The notes below the pieces were generated by a model. It did not search any database and was not told the origin of the DNA. It saw nothing but the letters and a program-made list of their open reading frames with translations. The translations under genes and the position numbers were made by a program. From NCBI RefSeq assembly GCF_002288325.1, contig NZ_CP016780.1, positions 1,302,001-1,366,000 on the forward strand: DNA of 64,000 nucleotides, read 5' to 3'. This document shows, piece after piece, positions 1 through 64,000 of this stretch. Origin of the DNA: Candidatus Planktophila lacus. GTDB lineage: Bacteria > Actinomycetota > Actinomycetes > Nanopelagicales > Nanopelagicaceae. How positions within the stretch are numbered: position 1 is the stretch's first letter; every line of letters begins with the position of its first letter.

Positions 1-1069
1 GCGTCAGGAATGCCGCTTTAACAGTGACACCGGTTACGAGTTTTCCAGCATATGGTGGAATTTCCCCCGCCAGCGTGCGCATTAAGGTGGTTTTTCCAGC
101 GCCGTTTACGCCGACAATTCCTATGCGGTCGCCAGGACCAACGTTCCAGTAGAGATCGTCGATCAACTCTTTCTCACCGGCGCGAATTTGCGCATGGTGA
201 GCTTCATAAACAGTGTTACCTAATCGGTTACGTGCAAATTTCAAGAGCTCACCTTGATCGCGCGGCGCAGGTTCTTCAGCAATCAATACATTTGCGGCAT
301 CTACTCTAAATTTCGGTTTTGTTGTTCGTGCAGGAGCACCGCGGCGCAGCCACGCCAATTCTTTACGAATCAAGTTATTTCGGCGCGCATCCATCGCACT
401 TGCTTGTCGGGAACGTTCAGCCTTAGCCAAGACGAATGCAGAATAACCACCGTCATACTCTTCTACTTTGCCGCCAACAACTTCCCACGTTCTATCAGTG
501 ACCGCATCAAGAAACCAACGATCGTGAGTAATAACTAGGACCGCTAAATTCTTTCGTTGGTTTAAATGCTCTGCCAACCAAGCAACGCCTTCCACATCTA
601 AATGGTTTGTCGGCTCGTCCAACAGAATTAGATCAAGGTCATCGATCAGAAGTTTGGCTAATCCAACACGACGTTTTTCACCGCCAGAGAGTGTGGCAAA
701 TTTTCTTTCAAATAAGTGGTCATCAAAGCCACCGAATAACCCGGTAAACACCTCGCGGATTCCAGAATCACTAGCCCATTCATGTTTTTCTCTATCGCCA
801 ATTACAACATCACCCACTGTTGAATTGGGATCTGCTTTATCAACTTGGGAAAGCAGCCCGATCTTCACGCTATTTGCTTTAGTTACGCGGCCTTGATCTG
901 GTTGTTCAACAGCAGCAATAATCTTCATTAGCGTGCTTTTTCCAGAACCGTTACGGCCAACGATTCCGATGCGATCGCCTTCAGAAACGCCAAGTGAAAC
1001 TCTTTCAAGCAGCGCTCTAATATCAAAGGCCTTTGAGACCTCTTCGATATTGACAAGATTGCGCGCCAC
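1..1069 (-). CDS. ABC-F family ATPase (partial, runs off left edge)
   Basis: ABC-F proteins are soluble twin-ATPase proteins that mostly act on ribosomes (EttA/Uup type) rather than as transporters. On the minus strand the frame is open from a GTG at 1069 to the window edge, about 356 codons. Visible features are Walker A GRNGSGKST (residues ~38-46), signature LSGGEKRR, a Walker B followed by DEPTNHLD, a charged linker, and a second Walker A GVNGAGKTT. The second signature and Walker B lie off the edge, so the gene is cut by the window, not broken. GTG was chosen because an in-frame TGA lies seven codons upstream and the protein begins directly with the first nucleotide-binding domain. The start faces kynU, with 24 bp between the two start codons. 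No membrane segments are seen. The exact ABC-F subclass cannot be told from the visible part. Confidence 0.9.
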   Translation of the reverse strand, partial: MARNLVNIEEVSKAFDIRALLERVSLGVSEGDRIGIVGRNGSGKSTLMKIIAAVEQPDQGRVTKANSVKIGLLSQVDKADPNSTVGDVVIGDREKHEWASDSGIREVFTGLFGGFDDHLFERKFATLSGGEKRRVGLAKLLIDDLDLILLDEPTNHLDVEGVAWLAEHLNQRKNLAVLVITHDRWFLDAVTDRTWEVVGGKVEEYDGGYSAFVLAKAERSRQASAMDARRNNLIRKELAWLRRGAPARTTKPKFRVDAANVLIAEEPAPRDQGELLKFARNRLGNTVYEAHHAQIRAGEKELIDDLYWNVGPGDRIGIVGVNGAGKTTLMRTLAGEIPPYAGKLVTGVTVKAAFLT

Positions 1070-1093
1070 GATGGGAGAGCGTACCTTTCAACT

Positions 1094-2368
1094 ATGAAAG
1101 CCACTGACCGACAATTTGCCATCGATCTTGATGAACGCGATCCATTAGCGCGCTTCCGTTCGCAATTTGTGATCAGCGATCCAAATATCTGTTATCTGGA
1201 TGGCAATTCGCTAGGTCGTTTGCCTCTTTCAACGATCGAGGCAGTCAACTCCTTTATGCGAGATGAATGGGGTCCCGAAGTAGTTACCGGTTGGGGACAC
1301 TGGGTTGATGAGGCGCAACCAACTGGCGATCTAATTGGTCGTTCGACTCTTGGAGCTGCGGCCGGACAAGTCTTGGCTTGCGATACAACATCCGTAAATT
1401 TCTATCAGTTAGCACTGGCTGCAATTAACGCCCGCCCAGGACGCAAAACAATAATTACCGATGCTGCAAATTTTCCGACAGATCGCTACATACTTGAAGG
1501 AATTGCAAAACAGTTAGGGCTTAAATTAATAATTATTGATAACGAAACGCCAGGCAAAGCAGAGAATGAGCGAATAACTTCTGAAATCTTGGAACCTTAC
1601 TTAAGCGATGATGTTGCTCTAGTTACTCTAGAAGTTATTCAGTATCGCTCAGGTGCGCGCAATGACATCAAGCCCTTAACTGACTTAGTTCGCAAATACG
1701 GGGCGCTCATGCTCTGGGATGCCAGTCATGCAGTTGGTGCGATTGAGATGGACTTTGATAAGAATGGCGTTGATATCGCGATCGGTTGTACATATAAATA
1801 TGGAAATTCAGGACCTGGTTCCCCCGCTTGGTTATATGTAAATAAGAAGGTACAGGCCGAACTTCAGGTTCCAATTCAAGGTTGGTTCTCTCAAGGTGAT
1901 CAATTTGCAATGGGTCCAGTATTTGAAAAGGCGGAAGGGATTCGTGGTTTCCAAATTGCTAGCCCTTCACTCATTGGGCTTCGCTGTATAAAGAGCGCGT
2001 TTACGATGATCGAAGAAGCAGGTATCGGCGCTATCTCTGAAAAAGCAGCGATCGGAACCGAGATGATGATTCAGCTTTACGATGCGTGGCTGGCAGAACT
2101 TGGATTCACTTTACTTACTTCACGAAATCCCCAAGAACGTGGTGGGCACATTTCACTTGGCCATCCAGATGCTGCGCGTATTTGTGTTGCGCTACGCGAG
2201 TTCGCAGATGTAATCCCTGACTACCGCACTCCAGATTCAATACGTCTAGCTATAGCGCCACTGCCAACTTCTTATGTTGAAGTTTGGGATGGTTTTGCGC
2301 GCATTAGAGATCTAGTTTCATCACGGCAATACGAAAAGATTGAAAAAACAGATTCGCGTGTGACATGA
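1094..2368 (+). CDS. kynU: Kynureninase
   Basis: PLP enzyme that cleaves L-kynurenine to anthranilate and alanine (3-hydroxykynurenine gives 3-hydroxyanthranilate), cytosolic. At 424 aa it is the normal length. The PLP-lysine motif CTYKYGNSGPG places the Schiff-base lysine at about K235, the cofactor aspartate is in LWDASHAVG (~D209), and the N-terminal YLDGNSLG block is present. The stop overlaps the kynA start by 4 bp (ATGA at 2365-2368), so the two are translationally coupled. No Shine-Dalgarno is visible; TACCTT at 1082-1087 lies 6 nt before the ATG, fitting a leaderless mRNA. Its promoter must overlap the start of the divergent ABC-F gene. No kynurenine formamidase is seen nearby. Confidence 0.95.
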   Translation: MKATDRQFAIDLDERDPLARFRSQFVISDPNICYLDGNSLGRLPLSTIEAVNSFMRDEWGPEVVTGWGHWVDEAQPTGDLIGRSTLGAAAGQVLACDTTSVNFYQLALAAINARPGRKTIITDAANFPTDRYILEGIAKQLGLKLIIIDNETPGKAENERITSEILEPYLSDDVALVTLEVIQYRSGARNDIKPLTDLVRKYGALMLWDASHAVGAIEMDFDKNGVDIAIGCTYKYGNSGPGSPAWLYVNKKVQAELQVPIQGWFSQGDQFAMGPVFEKAEGIRGFQIASPSLIGLRCIKSAFTMIEEAGIGAISEKAAIGTEMMIQLYDAWLAELGFTLLTSRNPQERGGHISLGHPDAARICVALREFADVIPDYRTPDSIRLAIAPLPTSYVEVWDGFARIRDLVSSRQYEKIEKTDSRVT

Positions 2369-3177
2369 GCGATCAAGATTTCGATTCTGCACTTACCTAC
2401 ACTTCGTATCTGGCAGTCGATGAACTTTTAAAGTTACAAAAGCCACTATCTAAAAGTCCAGATTCAGAAGGTCCCGAGCATGATGAAATGTTATTCATCA
2501 TCATCCACCAAAGTTACGAACTCTGGTTTAAGCAGTTAATTCATGAATTTGAGGCGGCTGCAAAATCTCTTGAAGCCGGAGATACCCACCGCTCTCTCGC
2601 AATTCTGGGGCGTATTCGCACGATCTTAAAAGTCTGCGTAACGCAGGTAGATATTTTAGAAACTATGACTCCCCTACAGTTCAACGCTTTCCGCGGTTAT
2701 CTTTCATCATCAAGTGGATTCCAATCTGCACAATTTAGAAAAGTTGAGGCGCTCTTGGGGCGCAGAGATTCAAAGATGGCTTCACACCTTCCTGTAGATG
2801 TTCAGGAAGAAATCCGCGAAATCACTTCACGAAATTCGATCTGGGATTCAACTCTCGCCTACCTTGCAAAGCGCGGACATAAGATTCCTGGCGATGTATT
2901 GGAGCGTGATAAAAGCACTCATTACCAATCCGATCCACGAGTACTCGAGGCGCTCCTTGAAGTACACCGTAGCGATCCTGAATCTGCAATGGTTTGTGAG
3001 CGATTAGTAGATATCGATGAGGGCTTGCAAGAATGGCGCTATCGCCACGTGAAAATGGTGGAGCGAACCATTGGCCATAAAGCTGGCACGGGTGGCTCTG
3101 ATGGGGTTAAATATTTAGCGAGTACTTTATTTAACCCGGTCTTTAAAGATCTCTGGGAGATCCGATCTCAATTTTAA
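2365..3177 (+). CDS. kynA: Tryptophan 2,3-dioxygenase
   Basis: Haem enzyme that opens the indole ring of L-tryptophan to N-formylkynurenine, the first step of the kynurenine pathway. 270 aa, typical for bacterial TDO. The substrate-pocket histidine sits in IIHQSYELWFKQ (~H49) and the proximal haem ligand in HVKMVERTIG (~H228), followed by the substrate-binding GTGGSDG loop (~241-247). It is second in a two-gene operon with kynU (4-bp overlap). Together they take tryptophan to anthranilate plus alanine if a formamidase exists elsewhere or if deformylation is spontaneous. The 3' end faces the convergent PGPGW gene, 7 bp away. Confidence 0.95.
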   Translation: MSDQDFDSALTYTSYLAVDELLKLQKPLSKSPDSEGPEHDEMLFIIIHQSYELWFKQLIHEFEAAAKSLEAGDTHRSLAILGRIRTILKVCVTQVDILETMTPLQFNAFRGYLSSSSGFQSAQFRKVEALLGRRDSKMASHLPVDVQEEIREITSRNSIWDSTLAYLAKRGHKIPGDVLERDKSTHYQSDPRVLEALLEVHRSDPESAMVCERLVDIDEGLQEWRYRHVKMVERTIGHKAGTGGSDGVKYLASTLFNPVFKDLWEIRSQF

Positions 3178-3184
3178 TTAGTAA

Positions 3185-3514
3185 TTAAATTCTTCCCGTT
3201 GAGACAAGATAGATAATCACAATTATTGAAATAACAGCACCTACGGCGATCAGGGCTAATTGAGCCCACTTTGGTATTCCGGCTTTATCTGCAGCTTTCT
3301 GGGCGTAAGTTCTTGTATGAACCATTACGCGCGCCGCCCATGCAAATTCTGTCGCCAATATTCCAAGCCCGGCTAAAACAATAAGGATTCCAGGTCCTGG
3401 ACCAACTAGAGCAATTGCGCCAGCAACAGTTATAGCACCGCCAATCACACCAATAATTATTCGCCAAACTAAGCGACCGATTACTGTTTTCTTAAACCAA
3501 GTTCTGATTCTCAT
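3185..3514 (-). CDS. PGPGW-motif small membrane protein
   Basis: 109-aa protein matching the putative transmembrane PGPGW family (Pfam PF09656 / TIGR02611-like), common in Actinobacteria and without a settled function. Residues ~15-60 form two hydrophobic helices around a VGPGPGIL turn, followed by the amphipathic FAWAARVM stretch. A third helix covers ~83-105. It follows the glycosyltransferase with a 4-bp overlap (3511-3514), so the two are probably co-translated. This suggests, but does not prove, an envelope-related role. The ATG at 3514 is the only sensible start. Confidence 0.75.
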   Translation of the reverse strand: MRIRTWFKKTVIGRLVWRIIIGVIGGAITVAGAIALVGPGPGILIVLAGLGILATEFAWAARVMVHTRTYAQKAADKAGIPKWAQLALIAVGAVISIIVIIYLVSTGRI

Positions 3515-4926
3515 TTTTTTCTTATTCCCTCAGTTAGTTCTCCGTAAGCGGCATCTGCAATTTCTCTACGTCGCATTTTATAACTTTCAGATGCGCCAGT
3601 TATTAAATGTTCAAAACGTCTACTGCCCTTAATTAGCGGGTGAAGGCTTTTTGCAGTGTTCTCTTCTCCCCAAATTGGAGCTTCTTCGCGTGTTGTTTCA
3701 ACGTTAGCATGTGGGCGCAGTTTGCGATAAACAAGTGCGAGTCTGCGCAAACCAAGATATGCAACATGGCGCAGACCGCGATTTAAATGTTCTTGGATAT
3801 TTAAGCGGATAAAGGTGGCTCGAGAAGGACGCACTGGCTCTTTTGCCGTAGCTAGCTCGTAGAGAATCTTTGCAATCTCGGCGCCACCAGTTGTTTCGGG
3901 AAGCTCTGCACATTTAGCGCTTAACGCAGCCCTTACTTGTGGGTTCTGTAGTTCGCGCACCTTCGCAGAAATATCTGCTAAATCTGCTTGATCGGCGCGA
4001 AGTGCAAAGCCAAAGTCGTGGCACCACTTTGCGCGGGCATCTTGATCATCAGTGCCGCGAATATTTGAGACAAAGACCGTTGGCACCAACGCCGGCAAGA
4101 GTTCATGAACTCCGTTGTAGCCAGTCGCACAAACGCTGGCATCAAATGCGTGGAGAACTTTTGCCAGCGGGAAGTAGCGAACGACTCGGATATCTAGCCC
4201 TTCTGGAGCCAGAGATTTTCCATCTTTATCTAAAGGTTGCTTGGTAAGGATTACTTGCAGATCTTTCCAACCTAAGAGACCTGAAAGCGCTGCGGTCATC
4301 TTCTCGTTGACATCGCTATCGCCAGTTCCGAGCTGAACCAATACAGCAGGGCGGTTTAAATCTAGCCCCAGAATCTGGCGGGCCTCATCGCGGCTAAATG
4401 CAGTGCTCTTATCAAAGAGTGAAACCGGCGAAGTTAGCGTTGCATCTTTGCGAGTTGCAGTTGGCCCAAAATCATATGCGCGCGCAATATCTCCTGGTTC
4501 AACGATGTGATCCATCATCTTTGATTGCAAACCTAAGACAAATCTCTGCGGTTTCTTCTGCCAGAGACCGCGACGTACCCATACTAAAGAAAGTTTTGGA
4601 TGGCTAAATTTTGCAGCAATAACACCTGGGTACGGAACTACTCCATCAAAAGATAGAACTCGTGCACCAGTTTCATCAACTAACGCTAGTAAACGATCGC
4701 GCAAGTAAATATCCCAGTTATCGCGCGTCATCCACATTCGATCTTTACCAGGAATGTATTCGCAACGTATTCCCATAAAGTCCGGAACTTCTGCTATTCC
4801 GCCAGCCATAGAAACAATAATTGGATTTGCAATCTCTTTTAGAGAATATGCAATTGCAGATGCACGAGCTAAATGGCCCATTCCTACGCCATTGCTTGTT
4901 GCAAGAATTATTGTTGGTTTTTCCAT
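3511..4926 (-). CDS. MurG-like (GT-B fold) glycosyltransferase
   Basis: 471-aa protein resembling the MurG / GT28-like group that transfers sugars from nucleotide donors to lipid or polymer acceptors at the inner membrane face. The N-terminal Rossmann half begins TIILATSNGVGMGHLARAS, with the GMGH loop typical of GT-B acceptor domains. A second Rossmann half starts near residue 190 (AVLVQLGTGDSD) and contains a donor-site-like CATGYNGVHELL segment. The last ~110 residues are basic and not recognised. Neighbours are the co-translated PGPGW membrane protein and, divergently, an aminotransferase. Acceptor and donor are unknown; it is not MurG itself, since the mur cluster is absent. Confidence 0.7.
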   Translation of the reverse strand: MEKPTIILATSNGVGMGHLARASAIAYSLKEIANPIIVSMAGGIAEVPDFMGIRCEYIPGKDRMWMTRDNWDIYLRDRLLALVDETGARVLSFDGVVPYPGVIAAKFSHPKLSLVWVRRGLWQKKPQRFVLGLQSKMMDHIVEPGDIARAYDFGPTATRKDATLTSPVSLFDKSTAFSRDEARQILGLDLNRPAVLVQLGTGDSDVNEKMTAALSGLLGWKDLQVILTKQPLDKDGKSLAPEGLDIRVVRYFPLAKVLHAFDASVCATGYNGVHELLPALVPTVFVSNIRGTDDQDARAKWCHDFGFALRADQADLADISAKVRELQNPQVRAALSAKCAELPETTGGAEIAKILYELATAKEPVRPSRATFIRLNIQEHLNRGLRHVAYLGLRRLALVYRKLRPHANVETTREEAPIWGEENTAKSLHPLIKGSRRFEHLITGASESYKMRRREIADAAYGELTEGIRKK

Positions 4927-5029
4927 AACGCCCTAAAGTTTATGAGAAACGCCCGAACTTCTCGCATAAAATGGCCTAGGGGTTGCAACTTTTTTTGACT
5001 TCAGAGATACTTAACCCACATTCGAAAGA

Positions 5030-6493
5030 ATGAAAGGATCGGGAGAGTACTTCTCAAACGAGTTTCTAAATCAGAAACCTTTGCCGTACAGCTTTAAAAT
5101 GATTACACAATCGCATCATGCGGAAAGTTTTAGATTAGTACCAGCAACATCAACGCCTGTCTCGCCTGAAAAAGTAGCCTCTTTACTTGCCTCAGAGTGG
5201 GAGTTATTTACTAAGAACACTAAGGGATCGCTCGCTGAGAGCGCACGCTCCATGAAATCCCTTCCTTTAGGCGTTACCTCAAGTTTCCAACACTGGGATC
5301 CATATCCAATTTCAATTGTCTCTGCGCAAGGCGCATGGATGACCGATGTTGATGGTCGTCAGCTGCTCGATCTTTCAATGGGCTTCGGAGCAATGCTCGC
5401 TGGCCACTTAAACCCAGTCGTCGTTGAAGAAGTTAAGGCATCGCTCGATACCGGGATGCTCTTTGTCACCCCTTCACCTATCTCAACCGATGCTGCTGAA
5501 CGTATCTGCCGTCGCTTCGGTATTGATCAGGTTCGCTTTACTAACTCTGGCACCGAATCAACTATGTATGCCGTTCGCGTGGCTCGGTCTGCAACTGGTA
5601 AGCGCGATATCGTAAAAGTTGAGGGCGGTTATCACGGAAGTTACGACCCATTTGTAGTTTCAGCAAAACCAAAACTTGATGCTGCTGGCGATGCTGATTT
5701 CCCAACCGCTGTGGTTGATGAGAATTTAGTTGCCGGAAATGTTCACGTTGTTCCTTATAACAATCCTGAATCGCTAGAACAAATTTTCGCTAAGCACGCA
5801 TCTACCATCGCCTGCTTCATCGTTGAACCAGTTCTCGAAAATATCGGAATTGTTCTTCCAGATGCCGGTTACCTAGAACGTGTTCGCGAACTCTGCGATC
5901 AATACGGAATTGTCTTAATCTTTGATGAGGTAAAGACTGGTTTAACTGCTGGCCATCAAGGTGCAGCGCAACGTCTTGGCGTTAAGCCAGATTTGATTAC
6001 TCTTGCAAAATCAATTGGTGGCGGATTAACTCTCGCTGCATTTGGTGGCAAGCAGAAATATATGGATTTCGTTGTAAATGGAAAGATGGCTCACTTCGGA
6101 ACATTTAACGGCAACCCGCTTGCCATGGCCGGAATTCGCGCTGTCGATAAAATTTGTACCGCCGAAACTTTGGCTGCTGCTGAAGCGCTTAATCAACAAG
6201 CACTTGAGCGCATCTCAGAGATTATCGAGGAGTATCAACTTCCTGCACACACCGTTGGATTCGGTGTTAAGGGCTGTATTACTTGGTCGACAACTCCAGT
6301 GCGCAACTACCGCGATTACAAAGCAACCGACTTTGGCGTAGCCGAACTCTCTTGGCTCTGGTCACTTAACCGCGGAATCATTACGCCTCCGGGACTTGAT
6401 GAGCAATGGTTGATCAGTTTGGCTCACGGACAGAAAGAGATCGACATCTTGGTCGAAGATTTCCGTTCACTTGCCGCAGCGCTTCGTAGCTAA
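5030..6493 (+). CDS. Class III (GSA-type) aminotransferase
   Basis: PLP-dependent aminotransferase of the glutamate-1-semialdehyde aminomutase / omega-transaminase class. Visible features are the phosphate-binding TNSGTESTMYAVR (~171-183), EGGYHGSYDPF, the cofactor aspartate in LIFDEVKTG (~D299), and the Schiff-base lysine in TLAKSIGGGL (~K327). 487 aa is slightly longer than classical HemL (~430 aa), with an extra N-terminal ~90 residues. It is unlikely to be HemL, because no haem genes are nearby and the context is sugar catabolism; an amino-sugar or amino-acid donor is plausible. A candidate promoter is TTGCAA (4983-4988) - 17 bp - GATACT (5006-5011). The ATG at 5099 is an alternative start; neither has a good ribosome binding site. 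Confidence 0.75.
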   Translation: MKGSGEYFSNEFLNQKPLPYSFKMITQSHHAESFRLVPATSTPVSPEKVASLLASEWELFTKNTKGSLAESARSMKSLPLGVTSSFQHWDPYPISIVSAQGAWMTDVDGRQLLDLSMGFGAMLAGHLNPVVVEEVKASLDTGMLFVTPSPISTDAAERICRRFGIDQVRFTNSGTESTMYAVRVARSATGKRDIVKVEGGYHGSYDPFVVSAKPKLDAAGDADFPTAVVDENLVAGNVHVVPYNNPESLEQIFAKHASTIACFIVEPVLENIGIVLPDAGYLERVRELCDQYGIVLIFDEVKTGLTAGHQGAAQRLGVKPDLITLAKSIGGGLTLAAFGGKQKYMDFVVNGKMAHFGTFNGNPLAMAGIRAVDKICTAETLAAAEALNQQALERISEIIEEYQLPAHTVGFGVKGCITWSTTPVRNYRDYKATDFGVAELSWLWSLNRGIITPPGLDEQWLISLAHGQKEIDILVEDFRSLAAALRS

Positions 6494-6504
6494 TTACTTT
6501 TTAG

Positions 6505-7140
6505 CTAATCGATCCGAACTACGAAATCTGCTCGCGCACGCCCGCGTTCGATTAATTGGGCATTTGCTTCATCAGTTCCCTTTGCCCACGCTTTGGCAGC
6601 TTCTGGTTCTTTTCCGTAAGCGATATGGCGCGAGATTAAGCGAGCAATTCTCTTATCGTCATCTACATCAACCATCCAACTCTCATCCAATAAGTCTTTT
6701 ACCGCTTCCCAACCGCCAGCATCGTGTAATAAGTAATTACCTTCAATAATTACAACCTTGGTATCTGATGTAACTACGCCCTGAGCCGCGATTGATTCTT
6801 CAATAGCACGATCAAATATTGGATAGTAAATATTCTGTGTTTGCTCAGATCTAATTCGCTTTACAAGGGATGCAAAACCTGCAACATCAAAGGTATCTGG
6901 AGCGCCTTTTCGATCAGCGCGCTTTAGATCCTTTAAAACCTTATTACTTAAGTGATAACCATCCATCGGGACAACAGTTACAAACTCTTTGGGAAGTTTG
7001 CTCATTAAGAACTTTGAGAGCGTGGATTTTCCGGCGCCAGGTTTGCCAATTATTCCGATAAGCACGCGCTCAGTTGAGTCAGAGAGAAAGCCTTGAATCC
7101 TTGCTAAAGCCGCCTGTTGGTTTGCTAATTGTTCGGGCAC
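6505..7140 (-). CDS. P-loop nucleoside/sugar kinase-like protein
   Basis: 211-aa P-loop kinase of the uridine kinase / pantothenate kinase-like group often annotated as nucleoside/nucleotide kinase family protein (YggC/FrcK-like). Walker A is GKPGAGKST (~32-40). The acceptor-site signature MDGYHLSN follows, with an RKGAPDTFD segment, a YYPIFDRAIEES block and Walker-B-like VVIIEGNYLL. Starts at a GTG (7140), facing rbsD across 51 bp that contain an inverted repeat. FrcK-type kinases lie beside fructose/ribose-type ABC importers, so a sugar substrate is as likely as a nucleoside. The substrate cannot be read from sequence. Confidence 0.7.
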   Translation of the reverse strand: MPEQLANQQAALARIQGFLSDSTERVLIGIIGKPGAGKSTLSKFLMSKLPKEFVTVVPMDGYHLSNKVLKDLKRADRKGAPDTFDVAGFASLVKRIRSEQTQNIYYPIFDRAIEESIAAQGVVTSDTKVVIIEGNYLLHDAGGWEAVKDLLDESWMVDVDDDKRIARLISRHIAYGKEPEAAKAWAKGTDEANAQLIERGRARADFVVRID

Positions 7141-7142
7141 TT

Positions 7143-7161
7143 TTCAAGTTTAGCGCTTGAA
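7143..7161. promoter_or_regulatory. Inverted repeat between divergent kinase and rbsD
   Basis: TTCAAG - 7 nt (TTTAGCG) - CTTGAA lies directly upstream of both the GTG of the minus-strand kinase (7140) and the rbsD ATG (7192). Its position suits an operator shared by the divergent genes. No regulator gene is nearby, so this is only a candidate. Confidence 0.3.
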
Positions 7162-7191
7162 CTTAACGCAATACTAGGGAATCATAATTTC

Positions 7192-7581
7192 ATGATAAAA
7201 AACGGAATCATCAACGGAGATCTCGCCTCACTTCTAGCCAGATTTCGCCATGTAAACACCATTGCGATTGTTGATGGCCCATTTCCGACTTATCCAAACG
7301 TTGAAACCATCGACCTCGCTCTAGTCATGGGCACTCCAACGGTTTCACAGGTACTCGACGCGATTTTGCCGCACCTAGATTTAACTGGAATGTATTTGGC
7401 GGCAGAGTTTGAGGCGAAGGTTGATGCCGCAACAGTTGCTGAGTACAAAACTCATCATCGCGGATTAGCAACTACGGTAATTCCTCATGAAGAATTTAAA
7501 GTTAAAGTTGGCCAAGCGCTAGGAATTATTCATACTGGCGATGCTGTTCCGTACAGCAGCGTTATTTTGCGATCAGGCTGA
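7192..7581 (+). CDS. rbsD: D-ribose pyranase / FucU family mutarotase
   Basis: RbsD/FucU proteins interconvert pyranose and furanose forms of ribose (or anomers of fucose) so that the sugar kinase gets its proper substrate; cytosolic oligomers. The 129-aa product begins MIKNGIINGDLASLLARFRH, matching the family N-terminus with its conserved histidine. It contains IVDGPFPTYP and ends in the family-typical IIHTGDAVPYSSVIL. The longer frame back to 7129 would add 21 unrelated residues overlapping the divergent kinase, so the ATG at 7192 was chosen. The end overlaps the end of rbsK by 20 bp (7562-7581) in convergent orientation, which is unusual because rbsD and rbsK are normally co-directional. 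Confidence 0.85.
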   Translation: MIKNGIINGDLASLLARFRHVNTIAIVDGPFPTYPNVETIDLALVMGTPTVSQVLDAILPHLDLTGMYLAAEFEAKVDAATVAEYKTHHRGLATTVIPHEEFKVKVGQALGIIHTGDAVPYSSVILRSG

Positions 7582-8482
7582 AATCTATCTCTTCAATTTT
7601 TGGATAAGAAGATTGCGCTCCCTTTCGGGTAACGCTCTTGGTTGCACAATCGATTCCAAATTGAACTGCTGATTCTTCGCTTGCACCCGATGCTAACGCA
7701 GCGGCAAATGCGCCAATAAAGCAATCGCCTGCACCAGTTGTATCCGTCGCCGTTACTTTCTTAGCTGCGAATCGCTTAACAGAACCGTCTGCAGTTACTA
7801 GCGCTGCCCCATCGCTTCCCAAAGTTACGATCGTGCGGCCAGTTTTGCGAAGCGATGCAATAACTGCATCTGAATCCGGTGCACGATGGGTCTTATCGAG
7901 TTCAGCAAATTCAATCTCGTTAGGTATTAACCAATCTGTTAACTCGAGCAGGTCATCTGTAAGTGGTTGATAAGGCGCAGGATTAAGGATTGTTGTGATC
8001 CCAAGTTCCTGAGCGGTACGAAAAGCAGCCAGTGTTACTTCTTGTGGAATTTCACATTGTGCGATTAATACGCTGACTGCTTTTAACTTGGAGACTTCAT
8101 CAATTGCATTCTGTGGTGTCAGCGCAAAATTTGCGCCTGGAACAATTGAAATTCGATTCTGGCCTTGGCCATCCACCCAGATATGTGCCACGCCAGTGTG
8201 TGTTGGCAATTGCAGAACTGAAGTTGTATCCATTCCACAGTTCTTAAAGTTAGCCAAGCTTTCGCTACCAAATCCATCGTTTCCGATGCCGGTGATCATT
8301 GTGACTTTAGCGCCAGTACGGGCTGCCATTACCGCTTGATTGGCGCCTTTTCCACCGAATCCAGTTGTAAAACTTTCTCCAAAGCGGGTTTCACCGGCGG
8401 CCGGAAGAATGTCTGCATAGACAGTTAAATCCATCATGGTGCTGCCGATTACAGCGATCTTGGTTTTGGAAAAGTCTTGCAT
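7562..8482 (-). CDS. rbsK: Ribokinase (PfkB family)
   Basis: Phosphorylates D-ribose to ribose 5-phosphate with ATP, in the cytosol. 306 aa, standard length. The PfkB signature 1 region contains GFGGKGANQA (~41-50), and the C-terminal signature DTTGAGDCFIGAF carries the catalytic aspartate near residue 255. IGSTMMDL at the N-terminus matches RbsK better than fructokinase. It is the last gene of a minus-strand operon (aldolase, Gfo/Idh/MocA oxidoreductase, kinase) with 2 bp between it and the oxidoreductase. A related pentose or deoxyribose substrate cannot be excluded. Confidence 0.85.
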   Translation of the reverse strand: MQDFSKTKIAVIGSTMMDLTVYADILPAAGETRFGESFTTGFGGKGANQAVMAARTGAKVTMITGIGNDGFGSESLANFKNCGMDTTSVLQLPTHTGVAHIWVDGQGQNRISIVPGANFALTPQNAIDEVSKLKAVSVLIAQCEIPQEVTLAAFRTAQELGITTILNPAPYQPLTDDLLELTDWLIPNEIEFAELDKTHRAPDSDAVIASLRKTGRTIVTLGSDGAALVTADGSVKRFAAKKVTATDTTGAGDCFIGAFAAALASGASEESAVQFGIDCATKSVTRKGAQSSYPKIEEIDFSLIAK

Positions 8483-8484
8483 CT

Positions 8485-9621
8485 TTACAACGCAACTTCT
8501 GTACGAGTTTCATGTGATTTCATCGCTGCTGCAAATGTGCGATGCGAATCAACAACTTCAGAAACGGAGGCGCAAGCAAATTTATCGCCAAGTTTCCCTT
8601 CGCGTTCTGCGAAGTATGCAGCCCACATCTGCAATAGCGCATCAGGAAAACCAAATTCAAAGATATGTCCGGTGATCACTGGCCAATTTGAAGCGTGACC
8701 TGGTTGGATCTCAGACCAGACTTGTTCTCCGTTACGCAGCGCAAAGGTGTGATAAACCGCAGGGTTCTTTGTACTAAAGCGAACTCCCCCGGTCATTCCA
8801 ATTGCGCTAAAGAAGAAGGTATTGCTTTCACCTGGAGCGATTCGCTTCATCTCCCAGAACATCGGAAATTCGCGATCGTTGTCGGGGTTGGCAGCGCGCA
8901 TCGCAAGGACTGCGTTATCAAAAGTATCGCAAGGCACTTGCTCGCCTGCAGCGCTTTCACGATGCGTAACGATGTCATCAAGAATTGCAAAGACCTTTGT
9001 TGGTTTATATCCCAAGCGAAGTGGGATATGCGCCGCGTGCATTCCGAGATCACCGAGTACGCCGATATCGCCGCAGAATTTACGTTGACGCTTCCAGTTT
9101 ATTTTCTTCTTGCGATCGATATCCGATGAGTGAAGTAGCCCAGAACTAACTTCTACTATTTCTCCTAGATTGCCACTGCGCGCTTCGCGAATAGCAGCCT
9201 GTGCGCCTGGAAAGAATGGCAGTTCGCTAGATACGCGTACGAAATTTTTCTTACCAACTAGCGCTGCCTCAATCTTTTCTGCAGCCGCTAGATCGATTCC
9301 GAAGGGCTTTTCACCTAGAAAATCTTTACCAGCGTTTATCGCGGCAATATAAATTTCTTCATGCAGGTTATGCGGAACGGCGATGTAAACCACATCAACG
9401 TTAGGGCTAGCTAACAACTCTTTGTAGTCACTGTATGACTCAGAAACTCCTGCATTGGTAAAGAATTCGCGCACCGCATCAGAGGTATCTGCGATCGCGG
9501 TAATCACTGGGCGAACTGGATGATCTAGGAGCGCATCCCAGCGCCCAACTAGAGCAAGTAGTTCACGGCCCATTAGGCCACCGCCGATAATTCCGACCTT
9601 TACCGTCTTCTGTGTAGACAT
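8485..9621 (-). CDS. Gfo/Idh/MocA family oxidoreductase
   Basis: NAD(P)-dependent sugar or cyclitol dehydrogenase family. The Rossmann motif GIIGGGLMGREL is at the N-terminus, the catalytic-region lysine is in the GEKPFG motif, and a DLGMHAAHI segment provides the family His. The start is the ATG at 9621, one base after the TGA of the upstream aldolase (TGATATG). The frame extends to a TTG at 9636, but that lacks support. 378 aa. It sits between an LsrF/class I FBP-like aldolase and ribokinase, so it likely oxidises a sugar or sugar phosphate in the same route. Family members include inositol, glucose-6-phosphate and D-apiose dehydrogenases; the substrate is unknown. Confidence 0.8.
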   Translation of the reverse strand: MSTQKTVKVGIIGGGLMGRELLALVGRWDALLDHPVRPVITAIADTSDAVREFFTNAGVSESYSDYKELLASPNVDVVYIAVPHNLHEEIYIAAINAGKDFLGEKPFGIDLAAAEKIEAALVGKKNFVRVSSELPFFPGAQAAIREARSGNLGEIVEVSSGLLHSSDIDRKKKINWKRQRKFCGDIGVLGDLGMHAAHIPLRLGYKPTKVFAILDDIVTHRESAAGEQVPCDTFDNAVLAMRAANPDNDREFPMFWEMKRIAPGESNTFFFSAIGMTGGVRFSTKNPAVYHTFALRNGEQVWSEIQPGHASNWPVITGHIFEFGFPDALLQMWAAYFAEREGKLGDKFACASVSEVVDSHRTFAAAMKSHETRTEVAL

Positions 9622-9622
9622 A

Positions 9623-10453
9623 TCAAGCAGAGACAATCTTTAGCGCATCCTGTGCGGATGTGCCTTTATGTAACATCGCCATCAACGCTTGGGTCATCTT
9701 CGCTGGTTTTGGATGAGCGATGATATTTCGACCGTAAACAATTCCCGCTGCGCCTTGCTTTAGAACTTCGGCGGTGCGATTTAGCAGTTCCTCGTCAGAG
9801 ACACGTCCACCACCACGAACTAGAACTGGTACTGAACCCGCAGTTTGAATGACGTGGTGATAATCAGCTGCGACATCTGTTGGATCTGCCTTAATTACAT
9901 CCGCGCCTAATTCAATTGCCTGTCGCACAAGTGGGACAACTTTTTCAAGCTCACCATCTGATGTGTATCCGCCGGTTGTTGCATCCTTCATAACTAGAGG
10001 CTCAACCATTAGCGGCATTCCGTAATGCTCGCACTGCGCCTTAAGAGTCATGATGTTGCGAATACAAGAATCGCGAAGTTCGGGGCGGCCCGGCAGATCA
10101 AGTAGGTTCACAACCACAATCGCGGCATCAAGACGTACTGCCTGCAGCACCGCATCTTCAAGCAAAATACTAAAGAGATGATCTGGAATTACCTTGCCAT
10201 AAACGTTTGCAACATCTGTGCGCAACACCAGCGCCGGTTTATTTGGCTTCGGATTGTTCTGTAGGTGCTTGGCTTGCCCTAGGGTCAATTGAATTGCATC
10301 AGGTGCAGCATCAATCAAGGTATTAACTGCAGCGCCCATATCTTCAATGCCTGCAAGGAATGTTCCTTCACCAAAGAAGCCATGGTCAACTGCGATATCG
10401 AAGCAGCGGCCATTGTTAAATAAGCGCTTTAGGCGAATTGATACATCAGACAT
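9623..10453 (-). CDS. Class I aldolase of the DeoC/LsrF/FBA-I group
   Basis: 276-aa TIM-barrel Schiff-base aldolase related to archaeal-type class I fructose-bisphosphate aldolase, LsrF and DeoC/LacD proteins. The barrel starts with FDIAVDHGFFGEG. The probable Schiff-base lysine is in GADVIKADPTD, and the phosphate-binding end has VPVLVRGGGRVS and IVYGRNIIAHPKP. First gene of the aldolase - oxidoreductase - ribokinase operon. The start ATG at 10453 has a GGAG about 8-9 nt upstream. It probably splits or condenses a phosphorylated keto-sugar made by its neighbours; the exact substrate is open. Confidence 0.75.
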   Translation of the reverse strand: MSDVSIRLKRLFNNGRCFDIAVDHGFFGEGTFLAGIEDMGAAVNTLIDAAPDAIQLTLGQAKHLQNNPKPNKPALVLRTDVANVYGKVIPDHLFSILLEDAVLQAVRLDAAIVVVNLLDLPGRPELRDSCIRNIMTLKAQCEHYGMPLMVEPLVMKDATTGGYTSDGELEKVVPLVRQAIELGADVIKADPTDVAADYHHVIQTAGSVPVLVRGGGRVSDEELLNRTAEVLKQGAAGIVYGRNIIAHPKPAKMTQALMAMLHKGTSAQDALKIVSA

Positions 10454-10508
10454 TAAGTGGCTCCATTTTCGCTGGTAATTTCATTAACTCTGCAAGTAGT
10501 CTAGAACC

Positions 10509-11543
10509 ATGTCACAGAGTTCAACCACCCCTTCCAAGCTACCTTCTAATCAATTTGATCACTTTTATCGCGGTGGCAATCGAATCGGCGCCTTACGTCA
10601 CGGCCCCGGAGGACCAATGCGTCCTGAAGAGTGGATCGGTTCGATCACAACTCGTTTTGGTGAAGCAGAGCAAGGGCTTTCACGTTTAAGTGATGGCACT
10701 TTGCTACGCGATGCAATCAAGAACGATTCTGATGGTTGGTTGGGTGCAGATCACGTAAAGAACTTTGGCTTAAGTACAGAAATTTTAATCAAGTTGCTAG
10801 ATCCAGATCAGCGCCTTCCAGTTCATTACCATCCAAATAAAGCCTTTGCGAAAACTCATCTCGGTTTAGATCATGGAAAAACTGAAGCGTGGATTATCTT
10901 AGAAGCGCCAGCCGGTTCTGGAGTTGGACTCGGATTCGCACAGAAACAGAATAAAGAAGATCTACTTAAATTGGTCCGCGCGCAAGATTCTGCGGCACTT
11001 CTTGCATCACTTCGTCGCACCGAAGTTCAAGTTGGCGATGCGGTTTTAGTTCCAGCAGGAGTTGCACATGCAATTGATGCTGGAATATTTGTTTTGGAAC
11101 TACAAGAGCCAACTGATTTATCAGCGCTTCTTGAATGGGAAGGCTTTGCAGTGGATGGAATCAAAGATGGCCATCTCGGTTTAGGTTTTGAAACCGTTAC
11201 CGACGCGCTGCTACTTGATCCTTTAACTGATTCTGAATTTGATTCACTAATTACTCATAACGTCTTTTCGGGTGGGGCGCTTCGTTCGGTTCTGCCTCTG
11301 AAATCAGATGGGTACTTCCGAGCGCATTTAGCGCCTGGTTCTGGTGATTTCCAAGCTGGCTTTGCCGTCGCACTTGTCTTAGATGGATCAGGATCAATTT
11401 CCTTCGCTAACGCACCAGAAATGGGGATAACTAAAGGCGATGCCATTGTGATTCCACATAGCGCTGGTGCGTTTGCTTTCAGTGGAGCGAACGCGATTGT
11501 CTGTCGCCCACCACTTGCAGAACTGGCGCGAGTTGCGCCGTAA
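10509..11543 (+). CDS. Mannose-6-phosphate isomerase-like cupin protein
   Basis: 344-aa protein of the class I (ManA-type) phosphomannose isomerase family, Zn-dependent aldose-ketose isomerases. The first cupin holds HYHPNKAFAKTHLG followed by KTEAWIIL; the second metal-site region is VLVPAGVAHAID. C-terminal cupin strands carry GDAIVIPHSAGAF. It is shorter than E. coli ManA (~390 aa), and the N-terminus contains RHGPGGPMRPEEWIGS, which resembles other actinobacterial ManA-like proteins. TAGTCT at 10497-10502 lies 6 nt before the ATG and there is no Shine-Dalgarno, so a leaderless start is likely. It precedes an FGGY kinase by 14 bp. Confidence 0.8.
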   Translation: MSQSSTTPSKLPSNQFDHFYRGGNRIGALRHGPGGPMRPEEWIGSITTRFGEAEQGLSRLSDGTLLRDAIKNDSDGWLGADHVKNFGLSTEILIKLLDPDQRLPVHYHPNKAFAKTHLGLDHGKTEAWIILEAPAGSGVGLGFAQKQNKEDLLKLVRAQDSAALLASLRRTEVQVGDAVLVPAGVAHAIDAGIFVLELQEPTDLSALLEWEGFAVDGIKDGHLGLGFETVTDALLLDPLTDSEFDSLITHNVFSGGALRSVLPLKSDGYFRAHLAPGSGDFQAGFAVALVLDGSGSISFANAPEMGITKGDAIVIPHSAGAFAFSGANAIVCRPPLAELARVAP

Positions 11544-11557
11544 GCGTCACGATTAAA

Positions 11558-12871
11558 ATGTCTCAACAAATTTTGATCGGTGTCGATATCGGCACATCTC
11601 GAATCAAGGCAGTTGCAACAGATATTGATTTAAAGGTAATCGCTGAGTACGCCGAGCCAACTCCTTGGCGCCATGAGAAAAACAATAGCGATATAGATAT
11701 GTTGCTCTTGGCTAAGACGGTCACCGCAGTTGCAGCGAAAGCGGCAGAACTTGCTGGTGGGAAAGTCGCAGCAATTGGTTTCACCGGCTTTAGCGAAACC
11801 GGAGTTTTGATTGATGGTGCTGGTAAGCCACTGGCACCTGGTTTAGCGTGGCACGATCCGCGTGGCTTAACTGAACCAATCATCAAAGAGCTTGGCGATT
11901 ACGAATTTAGAGCGCGCGCTGGTGCACTGCTAAATGAAATTGCATCGATTTCAAAAACGCTCTGGTTAAATCAGGAATACCCTGAAACGCGCAAAGCCAA
12001 ACACTTTCTCTCAGCGCCAGAATGGGTTGCTTACTGCCTTGGCGCCGATTTGGTAAATGAACTATCCCTAGTTAGCAGAACTGGTTTCTACGATGTCGAA
12101 GCGCGTGCGCCTTGGCGTGAAGCAATGTCGCTAGTTGGCGGTGGCGAAGATTTCTTGGCTCGTTTAGTTGTGGCAGGTGAACCAATAGGAGTTGTTAACA
12201 ACGATGCACCAGAAGTTTTGCGTGGTGCAGTAATTACTATTGCCGGACATGATCATTTCACTGCTGCGTATTACTGCGGTGCGATAAATGAAGGATCGCT
12301 CTTTGATTCGATGGGAACCGCTGAGGCTTTACTACGCACATTTAAGAAGCCGTTATCTCGAGATGCCATCGCTGAATTAGCGGCAGCCAACGTTGGATTA
12401 AGCGCTTCGGTAATTGCAGATCACTTCACATTGCTCGGCGCGCTACCAACTGGCCTAACGCTAGAAAGAGTTTGTTCACTCGTCGGCGTTTCAACGCGCG
12501 ATGAGAAGATTGCACTTGGTGAAGTAGCGTTAAAGATAGATCCGAAAGCTAGTGCCCTACGGGTTAACAATGATTATCACGGCCTCTCGGTCACAAACCT
12601 TGATGATGCCGTCTCACCTGCTGCGCTCTTTCGAGCAACTGCTGAACATTTAGTTGAAGAGTCAGCAAATATGGTCTCGCTGATTGAAAAATTCACCGGC
12701 CAAGCAACGGATGTAGTTATTGCTGGGGGTTGGGTTAAAAATCCAATGATCGCAAGCGCGAAGACGAAACAATTTGGAAGTTACAAAGTCTCTGATGCCA
12801 CCGAGGCTGGTGCAACAGGCGCCGCTGAGTTCGCGGGAATTGCTGCAGGAATACTTAAGTTAAGAAGTTAG
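11558..12871 (+). CDS. FGGY-family carbohydrate kinase
   Basis: 437-aa sugar kinase of the gluconokinase/xylulokinase superfamily. The N-terminal phosphate-1 motif is GVDIGTSRIKA, followed by a GFTGFSETGVL sugar-site block, APGLAWHDPRG, and a central AGHDHFTAAY with the family catalytic Asp. Motifs of the C-terminal ATP domain are GSLFDSMGTAEALLR and VVIAGGWVKNP. It is somewhat shorter than classical FGGY kinases (~480-500 aa) but both lobes are complete. It lies just downstream of the ManA-like gene and abuts the convergent glucokinase-like gene (stop codons adjacent at 12871/12872). The substrate is undetermined. Confidence 0.8.
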   Translation: MSQQILIGVDIGTSRIKAVATDIDLKVIAEYAEPTPWRHEKNNSDIDMLLLAKTVTAVAAKAAELAGGKVAAIGFTGFSETGVLIDGAGKPLAPGLAWHDPRGLTEPIIKELGDYEFRARAGALLNEIASISKTLWLNQEYPETRKAKHFLSAPEWVAYCLGADLVNELSLVSRTGFYDVEARAPWREAMSLVGGGEDFLARLVVAGEPIGVVNNDAPEVLRGAVITIAGHDHFTAAYYCGAINEGSLFDSMGTAEALLRTFKKPLSRDAIAELAAANVGLSASVIADHFTLLGALPTGLTLERVCSLVGVSTRDEKIALGEVALKIDPKASALRVNNDYHGLSVTNLDDAVSPAALFRATAEHLVEESANMVSLIEKFTGQATDVVIAGGWVKNPMIASAKTKQFGSYKVSDATEAGATGAAEFAGIAAGILKLRS

Positions 12872-13639
12872 CTATTTATATTGTTCAAGAGTCCAGGCGC
12901 GAACACCGCCAGCTACTCCTGCTGCATTTGGAACGATAACAACTTCATCGCCCATGCGATCTAGATCTGCTTGGCGAATACAGCGCGCATTTCCGCCGCC
13001 GATATAAAGGCGATCCCACATAAATACTGGGCGAAGTTCATCAACCATGGCGCGAATACGGCGTGACCAGAATGCATTTCCGAGGCGACGACGCTCGTGT
13101 TCGCCGATCCATGTGTCATAAGTAGTTGCGCGACGAACTGGGGCATGTGAAAACTCAATGTGTGGTGAGAGTGATCCACCGTAGAAGATTGCAAAGCCAA
13201 GTCCAGTTCCGAGCGTGATCACAACTTCATAACCAGAGCCCGAGATAATTCCGGCGCCATGAACTTCAGCATCATTTAAAACGCGAGTTGGCATCTCTAA
13301 CTTTTTAGTTAGTGCGTTTTGCATATCAAATCCGCTCCACTGTTCTTGGAGTTCTGGATCGATCTTTGTGCGTGGACCAGATTTAGTCATGTAATGCGGT
13401 GTCGAGATAACAACGCCATGACGGATCATTCCGGGCATACCAACGGTTGCACGGTATGCCGATGGAAGTGAATCGGCGATTCCCTTAATGGTTTCGATAA
13501 AGCGATCTGGTGAAAGCGGGTAAGGAGTTTCAATTCGACTTGGCTTTGAGTGCATTGTGCCTGACTCATCGAGTACGCAACTCTTTAGAAAGAGTCCACC
13601 GCAGTCGACGGATAGCGTTAAGCGCTCATCGTTGGCCAT
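12872..13639 (-). CDS. ROK / polyphosphate glucokinase-like protein
   Basis: 255-aa sugar kinase resembling actinobacterial polyphosphate/ATP-glucomannokinase (PPGK). The N-terminal phosphate motif is SVDCGGLFLKSCV, VLNDAEVHGAG carries the catalytic Asp, EVVITLGTGLGFAIF is the glycine-rich loop, and LYIGGGNARCI precedes the C-terminal helix. The canonical PPGK N-terminus is DIGGTGIKG, so this is a diverged member. The ATG at 13639 was chosen because GGGAG lies 9 nt upstream; the frame extends to a TTG at 13657. It would phosphorylate glucose or a related hexose. The phosphoryl donor cannot be told by eye. Confidence 0.65.
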   Translation of the reverse strand: MANDERLTLSVDCGGLFLKSCVLDESGTMHSKPSRIETPYPLSPDRFIETIKGIADSLPSAYRATVGMPGMIRHGVVISTPHYMTKSGPRTKIDPELQEQWSGFDMQNALTKKLEMPTRVLNDAEVHGAGIISGSGYEVVITLGTGLGFAIFYGGSLSPHIEFSHAPVRRATTYDTWIGEHERRRLGNAFWSRRIRAMVDELRPVFMWDRLYIGGGNARCIRQADLDRMGDEVVIVPNAAGVAGGVRAWTLEQYK

Positions 13640-13692
13640 TGGAAAATTCTCCCACAACCCTTGCTACAACTGAAATTCTTATTTGGCTACGC

Positions 13693-14355
13693 TTATTTCC
13701 CGCGTTGGCCGTAGATATTTTGATAGCGGTCAAACAACTTATCGACGCTCTCTTGATCAATTAACTGCAAGGTCCCGAGAGATTTTGCAATCCAAGTTGT
13801 CTTTGCTACATCTTCACACATCACTGCAGATTTAACAGCTGCTGTTGCATCTTTACCGATTGAAAAGACGCCATGGTTCTTCATTATTACTGCTGAAGAA
13901 CGGTGTCCCGTAAGGGTTTCAACAACACCTTTGCCAATCGCATCGTTGCCGATTAGTGCAAATGGACCGAGAGGGATTTCGCCACCAAATTCGTCAGCCA
14001 TCGCAGTTAGGGCACATGGAATTGCGCTGTGTACCGCGCTCCACGCAGCAGCGTAATTTGAGTGAGTGTGCACAACTCCGCCCACATCTTTCATATGGCG
14101 ATAGATATATGCATGGGTGTGGGTATCGCTCGATGGAGATAATTCACCCTCTAAAACATTTCCATCAAGATCACAAATAATCATTTGTGAGGGTTTCAAA
14201 TCTTCGTAACTAACTCCACTTGGTTTAATCATGAAGCGTTTGCCATCTGACATGCGCTCTGAGACATTGCCGGCGGTCCAGGCAACTAATCCGTAACGTT
14301 GTAGATCAATATTTAGTTTGCAGACTTTTACGCGCAACTCTTTCTTGGAACTCAT
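13693..14355 (-). CDS. araD: L-ribulose-5-phosphate 4-epimerase (class II aldolase family)
   Basis: 220-aa Zn enzyme that converts L-ribulose 5-phosphate to D-xylulose 5-phosphate. Motifs are TAGNVSER near residue 30, IKPSGVSYEDL, SSDTHTHAYIYR, the Zn histidines in VVHTHSNYAAAW (~95-97), and a third histidine in IMKNHGVF. Length and motifs match AraD/UlaF/SgbE. Its ATG shares one base with the stop of the upstream ribulokinase (TAATG), with GGAAGG upstream as a good Shine-Dalgarno. Together they form the lower arabinose pathway. No arabinose isomerase (araA) is present in the window. Confidence 0.9.
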   Translation of the reverse strand: MSSKKELRVKVCKLNIDLQRYGLVAWTAGNVSERMSDGKRFMIKPSGVSYEDLKPSQMIICDLDGNVLEGELSPSSDTHTHAYIYRHMKDVGGVVHTHSNYAAAWSAVHSAIPCALTAMADEFGGEIPLGPFALIGNDAIGKGVVETLTGHRSSAVIMKNHGVFSIGKDATAAVKSAVMCEDVAKTTWIAKSLGTLQLIDQESVDKLFDRYQNIYGQRGK

Positions 14356-16040
14356 TACTTTCCTTCCGTAGATGTGAGCGCACGATCTCGGATCGCACGA
14401 AGTGAATGCATCGCACCGTTGTGGCCGAAGCTTTCATAAAGATCGTTGTAGTGCTTGTAAAGATCGTTATAGACCTTGGCGTTTGCCGGGTTTGGCTGAT
14501 AACGCTCATCTGCCACTCCGCCCATCGCAGCAGCGGCAGTTTGTACATCTTTATATGCACCCGCGGCAACAGCTGCGTGAATTGCCGAACCAAGCGCTGG
14601 ACCTTGGGCAGATTTAATAATTGTTATTGGCATATCCAATACATCGGCATAGATCTGCATAACGAAACTATTTTTAATGAGCCCGCCAGCGGCGATAAAT
14701 TCTTTAACGGGTACGCCTGATTCATTAAAGGTCTGCACGATTTTGCGCGCACCATATGCCGTTGATTCAACGATTGCGCGATAGATCTCTTCCGGCTTGG
14801 TTGAAAGAGTTAAACCCATAATCAAGCCAGAAAGTTGATGATCAACCAGAGTTGAGCGGTTGCCGCTCTGCCAATCCAAGGCAACTAGGCCATGTGCGCC
14901 AACTGGTTGCGCACTTGCTAGTTGAGATAGATAGGTATGTATATCAACGCCTTTTGCTGCTGCAGCTGCGGTGTATTCAGCCGGCGCATAGTTATTGGCA
15001 AACCATCCGAAGATATCGCCGACTCCTGATTGGCCAGCTTCGTAACCAAGTGCGCCATCGATAATTCCGCCATCGACTACGCCGCACATGCCTGGAACTT
15101 CTGCGAATTCTTCAGAGACCATTACATGGCAGGTTGAAGTTCCCATGATCGCAACCATCTGTCCTGGGTTAACCGCATTTGCCGCGGCAGAAGTTACATG
15201 AGCATCCACGTTACCAACTGCAACTGCAATTCCTTCAGGAAGGCCAGTCCATTTCGCTGCTTCAGCGGTTAACGTTCCAGCACATGCACCTAGCGCACCA
15301 AGTTCATGCTCTAATTTTTCTGCAATAAATTTTTCAAACTTTGGATTGAGCGCCGCTAGATATTCTTTTGTTGGGTACTTTCCATCTTGATAAATACCTT
15401 TATATCCCGCAGTGCAGATATTGCGCACATACTTGCCGCAGAGTTGCCAGATAATCCAGTCGGCCGCTTCTACCCATTTATCCATCGCTTGATAAATTTC
15501 AGGTGCTTCTTCTAAAACTTGTAGCGCTTTAGCAAATTCCCATTCTGAAGAAATTTTGCCGCCGTAGCGAGATATCCAAGGTTCTTTGCGCGCATGGGCA
15601 AGTTCATTTATGCGATCGGCATGTGGCTGCGCAGAATGGTGCTTCCACAATTTAACGAAGGCATGTGGGTTCTTAGAAAATTCTGGAAGTTCGCAGAGCG
15701 GGGTTCCATCGCTCTTTACTGGAAGAACTGTGCAAGCTGTGAAATCTGTGGTTATCCCGATAACAGATTTAGGATCGATTCCAGATTCCTTAAGAACTGC
15801 AGGAACGGTAACTTTTAAAACATCAACATAATCAGATGGAACTTGTAGCGCCCAATCCGGTGGCAACTTTGCACCGGATGTTGGGAGTTTCTCCTCGATT
15901 ACAGCGTGCGGGTACTCATAAACCGCTGTTGCAATTTCGGCGCCATCAGAGACGCGCACCAATAAAGCGCGACCAGAAAGCGTTCCGTAATCAACGCCGA
16001 TTACATATTTATTACTTAAATCGCTAGTTAAATCTGGCAC
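14355..16040 (-). CDS. araB: Ribulokinase
   Basis: 561-aa FGGY kinase with full ribulokinase length (E. coli AraB 566 aa), phosphorylating L-ribulose (and possibly D-ribulose or ribitol). Features are the N-terminal GVDYGTLSGRALLV, GITTDFTACTVLPV, the long LWKHHSAQPHADRIN segment characteristic of AraB, ATP-site MGTSTCHVMV, GQSGVGDIFGWF, and C-terminal AAGGLIKNSFVMQ. Starts with GTG at 16040. It is divergent from the ApnO-like gene, sharing an 88-bp intergenic region, and co-directional with araD. Confidence 0.93.
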   Translation of the reverse strand: MPDLTSDLSNKYVIGVDYGTLSGRALLVRVSDGAEIATAVYEYPHAVIEEKLPTSGAKLPPDWALQVPSDYVDVLKVTVPAVLKESGIDPKSVIGITTDFTACTVLPVKSDGTPLCELPEFSKNPHAFVKLWKHHSAQPHADRINELAHARKEPWISRYGGKISSEWEFAKALQVLEEAPEIYQAMDKWVEAADWIIWQLCGKYVRNICTAGYKGIYQDGKYPTKEYLAALNPKFEKFIAEKLEHELGALGACAGTLTAEAAKWTGLPEGIAVAVGNVDAHVTSAAANAVNPGQMVAIMGTSTCHVMVSEEFAEVPGMCGVVDGGIIDGALGYEAGQSGVGDIFGWFANNYAPAEYTAAAAAKGVDIHTYLSQLASAQPVGAHGLVALDWQSGNRSTLVDHQLSGLIMGLTLSTKPEEIYRAIVESTAYGARKIVQTFNESGVPVKEFIAAGGLIKNSFVMQIYADVLDMPITIIKSAQGPALGSAIHAAVAAGAYKDVQTAAAAMGGVADERYQPNPANAKVYNDLYKHYNDLYESFGHNGAMHSLRAIRDRALTSTEGK

Positions 16041-16128
16041 TCGCAGAGCCTACCGCAGGGGTTGCGGCTGCTGCTAGAGTTGAAAAAGTTAATTAATAAA
16101 ATACACAAAAAATATATGAGGAGTTTTC

Positions 16129-16974
16129 ATGACTGTCATTACGATTTTAGGCGCCGGCGGCAAAATGGGTAATCGTGTTACCCAGCCACTTCTTGATACA
16201 AAGAAGTACGAGCTTCGCTTCGTAGAAAAGTCTGAAGCTGGGCAAGCGCGAATCCGCGAAGCCGGAAATACAGTTATGGAATTAGATGACGCCCTTAAGG
16301 GAACAGATGTAGTTATCTTTACAACCCCTGATGCGTTAGTGCGCCAAATTTCTGATGAAGTTGTTCCAAAATTAGATCCTGGTACAAAGATTCTCTTCCT
16401 TGACCCAGCAGCAATCGCGGCAGATCGCGTCAAGCATCGCGCAGATATCAGTTGCTTTGTCTGCCATCCAACTCATCCACCGGTATTTAGTTTGCTTGGT
16501 GAGACAGATCCTGCAGCGCGTCGCGATTATTGGGGTGGCGGCCTTGCAACTCAAGCTCTGGTATTTGCAATTGCCTGGGGAACTGAAGAAGAAGCAGATC
16601 TCGTCGAAACAATTGCAACTGAAATGTTTGCGCCAATTAGCGCAAGCCACCGTATTACCGTTCAGCAGATGGCACTTCTTGAGCCGGCTCTTAGCGAGAC
16701 TCTAATTAACGGTTGCGTCGAAGTAATTACTCAAGGTTTGCAGAAGGTTATCGATCTTGGAGTTCCTGAGGCTGCTGCCAAAGATTTCTGCATGGGCCAT
16801 TTGCAGATCAGCATCGCGCTCTTGTTTGAAGAGTTGAATTGGAAGCTATCTGATGGCGCACTTATGGCGCTCAAGAACGCTCAAGGTTCACTCTTTCGCG
16901 ATGATTGGGATGCCATCTTTAAGCCCGAAAATGTGCTCGCTAGCGTTAAGCAGATAACTGGCGGAGATAAGTAA
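16129..16974 (+). CDS. apnO: PGDH_C-family oxidoreductase, likely D-apionate oxidoisomerase (ApnO-like)
   Basis: 281 aa: an N-terminal Rossmann domain (ITILGAGGKMGNRV) plus a helical C-terminal domain of the phosphogluconate-dehydrogenase-C type (HITVQQMALLEPALSET region). This architecture matches ApnO, which oxidises and isomerises D-apionate to 3-oxo-isoapionate. The conserved CHPTHPPVF loop (~115-123) is a probable active-site element. A strong Shine-Dalgarno (GAGGAG at 16118-16123) precedes the ATG. It begins a four-gene run, with a TIM-barrel isomerase 4 bp downstream, an SDR, and an ApnL-like lactonase. The pairing with the lactonase is the main reason for this substrate call. Without it one would only say 6-phosphogluconate-dehydrogenase-like protein. 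Confidence 0.6.
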   Translation: MTVITILGAGGKMGNRVTQPLLDTKKYELRFVEKSEAGQARIREAGNTVMELDDALKGTDVVIFTTPDALVRQISDEVVPKLDPGTKILFLDPAAIAADRVKHRADISCFVCHPTHPPVFSLLGETDPAARRDYWGGGLATQALVFAIAWGTEEEADLVETIATEMFAPISASHRITVQQMALLEPALSETLINGCVEVITQGLQKVIDLGVPEAAAKDFCMGHLQISIALLFEELNWKLSDGALMALKNAQGSLFRDDWDAIFKPENVLASVKQITGGDK

Positions 16975-16978
16975 TTAA

Positions 16979-17791
16979 ATGAAGCTCGGAGTCTCCAGTT
17001 TCACCTTTCCCTGGGCGATCGGCGGGATTGAGCCTGAGCATCCAGTTGTGATGAGCGCCTTTGAACTATTGGAGCGCGCCCACGATTTAAAAGCTGATGT
17101 GCTGCAGATCGCCGATAACTTGCCGATTGGCGAGCTTGCAGAAGCCGAACTTCTTAAGTTAAAGGCACAAGCCGATAGTTATGCAATCGCTCTAGAAGTT
17201 GGAACTCGCGGAAATAAGAGCGAGAACATTGAGAATTTTCTACGCATCGCCCAATTACTGAGTTCACCGATTCTGCGAGTTGTCATTGATAGCAAAGGCC
17301 ACGAACCCGCAATCCCCGAAATAGTTCAACTACTTAAACCTTTCGAAGCTAAATTTAAAGAAGCGAATATCAAGTTAGCGATCGAAAACCACGATCGCTT
17401 AACCTGCGCAGAATTTAACGAGATTATTGATCAAGTTGGCTCTGATTGGGTCGGAATTTGTCTTGACACTGTTAACTCACTTGGCGCAGTTGAAGCTCCC
17501 AATACAGTTATTCCTGCACTGGCTCCGCGGGCGATCAACGTGCATATGAAAGATTTTGAAATTGTTCGAACCAACGGGCAGATGGGATTTACCGTTCGAG
17601 GAACAGCGCTCGGCGAAGGCCGGTTAGATATTGCTGAGGTCATCGCCGCTGTAGGTGGAACAAAGCGCGAGATCACCGCAGTTATCGAACTTTGGACTCC
17701 ACGCCAGGATAGTTATGAAGCAACCGTTGCTTTAGAGAACGAATGGGCAGAGATCAGCGTTACTAATTTACGGAAATCGATAGGATCTTAA
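16979..17791 (+). CDS. Sugar phosphate isomerase/epimerase-like TIM-barrel protein
   Basis: 270-aa AP-endonuclease-2-like / xylose-isomerase-like TIM barrel. It begins MKLGVSSFTFPWAIGG and carries barrel-strand ends typical of metal-dependent epimerases: AIENHDR (~120-127), VGICLDTVNSLG with the Asp, INVHMKDFEI with a His and Lys, and AVIELWTPR with a Glu. It is placed between the ApnO-like and SDR genes with 3-4 bp gaps, so it is certainly co-transcribed. In this setting it may isomerise, or process by retro-Claisen chemistry, the 3-oxo sugar acid produced by its neighbours. The reaction is not known. Confidence 0.7.
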   Translation: MKLGVSSFTFPWAIGGIEPEHPVVMSAFELLERAHDLKADVLQIADNLPIGELAEAELLKLKAQADSYAIALEVGTRGNKSENIENFLRIAQLLSSPILRVVIDSKGHEPAIPEIVQLLKPFEAKFKEANIKLAIENHDRLTCAEFNEIIDQVGSDWVGICLDTVNSLGAVEAPNTVIPALAPRAINVHMKDFEIVRTNGQMGFTVRGTALGEGRLDIAEVIAAVGGTKREITAVIELWTPRQDSYEATVALENEWAEISVTNLRKSIGS

Positions 17792-17793
17792 CT

Positions 17794-18510
17794 ATGGAGT
17801 TAACGGGCTATAACGTTGTCGTAACCGGCGGAAGCGGCGGCATCGGTTCAGCTTTAATTACTGGCCTTATCCAATCTGGCGCAAACGTTCATAACCTTGA
17901 TCTGCAAAGCCCAGCCCCTTCAGATGCAAAATTTTATAAGACTGATTTAACTGATGAGAATTCTGTAAAGGCATCTCTCTCTTCTATCAACTCAATTGAT
18001 GCGCTAATTGTTTGCGCAGGCGTGCAGTTGGTTGGCGCAGATTCCAAGATTGCAGATGTTTCACTCGATACCTGGCAGAAAACTATTGATATAAATATGA
18101 CTGGTGCTTTTTTATCGGTTAAGCATGCAATGCCTGGGTTGATTCAATCTGGAAGAGGTTCAGTTATTTTGATCGGTTCTCCAACAGGTATGACGATGGA
18201 AGGCGCGGGCTACACCGCATATGGCGCATCTAAAGCCGGAATGATGGGGCTTTCGCGCATCATCGCCGTTGATTACAAAGAGCAAGGTGTTCGATCCAAC
18301 GTGGTTGTTCCCGGCACCATGTCGACACCTTTGATTCAAAAGATTTGGGATGACCCAGAGAAAGGCCCTGATCTAATTCGCCGAACACCGCTTGGACGAA
18401 TGGGCAAGCCAAGTGATTTGGTTGGTTTAGTTAATTGGTTGGTCTCTGATCAATCTTCATTTGCAACCGGGGCAATGTACGCAGTCGATGGCGGAATGAC
18501 TGCGCGATGA
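17794..18510 (+). CDS. Short-chain dehydrogenase/reductase
   Basis: 238-aa classical SDR. The NAD(P) motif TGGSGGIGSAL is near residue 12, NNAG is replaced by VCAGVQ, the catalytic Ser is in ILIGSPTGM, and YTAYGASKAG provides the YxxxK pair (~Y144/K148). C-terminal FATGAMYAVDGGM is typical of sugar-alcohol or 3-oxoacyl-type SDRs. The acidic residue after the second strand (HNLDLQSP) favours NAD over NADP. It overlaps the lactonase-like gene by 4 bp (18507-18510). It likely oxidises the free sugar or lactol feeding the lactonase, or reduces a keto product; the substrate is unproven. Confidence 0.8.
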   Translation: MELTGYNVVVTGGSGGIGSALITGLIQSGANVHNLDLQSPAPSDAKFYKTDLTDENSVKASLSSINSIDALIVCAGVQLVGADSKIADVSLDTWQKTIDINMTGAFLSVKHAMPGLIQSGRGSVILIGSPTGMTMEGAGYTAYGASKAGMMGLSRIIAVDYKEQGVRSNVVVPGTMSTPLIQKIWDDPEKGPDLIRRTPLGRMGKPSDLVGLVNWLVSDQSSFATGAMYAVDGGMTAR

Positions 18511-20288
18511 GTAAGAATTTCTGGCCAGATACCCAACGGGTTGAGCACGCCGGATTTACAGTTGATATCGCACGCGCTGCTATAAGAAACGTTACTTACC
18601 AAGGAGCGCAAATAATTGATCTGCTCTACACCGCAATTCGTCCTTGGGATTGGTCAACTCTTGATCCCGATGAACACAGTGAAGTTGTTGAGATATCAGG
18701 AGAAAATTGTCTCGTAACAATTACCGATTTATTTGCAGGCTCGATTCAGGGAAAGACAGTCTTAACTCTGCAACCTAATGGGAAATTTCTAATTGATTAT
18801 CAACTAACCGGTTTGGGGAAATTTGAAATCCAACGCTGGGGAGTTTGTTTCTGTCTACACACTGGCGACTGGATGGGTTCAACAGTTAGCGCCAGCGGCA
18901 ATACCTATTCATTGCTTAAAGAGATATCACCACAACGGGTTGTCGATGGCGTAACGCAAGGGCTCTTCCCAGCCAGCAACGATATGCACTTCGTTGCCCC
19001 GGATAAGAGATCTTTAAAAGTCCTATCAACTGGCAAGGTTTTAGAAGCGGAAGATCAACGCAACTGGACCGATAACACCTACAAAATTTATAGCGGTTCG
19101 TTAGCCGAAGCCCGTCCTTTTGTAATTGAAAAAGGTATGAAATGGGAACAACGAGTTGAATTTGAAGTGACTCCGCCGGCAACTTCTATCCCTGATGGAT
19201 CAAAGATCATTGCAAGAGATATTCCTTCACTACCGCGCATTGGCGTGCAATTTAATGGCGAGCCTTTACTGCCGAGCGATGACCTCGAAAAGGCGCTATT
19301 TATTCTCGATATCGACCACATCCGCGTAAATGAAGAGTCGCTAACTGCCCAAAAGATCGCAACGATAAGTAAGAGCGGCCTTGCCCTTGAAGCAGCGCTG
19401 CTCTCATCAAATGATGGGGCTGATCTTGTTAGAGAAGTTGAACATTTAAGCGCCCGAGTTCCGGCAGGTTCACGTTTATTGATTCATCGCCAAGGTCGTC
19501 AAATTGTTCAAGAATCAGATCTGCCAAAGAACAAGACTTTAAATTCTTACATTCCTGGTAGCGATGCTTACCTAGTTGATCTACATCGCGAGAAGTTTGA
19601 ATTTGGTGACGCGGTTTCATATTCAATGGTTCCAACAGTTCATTCATCTGATCCAGAAACCATCTTTAAAACTCTCGACACCCAGAAAGAGTCGATTGAG
19701 TTTGTTCAAAAATTTATAGCGTCACAAGTAAGTGTTTCTCCAATTACCTTTTCTACTCGCGGAAATCCTGAGACCGGACATCTCCGTGAAAACCGAATTA
19801 ACTTTGCCCAGCCCGGGATGGCAGAACAGATCAAAGAGTTATCTGCCGCCGCTTGGACTTTAGGTTCTGTATTTGCACTTGCGAGCGCAGGTGCATATTC
19901 GGGAACATGGCACGAACTATTTGGTGAACACGGCCTTATTTACAATGAAGGTTCGGCAATTAAGTTCTCACCAACTTTCCACGCACTTTCAGCGCTAGGT
20001 GCGCATCACGCACATGAAATTACAATTGCTACTTCGCTAGATGGTTCATGGGTGGCTTTCGAAGACCGTGAATCACGAAAGATGGTTGTGGCTTCACAGC
20101 GACCATGGGTTGTTGAAATTACTCCCAAGGTTTTGGCTGGGTATAAATCGATTCAAAGCCTGCACGCCAATGAATGCGAAAAGGCGAGCCAGATCATGGA
20201 TTGGTGGTCATATGCTGAGATAAATCCACTTCTCGGCGATATTCCGCTATCAATCACCCCTTTTGAGATCCTTCTCCTGCGTGGCTAA
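18507..20288 (+). CDS. apnL: D-apionate lactonase-like protein (ApnL family)
   Basis: 593-aa protein resembling ApnL, which hydrolyses D-apionolactone to D-apionate. Recognisable landmarks are an N-terminal beta-rich region with AIRPWDWSTLDP, the block ISPQRVVDG followed by FPASNDMHF (~140-160), the hallmark EAEDQRNWTDNTYKIY (~180-195), and a second-domain segment ITFSTRGNPETG followed by AAWTLGSVFAL. The C-terminus is a small beta domain ending in ITPFEILLLR. Its ATG overlaps the SDR stop. An ApnO-like gene in the same operon fits the published apionate pathway. I matched this from memory of the family, so an alignment is needed for certainty. No signal peptide, hence cytosolic. Confidence 0.65.
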   Translation: MSKNFWPDTQRVEHAGFTVDIARAAIRNVTYQGAQIIDLLYTAIRPWDWSTLDPDEHSEVVEISGENCLVTITDLFAGSIQGKTVLTLQPNGKFLIDYQLTGLGKFEIQRWGVCFCLHTGDWMGSTVSASGNTYSLLKEISPQRVVDGVTQGLFPASNDMHFVAPDKRSLKVLSTGKVLEAEDQRNWTDNTYKIYSGSLAEARPFVIEKGMKWEQRVEFEVTPPATSIPDGSKIIARDIPSLPRIGVQFNGEPLLPSDDLEKALFILDIDHIRVNEESLTAQKIATISKSGLALEAALLSSNDGADLVREVEHLSARVPAGSRLLIHRQGRQIVQESDLPKNKTLNSYIPGSDAYLVDLHREKFEFGDAVSYSMVPTVHSSDPETIFKTLDTQKESIEFVQKFIASQVSVSPITFSTRGNPETGHLRENRINFAQPGMAEQIKELSAAAWTLGSVFALASAGAYSGTWHELFGEHGLIYNEGSAIKFSPTFHALSALGAHHAHEITIATSLDGSWVAFEDRESRKMVVASQRPWVVEITPKVLAGYKSIQSLHANECEKASQIMDWWSYAEINPLLGDIPLSITPFEILLLRG

Positions 20289-20425
20289 TCCGGCTTTATA
20301 ACGCCCTTTTCTGCCTCTCGTAACGGTTCGGTAACGATCCAATTTTCATCAAAAAACCCTTTTATTGAGCGGGGTGGCTATGTACTATCGGTATCGCTTG
20401 ACCCCACCTATAGGAGGAAATACAT
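20289..20425 (+). promoter_or_regulatory. Leader of the sugar-binding-protein gene with strong RBS
   Basis: 137 bp between the lactonase-like stop and the binding-protein ATG. A perfect AGGAGG (20412-20417) lies 8 nt before the ATG. Candidate -10 TACTAT is at 20383-20388 with only weak -35 matches (TTTATT/TTGAGC, 20361-20370). A GTAACG direct repeat (GTAACG-GTTCG-GTAACG, about 20319-20335) could bind a regulator. This strong initiation signal contrasts with the weak or absent signals of most genes here. Confidence 0.45.
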
Positions 20426-21493
20426 ATGGCAAAGCTTTTCTCACGCCGCACTGCAGCAGTTGTTGCTGTAGCCGCAGCGTCAATGCTTGTGCTTTCTGCA
20501 TGTTCAAATAGCGACAGCGGAAGCGGAGACACTGTAAAGGTCTCACTAATTACAAAAGATCAGTCAAACCCATTCTTCGTTGCGATGATCAAGGGTGCAA
20601 CTGAGAAGGCCGAAGCTCTCGGTGTAGAACTAACTGTTACATCTGGTGTAGATGAGTCAGATTACGCAGGACAGATCACAGCGATTGAAAACGCAATCTC
20701 TGCAAAGCACGCTGGTATCTTGATCGTTCCAGTATCAACAGAAGTTAACGCAGCGATCACAAAGGCACGCGAAGCAGGCCTTTACATCATCGCTCTTGAC
20801 ACAGCACCAGATCCTGCTGACATCGTAGATATCACTTTCGCAACAGATAACCGCGAAGCTGGTCTTCTAATCGGTCAGTGGACAGCTGCAAAGCTTGCTG
20901 GCAAGAAGGCAACAATTGCACTTCTCGACATCTTCGATGACCGCATTGTGTCTGTTGACTACATGCGCGATAACGGATTCCTTGCAGGTATGGGAATTGA
21001 TGTTAAGGATCCAAACAAGATGGGTGACGAAGCCAAGACTGGCAAGTACTCAGGCGGCGACTATGAGATCGTTGGAAACGTAGCAACAGGTGCTAACGAA
21101 GACGGCGGCCGTACAGGTATGGAACAACTTCTTGCTAAGAACAAGAAGATCAACGTTGTTTACACAATCAACGAGCCAACAGCAATCGGTGCATGTGCTG
21201 CAGCAGCTGCTGCTGGTATCAAGCTCGATGTAATGGTTTCTGTTGACGGTGGCGGCGCTGGTATCAACGCTGTTAAGTCAGGTTGCATCAACGCAACTTC
21301 ACAGCAGTACCCATTGTTGATGGCTGACCTTGGCGTCCAAGCTATCTACGACATCGTGAAGAACGGTACAAAGCCAACTACTTCAGAAGGCCTTGACTTC
21401 TTCAACACCGGCGTTAAGTTGATTACTGATGACCCACAAGAGGGTGTCCCATCAGAGACAACTGAATACGGTCTAGCAAACGCTTGGGGTTAA
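20426..21493 (+). CDS. Sugar ABC transporter substrate-binding lipoprotein (RbsB type)
   Basis: 355-aa periplasmic-binding-protein type 1 (Peripla_BP_4) lipoprotein that captures a sugar outside the membrane. The signal peptide MAKLFSRRTAAVVAVAA ends in a lipobox LSAC (residues 23-26, acylated Cys26). The mature part has the family order: LITKDQSNPFF, LIVPVSTEVNAAI, IALDTAPD, a central TGANEDGGRTGME, and VVYTINEPTAIGA. Codon choice is strikingly uniform (ACA Thr, GCA/GCT Ala, AAG Lys), as in very highly expressed genes. It is followed by a hairpin terminator and then permease and ATPase genes. Placed right after the ApnO/ApnL-like operon, it probably imports the pathway substrate; known apiose-binding proteins belong to this family. 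Confidence 0.92.
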   Translation: MAKLFSRRTAAVVAVAAASMLVLSACSNSDSGSGDTVKVSLITKDQSNPFFVAMIKGATEKAEALGVELTVTSGVDESDYAGQITAIENAISAKHAGILIVPVSTEVNAAITKAREAGLYIIALDTAPDPADIVDITFATDNREAGLLIGQWTAAKLAGKKATIALLDIFDDRIVSVDYMRDNGFLAGMGIDVKDPNKMGDEAKTGKYSGGDYEIVGNVATGANEDGGRTGMEQLLAKNKKINVVYTINEPTAIGACAAAAAAGIKLDVMVSVDGGGAGINAVKSGCINATSQQYPLLMADLGVQAIYDIVKNGTKPTTSEGLDFFNTGVKLITDDPQEGVPSETTEYGLANAWG

Positions 21494-21500
21494 TCCCAGT

Positions 21501-21521
21501 TCTTTAGTGAATAACTAAAGA
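21501..21521 (+). repeat. Small hairpin after the binding-protein gene
   Basis: TCTTTAGT - 5 nt - ACTAAAGA, a perfect 8-bp stem just downstream of the stop codon and directly before the larger terminator. It may protect the 3' end of the abundant binding-protein mRNA. Confidence 0.5.
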
Positions 21522-21528
21522 AGAGTGT

Positions 21529-21566
21529 TTAAAGAGGGCGGCTGCTTCGGCAGTCGCCCTCTTTAA
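21529..21566 (+). terminator. Strong hairpin terminator/attenuator between binding protein and permease
   Basis: A 17-bp stem (TTAAAGAGGGCGGCTGC paired with its complement, one G-U pair) closes on a TTCG tetraloop. There is no long U-tract, which is common in Actinobacteria. It separates the abundant binding-protein message from the permease/ATPase part of the operon and should lower expression of the latter. Confidence 0.8.
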
Positions 21567-21659
21567 CACAATCTTGAAAGTGAATATATAAAGAAATAGA
21601 TTTGAATAAGTTTCAGCAAAGTAAGTTAGAGTTCAAATAAAGTTTCGAAAGGACCAAAA

Positions 21660-22700
21660 GTGAGTCAAGAGACGACAAACTACGATGCGGCGTCCGAATT
21701 CCAGGACCGTGCAACGTTTAGTCAGAAAATGCAGGCGGTGCTCCATAAGTATCCGTGGCTTAGCTCCACAATGGTGCTTGTTGTAGCATCAATTACCTTT
21801 AGTTTTTTCAATGAAAACTTCTTAACACCGTCTAACTTCTCACTCATCTTGCAGCAAGTAGCGATCGTTGGCGCTGTTGCAACTGGTCAGACTTTAATTA
21901 TTCTTACCGCGGGCATCGATCTTTCATGTGGTGCGATCGCGATCTTCTCTTCAATGGCGATGGCTAAACTTGTACAAGGAACTCCTGCAGTTGAAGGCGA
22001 TGGCCTTTCAATCTGGATCGCGTTCCCAGCAGGTCTACTCGTAGGTGCATTTGCCGGAGCAATTAATGGCTTCCTAGTTACCAAGGTTAAGTTGCCACCA
22101 TTTATCGTTACCTTGGGAACTTTCAATATCTTCCTTGCATTCACACTCACCTTCACAAAGGGAACTGTTCCTGCAAATGAAATGCCGCCGTTCCTACTAA
22201 CCCTTGGAAACTATGTAAATCTCGGACCTTTCCGAGTTACTACTGGTGTTCTCTTCATGATCGCTATGTATATCGTCTTAGCTTTTGCTCTGCGTTACAC
22301 ATCATGGGGCCGTCACGTATACGCAGTTGGTGATGACATTGATGCAGCTCGCTTGGCTGGTATCTCAGTTAACCGCGTTCTCATGAGCGTGTATGTAGTC
22401 GCTGGAGTCACTTTTGCACTTGCCGCCTGGATTGTTATCGGCCGCGTAACTGTTGCTAGCCCGAATACGGGTGGAGATCTAAACCTCGATGCGATCACTG
22501 CGGTGGTTATCGGCGGTACTTCTCTATTCGGCGGCCGCGGCACAATCTTCGGATCCCTAATCGGAGCGGTAATCGTGGGTGTTTTCCGTAACGGCCTAAC
22601 ACTTGCTGGCGTGGATCTGTACTTCCAGCTGATGGCAATCGGAATCCTGATTATCTTCGCTGTCTCTGTCGACCAATGGATCAGAAAGGCACGCAAATGA
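21660..22700 (+). CDS. Sugar ABC transporter permease (RbsC/FrcC type)
   Basis: 346-aa BPD_transp_2 family inner-membrane permease forming the translocation channel of a ribose/fructose-type importer. About 8-10 hydrophobic helices start near residue 35 (WLSSTMVLVVASITF). The family hallmarks GQTLIILTAGIDLS (~80-93), PPFIVTLGTF and AVVIGGTSLFGGRGT (EAA-like contact loop, ~290-305) are all present. Starts with GTG; GAAAGGA lies 8-9 nt upstream. The stop overlaps the ATPase ATG by 4 bp. Confidence 0.92.
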   Translation: MSQETTNYDAASEFQDRATFSQKMQAVLHKYPWLSSTMVLVVASITFSFFNENFLTPSNFSLILQQVAIVGAVATGQTLIILTAGIDLSCGAIAIFSSMAMAKLVQGTPAVEGDGLSIWIAFPAGLLVGAFAGAINGFLVTKVKLPPFIVTLGTFNIFLAFTLTFTKGTVPANEMPPFLLTLGNYVNLGPFRVTTGVLFMIAMYIVLAFALRYTSWGRHVYAVGDDIDAARLAGISVNRVLMSVYVVAGVTFALAAWIVIGRVTVASPNTGGDLNLDAITAVVIGGTSLFGGRGTIFGSLIGAVIVGVFRNGLTLAGVDLYFQLMAIGILIIFAVSVDQWIRKARK

Positions 22701-23491
22701 GTAAGTCACCAATTCTTCAAGCAGTTGGAGTTACCAAGGCTTATGGTCGCGTTATCGCACTTGATGGCGCCGATCTAGAACTATTTCCTGGTGAAGTTCT
22801 CGCAGTAGTAGGCGATAACGGTGCTGGTAAATCAACTCTGATCAAATGTCTTTCAGGCGCTGAAGTACCTGACCACGGTCAGATAATTCTCGAAGGTCAA
22901 GAAATGTCATTTAAGCGACCACAAGATGGGCGCCATGCCGGAATCGAAACTGTGTATCAGACACTTGCTGTTGCACCAGCTCTCGATATCGCATCCAACC
23001 TCTTCCTTGGCCGCGAAATGCGCAAGGCAGGTCCGTTGGGATCTGTTCTTCGTATGATCGATAGCTCTGGAATGCGCAAGGCAGCGAAAGAACATATCTC
23101 TGCTCTTGGTATCGGAACAATTCAGAATATTTCACAAGCCGTTGAAACTCTTTCAGGTGGTCAGCGTCAGGCTGTTGCAGTTGCTCGCGCCGCTGCATTC
23201 GGTCAGAAGTTGATTATCCTCGATGAACCAACAGCTGCACTCGGAGTTCGTGAATCACGTCAGGTTCTAAAACTTATTGAGTCACTACGTGAACGCGGTA
23301 TGCCAGTTATCTTGATTTCACACAACATGCCACAGGTATTTGAAGTAGCAGATCGCATCCAGGTTCAACGCCTCGGAAAGCGCGCTGCTGTTGTTACTCC
23401 AAAGTCCCACACCATGAACGATGTCGTTGCAATCATGACTGGCGCGATGACAGTAGATAAGAAAGACCAAGCGCTTTCTTCAGTACGTTAA
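22697..23491 (+). CDS. Sugar ABC transporter ATP-binding protein (single domain)
   Basis: 264-aa ATPase energising the importer above. Walker A is GDNGAGKST (~40-48), the Q-loop region contains ETVYQTL, the signature is LSGGQRQAVAVARA, Walker B is LIILDEPTAALG, and the H-loop is ILISHNMPQV. RbsA/XylG proteins carry two such domains (~500 aa). This one has a single domain as in FrcA-type systems, so it must homodimerise. The ATG at 22697 was chosen because it gives an ATGA overlap with the permease stop; an in-frame upstream ATG at 22676 lies inside the permease. Confidence 0.93.
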   Translation: MSKSPILQAVGVTKAYGRVIALDGADLELFPGEVLAVVGDNGAGKSTLIKCLSGAEVPDHGQIILEGQEMSFKRPQDGRHAGIETVYQTLAVAPALDIASNLFLGREMRKAGPLGSVLRMIDSSGMRKAAKEHISALGIGTIQNISQAVETLSGGQRQAVAVARAAAFGQKLIILDEPTAALGVRESRQVLKLIESLRERGMPVILISHNMPQVFEVADRIQVQRLGKRAAVVTPKSHTMNDVVAIMTGAMTVDKKDQALSSVR

Positions 23492-23523
23492 TTGCAAATA
23501 AATAACTAAAAGAGATTAAAACA

Positions 23524-25017
23524 ATGGCCACTCCGGTTCGTATTGAATCGGATGTGGTCATTGTTGGTTCTGGGATAGGTGGCGCCACGACCGCCTTTGG
23601 CTTGGCGCAAAAGGGCGTTAAAACGCTGGTTTTAGAGCGCGGCGAACGAATGCCACGTGAGCCTGAAAACTGGTCGCCATCTGAGATCTTTATGAAGACT
23701 CGCTACAAGCCAAATGAAAAATGGGTTGATGAAAAGGGAAATGAGTTTGTTCCCGGCGTTCATTACTTCGTTGGTGGAAATAGCAAGGTTTACGGTGCAT
23801 CTCTGCCACGCTTTAGCCGTTATGACTTTGGCGTAATCAAACATCAGGAAGGTATTTCGCCCGCCTGGCCATTTACCTACGATGATCTAGAACCTTTCTA
23901 TTACAAAGCCGAAGAGTTGTACCGCGTCCATGGCGATGCGCAGAATATTTATGGCAACAACCGCACGACTCCATTTCCATACCCTGCAATGAAACATGAG
24001 CCATACGTTGAAGAACTAGGCAAACGCTTAACCAAGGCAGGTGTGCACCCGCATTCAAACTCAATGGGTATTGATCTAGGGCCTGGCGGAAAATGTATTC
24101 GCTGCAAAACTTGCGATGGCTTTGTCTGTAAATTAGATGCTAAGAGCGATGCTGAAGTAAATGCGCTCAATCCGGCGATTGCAACTGGTCATGTAACTCT
24201 CATGACTTCTGTCCAAGTTAACCGCATTGTGCTTAACGCTGATGGAAAGTCAGTCAGCCATCTTGAAGCAACAAGGGGCGATGAGGCGCTCGAGATTTAC
24301 GGCAAAAACTTTGTAATCGCAGCGGGCTCTGTTAACACCGCAGCGTTGCTTCTTCGTTCTGGCGTTGCTAACTCATCTGATCAAGTTGGTCGTAACTTTA
24401 TGATGCATAACAACAGCCATATCGCAGCCGTGGATATGCGCCACAAGAACGATGTCACTTTCCAGAAGACCCTTTCCTTCACCGATTGGTATCTAGATGG
24501 TGGCAAGGGTTACCCACTTGGCGCCGTGCAGTTAATTGGCAAGGTGCAAGGCATCATGATGAAATCTTTTGCTAAACGAGTTCCACTGCCGCTACTTAAC
24601 TTGGTCTCTGATCACAGCGTGGAATTTGTGGTGATGTCTGAGGACCTACCGCACCCAGATAACCGCGTAACTATTGATAAAAACGGGGCGATTAAGATCG
24701 TTCGTAAATCAGTTGGGATGAAGACCCACTTTGAACTTCTGCGCCGGGCCAAGAAAGTACTTCGCAAAACGGGTTATCAGGCAATCTTTAGACAACCTTT
24801 TGATATTTCCATGAACTCGCATCAATGTGGAACAACCGTTGCTGGCAACGATCCGCGCACCAGTGTTGTCGATGGTTATTGCCGCAGCCACGATCACCAC
24901 AATCTTTACTTAATTGATGGCGGATTCTTCCCATCATCTGCAGCAATGAACCCAGCGCTGACAATTGCCGCACAGGCGTTGCGAGTTGTTGAGCAATCAG
25001 ATCTAGCTAAAGTTTAA
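23524..25017 (+). CDS. GMC-family FAD-dependent oxidoreductase
   Basis: 497-aa glucose-methanol-choline oxidoreductase family protein that oxidises an alcohol group of a sugar or cyclitol using FAD. FAD motif VVIVGSGIGGATTA (~12-25), VLERGERMP, the FVGGNSKVYGASLPR flavin loop, a cysteine-rich CIRCKTCDGFVCKLDAKSD segment (~196-214), and a C-terminal active-site region with NSHQCGTTVAG and LYLIDGGFFPSSAAMNP. No signal peptide. It follows the ABC ATPase by 32 bp, so it is probably in the transporter operon and may be the first oxidation step for the imported sugar. Its stop overlaps the convergent AroE-like stop by 4 bp. Confidence 0.85.
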   Translation: MATPVRIESDVVIVGSGIGGATTAFGLAQKGVKTLVLERGERMPREPENWSPSEIFMKTRYKPNEKWVDEKGNEFVPGVHYFVGGNSKVYGASLPRFSRYDFGVIKHQEGISPAWPFTYDDLEPFYYKAEELYRVHGDAQNIYGNNRTTPFPYPAMKHEPYVEELGKRLTKAGVHPHSNSMGIDLGPGGKCIRCKTCDGFVCKLDAKSDAEVNALNPAIATGHVTLMTSVQVNRIVLNADGKSVSHLEATRGDEALEIYGKNFVIAAGSVNTAALLLRSGVANSSDQVGRNFMMHNNSHIAAVDMRHKNDVTFQKTLSFTDWYLDGGKGYPLGAVQLIGKVQGIMMKSFAKRVPLPLLNLVSDHSVEFVVMSEDLPHPDNRVTIDKNGAIKIVRKSVGMKTHFELLRRAKKVLRKTGYQAIFRQPFDISMNSHQCGTTVAGNDPRTSVVDGYCRSHDHHNLYLIDGGFFPSSAAMNPALTIAAQALRVVEQSDLAKV

Positions 25018-25877
25018 GCAAGACCCAATACGCGCAGTAGCTCGTCATTTAAATCCTTGGCATCAACATCTACGCCGGTCCAATATTTAATTCCGATAAC
25101 TGCTTGATTTACAACCATTCCTAAGCCTTGCAGAGTTGTTGCTCCGCGCTTACCGGCTTCATCCAAGAAGTAAGTCTGTGGTGGATTAACGATTACATCT
25201 GCAGCCAACATTCCGGGGCGGATCGAATCGAAATCAATATCCTGCTTGCCTTCAGTATTAACCATGCCCATTGAGGTTGAGTTGATTACAACTTCAGCAT
25301 CGGCCGGAATTGAATAACTCTTATTCCATTCCACAAATTCTGCAGTGGCTGAAGTCTTATCGTTGAGCAGCTCCGTTAACTCTTCACCGCGAGCGCGGGA
25401 ACGGTTTACGACATAGAACTTAGTCGCACCAGCGAGTGCGAGTTCAACGGCAATTGCGCGCGCTGCACCGCCTGCGCCAAGCAGAACTATTGTCTTTCCG
25501 GTGGCTGGCGTGATTTCTAGAAATGATTTTAAAAATCCTTTGCCATCTGTGTTTTCACCGATCAACTTGCCGTCACGATTAACCGCACAGTTAACAGCGC
25601 CGATTAAAGCAGCTGACTCCCCCAAACCATCCAAGTGCTTAATGACTTCGACCTTGTGAGGGATAGAGCAGTTAAAGCCCTTCCAATTCATCGCTCTGGC
25701 GCCCTTTACAGCCGCTTCCAATTGGTCTGGGTTAACTTCACAATTTACGTAGCGATAGTGCAGGTTATTGGCCTTGTACGAGGCCTCAACCATGGCAACT
25801 GTTGGGTTGGAGTCCGATCCTTGTGAAAAGCTTCCAGTTAATTCATGTCGGAAAGATCCGCCGATATCCATGGTCAT
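25014..25877 (-). CDS. Shikimate/quinate dehydrogenase family protein (AroE-like)
   Basis: 287-aa AroE-family dehydrogenase. N-terminal substrate domain with FNCSIPHKVEV (catalytic Lys), GAVNCAVN and GENTDGKGFL (catalytic Asp); NADP domain VLLGAGGAARAIA; the cofactor loop VVNRSRARGEEL has the Arg pair expected for NADP. C-terminal GLGMVVNQAVIGI matches the family. It lies alone on the minus strand within a catabolic region, divergent from the IolE-like gene by 34 bp, away from other aro genes. It may be the housekeeping AroE or a quinate/shikimate catabolic paralogue; sequence inspection cannot separate these. Confidence 0.85.
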   Translation of the reverse strand: MTMDIGGSFRHELTGSFSQGSDSNPTVAMVEASYKANNLHYRYVNCEVNPDQLEAAVKGARAMNWKGFNCSIPHKVEVIKHLDGLGESAALIGAVNCAVNRDGKLIGENTDGKGFLKSFLEITPATGKTIVLLGAGGAARAIAVELALAGATKFYVVNRSRARGEELTELLNDKTSATAEFVEWNKSYSIPADAEVVINSTSMGMVNTEGKQDIDFDSIRPGMLAADVIVNPPQTYFLDEAGKRGATTLQGLGMVVNQAVIGIKYWTGVDVDAKDLNDELLRVLGLA

Positions 25878-25911
25878 GTTCAGACCTTACCTTGCAAGTT
25901 ATGATCAGCCA

Positions 25912-26814
25912 ATGGCTACTCCATTCTTACAACGCATCGCATCCGCACCTATTTCATGGGGAATCTGTGAAGTACCGGGTTGGGGCGCGATGTTGCCCAC
26001 TAAGCGTGTGCTCTCAGAGATGACCAGTCTTGGGCTACCTGCAACCGAACTCGGCGCACCAGGTTTCTTCTCTGATGACTCTGCAGAGCTCAAGGATCAG
26101 CTAGCAGAATTTAACATGTCGATGATCGGTGGCTTTACACCAGTTGTGTTGCATGACAGGTCACAAGAAAAAGCAACAATTGAAATGGCGCTCACAACAA
26201 GTAAGAAGTTCCAAGAGATCGGTGCAACTCACTTTGTTTCATGCCCAGTACAAACTTGGGATTGGGCTAACCCTGAAGAGTTAAGCAAAGATGAAGTAAC
26301 GCAATTCTTTAAGATGCTCGCTGAGGTAGATCAGATTTGTAAAGATCATGGCCTCGTACAAGTGGTTCACCCACATTTGCAAACAGTTGTTGAGACTAAA
26401 AAAGATATTGATATGGTGGTCGATAACTCTGATGTTATGTGGTGCCTAGATACCGGTCACATGACTATCGGCGGACAAGACACCGTTGAGTTCGCAAAGA
26501 AATACGCCAGTCGCGTAGGTCACGTTCACCTTAAAGATGTAAATATGAAATCTGTTCCACCAGTTCTATCGCGCCAGCAGAGCATCATGGAAGGTGTGCA
26601 GAAAGGTTTATTTACACCTCTCGGACAAGGCGATGTTCCTATCCTTGAGACCATTCTGGCGCTGGAAGCGGCCGGTTATCAGGGTTGGTATGTCATAGAA
26701 CAAGATGTGGCAATTACCGGAGAAATGCCAGGAATCGGTGAAGGCCCTATCAGCGGAATGAAACAATCTGTAGATTATCTCCACAACGTTGTTGCACCAG
26801 CTTTAGCTAAATAA
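25912..26814 (+). CDS. IolE-like TIM-barrel dehydratase/isomerase
   Basis: 300-aa xylose-isomerase-like TIM barrel closest in appearance to inosose dehydratase IolE, which dehydrates 2-keto-myo-inositol. N-terminal APISWGICEVPGWG and TELGAPGFF are IolE hallmarks; metal-ligand strand ends are VVHPHLQTVVE, WCLDTGHMTIGG, VGHVHLKDVN and WYVIEQD. The start is the ATG at 25912 because homology begins there and TATGAT (25900-25905) lies exactly 6 nt upstream, indicating a leaderless transcript. Upstream in-frame codons overlap the divergent AroE gene. It is followed by an IolG-like dehydrogenase, a natural partner. No iolC/D/B genes are present, so the true substrate may be another cyclitol or keto-sugar. 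Confidence 0.75.
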   Translation: MATPFLQRIASAPISWGICEVPGWGAMLPTKRVLSEMTSLGLPATELGAPGFFSDDSAELKDQLAEFNMSMIGGFTPVVLHDRSQEKATIEMALTTSKKFQEIGATHFVSCPVQTWDWANPEELSKDEVTQFFKMLAEVDQICKDHGLVQVVHPHLQTVVETKKDIDMVVDNSDVMWCLDTGHMTIGGQDTVEFAKKYASRVGHVHLKDVNMKSVPPVLSRQQSIMEGVQKGLFTPLGQGDVPILETILALEAAGYQGWYVIEQDVAITGEMPGIGEGPISGMKQSVDYLHNVVAPALAK

Positions 26815-26850
26815 CAAAGCAATTAAATCTGAGGAAAAAGGGGAGTAAAA

Positions 26851-27837
26851 GTGTCTGATCTACGCGTAGGAGTTATCGGTGTAGGAATCATGGGCTCAGG
26901 TCATGCTCGCTACTTAACAGAGCATGTAGATGGTGCCGTTGTTACCGCCCTCTTTGATCTAGATGGTCCACGTATGGATGCACTTGCTAAAGAGCTAAGC
27001 GCAAAATCAGGTGTAGCAATCAACCAACATGCATCCGTTGAGACTTTGGTGAGCGACTCAAATGTAGACGCTGTAATCATCTGCTCACCTGATGGCTTGC
27101 ACCCAGAACATCTAACGCTGGCAATCAATGCGGGCAAACACACGCTCTGCGAAAAGCCACTTGCTCCAAAGTCTGCAGATGCCAAGAAGGTCGCCGATCT
27201 TGCAAATGCCTCAGGTTTAAATATAACTCTCGGATTTATGCGTCGTTTTGATCCTTCATATATTGAGTTGAAGAAAGAGATTCAATCCGGCAAGTACGGC
27301 AAAGTCCTTCACCTTCGCTGCATCTCTCGTAACGTCAGTTCCCCAACGGCAACGACTCCGATGTTGTTAACAAATGTTGCTGTCCACGAAGTAGATATCG
27401 CGCGTTGGTTACTTGGTGAAGAATTTGTTTCGATGACGACAGTTGCGATGAAGCGCAGCAAATACGCCAATGATCAACTGCAAGATCCGCTAACTGTTTT
27501 AGCCCACACCGAATCTGGCGTATTGATGACAGTCGATATCGCAGCCAACAGCACTTACGGCTATGAAGTTCGCATGGAAGCGCTTATGGAGAATGGCTCA
27601 CTTGAGATCGATAACTTGGGTGGAGTTTCAATCTCTTACGATTTCAACTTACCGCCACGTACTCATGGCAAGTTGTATGAAAACTGGATGGGTCGCTTTG
27701 AGCAGGCATATATCAACGAACTAACCGCTTGGGTTGGATCAATTAAGACCGGCGTGCGTCATCCAGATCTAGCAACAGCCAATGATGGACTTGCATCATC
27801 AATTGCCTGCGAAATGGGAGTTGCTTCGCTTAAATAA
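26851..27837 (+). CDS. IolG-like Gfo/Idh/MocA dehydrogenase (inositol 2-dehydrogenase-like)
   Basis: 328-aa NAD-dependent dehydrogenase with IolG features: VGVIGVGIMGSGHARYL at the N-terminus, the LCEKPLAPKS catalytic-Lys motif (~K97), GFMRRFDPSYIELK, and VAVHEVDIARWLLGEE with the catalytic Asp/His pair. These blocks are those of myo-inositol 2-dehydrogenase. GTG start with a strong GGGGAG 8-9 nt upstream. It is 36 bp after the IolE-like gene in the same direction. Together they could oxidise and dehydrate a cyclitol or hexose derivative. Confidence 0.8.
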   Translation: MSDLRVGVIGVGIMGSGHARYLTEHVDGAVVTALFDLDGPRMDALAKELSAKSGVAINQHASVETLVSDSNVDAVIICSPDGLHPEHLTLAINAGKHTLCEKPLAPKSADAKKVADLANASGLNITLGFMRRFDPSYIELKKEIQSGKYGKVLHLRCISRNVSSPTATTPMLLTNVAVHEVDIARWLLGEEFVSMTTVAMKRSKYANDQLQDPLTVLAHTESGVLMTVDIAANSTYGYEVRMEALMENGSLEIDNLGGVSISYDFNLPPRTHGKLYENWMGRFEQAYINELTAWVGSIKTGVRHPDLATANDGLASSIACEMGVASLK

Positions 27838-27848
27838 TCAAGCGAGCG

Positions 27849-28583
27849 TTATGACTGCTGCTGCATAGACCAGAGCGTCCAAATATGTGTGCGCACCGTT
27901 AGCGGTTGACGCATGATTTGTACGATCTGGAAAGCAACATCATCTGGGCGCAAGTAACTAGCAAGCTTTGGTTCACCTGCTGTGCGTCCGGCTTCAATTG
28001 CAAATTGAGTATCTGTTCCAGCAGGACATACCAACGCTACGCGCACACCCTTTTCGCGAAGTTCGCGATCGAGGCCGCCAGCAAAACCAACCTGTGCATG
28101 CTTAGTGCCAGCGTAAATTGATTCATCTCCGCCGCCACGGAAGCCCGCAACTGACGAAACCATGATGATATCGCCGGCTTTTTTAGCCAACATTGTTGGA
28201 AGAGTTGCGCGAACAATGTGCACGCTACCTTCGTAGTTCGTACGCATCATGCGATTTACTTCATCATCGCTGTAATCAAGGACTGATCCATACATACCGA
28301 TACCAGCGTTAGGTACTACGCAATCAATAGTGCCGAAAGCATCAATAGCCTTCTTCGCAACAGCGCGAGCAACATCTGGAATCGATGAATCTCCCGCTAA
28401 GTAAGCGGCGTTATCGGCGCCAAGTGAGGCGACCATCTCTTGAAGCTTGGCTTCATTGCGCGCATTTAGAACTACTTTGCAACCTAACTCAACGAGTTGC
28501 TTTGCAGCTGCTGCACCAATTCCGGTTGTTGCGCCAGTGATTACTACTACTGAACCTTTGATATCTCTTAGTTGATAAGTCAT
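27849..28583 (-). CDS. Short-chain dehydrogenase/reductase (SDR)
   Basis: 244-aa classical SDR with VVITGATTGIGAAAA, NAR after the second strand (suggesting NADP), VPNAGIGMYG, catalytic Ser in IIMVSSVAGF, and a YAGTKHA YxxxK motif. Convergent with the IolG-like gene, 11 bp apart. TAGTAT at 28590-28595 (minus strand) lies 6 nt before the ATG without a Shine-Dalgarno, so it is probably leaderless and independently transcribed. Substrate unknown. Confidence 0.8.
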   Translation of the reverse strand: MTYQLRDIKGSVVVITGATTGIGAAAAKQLVELGCKVVLNARNEAKLQEMVASLGADNAAYLAGDSSIPDVARAVAKKAIDAFGTIDCVVPNAGIGMYGSVLDYSDDEVNRMMRTNYEGSVHIVRATLPTMLAKKAGDIIMVSSVAGFRGGGDESIYAGTKHAQVGFAGGLDRELREKGVRVALVCPAGTDTQFAIEAGRTAGEPKLASYLRPDDVAFQIVQIMRQPLTVRTHIWTLWSMQQQS

Positions 28584-28615
28584 GCAGGAATACTAAGACA
28601 GGTCACAGCTAATTT

Positions 28616-28903
28616 CTAGAGGGCATCCATAACGGTAATAGTCTCGCCGAAGACATAGTTCGGGCCAATCGCCTGCCATGCCTTGCTGTTTTCGTTGACC
28701 ATGTGGGCATCCCAAGATGGGCGATCGCTCCAGATCTCCCAGACATTTACAACATCTGGCTTTTGAGTATCGCGGTAGATATCAATAAATTCGCAACCAG
28801 CCTCAGTTCGGATAACCGCGATATGGCTCTTGAGTTTTGAAACAAACTCATCAAATTGGCCCGGTTTAACATTTACTTCAACGAATAGAAAGACTTTGCT
28901 CAT
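28616..28903 (-). CDS. ABM-domain monooxygenase-like small protein (YgiN type)
   Basis: 95-aa ferredoxin-like-fold protein of the antibiotic biosynthesis monooxygenase family. Pattern: KVFLFVEVNVKPGQFDEFV, a GCEFIDIYRD strand and VWEIWSDRPSWDAHM. Members such as YgiN are cofactor-free quinol oxygenases or small stress proteins acting as dimers. TAACGT (28910-28915, minus strand) sits 6 nt upstream of the ATG. It is followed by the SDR 32 bp downstream, perhaps as a pair. Confidence 0.7.
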   Translation of the reverse strand: MSKVFLFVEVNVKPGQFDEFVSKLKSHIAVIRTEAGCEFIDIYRDTQKPDVVNVWEIWSDRPSWDAHMVNENSKAWQAIGPNYVFGETITVMDAL

Positions 28904-28932
28904 AGCCGAACGTTATCCCTTTTCAGGATGAA

Positions 28933-28973
28933 TAAAAAGAAAAGCCTTCCGGTGTGAAAGGCACCGAAAGGCT
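28933..28973 (-). terminator. Intrinsic terminator of tRNA-Arg
   Basis: On the minus strand AGCCTTTCGGTG - 7 nt - CACCGGAAGGCT forms a 12-bp stem (one G-U), followed by TTTTCTTTTT. It lies directly downstream of the tRNA-Arg. Confidence 0.85.
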
Positions 28974-28980
28974 CATCTCG

Positions 28981-29053
28981 TGCGCGCGAAGGGATTCGAA
29001 CCCCTAACCTTCTGATCCGTAGTCAGATGCTCTATCCGTTGAGCTACGCACGC
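28981..29053 (-). tRNA. tRNA-Arg (anticodon ACG)
   Basis: 73-nt cloverleaf on the minus strand: acceptor GCGTGCG/CGCGCGC (one G-U), D arm GCTC..GAGC, anticodon stem TCTGA/TCAGA around loop CTACGGA (anticodon ACG, wobble-modified to read CGN), T loop GGTTCGAATCC. CCA is not encoded. Followed by an intrinsic terminator. Confidence 0.95.
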
Positions 29054-29127
29054 TTAATTGGTAGTGAAGTTGAATAATACCCGCTTTTGATACATCACCC
29101 AAATGGGCTAAAACCCTTATAGACAAG

Positions 29128-29163
29128 CGTAAAGGGCGCCCGATTACTCGAGCGCCCTTTACG
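29128..29163 (-). terminator. Bidirectional hairpin downstream of the 5'-nucleotidase gene
   Basis: CGTAAAGGGCGC and GCGCCCTTTACG form a perfect 12-bp stem around a 12-nt loop, 15 bp beyond the nucleotidase stop. It sits between that gene and the tRNA-Arg. Confidence 0.8.
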
Positions 29164-29177
29164 TTATTGCTTACTTA

Positions 29178-31193
29178 TTAGCCAACTTTCTTTACTCGCC
29201 CATCAAGTACAGGAAGTTGTGTGACCTTTCCGGCGGCCATATCTGCCTTCAGTGCATCTACAAATACATCAAGTAGCGCTCCGTAGACCTTCGCCTTTGC
29301 AGGTGAGAACACTTCCAGATATCCATCTCCACCGTAAATGATGAAGTCAAGAGTTGTAAGTGTGTATTCCTTGCTGTCTTTAGCAATTGCAGTTCCATCA
29401 AGCTTTGTTACTTCAACGATTCGGCTACCTACTGGCTTTGAAGAATCGAATGAGAACTTGATACCTGAAACTTGTGGGAAGCGACCATCGGCTGGATAGT
29501 TTCCGCCAACGCCATTCTCCAGCGCCTTCCAAAGATTTGTGCCTGTAACAACAGTTGTTGCTACCTGGTTACCGAATGGGTAAACAGTTAACGCATCACC
29601 AAGAGTTACATCCAGTGGACCAGAGCCTGTGCGAACAAGTGCTGTGTTAGCTGGGATGTAGGTCTTGGCTGGGAATGTATCGCGGATACCGCCACCATTT
29701 GTGATTGCGATATCTGTCTTGTACTTAGCGCGTAGCAAGTCAGCGATGTAATTACCCATTGGGTTCTCACCTGAACGTTCAACCGCTGGAGTACCTCCGC
29801 GTGGGAATACTGCGGATACTTGACCGATCTTTACATCAAGCTTTCCTGTTAGTTGATCTTTGTACTTCTTAACTAGCGCAGCACCTGCTGTGTCCTGAGT
29901 TGTTACAGTACTTACAACTCCAGTGTTTATCGTTGGCGCCGCAGCCTTTAGTACGTGCTGCAATGAAGATCCAACAACTTTGCCAGCCTTTAAGCAGATC
30001 TGTGATCGTGTGTACTCAACGCCTGCGTTACGCGTTTGGCCAAGTAGTACCGGTGTAGCATTACGAGCTGTCGAAGGAATCAAGGTTGAGAAAGTTTGGT
30101 GGCTGTGGCCACCGTAAATAGCATCTGCACCCTTAATCTCTGCAGCAAGGTTGTTGTAAAGACCCTTCGCTACGCCATCTGAGTTCTCAGTCCAACCCTG
30201 GTGGATCAAAACTGCCACTACTTCTGCACCTGCGGCGCGGGCTTCGGCTACAGCCTTATTGATTCCAGCCACGCCTGGTTCGATTTGAATCGTCTTCTTA
30301 GCGCCTGCTGAATCCTTGTAATCCAGGTTACCTGGGAAAACTTGTTCAATTGTTTCAGGTGTATTTGCTCCGACTACGCCAATCTTTACGCCACCGCGTT
30401 CAATGATTGTGTATGCCTTTGCTTCTTTGGTACCTGACTTAAGAACCTTTAGTGACTCATCACCATAGTTTGCAGTGACCCACTGGAAAGTTGATGCGCC
30501 AATTACTTTCTGAACGTGCTCAAGGTTGCGGTCGTGTTCGTGATTACCAAACGCTGAAACATCGAGCTTGATTAGGTTTAGAGATTCGATGGTCGACATC
30601 TCTTCAAACTCAGTTGAAATAGGTGGCGCTGCACCGATGTTGTCACCTGAAGACAGCGCAACAGTTGCTGCAGATGCCTTGCGGTCTGCATCCCAGTTGC
30701 TAGCGAGCAGCGCTGTACCAAATGAGTTACCAACTTCGATTGCACCGTGTAAATCACTTAGCTGAAGTAATTGCACATTCTTATTGCTAGATGATGCAAC
30801 CTTCGCCAATTGAGCAGCGGTGTAGCTAGTTGTTGATGCAGTTGGTTTAGAGAAACCGTAAGCATTTACTGCCTGAACAACTGGAGTACCTGCAGGTTGA
30901 CCAACAACGACCGGCATCAAGACGATATTGCCGCGCTTCTTTGCTGGAACAAAGACTGGACATGATCCGGCGCCAGCCGAAACAACATATCCAGTAACTG
31001 CTGGAGTTACATCGTCAGCGGGCGTCCAACGAACGACTATGCCTGTTGAGCCGAATTTAGAAGTGACAGATGTCGGTGCATTTGGCAGCGAGTATGTTGC
31101 CGCTTGTGCTGTGGGTACTAGTAATGAAACCAATAGGGATGTGGCTAGAGCTATAGAGCCCAAGCCGAGAATTTTGCTAAATTTAATATTCAT
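29178..31193 (-). CDS. Secreted 5'-nucleotidase / UDP-sugar hydrolase family metallophosphatase
   Basis: 671-aa exported enzyme that removes phosphate from extracellular nucleotides, supplying nucleosides and phosphate. Signal peptide: basic start, hydrophobic core LGSIALATSLLVSLL, AQA cleavage site near residue 31. Next comes a fibronectin-III-like segment (~35-120), then the metallophosphoesterase domain with LSDLHGAIE, SSGDNIGAA, GNHEHDRN and GGHSHQTF motifs. The C-terminal 5'-nucleotidase domain has NGGGIRDTFPA and FIIYGGDGYLEVF, stacking the nucleobase. No sorting motif or C-terminal anchor, so it is secreted or loosely held. The ATG at 31193 was preferred to a TTG six bases upstream. 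The stop is followed by a strong hairpin. Confidence 0.92.
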   Translation of the reverse strand: MNIKFSKILGLGSIALATSLLVSLLVPTAQAATYSLPNAPTSVTSKFGSTGIVVRWTPADDVTPAVTGYVVSAGAGSCPVFVPAKKRGNIVLMPVVVGQPAGTPVVQAVNAYGFSKPTASTTSYTAAQLAKVASSSNKNVQLLQLSDLHGAIEVGNSFGTALLASNWDADRKASAATVALSSGDNIGAAPPISTEFEEMSTIESLNLIKLDVSAFGNHEHDRNLEHVQKVIGASTFQWVTANYGDESLKVLKSGTKEAKAYTIIERGGVKIGVVGANTPETIEQVFPGNLDYKDSAGAKKTIQIEPGVAGINKAVAEARAAGAEVVAVLIHQGWTENSDGVAKGLYNNLAAEIKGADAIYGGHSHQTFSTLIPSTARNATPVLLGQTRNAGVEYTRSQICLKAGKVVGSSLQHVLKAAAPTINTGVVSTVTTQDTAGAALVKKYKDQLTGKLDVKIGQVSAVFPRGGTPAVERSGENPMGNYIADLLRAKYKTDIAITNGGGIRDTFPAKTYIPANTALVRTGSGPLDVTLGDALTVYPFGNQVATTVVTGTNLWKALENGVGGNYPADGRFPQVSGIKFSFDSSKPVGSRIVEVTKLDGTAIAKDSKEYTLTTLDFIIYGGDGYLEVFSPAKAKVYGALLDVFVDALKADMAAGKVTQLPVLDGRVKKVG

Positions 31194-31260
31194 GGGCAAA
31201 TTTAAGTACCAGTTACGGTTTTTTATGCAGTGGAATGGTTACAAAATAGTGGCTATTAGG

Positions 31261-32535
31261 TTAACTTTTTGCGATTCGAATTAACTCATCCCTATTAACG
31301 ACCTTCAGGCGGGGTTTGCCCAACGGCTCTCCCGCCGCTACTTCAGCGGCATTAATTGCCTCCCAATGGGACTGCGAAATGACTTTGGTCGCGGGCAAAA
31401 TATCTGCGATATCGCCACCGTTTTTTGCACCCTTTAAATCTTCAACTAATAACTTCATGACATCTGCAGCATCTGATTTATTTGTGCCAATTACACCTGA
31501 TGGTCCGCGCTTTGCCCACCCAACTACGTACATGCCTTCATTTACGCGGCCCTCGTTATTTACAACTTTCCCGCGCTCGTAAGGAATGCCAGGGATGCTC
31601 GCTGCTTCATAGCCAATTGCAGTGATAACTAACCCGCAGTTAATACTAAATCTCTCATCACTGCCGGTTTTTTGGAAAATAACTTCTTCCACTTTTCCAT
31701 TTCCTTTAAATTCAACAGGTGTAGCAAGGAATTGAAACTTCATTGTGCGGTCGTGGTTTGTCGCCTCTTTTTCAGAGATCAACAACATCGCATCAAGATT
31801 GCTCTTGGTGTCTTTCTCGATCTCATCCCCTGCTCGAGAAATCGCGGCTTCGATATCCGAATTAGCCATCAAAACGTTGGTGTGCTCTAACTTCGGAAGT
31901 TCGCGAAGTTCAGGAGATGTAAAGGCAGCATGTTCTGGTCCGCGGCGAGCGCTAATCACAACTTCGCGGATCGTAGATTCTTTGAGCACTGCAATCGCGT
32001 GATCTGCAGTATCTGTCGGATCTAATTCACTTGGTTCAAGCGCCAACATACGCGCCACATCCATGGCAACGTTTCCGGCACCGATAACAACTGCAGTGGT
32101 GCAATTTAAATCAATCTTGAAATCTGCAAAGTCTGGGTGTGCGTTATACCAAGGTACAAAGTGAGCCGCAGAGATTGACCCTGGTAAATCTTCGCCCGGG
32201 ATCCCGAGCTTCTTGCCCACTGCTGAACCTGTTGCGATAACCACCGCGTCATACATCTCATTTAACTGCTCGATTGAAACATCAGTACCGAGCTCAACGT
32301 TGCCGAACAAACGGAAGTTTCCAGCGGTTGCGATTTTTTCAAATACCTTTGCAACAGTCTTAATCTTTGGGTGATCTGGGGCAACGCCACTGCGAACTAA
32401 GCCCCATGGGGTTGGCAGGCGTTCGATCATGTCGATAGAAAACTGCAGATCATCGGTCTGCAGATTTTGAAGTGCTTGTGCTGCAAAGTAGCCGGCTGGA
32501 CCTGCACCGACGATTGCTACTTTGTAGTTTTGCAT
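31261..32535 (-). CDS. fprA: Ferredoxin/adrenodoxin-type NADP reductase
   Basis: 424-aa flavoprotein moving electrons between NADPH and ferredoxin. N-terminal FAD motif VAIVGAGPAGYFAAQAL, then PTPWGLVRSGVAPDHPK, a hallmark of the FprA/adrenodoxin reductase family. NADP-binding VVIGAGNVAMDVARML, the ISARRGPEHAAFT loop, and C-terminal VVGWAKRGPSGVIGTNK, all in family order. Mycobacterial FprA is ~456 aa, so this is slightly compact. TAGAAT (32542-32547, minus strand) lies 6 nt before the ATG, leaderless type. It is divergent from the toxin-antitoxin pair. Confidence 0.92.
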   Translation of the reverse strand: MQNYKVAIVGAGPAGYFAAQALQNLQTDDLQFSIDMIERLPTPWGLVRSGVAPDHPKIKTVAKVFEKIATAGNFRLFGNVELGTDVSIEQLNEMYDAVVIATGSAVGKKLGIPGEDLPGSISAAHFVPWYNAHPDFADFKIDLNCTTAVVIGAGNVAMDVARMLALEPSELDPTDTADHAIAVLKESTIREVVISARRGPEHAAFTSPELRELPKLEHTNVLMANSDIEAAISRAGDEIEKDTKSNLDAMLLISEKEATNHDRTMKFQFLATPVEFKGNGKVEEVIFQKTGSDERFSINCGLVITAIGYEAASIPGIPYERGKVVNNEGRVNEGMYVVGWAKRGPSGVIGTNKSDAADVMKLLVEDLKGAKNGGDIADILPATKVISQSHWEAINAAEVAAGEPLGKPRLKVVNRDELIRIAKS

Positions 32536-32567
32536 GTGCCTATTCTATTCATGGCTACTGGCATCTC

Positions 32568-32602
32568 TGTACAATTTTAAGGTTTTTATGTACACTTTAT
32601 TT
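32568..32602 (+). promoter_or_regulatory. Leaderless promoter with paired TGTACA sites upstream of the antitoxin gene
   Basis: TGTACA occurs at 32568-32573 and again at 32589-32594, 21 bp (two helical turns) apart. The first can serve as a -35 and TACACT (32591-32596) as a -10 with a 17-bp spacer; the ATG follows 6 nt later. A palindrome pair overlapping both promoter elements is what an autorepressed YefM/Phd promoter should look like. Confidence 0.5.
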
Positions 32603-32851
32603 ATGAAGTCATTTCCCTTAACCGATGCTCGTCGTGAGTTGCCCACACTCGTGGATAAATCAGCGAAAGAGCCAATTCTTATCACTCGCCATGGTGAGGA
32701 AGCTGCAGTGCTGCTCTCTCCTTCGCTTTACGAAAAAATGCTTGACGCCATGGAAGAACTTGAAGATATCGCCGCCTACGATGCCGCCAAAGCGCGACGT
32801 GAAGATTCAACGCTTTGGCAAGATGCACGTAAGGAACTTGGCTTGGTTTGA
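32603..32851 (+). CDS. Type II antitoxin, Phd/YefM family
   Basis: 82-aa antitoxin that neutralises the downstream RelE-like toxin and, as in other Phd/YefM proteins, probably represses its own operon. Phd-type N-terminal DNA-binding fold: SFPLTDARRELPTLVD, then EPILITRHGEEAAVLLSPSLYEKM. The C-terminal toxin-binding tail is acidic and extended (EELEDIAAYDAAKARR). The ATG at 32603 was chosen because family homology starts there and a -10 hexamer precedes it by 6 nt. The ATG at 32588 with AAGG upstream is an alternative. It overlaps the toxin start by 4 bp. Confidence 0.85.
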   Translation: MKSFPLTDARRELPTLVDKSAKEPILITRHGEEAAVLLSPSLYEKMLDAMEELEDIAAYDAAKARREDSTLWQDARKELGLV

Positions 32852-33108
32852 GCGAGTTCACCTTAAGAATCGAAAAAACCCCACGCAAGTTTCTGAAAAC
32901 GTTAAATCTCAGCGATAAACGACGGATCGACATCGCCCTTTCTTTGCTTTCGGAGAACCCAATCCCTCCTAAGGCTAAGAAGCTTTCAGGGAGAAATGGC
33001 TACAGAATAAGGGTCGGAGACTTTCGAATAATCTATGAAATCCAGAAAAGCATCCTTGTAGTTCTTGTAATCGATATTGGCCACCGGCGCGAAATTTATA
33101 GAAAGTGA
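32848..33108 (+). CDS. Type II toxin, RelE/ParE family
   Basis: 86-aa toxin likely acting as a ribosome-dependent mRNA interferase. Typical RelE pattern: TLRIEKTPRKFLKTL, LLSENPIPPKAKKLSGRNGYRIRVGDFRIIYEI, then LVIDIGHRREIYRK. The YRIRVGDFRIIYEI strand and the C-terminal HRREIYR residues are those used for RNA cleavage in RelE/YoeB-like toxins. Starts with TTG overlapping the antitoxin TGA (TTGA). No sign of decay, so the pair may be active. Confidence 0.85.
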   Translation: MSEFTLRIEKTPRKFLKTLNLSDKRRIDIALSLLSENPIPPKAKKLSGRNGYRIRVGDFRIIYEIQKSILVVLVIDIGHRREIYRK

Positions 33109-33168
33109 AAGATTCCAGAAAGTGAATTTATATCGTTTACACATTAGCGCTAATTAGCAAGGCGCCCC

Positions 33169-33846
33169 CTATAGAGATAAAGCAAGGCTTCTTAAATTAA
33201 TGTTGGTTCCTTGAAAACTTACCGAAAGTCCTTTTGGCCCGATGGATACAGATTTAACTTTTAAGCCCGCTGGAACCCTTAAGTCCTTTACAGTTCGACT
33301 CTTGATTTGCTCCTGAATGTCTGCGGGAAGCGATGAGGCTGGAATTGGACTGCCCATTATCGAAACACTTTTTATCTGTAAGTAAATCTGATTGTTTGAA
33401 TACTGCGGAACTATTAATGCTTTACCAAGCCCACCTGCTCCAACTGATATTTGCAAAGCATTATCAACTATTTCCGCATCGTTGAAACCAGATTCAGCTA
33501 GTAGCTGTGAAATAGCGACTGTTGTTTTGATTTCCAAAGATCCGATCCGCGTGGATGAAGATTTACTAATTTCTTTCGCAGAAATTTCTATTGAGGATTT
33601 TCTGCCACTGCTCTTCAACGTGTAGTCAGCAATATCGATTTTTACCTCTTTGATTAAATCTGAGTTTAAGATACTCGGCAAATCTGTTAGAGGCACAGAG
33701 GCGCTTATTCCTGAGGCGCTTGGAAGCTGTTGTTGTACACGGGATTCAATCTTTGATGAGACAGCACTTTCGGCGGCTAAAGCTGCGGTGCCTAATAGAA
33801 CTAAGACAGTTGTTGCAACGATTACGGCAGATTTTTTACGCTTCAT
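33169..33846 (-). CDS. DUF2993 (LmeA-like) exported/anchored lipid-binding protein
   Basis: 225-aa protein with an N-terminal hydrophobic segment (SAVIVATTVLVLLGTAALAA) that is a signal peptide or anchor. A DUF2993 domain follows: alternating amphipathic strands with IESRVQQQLP, LTDLPSILNSDLIKEVKIDI and LPADIQEQIKSRTV. Mycobacterial LmeA of this family supports lipomannan elongation at the cell surface. Here the role is likely envelope lipid or glycolipid handling, by family only. The ATG at 33846 was preferred to an in-frame TTG at 33864. TAGTCT lies 7 nt upstream of it (leaderless pattern). Convergent with the toxin gene. Confidence 0.7.
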   Translation of the reverse strand: MKRKKSAVIVATTVLVLLGTAALAAESAVSSKIESRVQQQLPSASGISASVPLTDLPSILNSDLIKEVKIDIADYTLKSSGRKSSIEISAKEISKSSSTRIGSLEIKTTVAISQLLAESGFNDAEIVDNALQISVGAGGLGKALIVPQYSNNQIYLQIKSVSIMGSPIPASSLPADIQEQIKSRTVKDLRVPAGLKVKSVSIGPKGLSVSFQGTNINLRSLALSL

Positions 33847-33887
33847 TCGCGGGAGACTACACAAGTTAGATGAAGAATCCCTGAGAG

Positions 33888-33976
33888 CGGAGACGAGGAG
33901 ATTTGAACTCCTGAAGGGTTTAACCCCTTACCTCGTTAGCAGTGAGGCGCACTCGACCGGGCTATGCGACGTCTCC
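33888..33976 (-). tRNA. tRNA-Ser (anticodon GCT)
   Basis: 89-nt minus-strand tRNA with the long variable arm of class II tRNAs (AAGGGGTT/AACCCCTT stem). Acceptor GGAGACG/CGTCTCC with discriminator G, anticodon loop CTGCTAA (GCT, reads AGC/AGT), T loop GTTCAAATC. CCA not encoded. Confidence 0.93.
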
Positions 33977-34006
33977 AAGTACAGGTGTGAGTTTACAGGT
34001 AGATGA

Positions 34007-34999
34007 CTACCGCGTGAAACGCTTCTCCTGCATCAAGGCATCCCAGATAACCGCCTGTGCGGCCAACGCATCTTGCGAGTTCTGAGCCTGATTTAGGGCT
34101 GCGATATCAACGCGATCACAGACTTCTTCAAGGTAGGTAATGATTTCAATACTGCGAGTTAGCGCGCGCACTGGATCTTCGCGGAATGGGAATTGATCAA
34201 GTAACACTGGATCAGTCCAATTGATGCTGCGAAGTGCCAACATATATTCGATAGTTTCAAATAAGTGGACTGATGCAACAGGTAGATCATCATCCCAGCC
34301 GCGCCAGTTATCGTTTAGCTCAGCGCTAACTAACTTGCCGTGGCGATGGATAAGCAGAAGTGATTCAGCTGGTGTCTCTTGCGCCATCAGTGAATGACCA
34401 AAGTCCATCACGATTCCGACGTTATCAACTTTCATCTCGCTGATTGCAAGAAGGGTTTTAGCCGCTGTTGCCAGAGTCATTCGTACGCGCGGTTCTTTGC
34501 ATTTATATTCAATCGCAAACTGCACCTTAGGGTTTTCATTTGCCAGATCGCGGATACCGTTGATGGTGTAGTCCCAGATTTGCAGGTAATTTGCTTGCAG
34601 TGGGAAATCAAAACCATCTTGGCCGGGCCAGAATTTTACGTAAGTTGCGCCAAGTATTTCTGCTGCAGCAATTGCTTCGCGAACACGATCTTTAGTTTGT
34701 GAACGAAGTTTGGTATCTGGGTTGGTAAATGAACCCTTTACATATTCGCGCATGTAGATATGTGGAGTTGTCGCGCGGCAGATAAGTCCGTTGTCATCGA
34801 GCATCTTCTTGATCTCAATTGCGGTGCGCTCTGGAATATCAAATGGCACATTTATATCGAGGTGCTTTAGGCCAGGTACCTTGGCGGCATCTTCAATCAT
34901 CTGCTGGCTGGTGCGCGTTGGGCCGTAACCGTCTCCGGCATAGCGATCAACAAATTGGCCAAAGGCCCAGATGCCTGCTCCGTAAGTTAGTTTTCCCAT
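34007..34999 (-). CDS. Xylose-isomerase-like TIM-barrel sugar isomerase (candidate D-apiose isomerase)
   Basis: 330-aa TIM-barrel protein with metal-dependent sugar isomerase features: LTYGAGIWAFGQFVDRY at the N-terminus, YVKFWPGQDGFDFPLQ, AIEYKCKEPR (metal Glu), VGIVMDFGHSLMAQ (metal Asp/His), SAELNDNWRGWDDDL (metal Asp pair) and LDQFPFREDP. These resemble rhamnose/xylose-isomerase-like proteins. ATG 34999 was chosen because GAAGG lies 7 nt upstream; the frame extends to 35107 inside the kinase. Last gene of a minus-strand operon with a split transketolase and FGGY kinase. That gene set matches the D-apiose -> D-apulose -> D-apulose 4-phosphate -> transketolase route, making it the isomerase candidate. 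The substrate is inference. Confidence 0.65.
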   Translation of the reverse strand: MGKLTYGAGIWAFGQFVDRYAGDGYGPTRTSQQMIEDAAKVPGLKHLDINVPFDIPERTAIEIKKMLDDNGLICRATTPHIYMREYVKGSFTNPDTKLRSQTKDRVREAIAAAEILGATYVKFWPGQDGFDFPLQANYLQIWDYTINGIRDLANENPKVQFAIEYKCKEPRVRMTLATAAKTLLAISEMKVDNVGIVMDFGHSLMAQETPAESLLLIHRHGKLVSAELNDNWRGWDDDLPVASVHLFETIEYMLALRSINWTDPVLLDQFPFREDPVRALTRSIEIITYLEEVCDRVDIAALNQAQNSQDALAAQAVIWDALMQEKRFTR

Positions 35000-35064
35000 T
35001 TCCGCGCCTTCTTTCTTCGTTGTTGTTGAAATCTTACGAGTTAAAACAGTTGGTGAATAGGGCT

Positions 35065-36483
35065 TTAGCGATCTTTCATGCGTGATGCAGCCAAGGCTTT
35101 TCGCCATGTTTTAAGGGCTTTTTCGCGCTCTTCATCAGAAAGGTGCGGTGAATACTCATCGTATTTAAGTTCAATCTTTTCGATATCTGTAATGGTGGCA
35201 AGGCCGGCACCTAATGCGGCAACCATCGCTGCACCAAAGGCGGAGAGTTCAAGTAGTTGTGAAGATTTAATTTTCTTTCCGCTTAGATCGGCGAGCATCT
35301 GCATTAAGTATTGATTGCGCGCTCCACCACCATCGGCATAAAGCGAATCTATTTTGATTCCAGATTTAGCAAAATCTTCGAGGACATCGTTTATTTGAGC
35401 AGCGGTTGATCTAAGTGCGGCTGCTGCAAGATCTGCGCGGCTGCTACCTCGGGTTAGCCCTGCGATGATTCCAGTTGCTTCACGATCCCACCAAGGCGCA
35501 CCAAGACCGTTAAAGGCAGGAACTATTTCAACCTGCTGTGTTGATTCGGGTGCAAGTTTGGCAAGTTCATCGGGGGTTGTATCGAGCAGTTGTGCCAACC
35601 AAACCAGAGTCGAGCCAGATGAAAGAATATTTGCCTCTGCAGCTCGAGTTATCTTCTCTCCAAGTGACCAGGCAATTGTTTGTGGATTTGTCTCGGTAAG
35701 ACCCATGAGCGATGTACCAGTGCCGAAAGTTGCTTTGAAGTTACCGGAGATCCAACCTTTGTGAGCAAAAAGCGCGGCGTGCGAATCTCCCATAATGCCC
35801 GAAAGCGGTACATCGTTAGTTAGGCCGAGCTCTTTCATATTTGTGCAGAGGTGTTTCTCATCTGAAGAGCAAACCTTTGGCAAAGTTTTTATATCTATCT
35901 TGAAGAGATCGAGAAGTTCTTGGCTCCACTGACCAGTTTTGATATCCAGCAACTGGGTTCGGCTAGCGCTACCTGATTCGATGATGTGGCCGGCGCCTAA
36001 TTTGAATGCGATCCATGAATCAATAGTTCCGATACAGATTTCCCCGTTGAGGTTTTGGTTCTCTAACAACCATTGAGCTTTAAGCGCTGAGAACATGGAG
36101 TCTAGTTCAAGCCCAGTTATCTCCTTCGCGCGGGCAGCGTTTTTCGCTGATTTTTCCGCTAAATCAGAGGCTCTGCGATCCTGCCAAGTGATCACATTGG
36201 TGAGCGCCGTGCCAGTTGTGCGATCCCAGAAGAGAACTGATTCGCGTTGAATACTTAAGCCAACTGCTGAAATTTTATGAGCTTTCGTTATTTGAAGTGA
36301 TGCTGCAATAACCGAGCGCCAAATTTCTTCGGGATCTTGTTCAACCCAACCAGGTTGCGGAAAAGTTGTTTCAATCTTTACCTCTGCTTGGGCAAGAACT
36401 TCGCCCTTTAAATTAATGGCTAGAGCCTTGGTGGAACCACTGCCTTGATCGATAGCCAGAATTATTGGCGAGCTATTTTCCAT
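35065..36483 (-). CDS. FGGY-family kinase, candidate D-apulose kinase
   Basis: 472-aa complete FGGY kinase. N-terminal phosphate motif LAIDQGSGSTKALA, Q-E..FPQPGWVEQDP as in glycerol kinase-like members, ITWQDRRAS, sugar-site IMGDSHAALFAHKG, ATP-lobe GTGTSLMGLT, FNGLGAPWWDR and LYADGGGARNQYLMQ. It is not a clear GlpK, because the glycerol-site residues and length (~500 aa) differ. In an operon with a split transketolase and a TIM-barrel isomerase, the known precedent is D-apulose kinase; xylulokinase-like roles are alternatives. Its first 313 codons lie in an exact tandem repeat, so an identical N-terminus occurs in the upstream chimera. The chimera stop overlaps this start by 11 bp. Confidence 0.65.
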   Translation of the reverse strand: MENSSPIILAIDQGSGSTKALAINLKGEVLAQAEVKIETTFPQPGWVEQDPEEIWRSVIAASLQITKAHKISAVGLSIQRESVLFWDRTTGTALTNVITWQDRRASDLAEKSAKNAARAKEITGLELDSMFSALKAQWLLENQNLNGEICIGTIDSWIAFKLGAGHIIESGSASRTQLLDIKTGQWSQELLDLFKIDIKTLPKVCSSDEKHLCTNMKELGLTNDVPLSGIMGDSHAALFAHKGWISGNFKATFGTGTSLMGLTETNPQTIAWSLGEKITRAAEANILSSGSTLVWLAQLLDTTPDELAKLAPESTQQVEIVPAFNGLGAPWWDREATGIIAGLTRGSSRADLAAAALRSTAAQINDVLEDFAKSGIKIDSLYADGGGARNQYLMQMLADLSGKKIKSSQLLELSAFGAAMVAALGAGLATITDIEKIELKYDEYSPHLSDEEREKALKTWRKALAASRMKDR

Positions 36484-36970
36484 GCTTTAAGAGTTCTCGA
36501 GCAGAGGCAACGATTGAATCTGCAGTAAGTCCGTAATGTTCAAGAAGATAAGAAACTGAACCAGTTGGTGCAAAGGTATCTGTGCCAAGTAATTTCATAG
36601 CAACTGGATGGTTCTGGACCACAAACTCGGCGATTGCTCCGCCGACGCCACCACGAGTAACCGATTCTTCTGCGGTGATTATTGCTTTTGTTTCTTTCGC
36701 TGCAAGAAGGATTTCAGTGGTATCAAGTGGTGAAACAGTTGAAAGGTTTATCACACGAGCAGAAATACCTTCACTCTTTAATAGGTGGGCTGCGGCAACT
36801 GCGCGTGAGACCAGTGTGCCCGTTGCAATAATTGTTATGTCGTTGCCATCGATGATGCGCATCGCTTTATTCGGGACAAATGCTGGGCTCTGTCCTTGCG
36901 ATACTGATGGAACTTTAAATCGGCCAATTCGCATAAAGACTGGGCCGGTTGTATTTGCCGCCCAGGTCAC
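35557..36970. repeat. Exact tandem duplication, copy 1 (1414 bp)
   Basis: This segment, from inside the FGGY kinase to inside the transketolase C-subunit sequence, is repeated base for base at 36971-38384 wherever I compared them, including both encoded protein parts. No inverted repeats, target-site duplication or shared bases flank the junctions (cac|ttt and cac|agc on the right; aag|ttt and cac|ttt on the left). Confidence 0.9.
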
Positions 36971-37897
36971 TTTGGCAAGTTCATCGGGGGTTGTATCGAG
37001 CAGTTGTGCCAACCAAACCAGAGTCGAGCCAGATGAAAGAATATTTGCCTCTGCAGCTCGAGTTATCTTCTCTCCAAGTGACCAGGCAATTGTTTGTGGA
37101 TTTGTCTCGGTAAGACCCATGAGCGATGTACCAGTGCCGAAAGTTGCTTTGAAGTTACCGGAGATCCAACCTTTGTGAGCAAAAAGCGCGGCGTGCGAAT
37201 CTCCCATAATGCCCGAAAGCGGTACATCGTTAGTTAGGCCGAGCTCTTTCATATTTGTGCAGAGGTGTTTCTCATCTGAAGAGCAAACCTTTGGCAAAGT
37301 TTTTATATCTATCTTGAAGAGATCGAGAAGTTCTTGGCTCCACTGACCAGTTTTGATATCCAGCAACTGGGTTCGGCTAGCGCTACCTGATTCGATGATG
37401 TGGCCGGCGCCTAATTTGAATGCGATCCATGAATCAATAGTTCCGATACAGATTTCCCCGTTGAGGTTTTGGTTCTCTAACAACCATTGAGCTTTAAGCG
37501 CTGAGAACATGGAGTCTAGTTCAAGCCCAGTTATCTCCTTCGCGCGGGCAGCGTTTTTCGCTGATTTTTCCGCTAAATCAGAGGCTCTGCGATCCTGCCA
37601 AGTGATCACATTGGTGAGCGCCGTGCCAGTTGTGCGATCCCAGAAGAGAACTGATTCGCGTTGAATACTTAAGCCAACTGCTGAAATTTTATGAGCTTTC
37701 GTTATTTGAAGTGATGCTGCAATAACCGAGCGCCAAATTTCTTCGGGATCTTGTTCAACCCAACCAGGTTGCGGAAAAGTTGTTTCAATCTTTACCTCTG
37801 CTTGGGCAAGAACTTCGCCCTTTAAATTAATGGCTAGAGCCTTGGTGGAACCACTGCCTTGATCGATAGCCAGAATTATTGGCGAGCTATTTTCCAT
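36473..37897 (-). pseudogene. Chimeric FGGY-kinase / transketolase fusion created by tandem duplication
   Basis: 474-codon open frame made of kinase residues 1-313 (ending ...TPDELAK) joined in frame at 36970/36971 to the last ~160 residues of the transketolase C-subunit (starting VTWAANTTG). It has the kinase sugar-binding lobe but lacks most of the ATP lobe, and lacks the pyrimidine-binding first half of the transketolase subunit. Neither activity is therefore expected. Intact copies of both parents flank it. The frame is preserved although the repeat length (1414 bp) is not a multiple of three, because the junction joins two different reading contexts. It would be translated from the operon, overlapping the intact transketolase stop by 11 bp. 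Could be an assembly artefact. Confidence 0.85.
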
Positions 37898-38384
37898 GCT
37901 TTAAGAGTTCTCGAGCAGAGGCAACGATTGAATCTGCAGTAAGTCCGTAATGTTCAAGAAGATAAGAAACTGAACCAGTTGGTGCAAAGGTATCTGTGCC
38001 AAGTAATTTCATAGCAACTGGATGGTTCTGGACCACAAACTCGGCGATTGCTCCGCCGACGCCACCACGAGTAACCGATTCTTCTGCGGTGATTATTGCT
38101 TTTGTTTCTTTCGCTGCAAGAAGGATTTCAGTGGTATCAAGTGGTGAAACAGTTGAAAGGTTTATCACACGAGCAGAAATACCTTCACTCTTTAATAGGT
38201 GGGCTGCGGCAACTGCGCGTGAGACCAGTGTGCCCGTTGCAATAATTGTTATGTCGTTGCCATCGATGATGCGCATCGCTTTATTCGGGACAAATGCTGG
38301 GCTCTGTCCTTGCGATACTGATGGAACTTTAAATCGGCCAATTCGCATAAAGACTGGGCCGGTTGTATTTGCCGCCCAGGTCAC
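36971..38384. repeat. Exact tandem duplication, copy 2 (1414 bp)
   Basis: Second copy, immediately adjacent to copy 1 with no spacer. It carries the 5' part of the chimera and the 3' half of the intact transketolase C-subunit gene. Beyond 38384 the sequence continues into the unique 5' half of that gene. Confidence 0.9.
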
Positions 38385-38837
38385 AGCTTCTTTAGTCTGT
38401 GCTTCATCAGCAGGTAGAACAATTGGAAGTGAATCAAGTGCGCGCATCCAAGCAATATCTTCAATTGAATGATGTGTTGGTCCGAGTTCGCCGTAAGAAA
38501 CTCCGGGGCTCATGCCGCAGAGCTTTACATTTGTGCGGGTATAGACCACATCGGCTTTGATCTGCTCGAGTGCACGACCCGTTAAAAACGGGGATGCGGC
38601 ACATACAAATGGCGTAAATCCAGCGTTTGCTAGGCCAGCGGCAACGCCAACCATGTTCTGTTCTGCGATACCGACATCGATTAAACGATCAGGAAATAGA
38701 TCGCGGAACTCGCCTAAGTTGCTCGAACCAACTGAGTCATTACAGACAACAACGATTTTAGGATTTTCATTTGCCAGCGCAATCAAAGTCTTGGCAAAGA
38801 TAATGCGGTTATCGAACTCTTCTAACTTTTCGCTCAT
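37887..38837 (-). CDS. Transketolase C-terminal subunit (AptB-like)
   Basis: 316-aa transketolase central plus C-terminal subunit. Pyrimidine-binding domain with VGIAEQNMVGVAAGLA (conserved Glu for TPP activation, ~E58), CGMSPGVSYGELGPTHHSIEDIA and VLPADEAQTKEAVTWA. C-terminal domain has NDITIIATGTLVSRAVAAA and VTAEESVTRGG. Split transketolases pair this with an N-subunit gene; here the two overlap by 4 bp (38834-38837). With the adjacent FGGY kinase and isomerase this fits apulose-4-phosphate transketolase, which moves a two-carbon unit to glyceraldehyde 3-phosphate. A general pentose-phosphate role is the alternative. Its 3' half lies in the tandem repeat. Confidence 0.8.
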   Translation of the reverse strand: MSEKLEEFDNRIIFAKTLIALANENPKIVVVCNDSVGSSNLGEFRDLFPDRLIDVGIAEQNMVGVAAGLANAGFTPFVCAASPFLTGRALEQIKADVVYTRTNVKLCGMSPGVSYGELGPTHHSIEDIAWMRALDSLPIVLPADEAQTKEAVTWAANTTGPVFMRIGRFKVPSVSQGQSPAFVPNKAMRIIDGNDITIIATGTLVSRAVAAAHLLKSEGISARVINLSTVSPLDTTEILLAAKETKAIITAEESVTRGGVGGAIAEFVVQNHPVAMKLLGTDTFAPTGSVSYLLEHYGLTADSIVASARELLKHGK

Positions 38838-39646
38838 TGCTTGCCTACCTGCTCGAGCGCTTGTTCATATTGTTCAGCCGATGGAACTTTATGATGCCAC
38901 TCAGCCTTACCTTCCATAAAGTCCACGCCCTTACCTTTTGTGGTCTGCGCGATTATGACTCTTGGTTTGGTCTGTGGGTCAGTGAAAGCTTTAAGAAGTG
39001 CATCGTAGTTATGTCCGTCGACTACACAGACTTCCCAACCAAAGGCTTCAAATTTCTTATCTAGCGGATCAAGTTCGTTTGTCTTTGAAGTTGGACTTCC
39101 CTGCTGGAAACCGTTGCGATCCACGACTGCAATAAGATTTGTAAGTTTGCGATGGCCAGCAAACATCGCTGCTTCCCAGTTGCTTCCCTCTTGAAGTTCG
39201 CCATCTCCCATGATTACAAAGGAGCGCGACCCATTCTTTGCAAGCTGTGCACCAATAGCAGTACCAACCGCGATTGGAAAACCGTGGCCAAGTGGACCGG
39301 TATTTGATTCAACGCCCGGAACTTTGTTGCGGTTAGGGTGGCCATTTAACTTACTTAACGGTTGTGCAAAAGTCTTTAGCTCTTCAACTGGAAAGAATCC
39401 ACGTAGCGCCAGAGTTGAGTAAAGCGCAACAGCGGCATGGCCTTTGCTTAAAATCAATCGATCGCGGTCGGCTTTATTTGGTTCTTTAGGATCAACGTTA
39501 AGAACTGCACCGAAGAGAGTTGCCAAGATATCGGTAACTGAAAAATCTCCGCCGATATGGCCCATGCCTGCACCTTTAATTGTGTGCAGAATTTGTAGGC
39601 GGATTTCGCGCGCTAAATCAGCAATTTCCCGCGTAGCCATCGACAT
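38834..39646 (-). CDS. Transketolase N-terminal subunit (AptA-like)
   Basis: 270-aa TPP-pyrophosphate-binding subunit. Motifs are GMGHIGGDFSVTDIL, SKGHAAVALYSTL, GHGFPIAVGTAIGAQL, and the TPP/Mg motif IMGDGELQEGSNWEA ending in a VVDRNGFQQ stretch, followed by CVVDGHNYDALLKA. First gene of the minus-strand operon transketolase N - transketolase C - (chimera) - FGGY kinase - isomerase. ATG 39646 or 39640 (ATGTCGATGGCT) are both possible; neither has a clear Shine-Dalgarno. Same substrate uncertainty as the C-subunit. Confidence 0.8.
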   Translation of the reverse strand: MSMATREIADLAREIRLQILHTIKGAGMGHIGGDFSVTDILATLFGAVLNVDPKEPNKADRDRLILSKGHAAVALYSTLALRGFFPVEELKTFAQPLSKLNGHPNRNKVPGVESNTGPLGHGFPIAVGTAIGAQLAKNGSRSFVIMGDGELQEGSNWEAAMFAGHRKLTNLIAVVDRNGFQQGSPTSKTNELDPLDKKFEAFGWEVCVVDGHNYDALLKAFTDPQTKPRVIIAQTTKGKGVDFMEGKAEWHHKVPSAEQYEQALEQVGKQ

Positions 39647-39734
39647 AGTGTCTTAACCCTACGGCTAATGCGGGCAAGGTCAATACCATTATCAAATAGT
39701 TACAAAGTAATTCTTCTTATGTACTCTAAGTCTT

Positions 39735-41186
39735 ATGAATGAGAAGGTTGAAGCCCCAGAAGTAAAGAATGCGCGTCCATACGATGTTGCACCTCCTGAG
39801 CAGTTCGCAGAATTTATGCGCACCGGCTGGGCTCCTTCAAACCTCGAAGGTCTGCAACCACTTGAAGTTGTGACATATGCCTTCACTCGTCGCCAAGTTT
39901 TGTCAGAAGCTTTTCCAAATATTCGCTTGGTAATTCCTTCCGGAAATTACAAGACTCGTTCCAATGACACTGAATATGTCTATCGCCCACATAGCGCTTT
40001 TGCTTATTACAGCGGCGTGCAAGGCGCCGATGCAGTTGCAGATTCAGTTTTGGTTTTAGAGCCAAAAGCTGAGGGCGGACATGATGCTTATCTTTACTTG
40101 CATCCACGTTCTACTCGCGAGAGTGATGCTTTCTACACAGATCGTAAATACGGTGAACTTTGGGTCGGCCGCCATTTCACACTTGAGGAAGCGGCAACTG
40201 TTTATCAGATCGAAACTCGCAATGTAGATAACATCGAAGGCTTGCTGCGTTTTAGCAAGGAAACTTTGTTAATCCGCGGTGAAGATGCCTTGATGGATAA
40301 GTTGATCTCAGTTCATGCACGCGAAGCTGAGTTCCAGACATTTACATCTGAACAGCGCCTTATAAAAGATGAGTACGAAGTTGGCCAATTGCAGGCCGCT
40401 GTTGATTCAACCGGTCGTGGTTTCTCAGATGTAATCGCGGCAATGCCTGCAGCTGCTGATCACCCACGCGGTGAACGTATTGTCGAAGGCGCATTCTTTG
40501 GTCGCGCCCGCCTTGAGGGTAACGACATTGGATATACAACTATCGCTGCAGCTGGTTCACATGCCTGCGTGCTGCACTGGATCCGCAATGATGGAGCAGT
40601 CCGCAATGGTGAACTCTTGCTTCTTGATGCTGGCGTAGAAATGGATTCGTATTACACCGCCGATATCACGCGTACCTTGCCGGTAAATGGAAAGTTCACG
40701 CCTGCACAGCGCGCTCTGTACATGTTGGTCTATGAGGCACAACTCGCGGGTTTTGCTGCGGTTAAGCCAGGAGTTAAATTCTTAGAGATCAACCGCGCAG
40801 CGCAACGAGTACTTGCTCAAGGTTTAGTAGATATGGGCGTGCTTACCGTTAGCGCCGAAGAATCAATGAAGCCAGAAGTTGGTCTGCATCGCCGTTGGAC
40901 TCTGCACGGCGTTAGCCATCATTTAGGTTTGGATGTTCACGATTGCGAACATGCTCGTCAAGATATGTACCGCGATGGTGTGCTGCAGGAAGGAATGGTT
41001 CTAACTGTTGAACCAGGTCTTTACATCCAGCCAGATGACGAACTCTTTGCTCCGGAATATCGCGGGATCGGTATTCGTATCGAGGACGATGTCATTGTTA
41101 CTGCAGATGGTTGCCGCAACTTAAGTGAAGATATTCCGCGCCATCCTGATGCAATTGAAGCTTGGATGGCTTCAATCCTCGGTTAA
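39735..41186 (+). CDS. pepP: Xaa-Pro aminopeptidase (M24B)
   Basis: 483-aa metallo-aminopeptidase removing N-terminal residues ahead of proline. The N-terminal aminopeptidase-P domain (to ~190) contains YRPHSAFAYYSGV. The catalytic pita-bread domain has metal ligands in LLLDAGVEMDSYYTADITRT (two Asp), HGVSHHLGLDVHD (His), LTVEPGLYI (Glu) and GIGIRIEDDV (Glu). Full length for PepP. TACTCT (39722-39727) is 7 nt before the ATG, giving another leaderless-type start. Divergent from the transketolase operon. Confidence 0.93.
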   Translation: MNEKVEAPEVKNARPYDVAPPEQFAEFMRTGWAPSNLEGLQPLEVVTYAFTRRQVLSEAFPNIRLVIPSGNYKTRSNDTEYVYRPHSAFAYYSGVQGADAVADSVLVLEPKAEGGHDAYLYLHPRSTRESDAFYTDRKYGELWVGRHFTLEEAATVYQIETRNVDNIEGLLRFSKETLLIRGEDALMDKLISVHAREAEFQTFTSEQRLIKDEYEVGQLQAAVDSTGRGFSDVIAAMPAAADHPRGERIVEGAFFGRARLEGNDIGYTTIAAAGSHACVLHWIRNDGAVRNGELLLLDAGVEMDSYYTADITRTLPVNGKFTPAQRALYMLVYEAQLAGFAAVKPGVKFLEINRAAQRVLAQGLVDMGVLTVSAEESMKPEVGLHRRWTLHGVSHHLGLDVHDCEHARQDMYRDGVLQEGMVLTVEPGLYIQPDDELFAPEYRGIGIRIEDDVIVTADGCRNLSEDIPRHPDAIEAWMASILG

Positions 41187-41525
41187 TTAACCAGCTATCT
41201 GTAAACCTAGGTAAGCGGCAGCTAAGCCAAAGCCGAGTGACATAACTAAGTTAATTGTTATCTCGCGATAGCGCTTTAACTCAAACCCTAGGTAAATATC
41301 TAGCATAAAGGTTGACCAAGTTGTAAATGCGCCTGCAAAGCCAACGGCCAATAAATCGTAAAGGGTTTCAGATTTTGTAAAAGTTAAGCCAATGATAAAT
41401 GAGCCAATTACATTTACGAGAAAGATTCCGTATGGCTTGTCGGTGTAGCGGCGAATGTATTGATCAATCGCAAAGCGCGCAGGTGCGCCAACTGCGGCGC
41501 CAAGAATCACATATAAGGTATTCAT
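41187..41525 (-). CDS. crcB: CrcB-family fluoride channel subunit
   Basis: 112-aa Fluc/CrcB membrane protein exporting fluoride as a dual-topology dimer. Four helices, with the N-terminal GAAVGAPARFAIDQYI, the family NVIGSFIIGL (conserved Asn lining the pore), and GFAGAFTTWSTFMLD with the Phe/Ser-Thr track. Preceded by a second crcB with a 4-bp overlap, so the two may form a heterodimer as in many Actinobacteria. Last gene of the sdh operon. Confidence 0.92.
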   Translation of the reverse strand: MNTLYVILGAAVGAPARFAIDQYIRRYTDKPYGIFLVNVIGSFIIGLTFTKSETLYDLLAVGFAGAFTTWSTFMLDIYLGFELKRYREITINLVMSLGFGLAAAYLGLQIAG

Positions 41526-41875
41526 CTACGCACCGGAATCAACTTGCGGCTAACTGGCAGAACAATAAGCACGATTAGTAGGCTTAAAACAATGTTTTCA
41601 ATTAAGAATAGAAATCCACCAGTGATCGGTTCTACAACTTGTACGGTAACTGAAGAGAATGTTGTCATTCCTGCGCAGAATCCGGGCAACAATAGATGCC
41701 TAAGTTCTGTAACACCTCGACGTTCCATTAACACCAAGAGCGCGCTAGCAAGAGCTACACCAAGCAAATTGGCGGCGAGTGTTCCGTTGCGATCATCAGG
41801 GATCGCAACTGAAAGCCCGAATCTAACTAAGGTTCCTGCTACGCCGCCAATCGCGACAAGTAGCAGTGACTTCAT
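41522..41875 (-). CDS. crcB: CrcB-family fluoride channel subunit
   Basis: 117-aa partner of the next CrcB. GGVAGTLVRFGLSVAI, ANLLGVALASALLVL (pore Asn) and GFCAGMTTFSSVTVQVVE match the family. Starts three bases after the sdhB stop, so it is co-transcribed with sdhCAB. No fluoride riboswitch fold was recognised, and there is no room for one between sdhB and this gene. Confidence 0.9.
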   Translation of the reverse strand: MKSLLLVAIGGVAGTLVRFGLSVAIPDDRNGTLAANLLGVALASALLVLMERRGVTELRHLLLPGFCAGMTTFSSVTVQVVEPITGGFLFLIENIVLSLLIVLIVLPVSRKLIPVRR

Positions 41876-41878
41876 GGT

Positions 41879-42637
41879 TTAGTTGCGCTTCTCTCGCTTG
41901 AGAAGACCGGCGAACATACGAGCTGGATCGTACTTAATATCTACAACGCGCTCCTTCATCGGAATGATTGCGTTATCGGTGATCTTGATGTGCTCTGGGC
42001 AAACTTCAGTACAGCACTTGGTGATGTTACACATTCCAAGACCGTGCTCTTCTTGCGCAGTGCGCTTACGGTTTTTCAAGGTATCAAGTGGGTGCATATC
42101 AAGTTCTGCAATGCGGATAAAGAATCTTGGGCCAGCAAATGACTTCTTATTCTCTTCATGATCGCGAACTACGTGACAGACATCTTGGCAAAGGAAACAT
42201 TCGATGCATTTGCGGAACTCTTGTGAACGCTCAACATCGATTTGCTCCATGCGTGCTTCCCCTGGCTTTAGATCTGCAGGTGGTGCATATGCCGGAATCT
42301 CCATCGCTTTTTTATAGTTAAAAGAGACATCGGTGACGAGATCTTTAATCACTGGGAATGCACGTAGCGGAGTAACTGTGATTCTTTCTTCATCACCGTA
42401 AGCAGCAACTTGTGTCATACATGCAAGGCGTGGCTTACCGTTGATCTCCATTGAACAAGATCCACATTTGCCGGCTTTACAGTTCCAGCGCACTGCCAGA
42501 TCGCCCATTTGGGTCGCTTGTACGCGGTGAATTACATCGAGGACTACTTCACCATCGTTGGCTTCAACCTGTACATCTTGAAGTCCACCATCAGTTGAGT
42601 CTCCTCGCCAGATACGAAGATTTACTATGCGCGCCAT
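41879..42637 (-). CDS. sdhB: Succinate dehydrogenase iron-sulfur subunit (Sdh1 type)
   Basis: 252-aa electron-transfer subunit of complex II. [2Fe-2S] ligands in CKAGKCGSCSMEINGKPRLAC (~53-74), then the first cysteine cluster CIECFLCQDVCHVV and later CNITKCCTEVCPEHI for the [4Fe-4S]/[3Fe-4S] centres. The cluster spacing and the LRAFPVIKDLVTDVSFNY block are those of mycobacterial Sdh1 (Rv0247c type). The start shares one base with the sdhA stop (42637). Followed by two crcB genes. Confidence 0.95.
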   Translation of the reverse strand: MARIVNLRIWRGDSTDGGLQDVQVEANDGEVVLDVIHRVQATQMGDLAVRWNCKAGKCGSCSMEINGKPRLACMTQVAAYGDEERITVTPLRAFPVIKDLVTDVSFNYKKAMEIPAYAPPADLKPGEARMEQIDVERSQEFRKCIECFLCQDVCHVVRDHEENKKSFAGPRFFIRIAELDMHPLDTLKNRKRTAQEEHGLGMCNITKCCTEVCPEHIKITDNAIIPMKERVVDIKYDPARMFAGLLKREKRN

Positions 42638-44535
42638 TAGTTGGAACCGCCTTTCGCAATTTCTTCCGGTGTCATGTACTTCTTAAGTTCATCGACTTCA
42701 AAGAGGTCGAAGAGTTCTTTTGGCATAAATGGCAATTCTTGTTTGCGAACGCTCACTTGGTTGCCATCAAATGATGCGATGTGGTTATGTTGACGCCACT
42801 CTGAATCCATACCTGGGAAGTCATCACGTGTATGACCACCGCGTGATTCTTCGCGGCTGATTGCAGACTTGGCGGTGCTCTCTGCAACTAACAACATATT
42901 GTCGAGGTCGAATGCCAAGTGAAATCCTGGGTTGAACTTGCGTCCACCAGCAACCGCCACATTTGCACTGCGCTTTCTAATTTCAGAAATCTTTTCGATC
43001 GCATCCTTTAGTTCAGCGCCGGTACGGATAATTCCGACCAAGTTATGTGTAACTTCTTGCAGCTCTGCGTGGAGTGAATATGAATTCTCTCCACCGCTAC
43101 GAGCAAATGGCGCTTCGATGCGCGCTGCTGCAGCTGCAACAGTTGCATCCGATACAGGTGCGGCAGTTGTCTGCTTAACGTAGGCAGCTGCTCCCATTCC
43201 GGCGCGGCGACCAAAGACCAAGAGATCTGAAAGTGAGTTACCACCAAGGCGATTTGAACCGTGCATTCCGCCAGCAACTTCACCTGCAGCAAAGAGCCCT
43301 GGAACGCCAACTGCTGCTGCAGTATCTGGCTCAACTTCCACGCCACCCATTACGTAGTGACAGGTTGGGCCGACTTCCATCGCCTCTTTTGTAATGTCCA
43401 CGCCAGCTAGTTCGTAGAACTGGTGCCACATAGATGGCAGGCGCTTCTTAATTACTTCGGCAGATAAACGCTTTGAAACATCTAGGAATACACCGCCGTG
43501 TTCGGTGCCGTGCCCTGCTTTAACTTCAGAGTTAATTGCGCGCGCAACTTCATCGCGTGGCAATAACTCTGGTGGGCGGCGGTTATTGTCTTGATCGACA
43601 TACCAACGATCGGCTTCTTCTTCATTGTCGGCATACTTATCTTTAAATACATCTGGGATGTACTTAAACATAAAGCGCTCACCCTTGTTGTTGGTAAGGA
43701 TTCCACCTTCACCGCGAACTGATTCAGTAACAAGAATTCCGCGCACCGATGGTGGCCAAACCATTCCGGTTGGGTGGAATTGCAAGAACTCCATATCAAC
43801 CAAATTAGCGCCCGCCTTTAAGGCAAGGGCATGGCCATCGCCAGTGCCTTCCCAAGAGTTAGAGGTAATTTTGAAAGTCTTTCCGACACCACCTGTTGCA
43901 ATGATTACTGCAGGTGCTTCGAAGAGAACTTCAGATCCTGATTCGCGCCAGTAACCGTATGCGCCTGCGATCTTGCTATCTTCTTTTAGAATTTCAGTAA
44001 TTGTTAGTTCTGCAAAAACCTTGATATGTGATTCATATTCGCCATGTTCGCGCTTATCTGCTTGTTGAAGTGCAACGATCTTCTGTTGCATTGTGCGAAT
44101 AAGTTCTAGGCCGGTACGGTCACCAACGTGTGCAAGTCGTGGATATTCGTGTCCGCCGAAGTTTCGTTGGCTGATCTTTCCTTCTTTGGTGCGATCAAAG
44201 AGCGCGCCCCACATTTCAAGTTCCCAGATGCGATCTGGCGATTCTTTGGCGTGAAGTTCTGCCATGCGGAAATGGTTAAGGAACTTTCCACCGCGCATTG
44301 TGTCGCGGAAGTGAACCTGCCAGTTATCGTTTGAATTCGCGTTACCCATTGAGGCAGCAGCGCCACCTTCAGCCATAACGGTGTGGGCCTTGCCGAATAG
44401 TGATTTACAGATGATTGCTACGCGTAGACCTGATTCGCGAGCTTCTACTGCTGCACGCAGACCTGCACCGCCTGCACCAATTACCAAGACATCGTATTTG
44501 TGACGTTCTAGAGCGTTTGTCATATCAGTCGGCAT
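42637..44535 (-). CDS. sdhA: Succinate dehydrogenase flavoprotein subunit (Sdh1 type)
   Basis: 632-aa FAD subunit oxidising succinate to fumarate. FAD motif VLVIGAGGAGLRAAVEA, the flavin-histidine region KAHTVMAEGGAAA, LQFHPTGMVWPP, substrate Arg region VRGEGGIL, and GSNRLGGNSLSDLLVFGRRAG near the C-terminal FAD contacts. ATG 44535 directly abuts AAGGG; a second in-frame ATG at 44523 has better Shine-Dalgarno spacing and may be the real start. Middle gene of sdhC-sdhA-sdhB. Confidence 0.95.
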   Translation of the reverse strand: MPTDMTNALERHKYDVLVIGAGGAGLRAAVEARESGLRVAIICKSLFGKAHTVMAEGGAAASMGNANSNDNWQVHFRDTMRGGKFLNHFRMAELHAKESPDRIWELEMWGALFDRTKEGKISQRNFGGHEYPRLAHVGDRTGLELIRTMQQKIVALQQADKREHGEYESHIKVFAELTITEILKEDSKIAGAYGYWRESGSEVLFEAPAVIIATGGVGKTFKITSNSWEGTGDGHALALKAGANLVDMEFLQFHPTGMVWPPSVRGILVTESVRGEGGILTNNKGERFMFKYIPDVFKDKYADNEEEADRWYVDQDNNRRPPELLPRDEVARAINSEVKAGHGTEHGGVFLDVSKRLSAEVIKKRLPSMWHQFYELAGVDITKEAMEVGPTCHYVMGGVEVEPDTAAAVGVPGLFAAGEVAGGMHGSNRLGGNSLSDLLVFGRRAGMGAAAYVKQTTAAPVSDATVAAAAARIEAPFARSGGENSYSLHAELQEVTHNLVGIIRTGAELKDAIEKISEIRKRSANVAVAGGRKFNPGFHLAFDLDNMLLVAESTAKSAISREESRGGHTRDDFPGMDSEWRQHNHIASFDGNQVSVRKQELPFMPKELFDLFEVDELKKYMTPEEIAKGGSN

Positions 44536-44538
44536 CCC

Positions 44539-45339
44539 TTAGAAGAAGTAGAAGTTGGTCCAGGCGCCAGTTGCAACTTGGCGGACATAGATATCGGCAA
44601 AGGCAACTGCGGCAAGTGAATACCAGGCATATTGCTGATGTGAATGATTTAGTACTGAGACCCAACTCCAAAGCTTGTAACGAACTGGATGTTTAGAGAA
44701 GTGCTTTAAACGGCCGCCAATTGTGTGGCGACAGGTGTGGCAAGACAATGAATACATCCAGAGCATTGTTGCGCTCAAGGTAAGAACGATTGAGCCGACG
44801 CTCATGTGGCCCCATTCACCTGCTGGGTTCTTAAATGAAATCACTGCGTCGTAAGTAAGGATTACGTTAAATACCAAACCTGCGTAGAAGAACCAACGGT
44901 GGGCGTTCTGCAAGATAAGTGGTGCACGAGTTTCGCCTGTGTATTTGCTGTGTGGTTCCGCAACGGCGCATGCAGGTGGTGACAACCAGAAAGCACGGTA
45001 GTAAGCCTTGCGGTAGTAGTAACAAGTCATACGGAAACCAAGTGGGAATATCAAAATAATCAACGCTGGTGAAAGTGCGAAGTTAAAAATTTCTGCGCTA
45101 ACTGGAGTCCAACCAAAAAGCGTTGCTTCAGGTACGCATGCTTCGGAAAGACATGGAGAATAGAAAGGAGAGATCAGGTGATCTTTGTAGTAGTTCGCAC
45201 CTTCGAATGCGCGGAATGTTGCATAGACAATGAAGCTAAATAAAACTCCAAAGGTAATTGCCGGTTGCAACCACCATTTATCTGTGCGCAGCGTGCGCTC
45301 TTTAATCTTGGCGCGTGTTGGAGAAAAGACTCCGGACAT
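44539..45339 (-). CDS. sdhC: Succinate dehydrogenase membrane anchor (Sdh1 type)
   Basis: 266-aa integral membrane anchor with about five helices, matching the single long anchor of mycobacterial Sdh1 (Rv0249c type) rather than the short SdhC/SdhD pair. Histidines in the NAHRWFFYAG, YSLSCHTCRHTIGG and NHSHQQYAWYS segments could ligate haem or form the quinone site. The ATG has a strong AAGGGG 6 nt upstream. First gene of the sdhCAB-crcB-crcB operon. Confidence 0.85.
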   Translation of the reverse strand: MSGVFSPTRAKIKERTLRTDKWWLQPAITFGVLFSFIVYATFRAFEGANYYKDHLISPFYSPCLSEACVPEATLFGWTPVSAEIFNFALSPALIILIFPLGFRMTCYYYRKAYYRAFWLSPPACAVAEPHSKYTGETRAPLILQNAHRWFFYAGLVFNVILTYDAVISFKNPAGEWGHMSVGSIVLTLSATMLWMYSLSCHTCRHTIGGRLKHFSKHPVRYKLWSWVSVLNHSHQQYAWYSLAAVAFADIYVRQVATGAWTNFYFF

Positions 45340-45475
45340 TTCTACCCCTTTTTAGCCCATCAATCCTTGGAAGGATTGTTCTTGCTTAAGGAGAAGTGTC
45401 CGCTTCTGAGGCAAAACTCGCCAGATGGTTGCCCGCATCGTGGCTATGAAGTCAGCCACAGCGAGAGAAAAATGG

Positions 45476-45558
45476 CGGAGGGCGTGGGATTTGAACCCAC
45501 GAAACTTTCGTTTGCCGGTTTTCAAGACCGGTGCACTCGGCCGCTATGCGAGCCCTCC
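45476..45558 (-). tRNA. tRNA-Ser (anticodon TGA)
   Basis: 83-nt minus-strand class II tRNA: acceptor GGAGGGC/GCCCTCC, discriminator G, anticodon stem CCGGT/ACCGG with loop CTTGAAA (TGA, reads TCN), a long variable arm (CGAAAG-type), T loop GTTCAAATC. CCA not encoded. Confidence 0.95.
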
Positions 45559-45605
45559 GTGGGAGAGATTACCCGAAGTTGGAAGGCATTAAAAATCGGC
45601 GCTAA

Positions 45606-46421
45606 TTACTGGGGTAGTTCGAGCAATCGTTCAATAACGATGGCTACGCCATCTTGGTTATGAGGCGGTGCCACATCTTTGGCATTTGCAGGTCCTGCAT
45701 GATGTCCATCGATCATTGCATAAGAGCGTCCGGCCCATTGCAACATAGAAAAGTCATTTGGATTATCGCCAAAGGCGACACAATCTTCAGCAGTAATTCC
45801 GATGCGCGCTGCCATCATCGCAAGCGTTTCACCTTTGGAAACACCAAGTGCTGAAATTTCAAGTAGTGAATCGTTATTTGCCGAATGCGTAACATTTACA
45901 ACGCCTTGCAGCGCAGGTGTTGCCAAAGCCAACATTTCATCTGCTGAAATTTCTTGCTGTGAAAGGCGGGCTAATAATTTAAGCGCCGGACGATTTGTAA
46001 CAGTGTCAATTGTGTCAACGCCAATATCGTCCATGCCAACATCCCAGCGCGGGATATATGCCTTCTCACGGTGGAAGTGATCATTTGATTCAACAGCAAA
46101 TGAAACATTTGGAATAGTTACGCGCAAGATATCAACTGCTTTTTGAAGTTCAGTTGGCGCAATCATCCACTGTTCTAAAACTTTATCGTTATGCAAATCG
46201 TAGAGAAGTCCACCGTTGCAACAAATTGCAGAACCGAAATCAAATGCTTCTCGCACATCGCCCATCCAACGTGGTGGACGGCCGGTGACAAAGAAAATCT
46301 CTACGCCGAGATCGCGCGCTTTGGTAAAGGCAGCAATTGTGCGGTGTGAAATCGCTTCATCGTGCGGAACGATCGTTCCATCTAAATCTGTTGCAATTAA
46401 CTTTGGGCGACGATCGCTCAC
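45606..46421 (-). CDS. Cof-type HAD-IIB phosphatase
   Basis: 271-aa haloacid dehalogenase superfamily phosphatase acting on small phosphorylated metabolites. Motif [14 protein letters not shown] (~9-21, nucleophile Asp), motif [12 protein letters not shown], a C2B cap in the middle, and motif [18 protein letters not shown] ... [17 protein letters not shown]. Typical length. Overlaps serS by 4 bp (46418-46421), so expressed with it; substrate unknown. Confidence 0.88.
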
Positions 46422-47686
46422 ACAAGCTCAAATCGCTTGGTGCCAAGGAATGGCTGCAACGCAGCAGGAACATTTACTGTGCCATCTGCATTTTGGTGAT
46501 TTTCCAGAATCGCAACGATCATCCGAGGAATCGCAACCAAGGTGCCATTTAGCGTTGCGACGGCCTTTGTGCCGTCAGCATCTTTATAGCGAATATTTAA
46601 GCGGCGGGCTTGGAATTCGGTGCAGTTAGAAGTACTTGTAACTTCGCGATATGCCTTCTGTGTTGGGATCCAAGCTTCGATATCAAATTTACGCGTTGCA
46701 CTTGATCCAAGATCACCAGATGCCACGTCGATTACGCGGAAAGGGATCTCCATAGCATTTAAGAAATCTTTCTCCCATTGCAGCAAACGCTTATGTTCTT
46801 CCTTAGCTTCTTCTGGCTTACAGAAAGAGAACATTTCAACTTTATCGAATTGGTGTACGCGGATAATTCCGCGAGTATCTTTTCCGTAACTACCGGCTTC
46901 GCGGCGGAAACAAGTTGAATATCCGGCGTAACGCATCGGCAATTTATCTGCTGGTAGCACTTCATCCATATGGAATGCAGCCAGTGGAACTTCGCTTGTG
47001 CCGACTAAGTACGCGTCATCTTTTTCAAGGTGATAAACATTTTCTGCCGCTTGCCCGAGAAAACCGGTGCCTTCCATAGCAGCAGGCTTAACAAGTACTG
47101 GTGGAATAACTGGAGTAAATCCGGCCTTTAGCGCGCTTTGAATCGCATAGTTAACAAGTGCAAATTCCAGCATCGCTCCAACGCCGGTTAAATAATATGA
47201 ACGAGAACCAGAAACTTTTGCACCACGTTCAGTGTCAATTGCGCCAAGTAATTTGCCAAGTTCAACGTGATCTTTTGCTTCGAAACCATCTTTAGTGAAA
47301 TCACGTGGCGTGCCTACGTGTTCAATGGTTACAAAATCTGCTTCGCCACCGATTGGGGCTTCTGGATCAAGTAAGTTTGAAAGTTGCATAACAAGCGCGT
47401 TGGCTTTCGCTTCGATTTCCGCGCGCTTAGCATCGGCAGCTTTTACCTTATCTGCCAGCGCTTTTGCATTCTCTAATAAAGCAGCCTTTTCATCGCCCTT
47501 TGCCGCTCCGACTGACTTTGAAAGCGTATTTTGTTCAGCGCGCAGAGTTTCGAATTCGGTAATTGCGGCACGGCGTACATCATCGATAGCAAGCACTTGA
47601 TCGACGATAGTGACATCTTCGCCACGGCCTTTTTGTGATGCGCGAACTAGATCTGGATTCTCGCGCAGGAGTTTGATATCGATCAT
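46418..47686 (-). CDS. serS: Seryl-tRNA synthetase
   Basis: 422-aa class II synthetase charging tRNA-Ser, of which two genes are in this window. The N-terminal coiled-coil arm (~25-110: [13 protein letters not shown]) binds the tRNA variable arm. The class II catalytic core has [15 protein letters not shown], motif 2 [17 protein letters not shown], and motif 3 with [16 protein letters not shown] (Arg). Full length. It begins 3 bases after the pheA stop, with the HAD gene downstream. Confidence 0.97.
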
Positions 47687-47689
47687 GCT

Positions 47690-48529
47690 TTAACGCACCT
47701 CTCGTGGGTAAGAACCTAAGAATCTAATGTCATCACAAATCTCGCGAAGTTCGGCAACGCTGCCGCCGACTGCTTCATCGTTGATATGTCCTTCGACATC
47801 AATAATGAAATGGTAGTGACCAAGTTCGCGGCCAGTAGGGCGACTTTGAATAAAAGTTAAATTGACGTTGCGCTTGGCAAATACCTGCAGGATCTCGAGC
47901 AGCGCTCCAGCGTGGTCGATATCGATAAAGATCGCCATTGAGGTGCGGTCATCGCCAGTCGGCTCAGGAATCCATCCGGGTTTCTGGGCGGCGATAAAGC
48001 GAGTGACTGCTCCATTGTTATCGCCAATATTTTCCGCGCGGATTTCTAAGCCGAAGTGTTCGGCTGCAACGCTTGATGCGATCGCGGCATCGAGTTCGCC
48101 TTTACTTACTAACTCGGCGGCGGCAGATGTTGAATTCGTTGGGACAACTTCTGCATGCGGATAATTTTTTGCGATGTAGCTGCGGCACTGTGACTCAGCA
48201 TGTGGGTGGGTGCCAATTCTCTTAATCTCTGTGGCCCCTGGCTTAGTCATAAGCGCAAAGGTAACCGGCAAAGTAACTTCGCCAGAGATAGTTAAGGGAT
48301 CTCCTGTTGCGAGTTCATCGAGAGTCCGCGCAACAACGCCTTCGACAGAATTTTCAATTGGGACAAGGGCATAATCAACTTCGCCGGTGCGAACTGCGTT
48401 AAGTGCGGCAGTGACATTTGCGTAAGGAATTTTTACATCTGTATCGCAAGTGATCTTATTTAGCGCAGCCTCAGTGAAGGTACCCACTGGACCTAAATAG
48501 GCGAATCTATGGCTATCTGCGGCGCTCAC
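47690..48529 (-). CDS. pheA: Prephenate dehydratase
   Basis: 279-aa monofunctional enzyme converting prephenate to phenylpyruvate in phenylalanine synthesis. FAYLGPVGTFTEAAL at the N-terminus, VPIENSVEGVVART, and the substrate motif NNGAVTRFIAAQ (Thr-Arg-Phe). A C-terminal ACT domain (MAIFIDIDHAGALLEILQVFAKRN; ESRP replaced by QSRP) senses Phe. GTG start with TATCCT (48536-48541, minus strand) exactly 6 nt upstream: a clear leaderless-type promoter. Heads the pheA-serS-HAD operon. Confidence 0.94.
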   Translation of the reverse strand: MSAADSHRFAYLGPVGTFTEAALNKITCDTDVKIPYANVTAALNAVRTGEVDYALVPIENSVEGVVARTLDELATGDPLTISGEVTLPVTFALMTKPGATEIKRIGTHPHAESQCRSYIAKNYPHAEVVPTNSTSAAAELVSKGELDAAIASSVAAEHFGLEIRAENIGDNNGAVTRFIAAQKPGWIPEPTGDDRTSMAIFIDIDHAGALLEILQVFAKRNVNLTFIQSRPTGRELGHYHFIIDVEGHINDEAVGGSVAELREICDDIRFLGSYPREVR

Positions 48530-48570
48530 TTGCTAAGGATACCTGCTCCATAGCCAATGATTTCCTGTAA

Positions 48571-49275
48571 TTAATTGGAGGCAAGTACCTCACGCGCAAA
48601 GGCGGGGCGGTTGGTAATCAAATTATCTACGCCGAGGTGGCGACACAAGATGATGTCGGATGGTTCATCAACGGTCCAAACATTTAACTTCTTACCGGTG
48701 GCTTTTATCTTCTGCGCTAGCGCAGGCTTCTTGCGAAGTAGCCCGATACCAGGACCAATTGAGTGAGCAGATGAGTAGCGTGTAGAAAACCACGGGGTGT
48801 AATCGTGAAGTAAATAGGTAGTTGAAATCTTGCTATCTAAAGCTTTTATCCGCTCTACTGCAAACCAAGAGAAAGACATAACAGTTATATCAATGTCCGC
48901 TTTTTCAATTCGCTTTGCCTCTTTATGTAATTTCTGAACCACATGGCTTTCGATTTCCGTACGTGAAGGAACTGGATGTTTAGTTTCCAGCAATAGAGAT
49001 TTCTTCTCGGTAATTCCGAAATCAATAAATTGATCAAGTGTGACAATCTGCGGATAGATTGCCAATAACTGCGCATACGTTGATTCGTGAACTACGGCGG
49101 CGTTATTTGCGCGGCGCATTAAATCTGCGTCATGCCAAAGAACCGCGACGCCATCTTTAGTTAGGCGCAGATCGCATTCGAAACCATCGGCGCCCTGCTT
49201 GACTGCGTTTTCATAGGCGACCATGGTCATCTCAGGAAAGTCATGAGAGGCTCCACGGTGAGCGTAAATCTTCAT
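48571..49275 (-). CDS. Glycerophosphodiester phosphodiesterase
   Basis: 234-aa GDPD-family enzyme hydrolysing glycerophosphodiesters to glycerol 3-phosphate and an alcohol. Starts IYAHRGASHDFPEMT with the catalytic His, then GFECDLRLTKDGVAVLWHD holding the metal Glu/Asp and second His, LLLETKH, and a C-terminal LNVWTVDEPSDI. No signal peptide, so cytosolic. TAATCT (49282-49287, minus strand) 6 nt before ATG. Divergent from pstP, with 56 bp between starts. Confidence 0.9.
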   Translation of the reverse strand: MKIYAHRGASHDFPEMTMVAYENAVKQGADGFECDLRLTKDGVAVLWHDADLMRRANNAAVVHESTYAQLLAIYPQIVTLDQFIDFGITEKKSLLLETKHPVPSRTEIESHVVQKLHKEAKRIEKADIDITVMSFSWFAVERIKALDSKISTTYLLHDYTPWFSTRYSSAHSIGPGIGLLRKKPALAQKIKATGKKLNVWTVDEPSDIILCRHLGVDNLITNRPAFAREVLASN

Positions 49276-49331
49276 AGTTCGAGATTAACATCAATACCCC
49301 AGTACCAATGGGCTTGGGTAGGCTTAGCGTC

Positions 49332-50108
49332 ATGAAGGCCTTGTACTTCCAATGCGCTGCACGTTCAGCGCTAGGTTTGGTGCGCAACGGTAACGAGGAC
49401 TCTGCACTTATTGGCGCGCAAGTAATCGCGGTTGCCGATGGAATGGGCGGCCACGCAGGTGGTGAAGTTGCATCCAGTGTTGCGATAAATACGCTTGCAG
49501 AAATCGCTCCAACTTTTACTTCCGAAAACATTGACGTTGATTCGGCGAGCGATCTTTATTTGAATTCGCTACATACTATCGATGCGCAGATTCGCGCTGT
49601 TGCAAACGATGAACCAGCCCTTTCCGGGATGGGAACAACTCTTACCTCTCTATTCATAAGTGGTACTGAAGTTTCTTTGCTCCATATCGGAGATTCCCGC
49701 GCTTATCGTCTGCGTGGAAACACTCTCGAGCAGCTCAGCGCCGACCACACCGTTCTGCAAGAGTTGTTAGATAAAGGCGTAATTTCTGAATCAGAGGCGC
49801 AAGTACATCCACAACGCTCAATGCTGACGCAGGCGCTGATGGGTGAGGGAAATCTTGAGCCATCACTTCATGTTTTCGAAGGAAAAGTTCAGGATCGCTA
49901 CCTATTGTGCAGCGATGGCTTAAGTGGGGTTCTCACTGAGAAAGAGATAAAAACTCTTATCAAGGGTAAAGATGCCGCTGAAGCAGTTGATGCCTTGATT
50001 GATGCGACTTATATAAATGGAGCACCAGATAACGTCACGATCGTAATCGCTGATATTGTCGAAGAAAGTTCCACCCAAGTAGAAAAGTTAGGAGCGGCAA
50101 AACCATGA
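49332..50108 (+). CDS. pstP: PP2C-family Ser/Thr phosphatase PstP
   Basis: 258-aa metal-dependent phosphatase that reverses PknB-type phosphorylation. PP2C motifs: RNGNEDSALI (metal Asp), VIAVADGMGGHAGGEVAS, LHIGDSRAYRLR, DHTVLQELLD, YLLCSDGLSGVL, and APDNVTIVIADI. It lacks the transmembrane and extracellular part of mycobacterial PstP (~514 aa), being the catalytic domain only. The ATG at 49332 was chosen (upstream in-frame ATG at 49308 would add eight unrelated residues); TAGGCT lies 7 nt upstream. Overlaps pknB by 4 bp. Confidence 0.92.
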   Translation: MKALYFQCAARSALGLVRNGNEDSALIGAQVIAVADGMGGHAGGEVASSVAINTLAEIAPTFTSENIDVDSASDLYLNSLHTIDAQIRAVANDEPALSGMGTTLTSLFISGTEVSLLHIGDSRAYRLRGNTLEQLSADHTVLQELLDKGVISESEAQVHPQRSMLTQALMGEGNLEPSLHVFEGKVQDRYLLCSDGLSGVLTEKEIKTLIKGKDAAEAVDALIDATYINGAPDNVTIVIADIVEESSTQVEKLGAAKP

Positions 50109-51655
50109 TGAATAAAATTTTGGGCGGCCGCTACCAACTCGGCGCGATGATCGGCACCGGCGGAATGGCCGATGTCTATATTGCGCAGGATCAACGTTTA
50201 TCTCGCGAAGTTGCCGTAAAAATTCTGCGGAGTGATCTCGCGAAAGATCCAACCTTCGTTTCGCGCTTTCGTAAAGAAGCGAAAGCTGCCGCTGGTTTAA
50301 ACCACCCTGGCGTGGTTGCTGTTTATGACTCAGGTGAAGAACCTGCGCCATACATTGTTATGGAACTTGTCTCTGGCCACACCCTTCGCGAGTTAATTCA
50401 CGGCGGCGAACGTTTGCCACTTGATCGCGCCCTTGAAATCGGCGCTGGAATTTTAGAAGCAGTTGATTACTCACATCAGCGCGGCATCGTTCACCGCGAT
50501 ATCAAACCTGCCAACGTGATGATTACTGATGGTGGCGATGTAAAAGTGATGGATTTCGGAATCGCACGTGCGATGGATGATCTCGGTGCAACCTTAACGA
50601 GCACATGGAACGTTGTCGGCACCGCACAATACTTATCTCCTGAACAAGCACTTGGTGAGGTTGCAGATACTCCGACAGATATTTACTCAACTGGTTGTTT
50701 GTTATACGAATTACTAACTGGCCGTCCCCCATTTACCGGTGAGACTCCAGTTTCAATCGCCTACCAACATGTTTCAGGTCATTTAACACCGGCTCGACAA
50801 CTTCAACCTGATCTTCCGGAAAGCGTTGAAGTTATGTTGGAAGTTGCTCTATCTAAGAAACCAGAAGATCGTTATATTTCTGCGCGCGCGATGCTCGAAG
50901 ATTTAAATAAAATTCGCGCCGGTGAAAGTATTTCAACGAAAGTTGCACGTGGGCCGCTTGTCTCTCGTCGCACCGCTGTTATCTCTGGAATATCTCTTCT
51001 GCTAGTTGGCGTTCTTGCAATTGTTGGCCTTTCGCTCAACGGCGGTTCAACTCCTTCGCTAGGCAATGAAATCCCTAACGTAGTTGGCCTTACTGAAGAT
51101 CAAGCACGGGCCTTGCTAGGTGATTACACAGTCACGGTGCAGCGCGCGCCTGATCCACGGATTCCTAAAGATCGCGTTGCCAGCCAAATTCCACTTGCAA
51201 CTAGCCAAGCAACAAAGGGTTCTGCCGTAACGCTAACTATCTCTGATGGTCCAGGTGATGCGATCGTTCCCGATGATTTAGTTGGAATGTCATTGATTGA
51301 TGCGCGGACTTCACTCGCTGCGGCAGGTTTAGTTATCTCTCGAACTGAAGCTGCGCCATCAGATGAACCGCAAGGAACTGTATTAAGTGTGCTTCCTGAA
51401 CCTGGTTCAACAATTACCGCCGGCACTGGAGTTGTCTTAACTATCGCAAGCGGTGAAGTTGAAGTTCCTAATTTGATTGGCGTTGAAGCGATCCAGGCAA
51501 AAACACTTTTGATTCAAGCTGGCTTCTTAGTTCGCGAATTCAATGATTACGATGCAGCGCAAGCCGTTGGCGTTGTTATTAGACAAGCACCTGATGCGGG
51601 CACCACTCAAACTATTGGCAAGCCAGTAACAATTACAATTAATAAAGCGCCGTAA
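50105..51655 (+). CDS. pknB: Ser/Thr protein kinase PknB with PASTA domains
   Basis: 516-aa membrane kinase that controls cell wall growth and division in Actinobacteria. Cytoplasmic kinase domain ~10-270: GTGGMADVYIAQD glycine loop, VAVKIL Lys, HRDIKPANVMI catalytic loop, DFGIARAMDD, and SPEQALGE. One transmembrane helix at ~297-318 (AVISGISLLLVGVLAIVGL). Three extracellular PASTA repeats follow (start points near ~325, ~390 and ~455: IPNVVGLT, VPDDLVGMS, VPNLIGVE), where mycobacterial PknB has four. The usual neighbours pknA, pbpA, rodA and FHA genes are missing. ATGA overlap with pstP. Confidence 0.95.
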   Translation: MMNKILGGRYQLGAMIGTGGMADVYIAQDQRLSREVAVKILRSDLAKDPTFVSRFRKEAKAAAGLNHPGVVAVYDSGEEPAPYIVMELVSGHTLRELIHGGERLPLDRALEIGAGILEAVDYSHQRGIVHRDIKPANVMITDGGDVKVMDFGIARAMDDLGATLTSTWNVVGTAQYLSPEQALGEVADTPTDIYSTGCLLYELLTGRPPFTGETPVSIAYQHVSGHLTPARQLQPDLPESVEVMLEVALSKKPEDRYISARAMLEDLNKIRAGESISTKVARGPLVSRRTAVISGISLLLVGVLAIVGLSLNGGSTPSLGNEIPNVVGLTEDQARALLGDYTVTVQRAPDPRIPKDRVASQIPLATSQATKGSAVTLTISDGPGDAIVPDDLVGMSLIDARTSLAAAGLVISRTEAAPSDEPQGTVLSVLPEPGSTITAGTGVVLTIASGEVEVPNLIGVEAIQAKTLLIQAGFLVREFNDYDAAQAVGVVIRQAPDAGTTQTIGKPVTITINKAP

Positions 51656-51656
51656 T

Positions 51657-52286
51657 TTAAGCGCGCTTACCAACAACTGGAGATAAGCCCACTGACTTTG
51701 CGAGCGCGTCATTATCTCCGCATTGTGTTAACCAATTAGCGAGCATTAAATGTCCGTGTTCAGTCAGTACTGATTCGGGATGGAACTGCACGCCTTCAAT
51801 AGGCAAGGTCTTATGGCGCATCGACATAACAACGCCAGATTCTGTTGCACCTGTAATCTCTAATTCGCTGCTAACCGTGTCGCGTTCTACTGCGAGTGAG
51901 TGGTAACGAGTTGCCGTAAATGGTGATGGAAGGCTTGTTAAAACACCTTTTCCTTCATGCAACACTTGTGAAGTTTTTCCATGCAGTAACTCTGGTGCGC
52001 GCGAAACAGTTGCGCCAAAAGCCACGCCAATTGCTTGATGTCCTAAGCAGACGCCAAAGAGTGGAATATTTTTATCTGCGCAGTATTTGATCATCGCGAT
52101 GCTGATGCCGGCTTCTTCTGGGGTGCCAGGCCCGGGAGAGATAAGTACTCCGTCATATTCGCCGGCTTCCTCAACGCTTACTTCGTCATTTCGTTTAACG
52201 ATGCATTCGGCGCCAAGTTGGCCGAGGTATTGCACCAAGTTAAATACGAACGAGTCGTAGTTATCGATGACGAGGATCCGGGACAT
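51657..52286 (-). CDS. trpG: Anthranilate/aminodeoxychorismate synthase glutamine amidotransferase
   Basis: 209-aa class I glutamine amidotransferase (TrpG/PabA) supplying ammonia to the chorismate-using partner. LVIDNYDSFVFNLVQYL at the N-terminus, oxyanion loop SPGPGTPEEAG, nucleophile in GVCLGHQAIG (~C80), and GVQFHPESVLTEHG (catalytic His/Glu). In Actinobacteria this gene sits beside pknB and crgA and is often bifunctional for Trp and folate. No trpE or pabB is adjacent. Convergent with pknB (1 bp apart). Confidence 0.9.
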   Translation of the reverse strand: MSRILVIDNYDSFVFNLVQYLGQLGAECIVKRNDEVSVEEAGEYDGVLISPGPGTPEEAGISIAMIKYCADKNIPLFGVCLGHQAIGVAFGATVSRAPELLHGKTSQVLHEGKGVLTSLPSPFTATRYHSLAVERDTVSSELEITGATESGVVMSMRHKTLPIEGVQFHPESVLTEHGHLMLANWLTQCGDNDALAKSVGLSPVVGKRA

Positions 52287-52385
52287 GGGGCAATTCTTGC
52301 AGGGTTGGCGGGCGGGCAGTTTCCAGATTTGTTCTTTTCAGTGCAGCAGTTTCCAGGATTGGGTTTTCCATGTAGCCTTCTACCT

Positions 52386-52652
52386 ATGCCAAAGTCGAAA
52401 TTGCGTAAAAAGGTTCAAGAACAGCACGCTCACGAAGAGCAGATCTTTGATGCTGAGCCACACGGCCCAATCGAGAGCCCAAGCTGGCTTGCTCCAGTTA
52501 TGGTCGCCAACTTCCTGATCGGCCTCTTCTGGATCGTTGTTTTCTACGTAAGCCAGACCACCTACCCAATTCCGGGTATCGGCGCATGGAACATGATTAT
52601 CGGCTTTAGCTTTATTGGGGTTGGATTCAGCCTCGCAACTAAATGGCGATAG
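52386..52652 (+). CDS. crgA: Cell division protein CrgA
   Basis: 88-aa actinobacterial divisome protein that helps recruit PBPs and Wag31/FtsZ partners to the septum. Basic N-terminus MPKSKLRKK, then two membrane helices (~35-57 and ~65-83) separated by a short loop with NPIPGIG-like TYPIPGIGAWN, as in CrgA. The ATG at 52386 was chosen because family homology starts there; TAGCCT lies 7 nt upstream. The frame is open further upstream but overlaps trpG. Next to trpG/pknB, its conserved position. Confidence 0.92.
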   Translation: MPKSKLRKKVQEQHAHEEQIFDAEPHGPIESPSWLAPVMVANFLIGLFWIVVFYVSQTTYPIPGIGAWNMIIGFSFIGVGFSLATKWR

Positions 52653-52735
52653 AGCGAAGCGTCATCTAGCTGAATAACCCTCTTTTTTACACCTATTCTC
52701 AGTCTTCTCTCAGCCTATGAGAGCATTCTCAAACC

Positions 52736-53452
52736 ATGCCTAAGAGCTCTGAAAACACCAATTACCGAATTCTCGTCGTTGATGATGAATCCAGTATCAG
52801 CGATCTAATCTCAACAAGTCTGCGCTTCGTCGGTTTTGAAGTTCGCACTGCTGCGACCGGCTCTGAAGCTTTAACAGTTGCTGAAGAATTCAAACCGCAT
52901 GCTGTCGTACTCGATGTGATGCTTCCAGATTCAGATGGTTTTGAAGTCTGTCGCCAACTGCGCAGCGAAGGTTTAAATATTGGCGTGCTCTTCTTAACCG
53001 CTAAAGATGGCATGGAAGATAAAGTTGCCGGGTTAACAATCGGTGGCGATGATTACATGACCAAACCATTTAGTTTGGAAGAACTTGTTGCGCGTTTGCG
53101 TGCCCTGCTTCGCCGTATTGGTGTTGCTGAGATAAATACCGATGATGAAAAGATTCGCTTTGCTGACCTTGAACTAAATGAAGCAACTCATGAGGTTCGT
53201 CGCGGCGGCGTTTTACTTGAGATGTCTCCAACTGAATTTCAACTTCTGCGCTACTTATTAATTAACGCCGATCGCGTTGTCTCTAAATCTCAAATTCTTG
53301 ATCACGTCTGGCAATACGATTTCCGCGGTGATGCCGGAATTGTCGAAACATATATCTCCTACTTACGAAAGAAGATCGATATCTTCGATCCACCACTAAT
53401 TCATACGGTTCGCGGCGTTGGTTACCGCTTGCGCTTGCCAGCAGCGAAGTAG
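52736..53452 (+). CDS. OmpR/PhoB-family response regulator
   Basis: 238-aa two-component regulator. Receiver domain with VVDDESS acidic pocket, phospho-acceptor in VVLDVMLPDSDG (~D60), LTAKD and KPF (signal-transmission Lys). C-terminal winged helix with EMSPTEFQLLRYLL, VVSKSQILDHVWQYDF and VRGVGYRLR. Co-transcribed with a histidine kinase 8 bp downstream. CATTCT (52724-52729) is 6 nt before ATG. Target genes unknown; similar to mycobacterial TcrA/TcrX/PrrA-type regulators. Confidence 0.93.
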   Translation: MPKSSENTNYRILVVDDESSISDLISTSLRFVGFEVRTAATGSEALTVAEEFKPHAVVLDVMLPDSDGFEVCRQLRSEGLNIGVLFLTAKDGMEDKVAGLTIGGDDYMTKPFSLEELVARLRALLRRIGVAEINTDDEKIRFADLELNEATHEVRRGGVLLEMSPTEFQLLRYLLINADRVVSKSQILDHVWQYDFRGDAGIVETYISYLRKKIDIFDPPLIHTVRGVGYRLRLPAAK

Positions 53453-53460
53453 CATGAGCA

Positions 53461-54909
53461 ATGCCATCGTTCTCTAGTTGGAGTCTGCTCAACCGCCTGA
53501 CTTTAGGTGTTGTTCTGCTTTCTACACTAGGTGTGGTGGCGTCAGATATCTCTGCTCAATCGCTACTTCGAACTTACTTAACTCAAGAGGTAGATAACGA
53601 ACTATTAAGTGTCGCTGGTGGTTCTATCCCGCGACTAGAACGTGCGGGAATCGAATCTGATTACGATGATTTCAGCGACAACGAAGCTCGTTCAATGCAG
53701 ATGCGGCCACTGCGCAGTATCCCAACTTCAACTTCAGTCACTTTGATTGGACCTGCAGGAATAGTTCTAGGCCAAATTGGTGGAGATTTAAATGCCACCG
53801 AGATAACTAGTTATTTAACGGCAATTACCCCTGAAAAAGCTTCTGAAAATGGAGATCGCCCGTTCACTATTGAAACTGACGAACATGATTTCCGCGTTCT
53901 TTTGCGAACACTTCCTTCTGGTTTAGGAAATGTAGTAATCGCACATTCATTTGAAGATATCGATCGTATTCTCGCTCGCCTGCAAGGTCTCTTTATTCTT
54001 ATTGGTTTATTCATGATCTTCTTTATCGCACTCGCCTCTCGCAAGATGATTATCGTTGGACTTAAGCCACTGGCAAACGTTGAAGCCACAGCCGAAAGAA
54101 TTGCTGAAGGAGATCTAACTGCGCGTCTTCCAGATGTAAAACCAAATACTGAAGTCGGGCGCTTGGTCGGTACGCTAAATACAATGTTGGGGCGCATTGA
54201 GGAATCTTTCGCTGCGCGTTTAGAGAGCGAAAGTAAGTTACGCCGCTTTGTGGCCGATGCTTCACATGAACTTCGCACACCGATTACCGCTATCCGCGGC
54301 TTTGCCGAACTCCATCGTCAGGGAGCGGTTACTGGTGAAGAGAAGACGAAAGAGCTAATCGGTCGTATCGAGAACGAATCTAAGCGGATGGGTTCACTTG
54401 TAGAGGATCTACTGCTCTTGGCTCGCCTTGATCAATCGCGGGAAATGAAATCAGATCCGATTAACCTCACACAAATTGTCTCCGATGCAGTTGCATCTGC
54501 ACGCGCCGCCGGACAAAATCACACCGTCAACTTTAATGAGCAAGCTGAAGAAATTTACGCACTTGGAGATAAGGATCGAATTCATCAAGTTATCGCAAAC
54601 TTGCTTGCCAATGCGCGTACTCACACACCTGCCGGAACGGTTATAGATGTCTCACTAAAGCAAGATATTGATGGAGTTCGTATTCGAATTGCGGATAACG
54701 GTCCTGGTTTAACGGATGCGGATCAAGCGCGAATCTTTGAGCGCTTCTATCGCGCTGATGCTTCGCGTGTTCGCACCGATGGTGAAGGAACAGGTTTAGG
54801 ACTTTCCATTGTTGATGCGGTTATGCGCGCCCATGCTGGCCAAGTAAGTGTTCAATCCGAAGTCGGAAAAGGTGCTGCATTTACCCTCTTCTTCCCGTTA
54901 GGAAGTTAG
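53461..54909 (+). CDS. Membrane sensor histidine kinase
   Basis: 482-aa HAMP-containing kinase partnered with the upstream regulator. TM1 ~10-30, an extracellular sensing segment ~31-175, TM2 ~176-194 (LFILIGLFMIFFIALAS), HAMP ~195-248, HisKA with SHELRTPITAIRG (~H269), N-box NLLANARTHTP, G1 RIADNGPGLTD and G2 GEGTGLGLSIV. Typical EnvZ-like domain order; resembles actinobacterial TrcS/PrrB-type sensors. The extracellular part has no recognisable fold. The stop overlaps the htpX stop by 4 bp. Confidence 0.93.
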   Translation: MPSFSSWSLLNRLTLGVVLLSTLGVVASDISAQSLLRTYLTQEVDNELLSVAGGSIPRLERAGIESDYDDFSDNEARSMQMRPLRSIPTSTSVTLIGPAGIVLGQIGGDLNATEITSYLTAITPEKASENGDRPFTIETDEHDFRVLLRTLPSGLGNVVIAHSFEDIDRILARLQGLFILIGLFMIFFIALASRKMIIVGLKPLANVEATAERIAEGDLTARLPDVKPNTEVGRLVGTLNTMLGRIEESFAARLESESKLRRFVADASHELRTPITAIRGFAELHRQGAVTGEEKTKELIGRIENESKRMGSLVEDLLLLARLDQSREMKSDPINLTQIVSDAVASARAAGQNHTVNFNEQAEEIYALGDKDRIHQVIANLLANARTHTPAGTVIDVSLKQDIDGVRIRIADNGPGLTDADQARIFERFYRADASRVRTDGEGTGLGLSIVDAVMRAHAGQVSVQSEVGKGAAFTLFFPLGS

Positions 54910-55817
54910 TTTCCTAACGACTCCATCGCACGCAGAGTTGAAATGCGCTCTTCAATTGGCGGATGGGTAGAGAACATCTTGGAAACTGCTTTGCCATCCA
55001 GCGGTGACTCAATCCAGATATGAGCAACTGCATTTGATTTCTGTTGCACGACCGTTGAATCTGCCGCAAGTACTTCAAGTGCTTTGCGAAGACCGGCAGG
55101 GTTGCGAGTAAATGAAACAGCAGTGGCATCAGCGAGTGATTCACGACGGCGTGAAATTGCGCTCTTAAGTAGTGTTGCCGCAATTGGCGCCAGGATTAAA
55201 ACGAATAGTGAAACTACCAACATGATTGGGTTGGCGTTGCTATCGCGATCGCGACGACCACCACCAAACCACATCATGCGCATTAAGAAATCGCTCAAGA
55301 TCGCAATTGCACCTGCAGTAGTTGCGGCAACTGCAGAAACTAAAGTATCGCGGTTTGCTACGTGCGCCATCTCGTGCGCAATAACGCCTTGCAGTTCATC
55401 ACGATCCATAACTTCCAAGATGCGAGTTGTAAATGCAATTAACGCATGATCGGGATCGCGCCCTGTTGCAAAAGCGTTTGGCGCAGTGTCGACCACGATT
55501 GCAACCTGTGGCATTGGTAGTCCACTTGCGATAACAACTTCTTCAATGACGTTAAAGAGTTCGGGGTTATCTTCGCGCTGAATTAACTTAGCTCCAGTCA
55601 TCTTTAGAACTAATTTATCTGAGCCGTAATACGAACCCCATACGCCGATCAGTGAAATACCAACTGCAAGTGGCACCATGAAGGTTGATGTGCCGGCGCC
55701 GAAGTAAGTTAGCGCTGCATATGCAACTAGACCGGTGAGTAAACCCATTGAGGCAAGAAGGAAATAAGTCTTTCCTTTATTTGTGCTCTGTTGGGCGCGA
55801 AAATCGTTTGTTGCCAT
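54906..55817 (-). CDS. htpX: M48 zinc metalloprotease HtpX
   Basis: 303-aa integral membrane protease for quality control of damaged membrane proteins. Two N-terminal TM helices (~15-60), the active-site motif VIAHEMAHVANRD (Zn His pair and Glu), two further helices (~150-205), then SRRRESLADATAV with the third Zn-ligand Glu, and STHPPIEERISTLRAM at the C-terminus. Follows lemA by 6 bp, a pairing seen in many bacteria. Confidence 0.94.
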   Translation of the reverse strand: MATNDFRAQQSTNKGKTYFLLASMGLLTGLVAYAALTYFGAGTSTFMVPLAVGISLIGVWGSYYGSDKLVLKMTGAKLIQREDNPELFNVIEEVVIASGLPMPQVAIVVDTAPNAFATGRDPDHALIAFTTRILEVMDRDELQGVIAHEMAHVANRDTLVSAVAATTAGAIAILSDFLMRMMWFGGGRRDRDSNANPIMLVVSLFVLILAPIAATLLKSAISRRRESLADATAVSFTRNPAGLRKALEVLAADSTVVQQKSNAVAHIWIESPLDGKAVSKMFSTHPPIEERISTLRAMESLGN

Positions 55818-55823
55818 TGTTTC

Positions 55824-56375
55824 TTAGAAAGTTACCTTTGGAACGTTGCGATCTTGAGGATCGGTAACTTCATAAAATTCGCGCTCTGTAACCTTTGCAA
55901 AACCTGCGAAAAAGCTGGTCGGGATGGTTTTTACAGCGGTGTTGAGGTTGCGAACGTTGTCGTTATAGAACTGACGTGAGAAAGCAACTTTATTTTCAGT
56001 TGTTGAAAGTTCTTCTTGTAGAGATAAGAAGTTTGATGATGCTTTGAGATCTGGGTAAGCCTCAGCGACTGCGAGCAATCCGCGGAGCGCTTGCGTCAAC
56101 ATTCCATCAGCGGCTGCAACATCGGCAACCGTTGAAGCAGTGGTCGCCTTAGCGCGCGCTGTAACAACGGCATCGAAGGTGCCTTGTTCGTGCGCGGCAT
56201 AACCTTTTACGGTTTCAACTAAATTTGGGATTAAGTCAGAGCGGCGCTTTAACTGCACTTCGATCTGAGCAAATGATTCATCGACGCTGATATTTAAGCG
56301 GATGAGTCGGTTGTATTGAGCAACGAAGAAAAGTACGAGAAGACCAACAACTGCGAGCGCGATAATGATTTCCAT
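55824..56375 (-). CDS. lemA: LemA family membrane protein
   Basis: 183-aa protein with one N-terminal TM helix (IIIALAVVGLLVLFFVAQ), then a long helical domain with the family core NRLIRLNISVDESFAQIEVQLKRR (first part) and the RSDLIPNLVETVKGYA block; C-terminal FYNDNVRNLNT and FAGFAKVTEREFYEV are conserved. Function is not settled; the pairing with htpX suggests membrane protein quality control. AAGGGG lies upstream of the ATG. Confidence 0.9.
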   Translation of the reverse strand: MEIIIALAVVGLLVLFFVAQYNRLIRLNISVDESFAQIEVQLKRRSDLIPNLVETVKGYAAHEQGTFDAVVTARAKATTASTVADVAAADGMLTQALRGLLAVAEAYPDLKASSNFLSLQEELSTTENKVAFSRQFYNDNVRNLNTAVKTIPTSFFAGFAKVTEREFYEVTDPQDRNVPKVTF

Positions 56376-56430
56376 AATTAATTCAACCCCTTAAGTAAAG
56401 GTTGTATTCCCTTTACTAGTTTATTGTGGA

Positions 56431-57009
56431 TTACTTGATCTTGCTTTGGTGGAAATTTAAGAAGGAGCGGCTTGCGGTTGGTCCGCGTTGACCCTGATAT
56501 CTAGAGCCGTATTTCGCACTGCCGTATGGATGCTCAGCAGGAGATGAGAGTTTGATCAGACAGAGCTGACCGATCTTCATTCCTGGGAATAGCTTTACCG
56601 GCAGATTTGCTACGTTGGAAAGTTCAAGGGTGATGTGTCCAGAAAATCCCGGATCGATAAAGCCAGCAGTTGAATGTGTAAGCAAGCCAAGGCGGCCGAG
56701 TGAAGATTTTCCTTCAAGGCGACCGGCAATATCATCGGGCAAGGTGATGATTTCGTAGGTGCTGGCGAGAACGAATTCGCCTGGGTGCAAGATAAATGCT
56801 TCGCCATCTTCGGCGACGACTTCGCGAGTTAGCTCGGCTTGTTCGATCGATGGATCGATAACTGAGTACTTGTGGTTTTCAAAGACGCGGAAGAATTTAT
56901 CGAGGCGGACATCAACCGATGAAGGTTGGATCATCGCCTCTTCAAATGGTTCGACGGCGACGCGGCCGGCGTTGATTTCAGAGCGGATATCGCGATCACT
57001 TAGAAGCAC
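56431..57009 (-). CDS. dcd: dCTP deaminase (probably dUMP-forming)
   Basis: 192-aa trimeric enzyme supplying dUMP for thymidylate synthesis. [12 protein letters not shown] at the N-terminus, [33 protein letters not shown] (catalytic Ser/Arg and His), [16 protein letters not shown] (catalytic Glu) and C-terminal [12 protein letters not shown]. In Actinobacteria this family is often a bifunctional deaminase-dUTPase. GTG start with TAGGCT (57016-57021, minus strand) 6 nt upstream, leaderless type. Confidence 0.94.
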
Positions 57010-57087
57010 GGCGTGAGCCTATCTGACCGCGGTAGAAACGCTTAGTTAGGGCTTGCGTAAGTTACTGGTGGGTAGCATTATTTGCCC

Positions 57088-58914
57088 ATGAGCCATTACA
57101 ACGCCAACCTGCGCGATATCGAATTCTGCCTCTTTGACCTCTTCCAAACCGAGAAGGTGCTGGGGACTTCCATCTTTAGCGAACTCGATCGCGAAACTGC
57201 GATGGGGATGTTGGAAGAGATGAAGCGCTTAACCGAGAACGATCTCGCTGAATCTTTCGTTGAAGGCGATCGCGTTGGTGCGATTCTCAATAAAGAAACT
57301 GGAAATGTCACACTTCCAGAAAGTTTTAAAAAATCTTATAAAGCTTATATTGATGGTGAATGGTGGCGTCTTGATGCGCCGGTTGATTTAGGCGGAACAA
57401 AAGTTCCGGCTGCAGTTCGTTGGGCGATCGCCGAAATGGTTTTAGGTTCAAACCCTGCGATTCACATTTATGCATCTGGTTATGCATTTGCACAAGTTGC
57501 ATATGTTTTGGGCACCGAAGATCAGAAGCAGATGGCGAAGTTGATGGTTGATCGCCACTGGGGCGCAACGATGCAGTTAACAGAACCAGATGCTGGTTCA
57601 GATGTTGGTGCAGGTCGCAGCAAGGCGGTGCAACAACCTGATGGAACTTGGCATATCACCGGCACAAAGCGCTACATCACATCAGGTGATGCAGACTTCT
57701 ACGAGAACGTTATGCACTTCGTTCTTGCTCGCCGCGAAGGTGGCGGACCAGGAACTAAGGGGTTGTCACTCTTCTTAATTCCTAAATTTATGTTTGATCT
57801 CAAGACCGGTGATCTCGGAAAGCGTAACGGCGTTTTTGTAACCTCACTTGAAAACAAGATGGGTCTAAACGTCTCCGCTACATGCGAAGTAAACCTCGGC
57901 GAGAAAGAGCCAGCAGTAGGTTATTTGTTAGGTGAAGTCCACGAAGGTATCGCGCAGATGTTTAAGGTAATTGAATTTGCGCGCATGATGGTTGGTACAA
58001 AGGCGATCGCGACTTTATCCGCTGGATATCAGCAAGCACTTAGCTATGCGAAAACCCGCGTACAAGGCGGGGATATGAAGGTTATGAACGATAAGGCGAG
58101 CCCGCGCGTAACGATTATCCATCACCCAGATGTGCGTCGTTCGCTGATGGTGCAGAAGTCATACTCCGAAGGTATGCGCGCACTAGTTCTATACACCGCA
58201 ACTATTCAAGATGAGATTGAACTTGCTCGCGCAGCTGGCGATGAGGCAAAAGTTAAGACAATGGAAGCGCTTAATGATCTCTTGCTGCCAGTTGTTAAGG
58301 GTTACGGCTCTGAAAAATCTTGGACACTTCTTGGTACTGAATCGCTACAAACATTTGGTGGCGCAGGATTTACGCAAGATTGGCCGCTAGAACAATATGT
58401 TCGCGATGCCAAGATCGATACTTTGTATGAAGGCACAACTGCAATTCAGGGTCTTGATTTCTTCTTCCGTAAAGTTGTTAAAGATGGCGGAAAAGCACTT
58501 GGCCTTCTTGGAAAAGAGATCCAAACATTTGCTGAAGCAGGCGGTGCACATGCTGAAGAGAAGCAAGCGCTTCTCAAGGCTCTCGGTGATCTAAATGGCA
58601 TGGTCGGCGTTCTTGTTGGACATGCCATGGCATCACAAGAATCTGCGCCAGAGATTTATAAAGTTGGTTTAAATACATCGCGTGTATTGATGGCAGTTGG
58701 CGACATCATCACTTCTTGGTTATTACTACGCCAAGCAGATATCGCTGCTGAGCGTTTGCCGAGCGCATCTGCAAAGGATGCCGATTTCTACACCGGCAAG
58801 ATCGCATCAGCTAAGTTCTTTGTGACAAATTACCTGCCACATATCACCGCTGATCGTAAGATCGTTGAGGCCACCGATAGTTCAATCATGGAAATCTCTG
58901 AAAACGCCTTTTAA
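57088..58914 (+). CDS. Acyl-CoA dehydrogenase (FadE5-like)
   Basis: 608-aa FAD-linked acyl-CoA dehydrogenase of the long FadE5 (Rv0244c) class, broad-chain-length beta-oxidation. N-terminal [47 protein letters not shown] (FAD-binding), [38 protein letters not shown], and [23 protein letters not shown] with the catalytic Glu region. An extra C-terminal ~130 residues distinguish it from ordinary 380-aa ACADs. The ATG at 57088 was preferred to a TTG at 57082; CATTAT is 6 nt upstream. The mycobacterial fadE5 gene lies near sdh1, and here sdh is about 13 kb away. Confidence 0.92.
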
Positions 58915-58963
58915 ATAACTTTTGCTAATTAGGCGTATATCTAACTTAAGATAGGCTCACCCA

Positions 58964-59884
58964 ATGCTAAATAAGCATCGGGGCGAGTTCTACCTAGTAA
59001 TAGGTGCGATCTTCTTCTCCATGAACGGGGTAGTTGTCACCTTGGTCCTCGACCATATGACCACCTTCCGCCTGGCCCAAGTGCGCGCACTTGGAACCTT
59101 CTTCCTCCTCTTTCTTATTACCTTTATTCAGGATCGAAATTCCCTAAAGGCCGAACGCCGTGAAATCCCAACCTTGCTCTTCTATGGCGTTTTTGGCTAC
59201 GCGATGGTGCAGCTCGGTTACTTCATCGGCATTTCTCGCGGAGTTCCGCTTAGCTTGGTGCTGATTATCGAATTTACCGCACCAATATGGATCGTTCTCT
59301 GGATCAAATTTGTTCGTAAATCAGTCGTTGCTAAAGATATGTGGGTGGCAATTGCACTTTCATTACTTGGGTTAATTCTGGTTGCAAAAGTTTGGCAAGG
59401 ATTCTCATTCGACTTAATCGGATCTTTTGGCGCCCTTGGCGCCGCGTTGGCTTTGGCCGTTTACTTCTTAATGAGCCAATCGCAAGGCACAAAACGTTCT
59501 GCGCAAGCGATGGTTGTTTGGGGAATGGGAGTCGCAGGGCTTTTCTGGTCTTTAGTGCTGCCGATCTGGAATTTTCCGACAGCGATTTTTACAACAGAGA
59601 TTAATTTGCAGGGGCGCTTTAGTGGCTACAGCGCACCAGGTTGGTTATTGATCGCCTACGTAATTGTTTTTGGAACCTTGGTTCCGTACCTATTTGTGGT
59701 TGGTGGAATTCGCAGGCTAAGTGCTTCAACATCTAGCGTTATCGGAATGCTTGAACCAGTTTTGGCTGGAGCATTTGCTTGGATCTGGTTATCGCAATCA
59801 TGGACAGCGATTCAATTATTTGGCGGGCTTATTGTATTAATCGGTATCTATATTGCAGATCGAGCAAAGACAAACGCTAAATAA
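58964..59884 (+). CDS. EamA-family (DMT) exporter
   Basis: 306-aa drug/metabolite transporter with ten predicted TM helices in two EamA repeats (first ~1-140, second ~150-300). Blocks are GEFYLVIGAIFFSMNGV, a FTAPIWIVLWIKF half-repeat end, and GMLEPVLAGAFAWIWLSQSWTAIQ at the second repeat end. Likely exports an amino acid or metabolite; no specificity signal. TAGGCT (58952-58957) precedes the ATG by 6 nt. Confidence 0.9.
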   Translation: MLNKHRGEFYLVIGAIFFSMNGVVVTLVLDHMTTFRLAQVRALGTFFLLFLITFIQDRNSLKAERREIPTLLFYGVFGYAMVQLGYFIGISRGVPLSLVLIIEFTAPIWIVLWIKFVRKSVVAKDMWVAIALSLLGLILVAKVWQGFSFDLIGSFGALGAALALAVYFLMSQSQGTKRSAQAMVVWGMGVAGLFWSLVLPIWNFPTAIFTTEINLQGRFSGYSAPGWLLIAYVIVFGTLVPYLFVVGGIRRLSASTSSVIGMLEPVLAGAFAWIWLSQSWTAIQLFGGLIVLIGIYIADRAKTNAK

Positions 59885-59886
59885 CT

Positions 59887-61326
59887 TTATTCGTTCCAAG
59901 CGCCATCTTGTGGTTCTTGCTGTGCAGTGAAGTCGCGACCTGCACCGGCACTCGGCGCCATATCTGCAAAGCGCGCAAAGTGAAGTTGCGCAGCAACGGT
60001 GATCGTCTTGGTCTGACCGTTACGGTGCTTAGCAACGATTAGATCTGCTTCACCTGATCGGTTTTGAGAGTCATACATATCATCGCGGTGGAGCAAGATA
60101 ACTACGTCGGCATCTTGTTCGATCGAACCAGATTCGCGAAGGTCTGAAAGCATTGGCTTCTTATCTGAACGCTGTTCCGGTGAACGGTTGAGCTGTGAGA
60201 TCGCGATAACCGGAACGTTTAACTCTTTAGCCATAAGTTTTAGGTGGCGAGAAAATTCAGATACTTCTTGCTGACGGTTTTCTACGCGCTTGCCGCTAGT
60301 CATCAACTGCAAGTAGTCGATAACAATTAACTTGAGGTCGTGGCGCTGCTTTAAACGGCGGGCTTTAGCGCGGATCTCCATCATCGAAAGGTTTGGAGAG
60401 TCATCGATAAATAGAGGTGCGGCAGAGATTTCTCCCATACGGCGCGCAAGCTTCGACCATTCTTCATCGCTTAACTGACCGGCGCGAATATTATTTAAAC
60501 CAACTCGCGCTTCAGCAGACAACATACGCATTGTGATTTCAGAGCGCGACATTTCGAGCGAGAAAATAACTGATGTTTTGCCGTCGTGGATTGATGCATG
60601 TCGTGCAATATCAAGGCCGAGAGTTGATTTACCAACTGCAGGACGAGCCGCCAAGATAATCATGTTGCCGGGATGGAAGCCGTGCGTTAAGAGATCTAGA
60701 TCGCGGAAACCAGATTTAACTCCTTCAATGCCTGTTCCTTTTTGAATCGCTTCGATCTCATCGAGGGCTTCAGGTAGCAGCGTTGCAAGTTGTACATAAT
60801 CTTCTGAGGTGCGGCGTTCGGTAACTGCATAAACTTCGGCTTGCGCTTGATCAACAGCGTCATCGACTTCACCTTCGACGTTGTAGCCGAGTTGCACAAT
60901 CTTGGTGCCGGCTTCAACAAGGCGGCGCATGATCGCGTGTTCGCGAACAATCTTTGCGTAGTAACTTGCATTGGCGGCAGTTGGAACAGATGAAATTAAA
61001 GTGTGTAGGTAAGGTGCACCACCTGCGCGTGCAATGTCGCCGCGCTTTGTGAGCTCTGCAGAAACTGTGACCGCGTCCGCTGGTTCGCCGCGACCATAGA
61101 GATCGAGAATTGCATCGTAAATTAACTCGTGTGCCGGGCGATAGAAATCGCGTTCGCGTAAAATTTCGAGCACATCTGCTATTGCATCTTTTGATAAGAG
61201 CATTCCGCCGAGAACAGATTGTTCTGCGATTAAATCTTGTGGCGGTGTGCGCTCGAACTCGGCGCCAACGTTGTTATATGAGGCGTTGGCTCGCGATGAA
61301 TTGTTAGGTAGTTCGGCGATGCTCAC
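59887..61326 (-). CDS. dnaB: Replicative DNA helicase DnaB
   Basis: 479-aa hexameric helicase at the replication fork. N-terminal DnaG-interacting domain (~30-130: QDLIAEQSVLGGMLL), linker, then the RecA-like domain with Walker A ARPAVGKST, SLEMS, VIDYLQLM, and AISQLNRSPEQR, ending with the beta-hairpin RHRNGQTK-type motif AKHRNGQTKTI. Uninterrupted by inteins. The GTG at 61326 was chosen: GGGAAG lies ~9 nt upstream and homology starts there. The frame is open 80 codons further but encodes nothing family-like. The upstream region holds DnaA-box-like sequences. Confidence 0.96.
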   Translation of the reverse strand: MSIAELPNNSSRANASYNNVGAEFERTPPQDLIAEQSVLGGMLLSKDAIADVLEILRERDFYRPAHELIYDAILDLYGRGEPADAVTVSAELTKRGDIARAGGAPYLHTLISSVPTAANASYYAKIVREHAIMRRLVEAGTKIVQLGYNVEGEVDDAVDQAQAEVYAVTERRTSEDYVQLATLLPEALDEIEAIQKGTGIEGVKSGFRDLDLLTHGFHPGNMIILAARPAVGKSTLGLDIARHASIHDGKTSVIFSLEMSRSEITMRMLSAEARVGLNNIRAGQLSDEEWSKLARRMGEISAAPLFIDDSPNLSMMEIRAKARRLKQRHDLKLIVIDYLQLMTSGKRVENRQQEVSEFSRHLKLMAKELNVPVIAISQLNRSPEQRSDKKPMLSDLRESGSIEQDADVVILLHRDDMYDSQNRSGEADLIVAKHRNGQTKTITVAAQLHFARFADMAPSAGAGRDFTAQQEPQDGAWNE

Positions 61327-61368
61327 GGGTGTAACTTCCCACCTTGCACTGACAAAAGCGAAGGCACC

Positions 61369-61444
61369 TGGGGATAAGGCTGTGCATAAAGGAGTGGATA
61401 AGCGCCTTTTCCTGTGTAAATCCCTGTGTGCAGGGTGTGGGTAA
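61369..61444 (+). promoter_or_regulatory. Cluster of four DnaA-box-like 9-mers upstream of dnaB
   Basis: Four near-matches to TGTGGATAA, all in the same orientation: TGGGGATAA (61369-61377), TGTGCATAA (61381-61389), AGTGGATAA (61393-61401) and TGTGGGTAA (61436-61444). Each differs from the consensus by one base. The first three are spaced exactly 12 bp apart. They lie in the 270-bp divergent region between dnaB and corA. Confidence 0.6.
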
Positions 61445-61596
61445 CTATTCTCTTTTTCAATCTTTTCAAGGAAAGCGCAGGTCAGGAAGGGGCAGCGTTC
61501 ACTTGAGGCTGTGCATGAAAGTAAATTCTCACTTCTCAACCAGTGAGACTTTCTGGCAATAACCATTTATTCATCTAAATACTGGAGACTTCTCGC

Positions 61597-62568
61597 ATGA
61601 TCGTTGACTACGCCTTGTATCAAAATGGAGTTCGCTACAAAGAACCTTCTAATCTCCCTGAGTTAATTAGTAAAGCGCGCAATGGCGAAGGTTTTATCTG
61701 GTTGGGGCTAGCTGAGCCAACCCCAAATGAATTTGAGAAAATAGTAGGAGATTTTAGATTCCATCCTTTAGCAGTCGAAGATGCAATCACCGCTCATCAA
61801 CGCCCAAAATTTGAAGAGTATCCGGGAGTGCAAGCGTTTGTTTTAAAAACCGCATTTTATGACGAGAGTAGTAGTCAAGTCTCAACTGGTGAAATCTTCT
61901 GTTTCATCGGAGATTACTTCATCGTCGTTGTTCGCCACGGAAATGGTGCACCACTTGTTAATACGCGCCATGCCCTCGAAAGTAATCCTGAGCAGTTGGC
62001 CAAAGGCCCTTACGCAGTTATGCATGCAATTCTCGATCATGTTATCGATTGTTATATTGATATTTCTATTGAATTAGAAAATGACGTGGTTGGAGTGGAG
62101 CAGAAAGTATTTAGCGGAACTTCCAAAACGGTATCGCGAGATATTTACCTGCTAAAGCGAGAAATTATCGAATTCCGTCATGCGATTGATCCGCTTCTTT
62201 CGCCGCTACAACACATTGCAAGTGTGGGCGCACGTAATATTCCTGAATCGCTAACGCCGTTTTTCCGCGACACTCTTGATCACCTTGCGCGCGCATCTGA
62301 TGCCGCTGCTGGATTGGATTCATTGCTTGCATCTGCGCTACAGGCAGATTTAGCGCAAGTTCAAGTGCAACAAAATGCAGATATGCGAAAGATTACTTCT
62401 TACGTAGCTTTAGCATCGGTCCCAACAATGGTCGCTGGTATTTATGGCATGAACTTTGATGTAATGCCTGAATTACGCTGGAAATTTGGCTATCCGTTGG
62501 TCCTTGGGTCTCTCGTACTTTTAACTGGGCTCTTGTATCGCAAGTTTAAAAAATCCGGTTGGCTCTAG
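61597..62568 (+). CDS. corA: CorA-family magnesium/cobalt transporter
   Basis: 323-aa pentameric divalent-cation channel. Cytoplasmic N-terminal alpha/beta domain (~1-230), long stalk helix, two C-terminal TM helices (~268-288 and ~297-315) with the signature GMNFDVMPEL between them (GMN near 284-286). A basic C-terminal tail (RKFKKSGWL) is typical. The ATG has GGAG 10 nt upstream. Convergent with rplI across a shared terminator. Confidence 0.95.
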   Translation: MIVDYALYQNGVRYKEPSNLPELISKARNGEGFIWLGLAEPTPNEFEKIVGDFRFHPLAVEDAITAHQRPKFEEYPGVQAFVLKTAFYDESSSQVSTGEIFCFIGDYFIVVVRHGNGAPLVNTRHALESNPEQLAKGPYAVMHAILDHVIDCYIDISIELENDVVGVEQKVFSGTSKTVSRDIYLLKREIIEFRHAIDPLLSPLQHIASVGARNIPESLTPFFRDTLDHLARASDAAAGLDSLLASALQADLAQVQVQQNADMRKITSYVALASVPTMVAGIYGMNFDVMPELRWKFGYPLVLGSLVLLTGLLYRKFKKSGWL

Positions 62569-62581
62569 TTTTTCTAAAGAA

Positions 62582-62613
62582 AAAACCCCGACCGAATTAA
62601 CGGCCGGGGTTTT
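62582..62613. terminator. Bidirectional intrinsic terminator between corA and rplI
   Basis: AAAACCCCG-A-CCG / CGG-C-CGGGGTTTT stem (13 positions, one A-C mismatch) around AATTAA, with A/T-rich tails on both sides. It serves both convergent genes. Confidence 0.9.
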
Positions 62614-62637
62614 ACTTAATCAATTACAACCAAGAAA

Positions 62638-63087
62638 TTACTTGGCAGCGACAACCTTTACGGTCACTGTTGCAACAACTGAATGTGCAAGTGAGACCTT
62701 AACTGTGTGCTCGCCAGCCTTCTTGATATGTCCAGCAGTCTTGATGCTGTGACGGTCGATATCGACGCCTGCTGCTGCCTTGATAGCTGCTGCGATGTCT
62801 TTATCTGTGACAGAACCGAATAGGCGGCCAGCTGTTCCAGCTTTAACTGAAACTGTAACTGCTGCCTTTTCAAGTGATGCCTTGATCTCTTTAGCGTGAT
62901 CGATATCGCGGACTTCACGTGCAGCGCGAGCGCGACGGATTCCTTCGATCTGCTTTTCGCCACCAAGTGACCATGCGATTGCAACGCCACGTGGCAACAA
63001 GAAGTTGCGTGCGTAGCCATCTTTGACAGTTACTACATCGCCGGCTGAACCGAGCTTTGTAACTTCGCGAGTAAGGATAAGTTTCAT
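62638..63087 (-). CDS. rplI: 50S ribosomal protein L9
   Basis: 149-aa L9, standard length. N-terminal domain MKLILTREVTKLGSAGDVVTVKDGYARNFLLPRGVA is diagnostic (shown in family by KDGYARNFLLP), followed by the connecting helix and C-terminal domain with GRLFGSVTDKDIAAAI. GGGGGAATGA provides a Shine-Dalgarno. Last gene of the ssb-rpsR-rplI run. Confidence 0.97.
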   Translation of the reverse strand: MKLILTREVTKLGSAGDVVTVKDGYARNFLLPRGVAIAWSLGGEKQIEGIRRARAAREVRDIDHAKEIKASLEKAAVTVSVKAGTAGRLFGSVTDKDIAAAIKAAAGVDIDRHSIKTAGHIKKAGEHTVKVSLAHSVVATVTVKVVAAK

Positions 63088-63101
63088 ATTCTCATTCCCC
63101 C

Positions 63102-63389
63102 TTAGCGAGCTGTCGATGTGTAAGGCAAGAGCGCAACTTCACGGCTGTTCTTGACAGCTGTTGCGACCGAGCGTTGGTGTTGTGTGCATGCGCCAGTGAC
63201 GCGACGAGCGCGGATTTTGCCGCGATCGGAAATGTACTTGCGAAGTGTGGCGATATCTTTGTAATCGATATATGTCACCTTGTCGCGGCAGAAGCTGCAA
63301 GGCTTCTTCTTGAACTTCTTATTTAGGGCTGCAGCTTTTGCGCCCTTATTTTTCGGTTCCTTGAGGTTCCGGTTATTTCTTGCTCCCAT
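63102..63389 (-). CDS. rpsR: 30S ribosomal protein S18
   Basis: 95-aa S18, somewhat longer than E. coli S18 (75 aa) through a basic N-terminal extension. Family core: [26 protein letters not shown] and [24 protein letters not shown] plus the later Cys in GAC resemble the Zn-binding (C+) S18 form. AAGGAG precedes the ATG by 7 nt. Confidence 0.97.
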
Positions 63390-63450
63390 TGTGGTGCTCC
63401 TTTTAAGTGGGCCCTAGGTGTTTAAGCTAGGAATGGATGGACTGGTTTAT

Positions 63451-63467
63451 AAGGCTTAACTAGCCTT
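63451..63467 (-). repeat. Small hairpin between ssb and rpsR
   Basis: AAGGCT - TAACT - AGCCTT, a 6-bp stem directly after the ssb stop. On the minus strand there is no U-tract after it, so it is more likely a processing or weak attenuation element than a terminator. Confidence 0.35.
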
Positions 63468-63474
63468 TTTTACT

Positions 63475-63984
63475 TTAGAAGGGTGGTTCTTCAGAGGTTG
63501 TGGTTGCCCATCCTCCGCCTGTATTGCTTGTTGAAGCAGCAGCCCATGGGTCGTCATTAAATGACTCTCCGCCGGTTGCAGCTGGTGCAGAGAATCCGCC
63601 ACTTGTTCCGCCTGCGCGTTGTGCACGAACCACCTTTGCAGTTGCGTTACGTAGTGATGGACCAACTTCATCAACTTCTACCTCAAAAACAGTGCGCTTT
63701 TCACCTTCTTTAGTTTCATATGAACGCTGCTTTAGTCGACCAGAGAGAATGACGCGCATTCCCTTTGTTAACGACTCTGCAACGTTCTCAGCAGCTTGAC
63801 GCCAGATCTGACATTGAAGGAAGAGGCTCTCGCCATCTTTCCATTCGTTAGTTGTCTTATCTAGATAACGAGGTGTTGAGGCAACGCGAAATTTTGCGAC
63901 GGCCGCACCTGATGGTGTGAAACGAAGCTCGGGATCGTCAACTAGGTTGCCGATCATTGTGATTGTTGTATCTCCTGCTGCCAT
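63475..63984 (-). CDS. ssb: Single-stranded DNA-binding protein
   Basis: 169-aa SSB that coats single-stranded DNA at forks. OB-fold ~1-115: [31 protein letters not shown] (opening strand pair), [19 protein letters not shown] and [17 protein letters not shown] Gly/Ser-rich linker leads to the acidic tip EEPPF, which docks DnaG, RecG and others. GAGG precedes the ATG. The usual upstream rpsF would lie beyond the window edge. Confidence 0.97.
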
Positions 63985-64000
63985 TTTTTACCTCTTCTCT

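Follow-up and report, generated by a model that had tools for sequence, protein, structure and literature searches.

A divergent Planktophila operon with an ApnO-type oxidoisomerase: a putative variant of the oxidative D-apiose-type pathway

In the route attributed to Carter and co-workers, 3-oxo-isoapionate reportedly loses CO2 to give L-erythrulose, and a kinase and then an isomerase act on this ketose; the corresponding L-erythrulose branch is defined here by a gene set in which an OiaC-type TIM barrel, ApnO and a Dak kinase are joined by a TPI-like gene, RpiB or both. The Rhizobium type of oxidative D-apiose catabolism, attributed to Carter et al. (2018) and compared here through an annotated locus (L030), comprises ApsD, ApnL, ApnO, OiaK and OiaX.

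The operon described here lies in the single-contig genome (1.38 Mb) of a Planktophila; the window, that is, the whole stretch of DNA analysed, spans 64,000 nt, and all positions are window coordinates unless a locus code (L) or a genome code (G) is given. Four complete open reading frames on the + strand occupy positions 16129-20288, the first three being spaced by 4 and 2 bases and the last two overlapping by 4 bases; they encode an ApnO-like oxidoisomerase (16129-16974; a PGDH_C, KARI-like Rossmann protein matching PF16896 at 8e-48), an OiaC-like TIM barrel (16979-17791; PF01261, 1e-16), an SDR dehydrogenase (17794-18510; matching SDR families) and an ApnL-like protein of 593 residues (18507-20288; NCBIfam D-apionate lactonase, 1.8e-21). 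An earlier note, made on this DNA from its letters, had placed a PGDH_C oxidoreductase, a TIM barrel, an SDR and a 593-residue protein carrying EDQRNWTDNTYKIY in one operon with an RbsB-type ABC importer right after it; the packing and kept order of the four frames and the beginning of the importer at 20426 agree with this description. The order ApnO-TIM-SDR-ApnL recurs, with open frames, in no fewer than six further loci of Planktophila, and dN/dS of the operon genes across Planktophila loci is about 0.01-0.18. The operon is intact and under strong purifying selection, and is neither a chance arrangement nor an artefact. Its distribution is patchy, since an ApnO at least 90% identical occurs in only 5 of about 70 sampled genomes of the same genus, the window's own genome not counted.

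The assignment of the first gene as an ApnO-type protein is convincing and is the firmest part of the case. The protein shares 40% identity with its ApnO-type counterpart in the p42f locus of Rhizobium etli and is matched by PDB 5t57 with 218 bits. Also present in the R. etli locus are oiaX, an ApnL scoring 1049 bits, a Gfo/Idh protein and a four-carbon acid sugar kinase; a marine isolate whose enzyme set corresponds to that locus (lactonase, dehydrogenase, oxidoisomerase, kinase and decarboxylase) grows on D-apiose (PMC11747546). Among the 47 family-invariant residues, defined on twelve other ApnO-type proteins together with the solved relatives PDB 5t57 and 3c24, 43 are kept (GAGGKMG, HPxHP, QxAxLEP and others), the changes being L64F, A65T, A203G and E206K. 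The ApnO tree places the Planktophila sequences on its rhizobial side, as a separate deep branch. The ApnO-like identity proposed in the note for the PGDH_C protein is upheld by the R. etli identity, the invariant residues and the PF16896 match together, and the enzyme is predicted to convert a branched aldonate to a 3-oxo-iso-aldonate with NAD.

The homology of the 593-residue protein to ApnL, as judged from sequence, is real but distant. D-apionate lactonase (NF049900) is its sole family match, at 76 bits, below the curated cut-off of 750; the lack of any Pfam match is uninformative, since no Pfam model matches even the ApnL of R. etli. An hhalign comparison with ApnL gave a full-length relationship (99.9%, 510 columns). 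The segment EDQRNWTDNTYKIY corresponds to residues 182-195 (window 19050-19091), within which all ApnL-like proteins compared have E182, D183, R185, W187, D189, K193 and Y195; of the 55 residues common to other ApnL-like proteins, in an alignment that is uncertain at such distance, 27 are kept, including these seven, E180 and H379, and 28 are changed. The branch of the protein in the tree is about 3 changes per site long, and the lactonase and the SDR are the fastest-evolving genes of the operon, the ApnL-like gene foremost (63-69% identity to more distant Planktophila loci, versus 94-95% for ApnO). Its counterparts in Candidatus Planktophila lacus MMS-21-148 and in IMCC26103 are 96% and 68% identical, respectively. 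The structure model (pLDDT 47.1) is too poor for use, and the mutarotase-like beta domains and GH36/GH97 enzymes returned by a fold search with it were not relied on. Given the score of 76 bits against 750, the long branch and the 28 changed residues, the protein is named ApnL-like rather than ApnL, and is predicted to be an aldonolactonase of a deep, fast-evolving branch. The note's ApnL-like lactonase stands as a relationship, but not as membership of the curated ApnL family; likewise, the alignments that it had proposed gave a good agreement for ApnO, but only 23% identity of the lactonase to R. etli ApnL.

The TIM barrel conserves the putative metal ligands E136, D163, H189 and E237; its structure model (pLDDT 57.7) is too poor for use. 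Its homologues directly adjoin ApnO in Erwinia E602, in Pantoea At-9b and in the actinobacteria G108, G357, G427 and G368. In Erwinia E602, Pantoea At-9b, G108 and G357, a Dak kinase, a TPI-like gene, the TIM barrel and ApnO are found together, while G427 and G368 hold, within about 9 kb, a Dak kinase, RpiB, an OiaC-like TIM barrel, ApnO, an SDR and an ApnL-like gene, with a TPI-like gene additionally present in the G427 run; no match to a Gfo/Idh dehydrogenase was found in either run, and the SBP of the R. etli locus has a 62% identical counterpart in G368. The window SDR is 45% identical to the SDR that these two genomes (L067/L068) carry between their ApnO and ApnL-like genes, and has an insertion and a GSPTG motif in common with it; no Gfo/Idh-type ApsD gene is found inside the operon, and the SDR is in its position. 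Since all four homologues occur together in G427 and G368 beside a kinase-isomerase set fitting L-erythrulose, the TIM barrel is read as a likely OiaC-type 3-oxo-iso-aldonate decarboxylase and the SDR as the likely sugar 1-dehydrogenase replacing the Gfo/Idh ApsD. The note had regarded the SDR and TIM genes as non-standard additions to the pathway, a view that is not sustained, other actinobacteria having homologues of both alongside ApnO and an ApnL-like gene.

We consider it somewhat more probable than not that the four genes form an oxidative pathway of four steps, acting on a branched aldose that is most likely D-apiose or a near analogue. In the proposed scheme, whose substrate and individual reactions we infer, the SDR would oxidise the sugar with NAD to the 1,4-lactone; the ApnL-like protein would open the lactone to the aldonate; ApnO would oxidise C2 and shift a carbon group, in the manner of a reverse ketol-acid reductoisomerase, giving a beta-keto acid, 3-oxo-isoapionate; and the metal-dependent TIM barrel would decarboxylate the latter to a ketotetrose, L-erythrulose. 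Downstream enzymes were sought family by family across the genome: no Dak1-family kinase (LerK of the L-erythrulose branch), no DUF1537/OiaK-family kinase (PF07005, of the OiaK/OiaX branch) and no apiosidase was found. With no PF07005 kinase in the genome, decarboxylation would be the most straightforward fate of the keto acid. By position alone, AraB and an FGGY kinase (11558) are candidate ketose kinases. D-apiose is a plausible substrate. A literature search returned no paper naming both Planktophila and apiose.

Upstream of the operon and divergent from it lie genes for an AraB L-ribulokinase (14355-16040, - strand; TIGR01234, 805 bits against a cut-off of 583; 590 bits to the ribulokinase PDB 3qdk) and an AraD-type L-ribulose-5-phosphate 4-epimerase (13693-14355, - strand; NF005123, 348 bits against a cut-off of 251). 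The araB/apnO intergenic region (16041-16128), examined in the sequence and in an alignment of eight loci, measures 75-88 bp in these loci and contains the blocks GAGCCTACCGCAG and CTGCTAGAGT, conserved despite high synonymous divergence. A -10-like TAGGCT stands six bases ahead of the araB GTG and a -10-like TAGAGT faces the apn operon; we infer that these are promoter elements and that overlapping divergent promoters are conserved in the eight loci, and the operon is probably co-regulated with araBD. The araB start in this region is probably leaderless. That AraB and AraD serve this operon alone was considered and rejected: G002, G003 and G007 have araBD but no such operon, two of them with an apparent araA next to araBD, and an araA is present elsewhere in the window's genome. 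A recombining island made up of the araBD-apn block was also rejected, since synonymous divergence from more distant loci is alike in most genes near the block and only that of the SBP gene is clearly low.

The neighbourhood of araBD raises the alternative that the same chemistry acts on some other sugar, branched or larger, such as a C6 3-C-hydroxymethyl pentose, yielding a pentulose that AraB and AraD would convert to D-xylulose 5-phosphate. This alternative would account for the divergent intergenic region common to araBD and the operon in the eight loci, for the presence of araBD beside the operon in every carrier whose contig spans the region, for the joint loss of both in G030 and for the lack of a Dak kinase for a tetrulose; it would also fit the fast evolution of the lactonase and SDR, and the loss by the lactonase of half of the residues common to ApnL-like proteins. 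However, by their scores AraB and AraD are ordinary arabinose enzymes, araA is present elsewhere in the genome, araBD also occur without the operon, and what G030 lost resembles a single deletion, so that we regard this alternative as rather unlikely.

It is also unlikely, in our judgement, that the TIM barrel is a sugar isomerase/epimerase and not a decarboxylase, the operon then mixing two routes. In pairwise identity the protein is closer to homologues adjacent to transketolases (38%) than to those adjacent to ApnO (31%), and its ENH motif matches homologues found beside two-subunit transketolases rather than the ApnO-adjacent ones; indeed, it is 36-38% identical to, and has ENH in common with, a group from Shinella, Sinorhizobium and Rhizobium, a TIM-Dak-TktA-TktB order is found in Salipiger, and such homologues beside transketolases and Dak kinases probably serve a non-oxidative apiose route. 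Against this, the tree places the TIM barrel with the ApnO-adjacent homologues (support 86/93, on long branches), ApnO and TIM adjoin each other in the other operons having both, and no other enzyme of the operon would use the ApnO product in a genome devoid of PF07005 kinases. The decarboxylase assignment is for these reasons preferred.

The ABC importer that follows the operon is probably not specific to the operon's sugar, and the link that the note had drawn between them is not borne out. Its SBP is 27% identical to, and not an orthologue of, the SBP of the R. etli apiose locus; SBP orthologues, 51-71% identical, are found in actinobacteria lacking an ApnO match; and in G030 araB, araD and the operon are gone while the importer is kept. 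In G031 and G080 the orthologues are accompanied by the same genes for a permease, an ATPase and a GMC protein, and in G080 also by the PMI-like and FGGY genes, so that the importer belongs to this older neighbourhood. On the same grounds a dedicated apiose importer was rejected, and a single apiose uptake-and-catabolism unit formed by the operon and the importer (20426-23491) is very improbable, even though the two adjoin on the same strand, in an order kept in the loci covering both, and no terminator-like site was found between them. At the deletion scar in G030 (L015:9195-9497), a C-terminal lactonase remnant of 101 residues is left between the importer and a ROK gene. In comparisons with more distant loci, the SBP gene (20426-21493) shows a synonymous divergence of 0.19-0.33 of sites, versus mostly 0.55-0.75 in its neighbours, perhaps owing to the codon bias of very high expression.

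The flanks of this region (8485-12871 and 23524-27837) carry genes for a Gfo/Idh protein, a DhnA-type aldolase, a PMI-like protein, an FGGY kinase, a GMC oxidoreductase, an IolE-like and an IolG-like protein, which, together with the operon, suggests a sugar-catabolism island. Elsewhere in the same genome there is a second ApnL-like operon (L010:2982-11581, corresponding to about 1,159,981-1,168,580 of G000:C1, minus strand), composed of an ApsD-like Gfo/Idh gene (44% identical to that of R. etli), an ApnL-like gene (260 bits), an SDR, an MtnA-like isomerase and a RhaD-like aldolase/SDR fusion, with a divergent RuBisCO-like protein. It resembles the window operon in having an ApnL-like protein and a sugar dehydrogenase, but has neither ApnO nor an OiaC-like gene. 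Among 120 relatives, its ApnL-like gene is complete only in G000, G058 and G006, all three of which carry the window operon.

The actinobacteria of Planktophila (acI), whose genomes are very small, rank among the most numerous bacteria of fresh water; a dedicated branched-sugar pathway in a few such lineages would point to a specific niche of plant-derived carbon, and the grouping of an SDR with OiaC-type TIM, ApnO and ApnL-like genes in actinobacteria gives a gene set testable as an SDR-based apiose pathway. It is quite improbable that the operon is a new oxidoisomerase pathway for a branched sugar other than D-apiose, with a re-specialised lactonase and SDR and the ketose handed to AraB/AraD; if it were, the araBD-apn divergon would be one pathway feeding the pentose phosphate route. 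The best reading of the locus is a divergent oxidative D-apiose-type pathway, a variant of the known gene set with a putative substrate and a putative exit step.

Compared with the known systems, the locus resembles the Rhizobium type in its ApnO, in having a lactonase of the ApnL family, in the sugar ABC genes nearby and in the dehydrogenase-lactonase-oxidoisomerase logic; it differs in using an SDR instead of the Gfo/Idh ApsD, in having no OiaK-family kinase, and in its distant lactonase and non-orthologous importer. With the L-erythrulose branch (Erwinia E602, Pantoea At-9b, G108, G357, G427, G368) it shares the joint presence of TIM and ApnO, to which G427 and G368 likewise add an SDR and an ApnL-like gene. 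Unlike that branch, the Planktophila operon runs in the order ApnO-TIM-SDR-ApnL without Dak, TPI-like or RpiB genes, and is represented by separate deep branches in all three trees (TIM, ApnO and ApnL).
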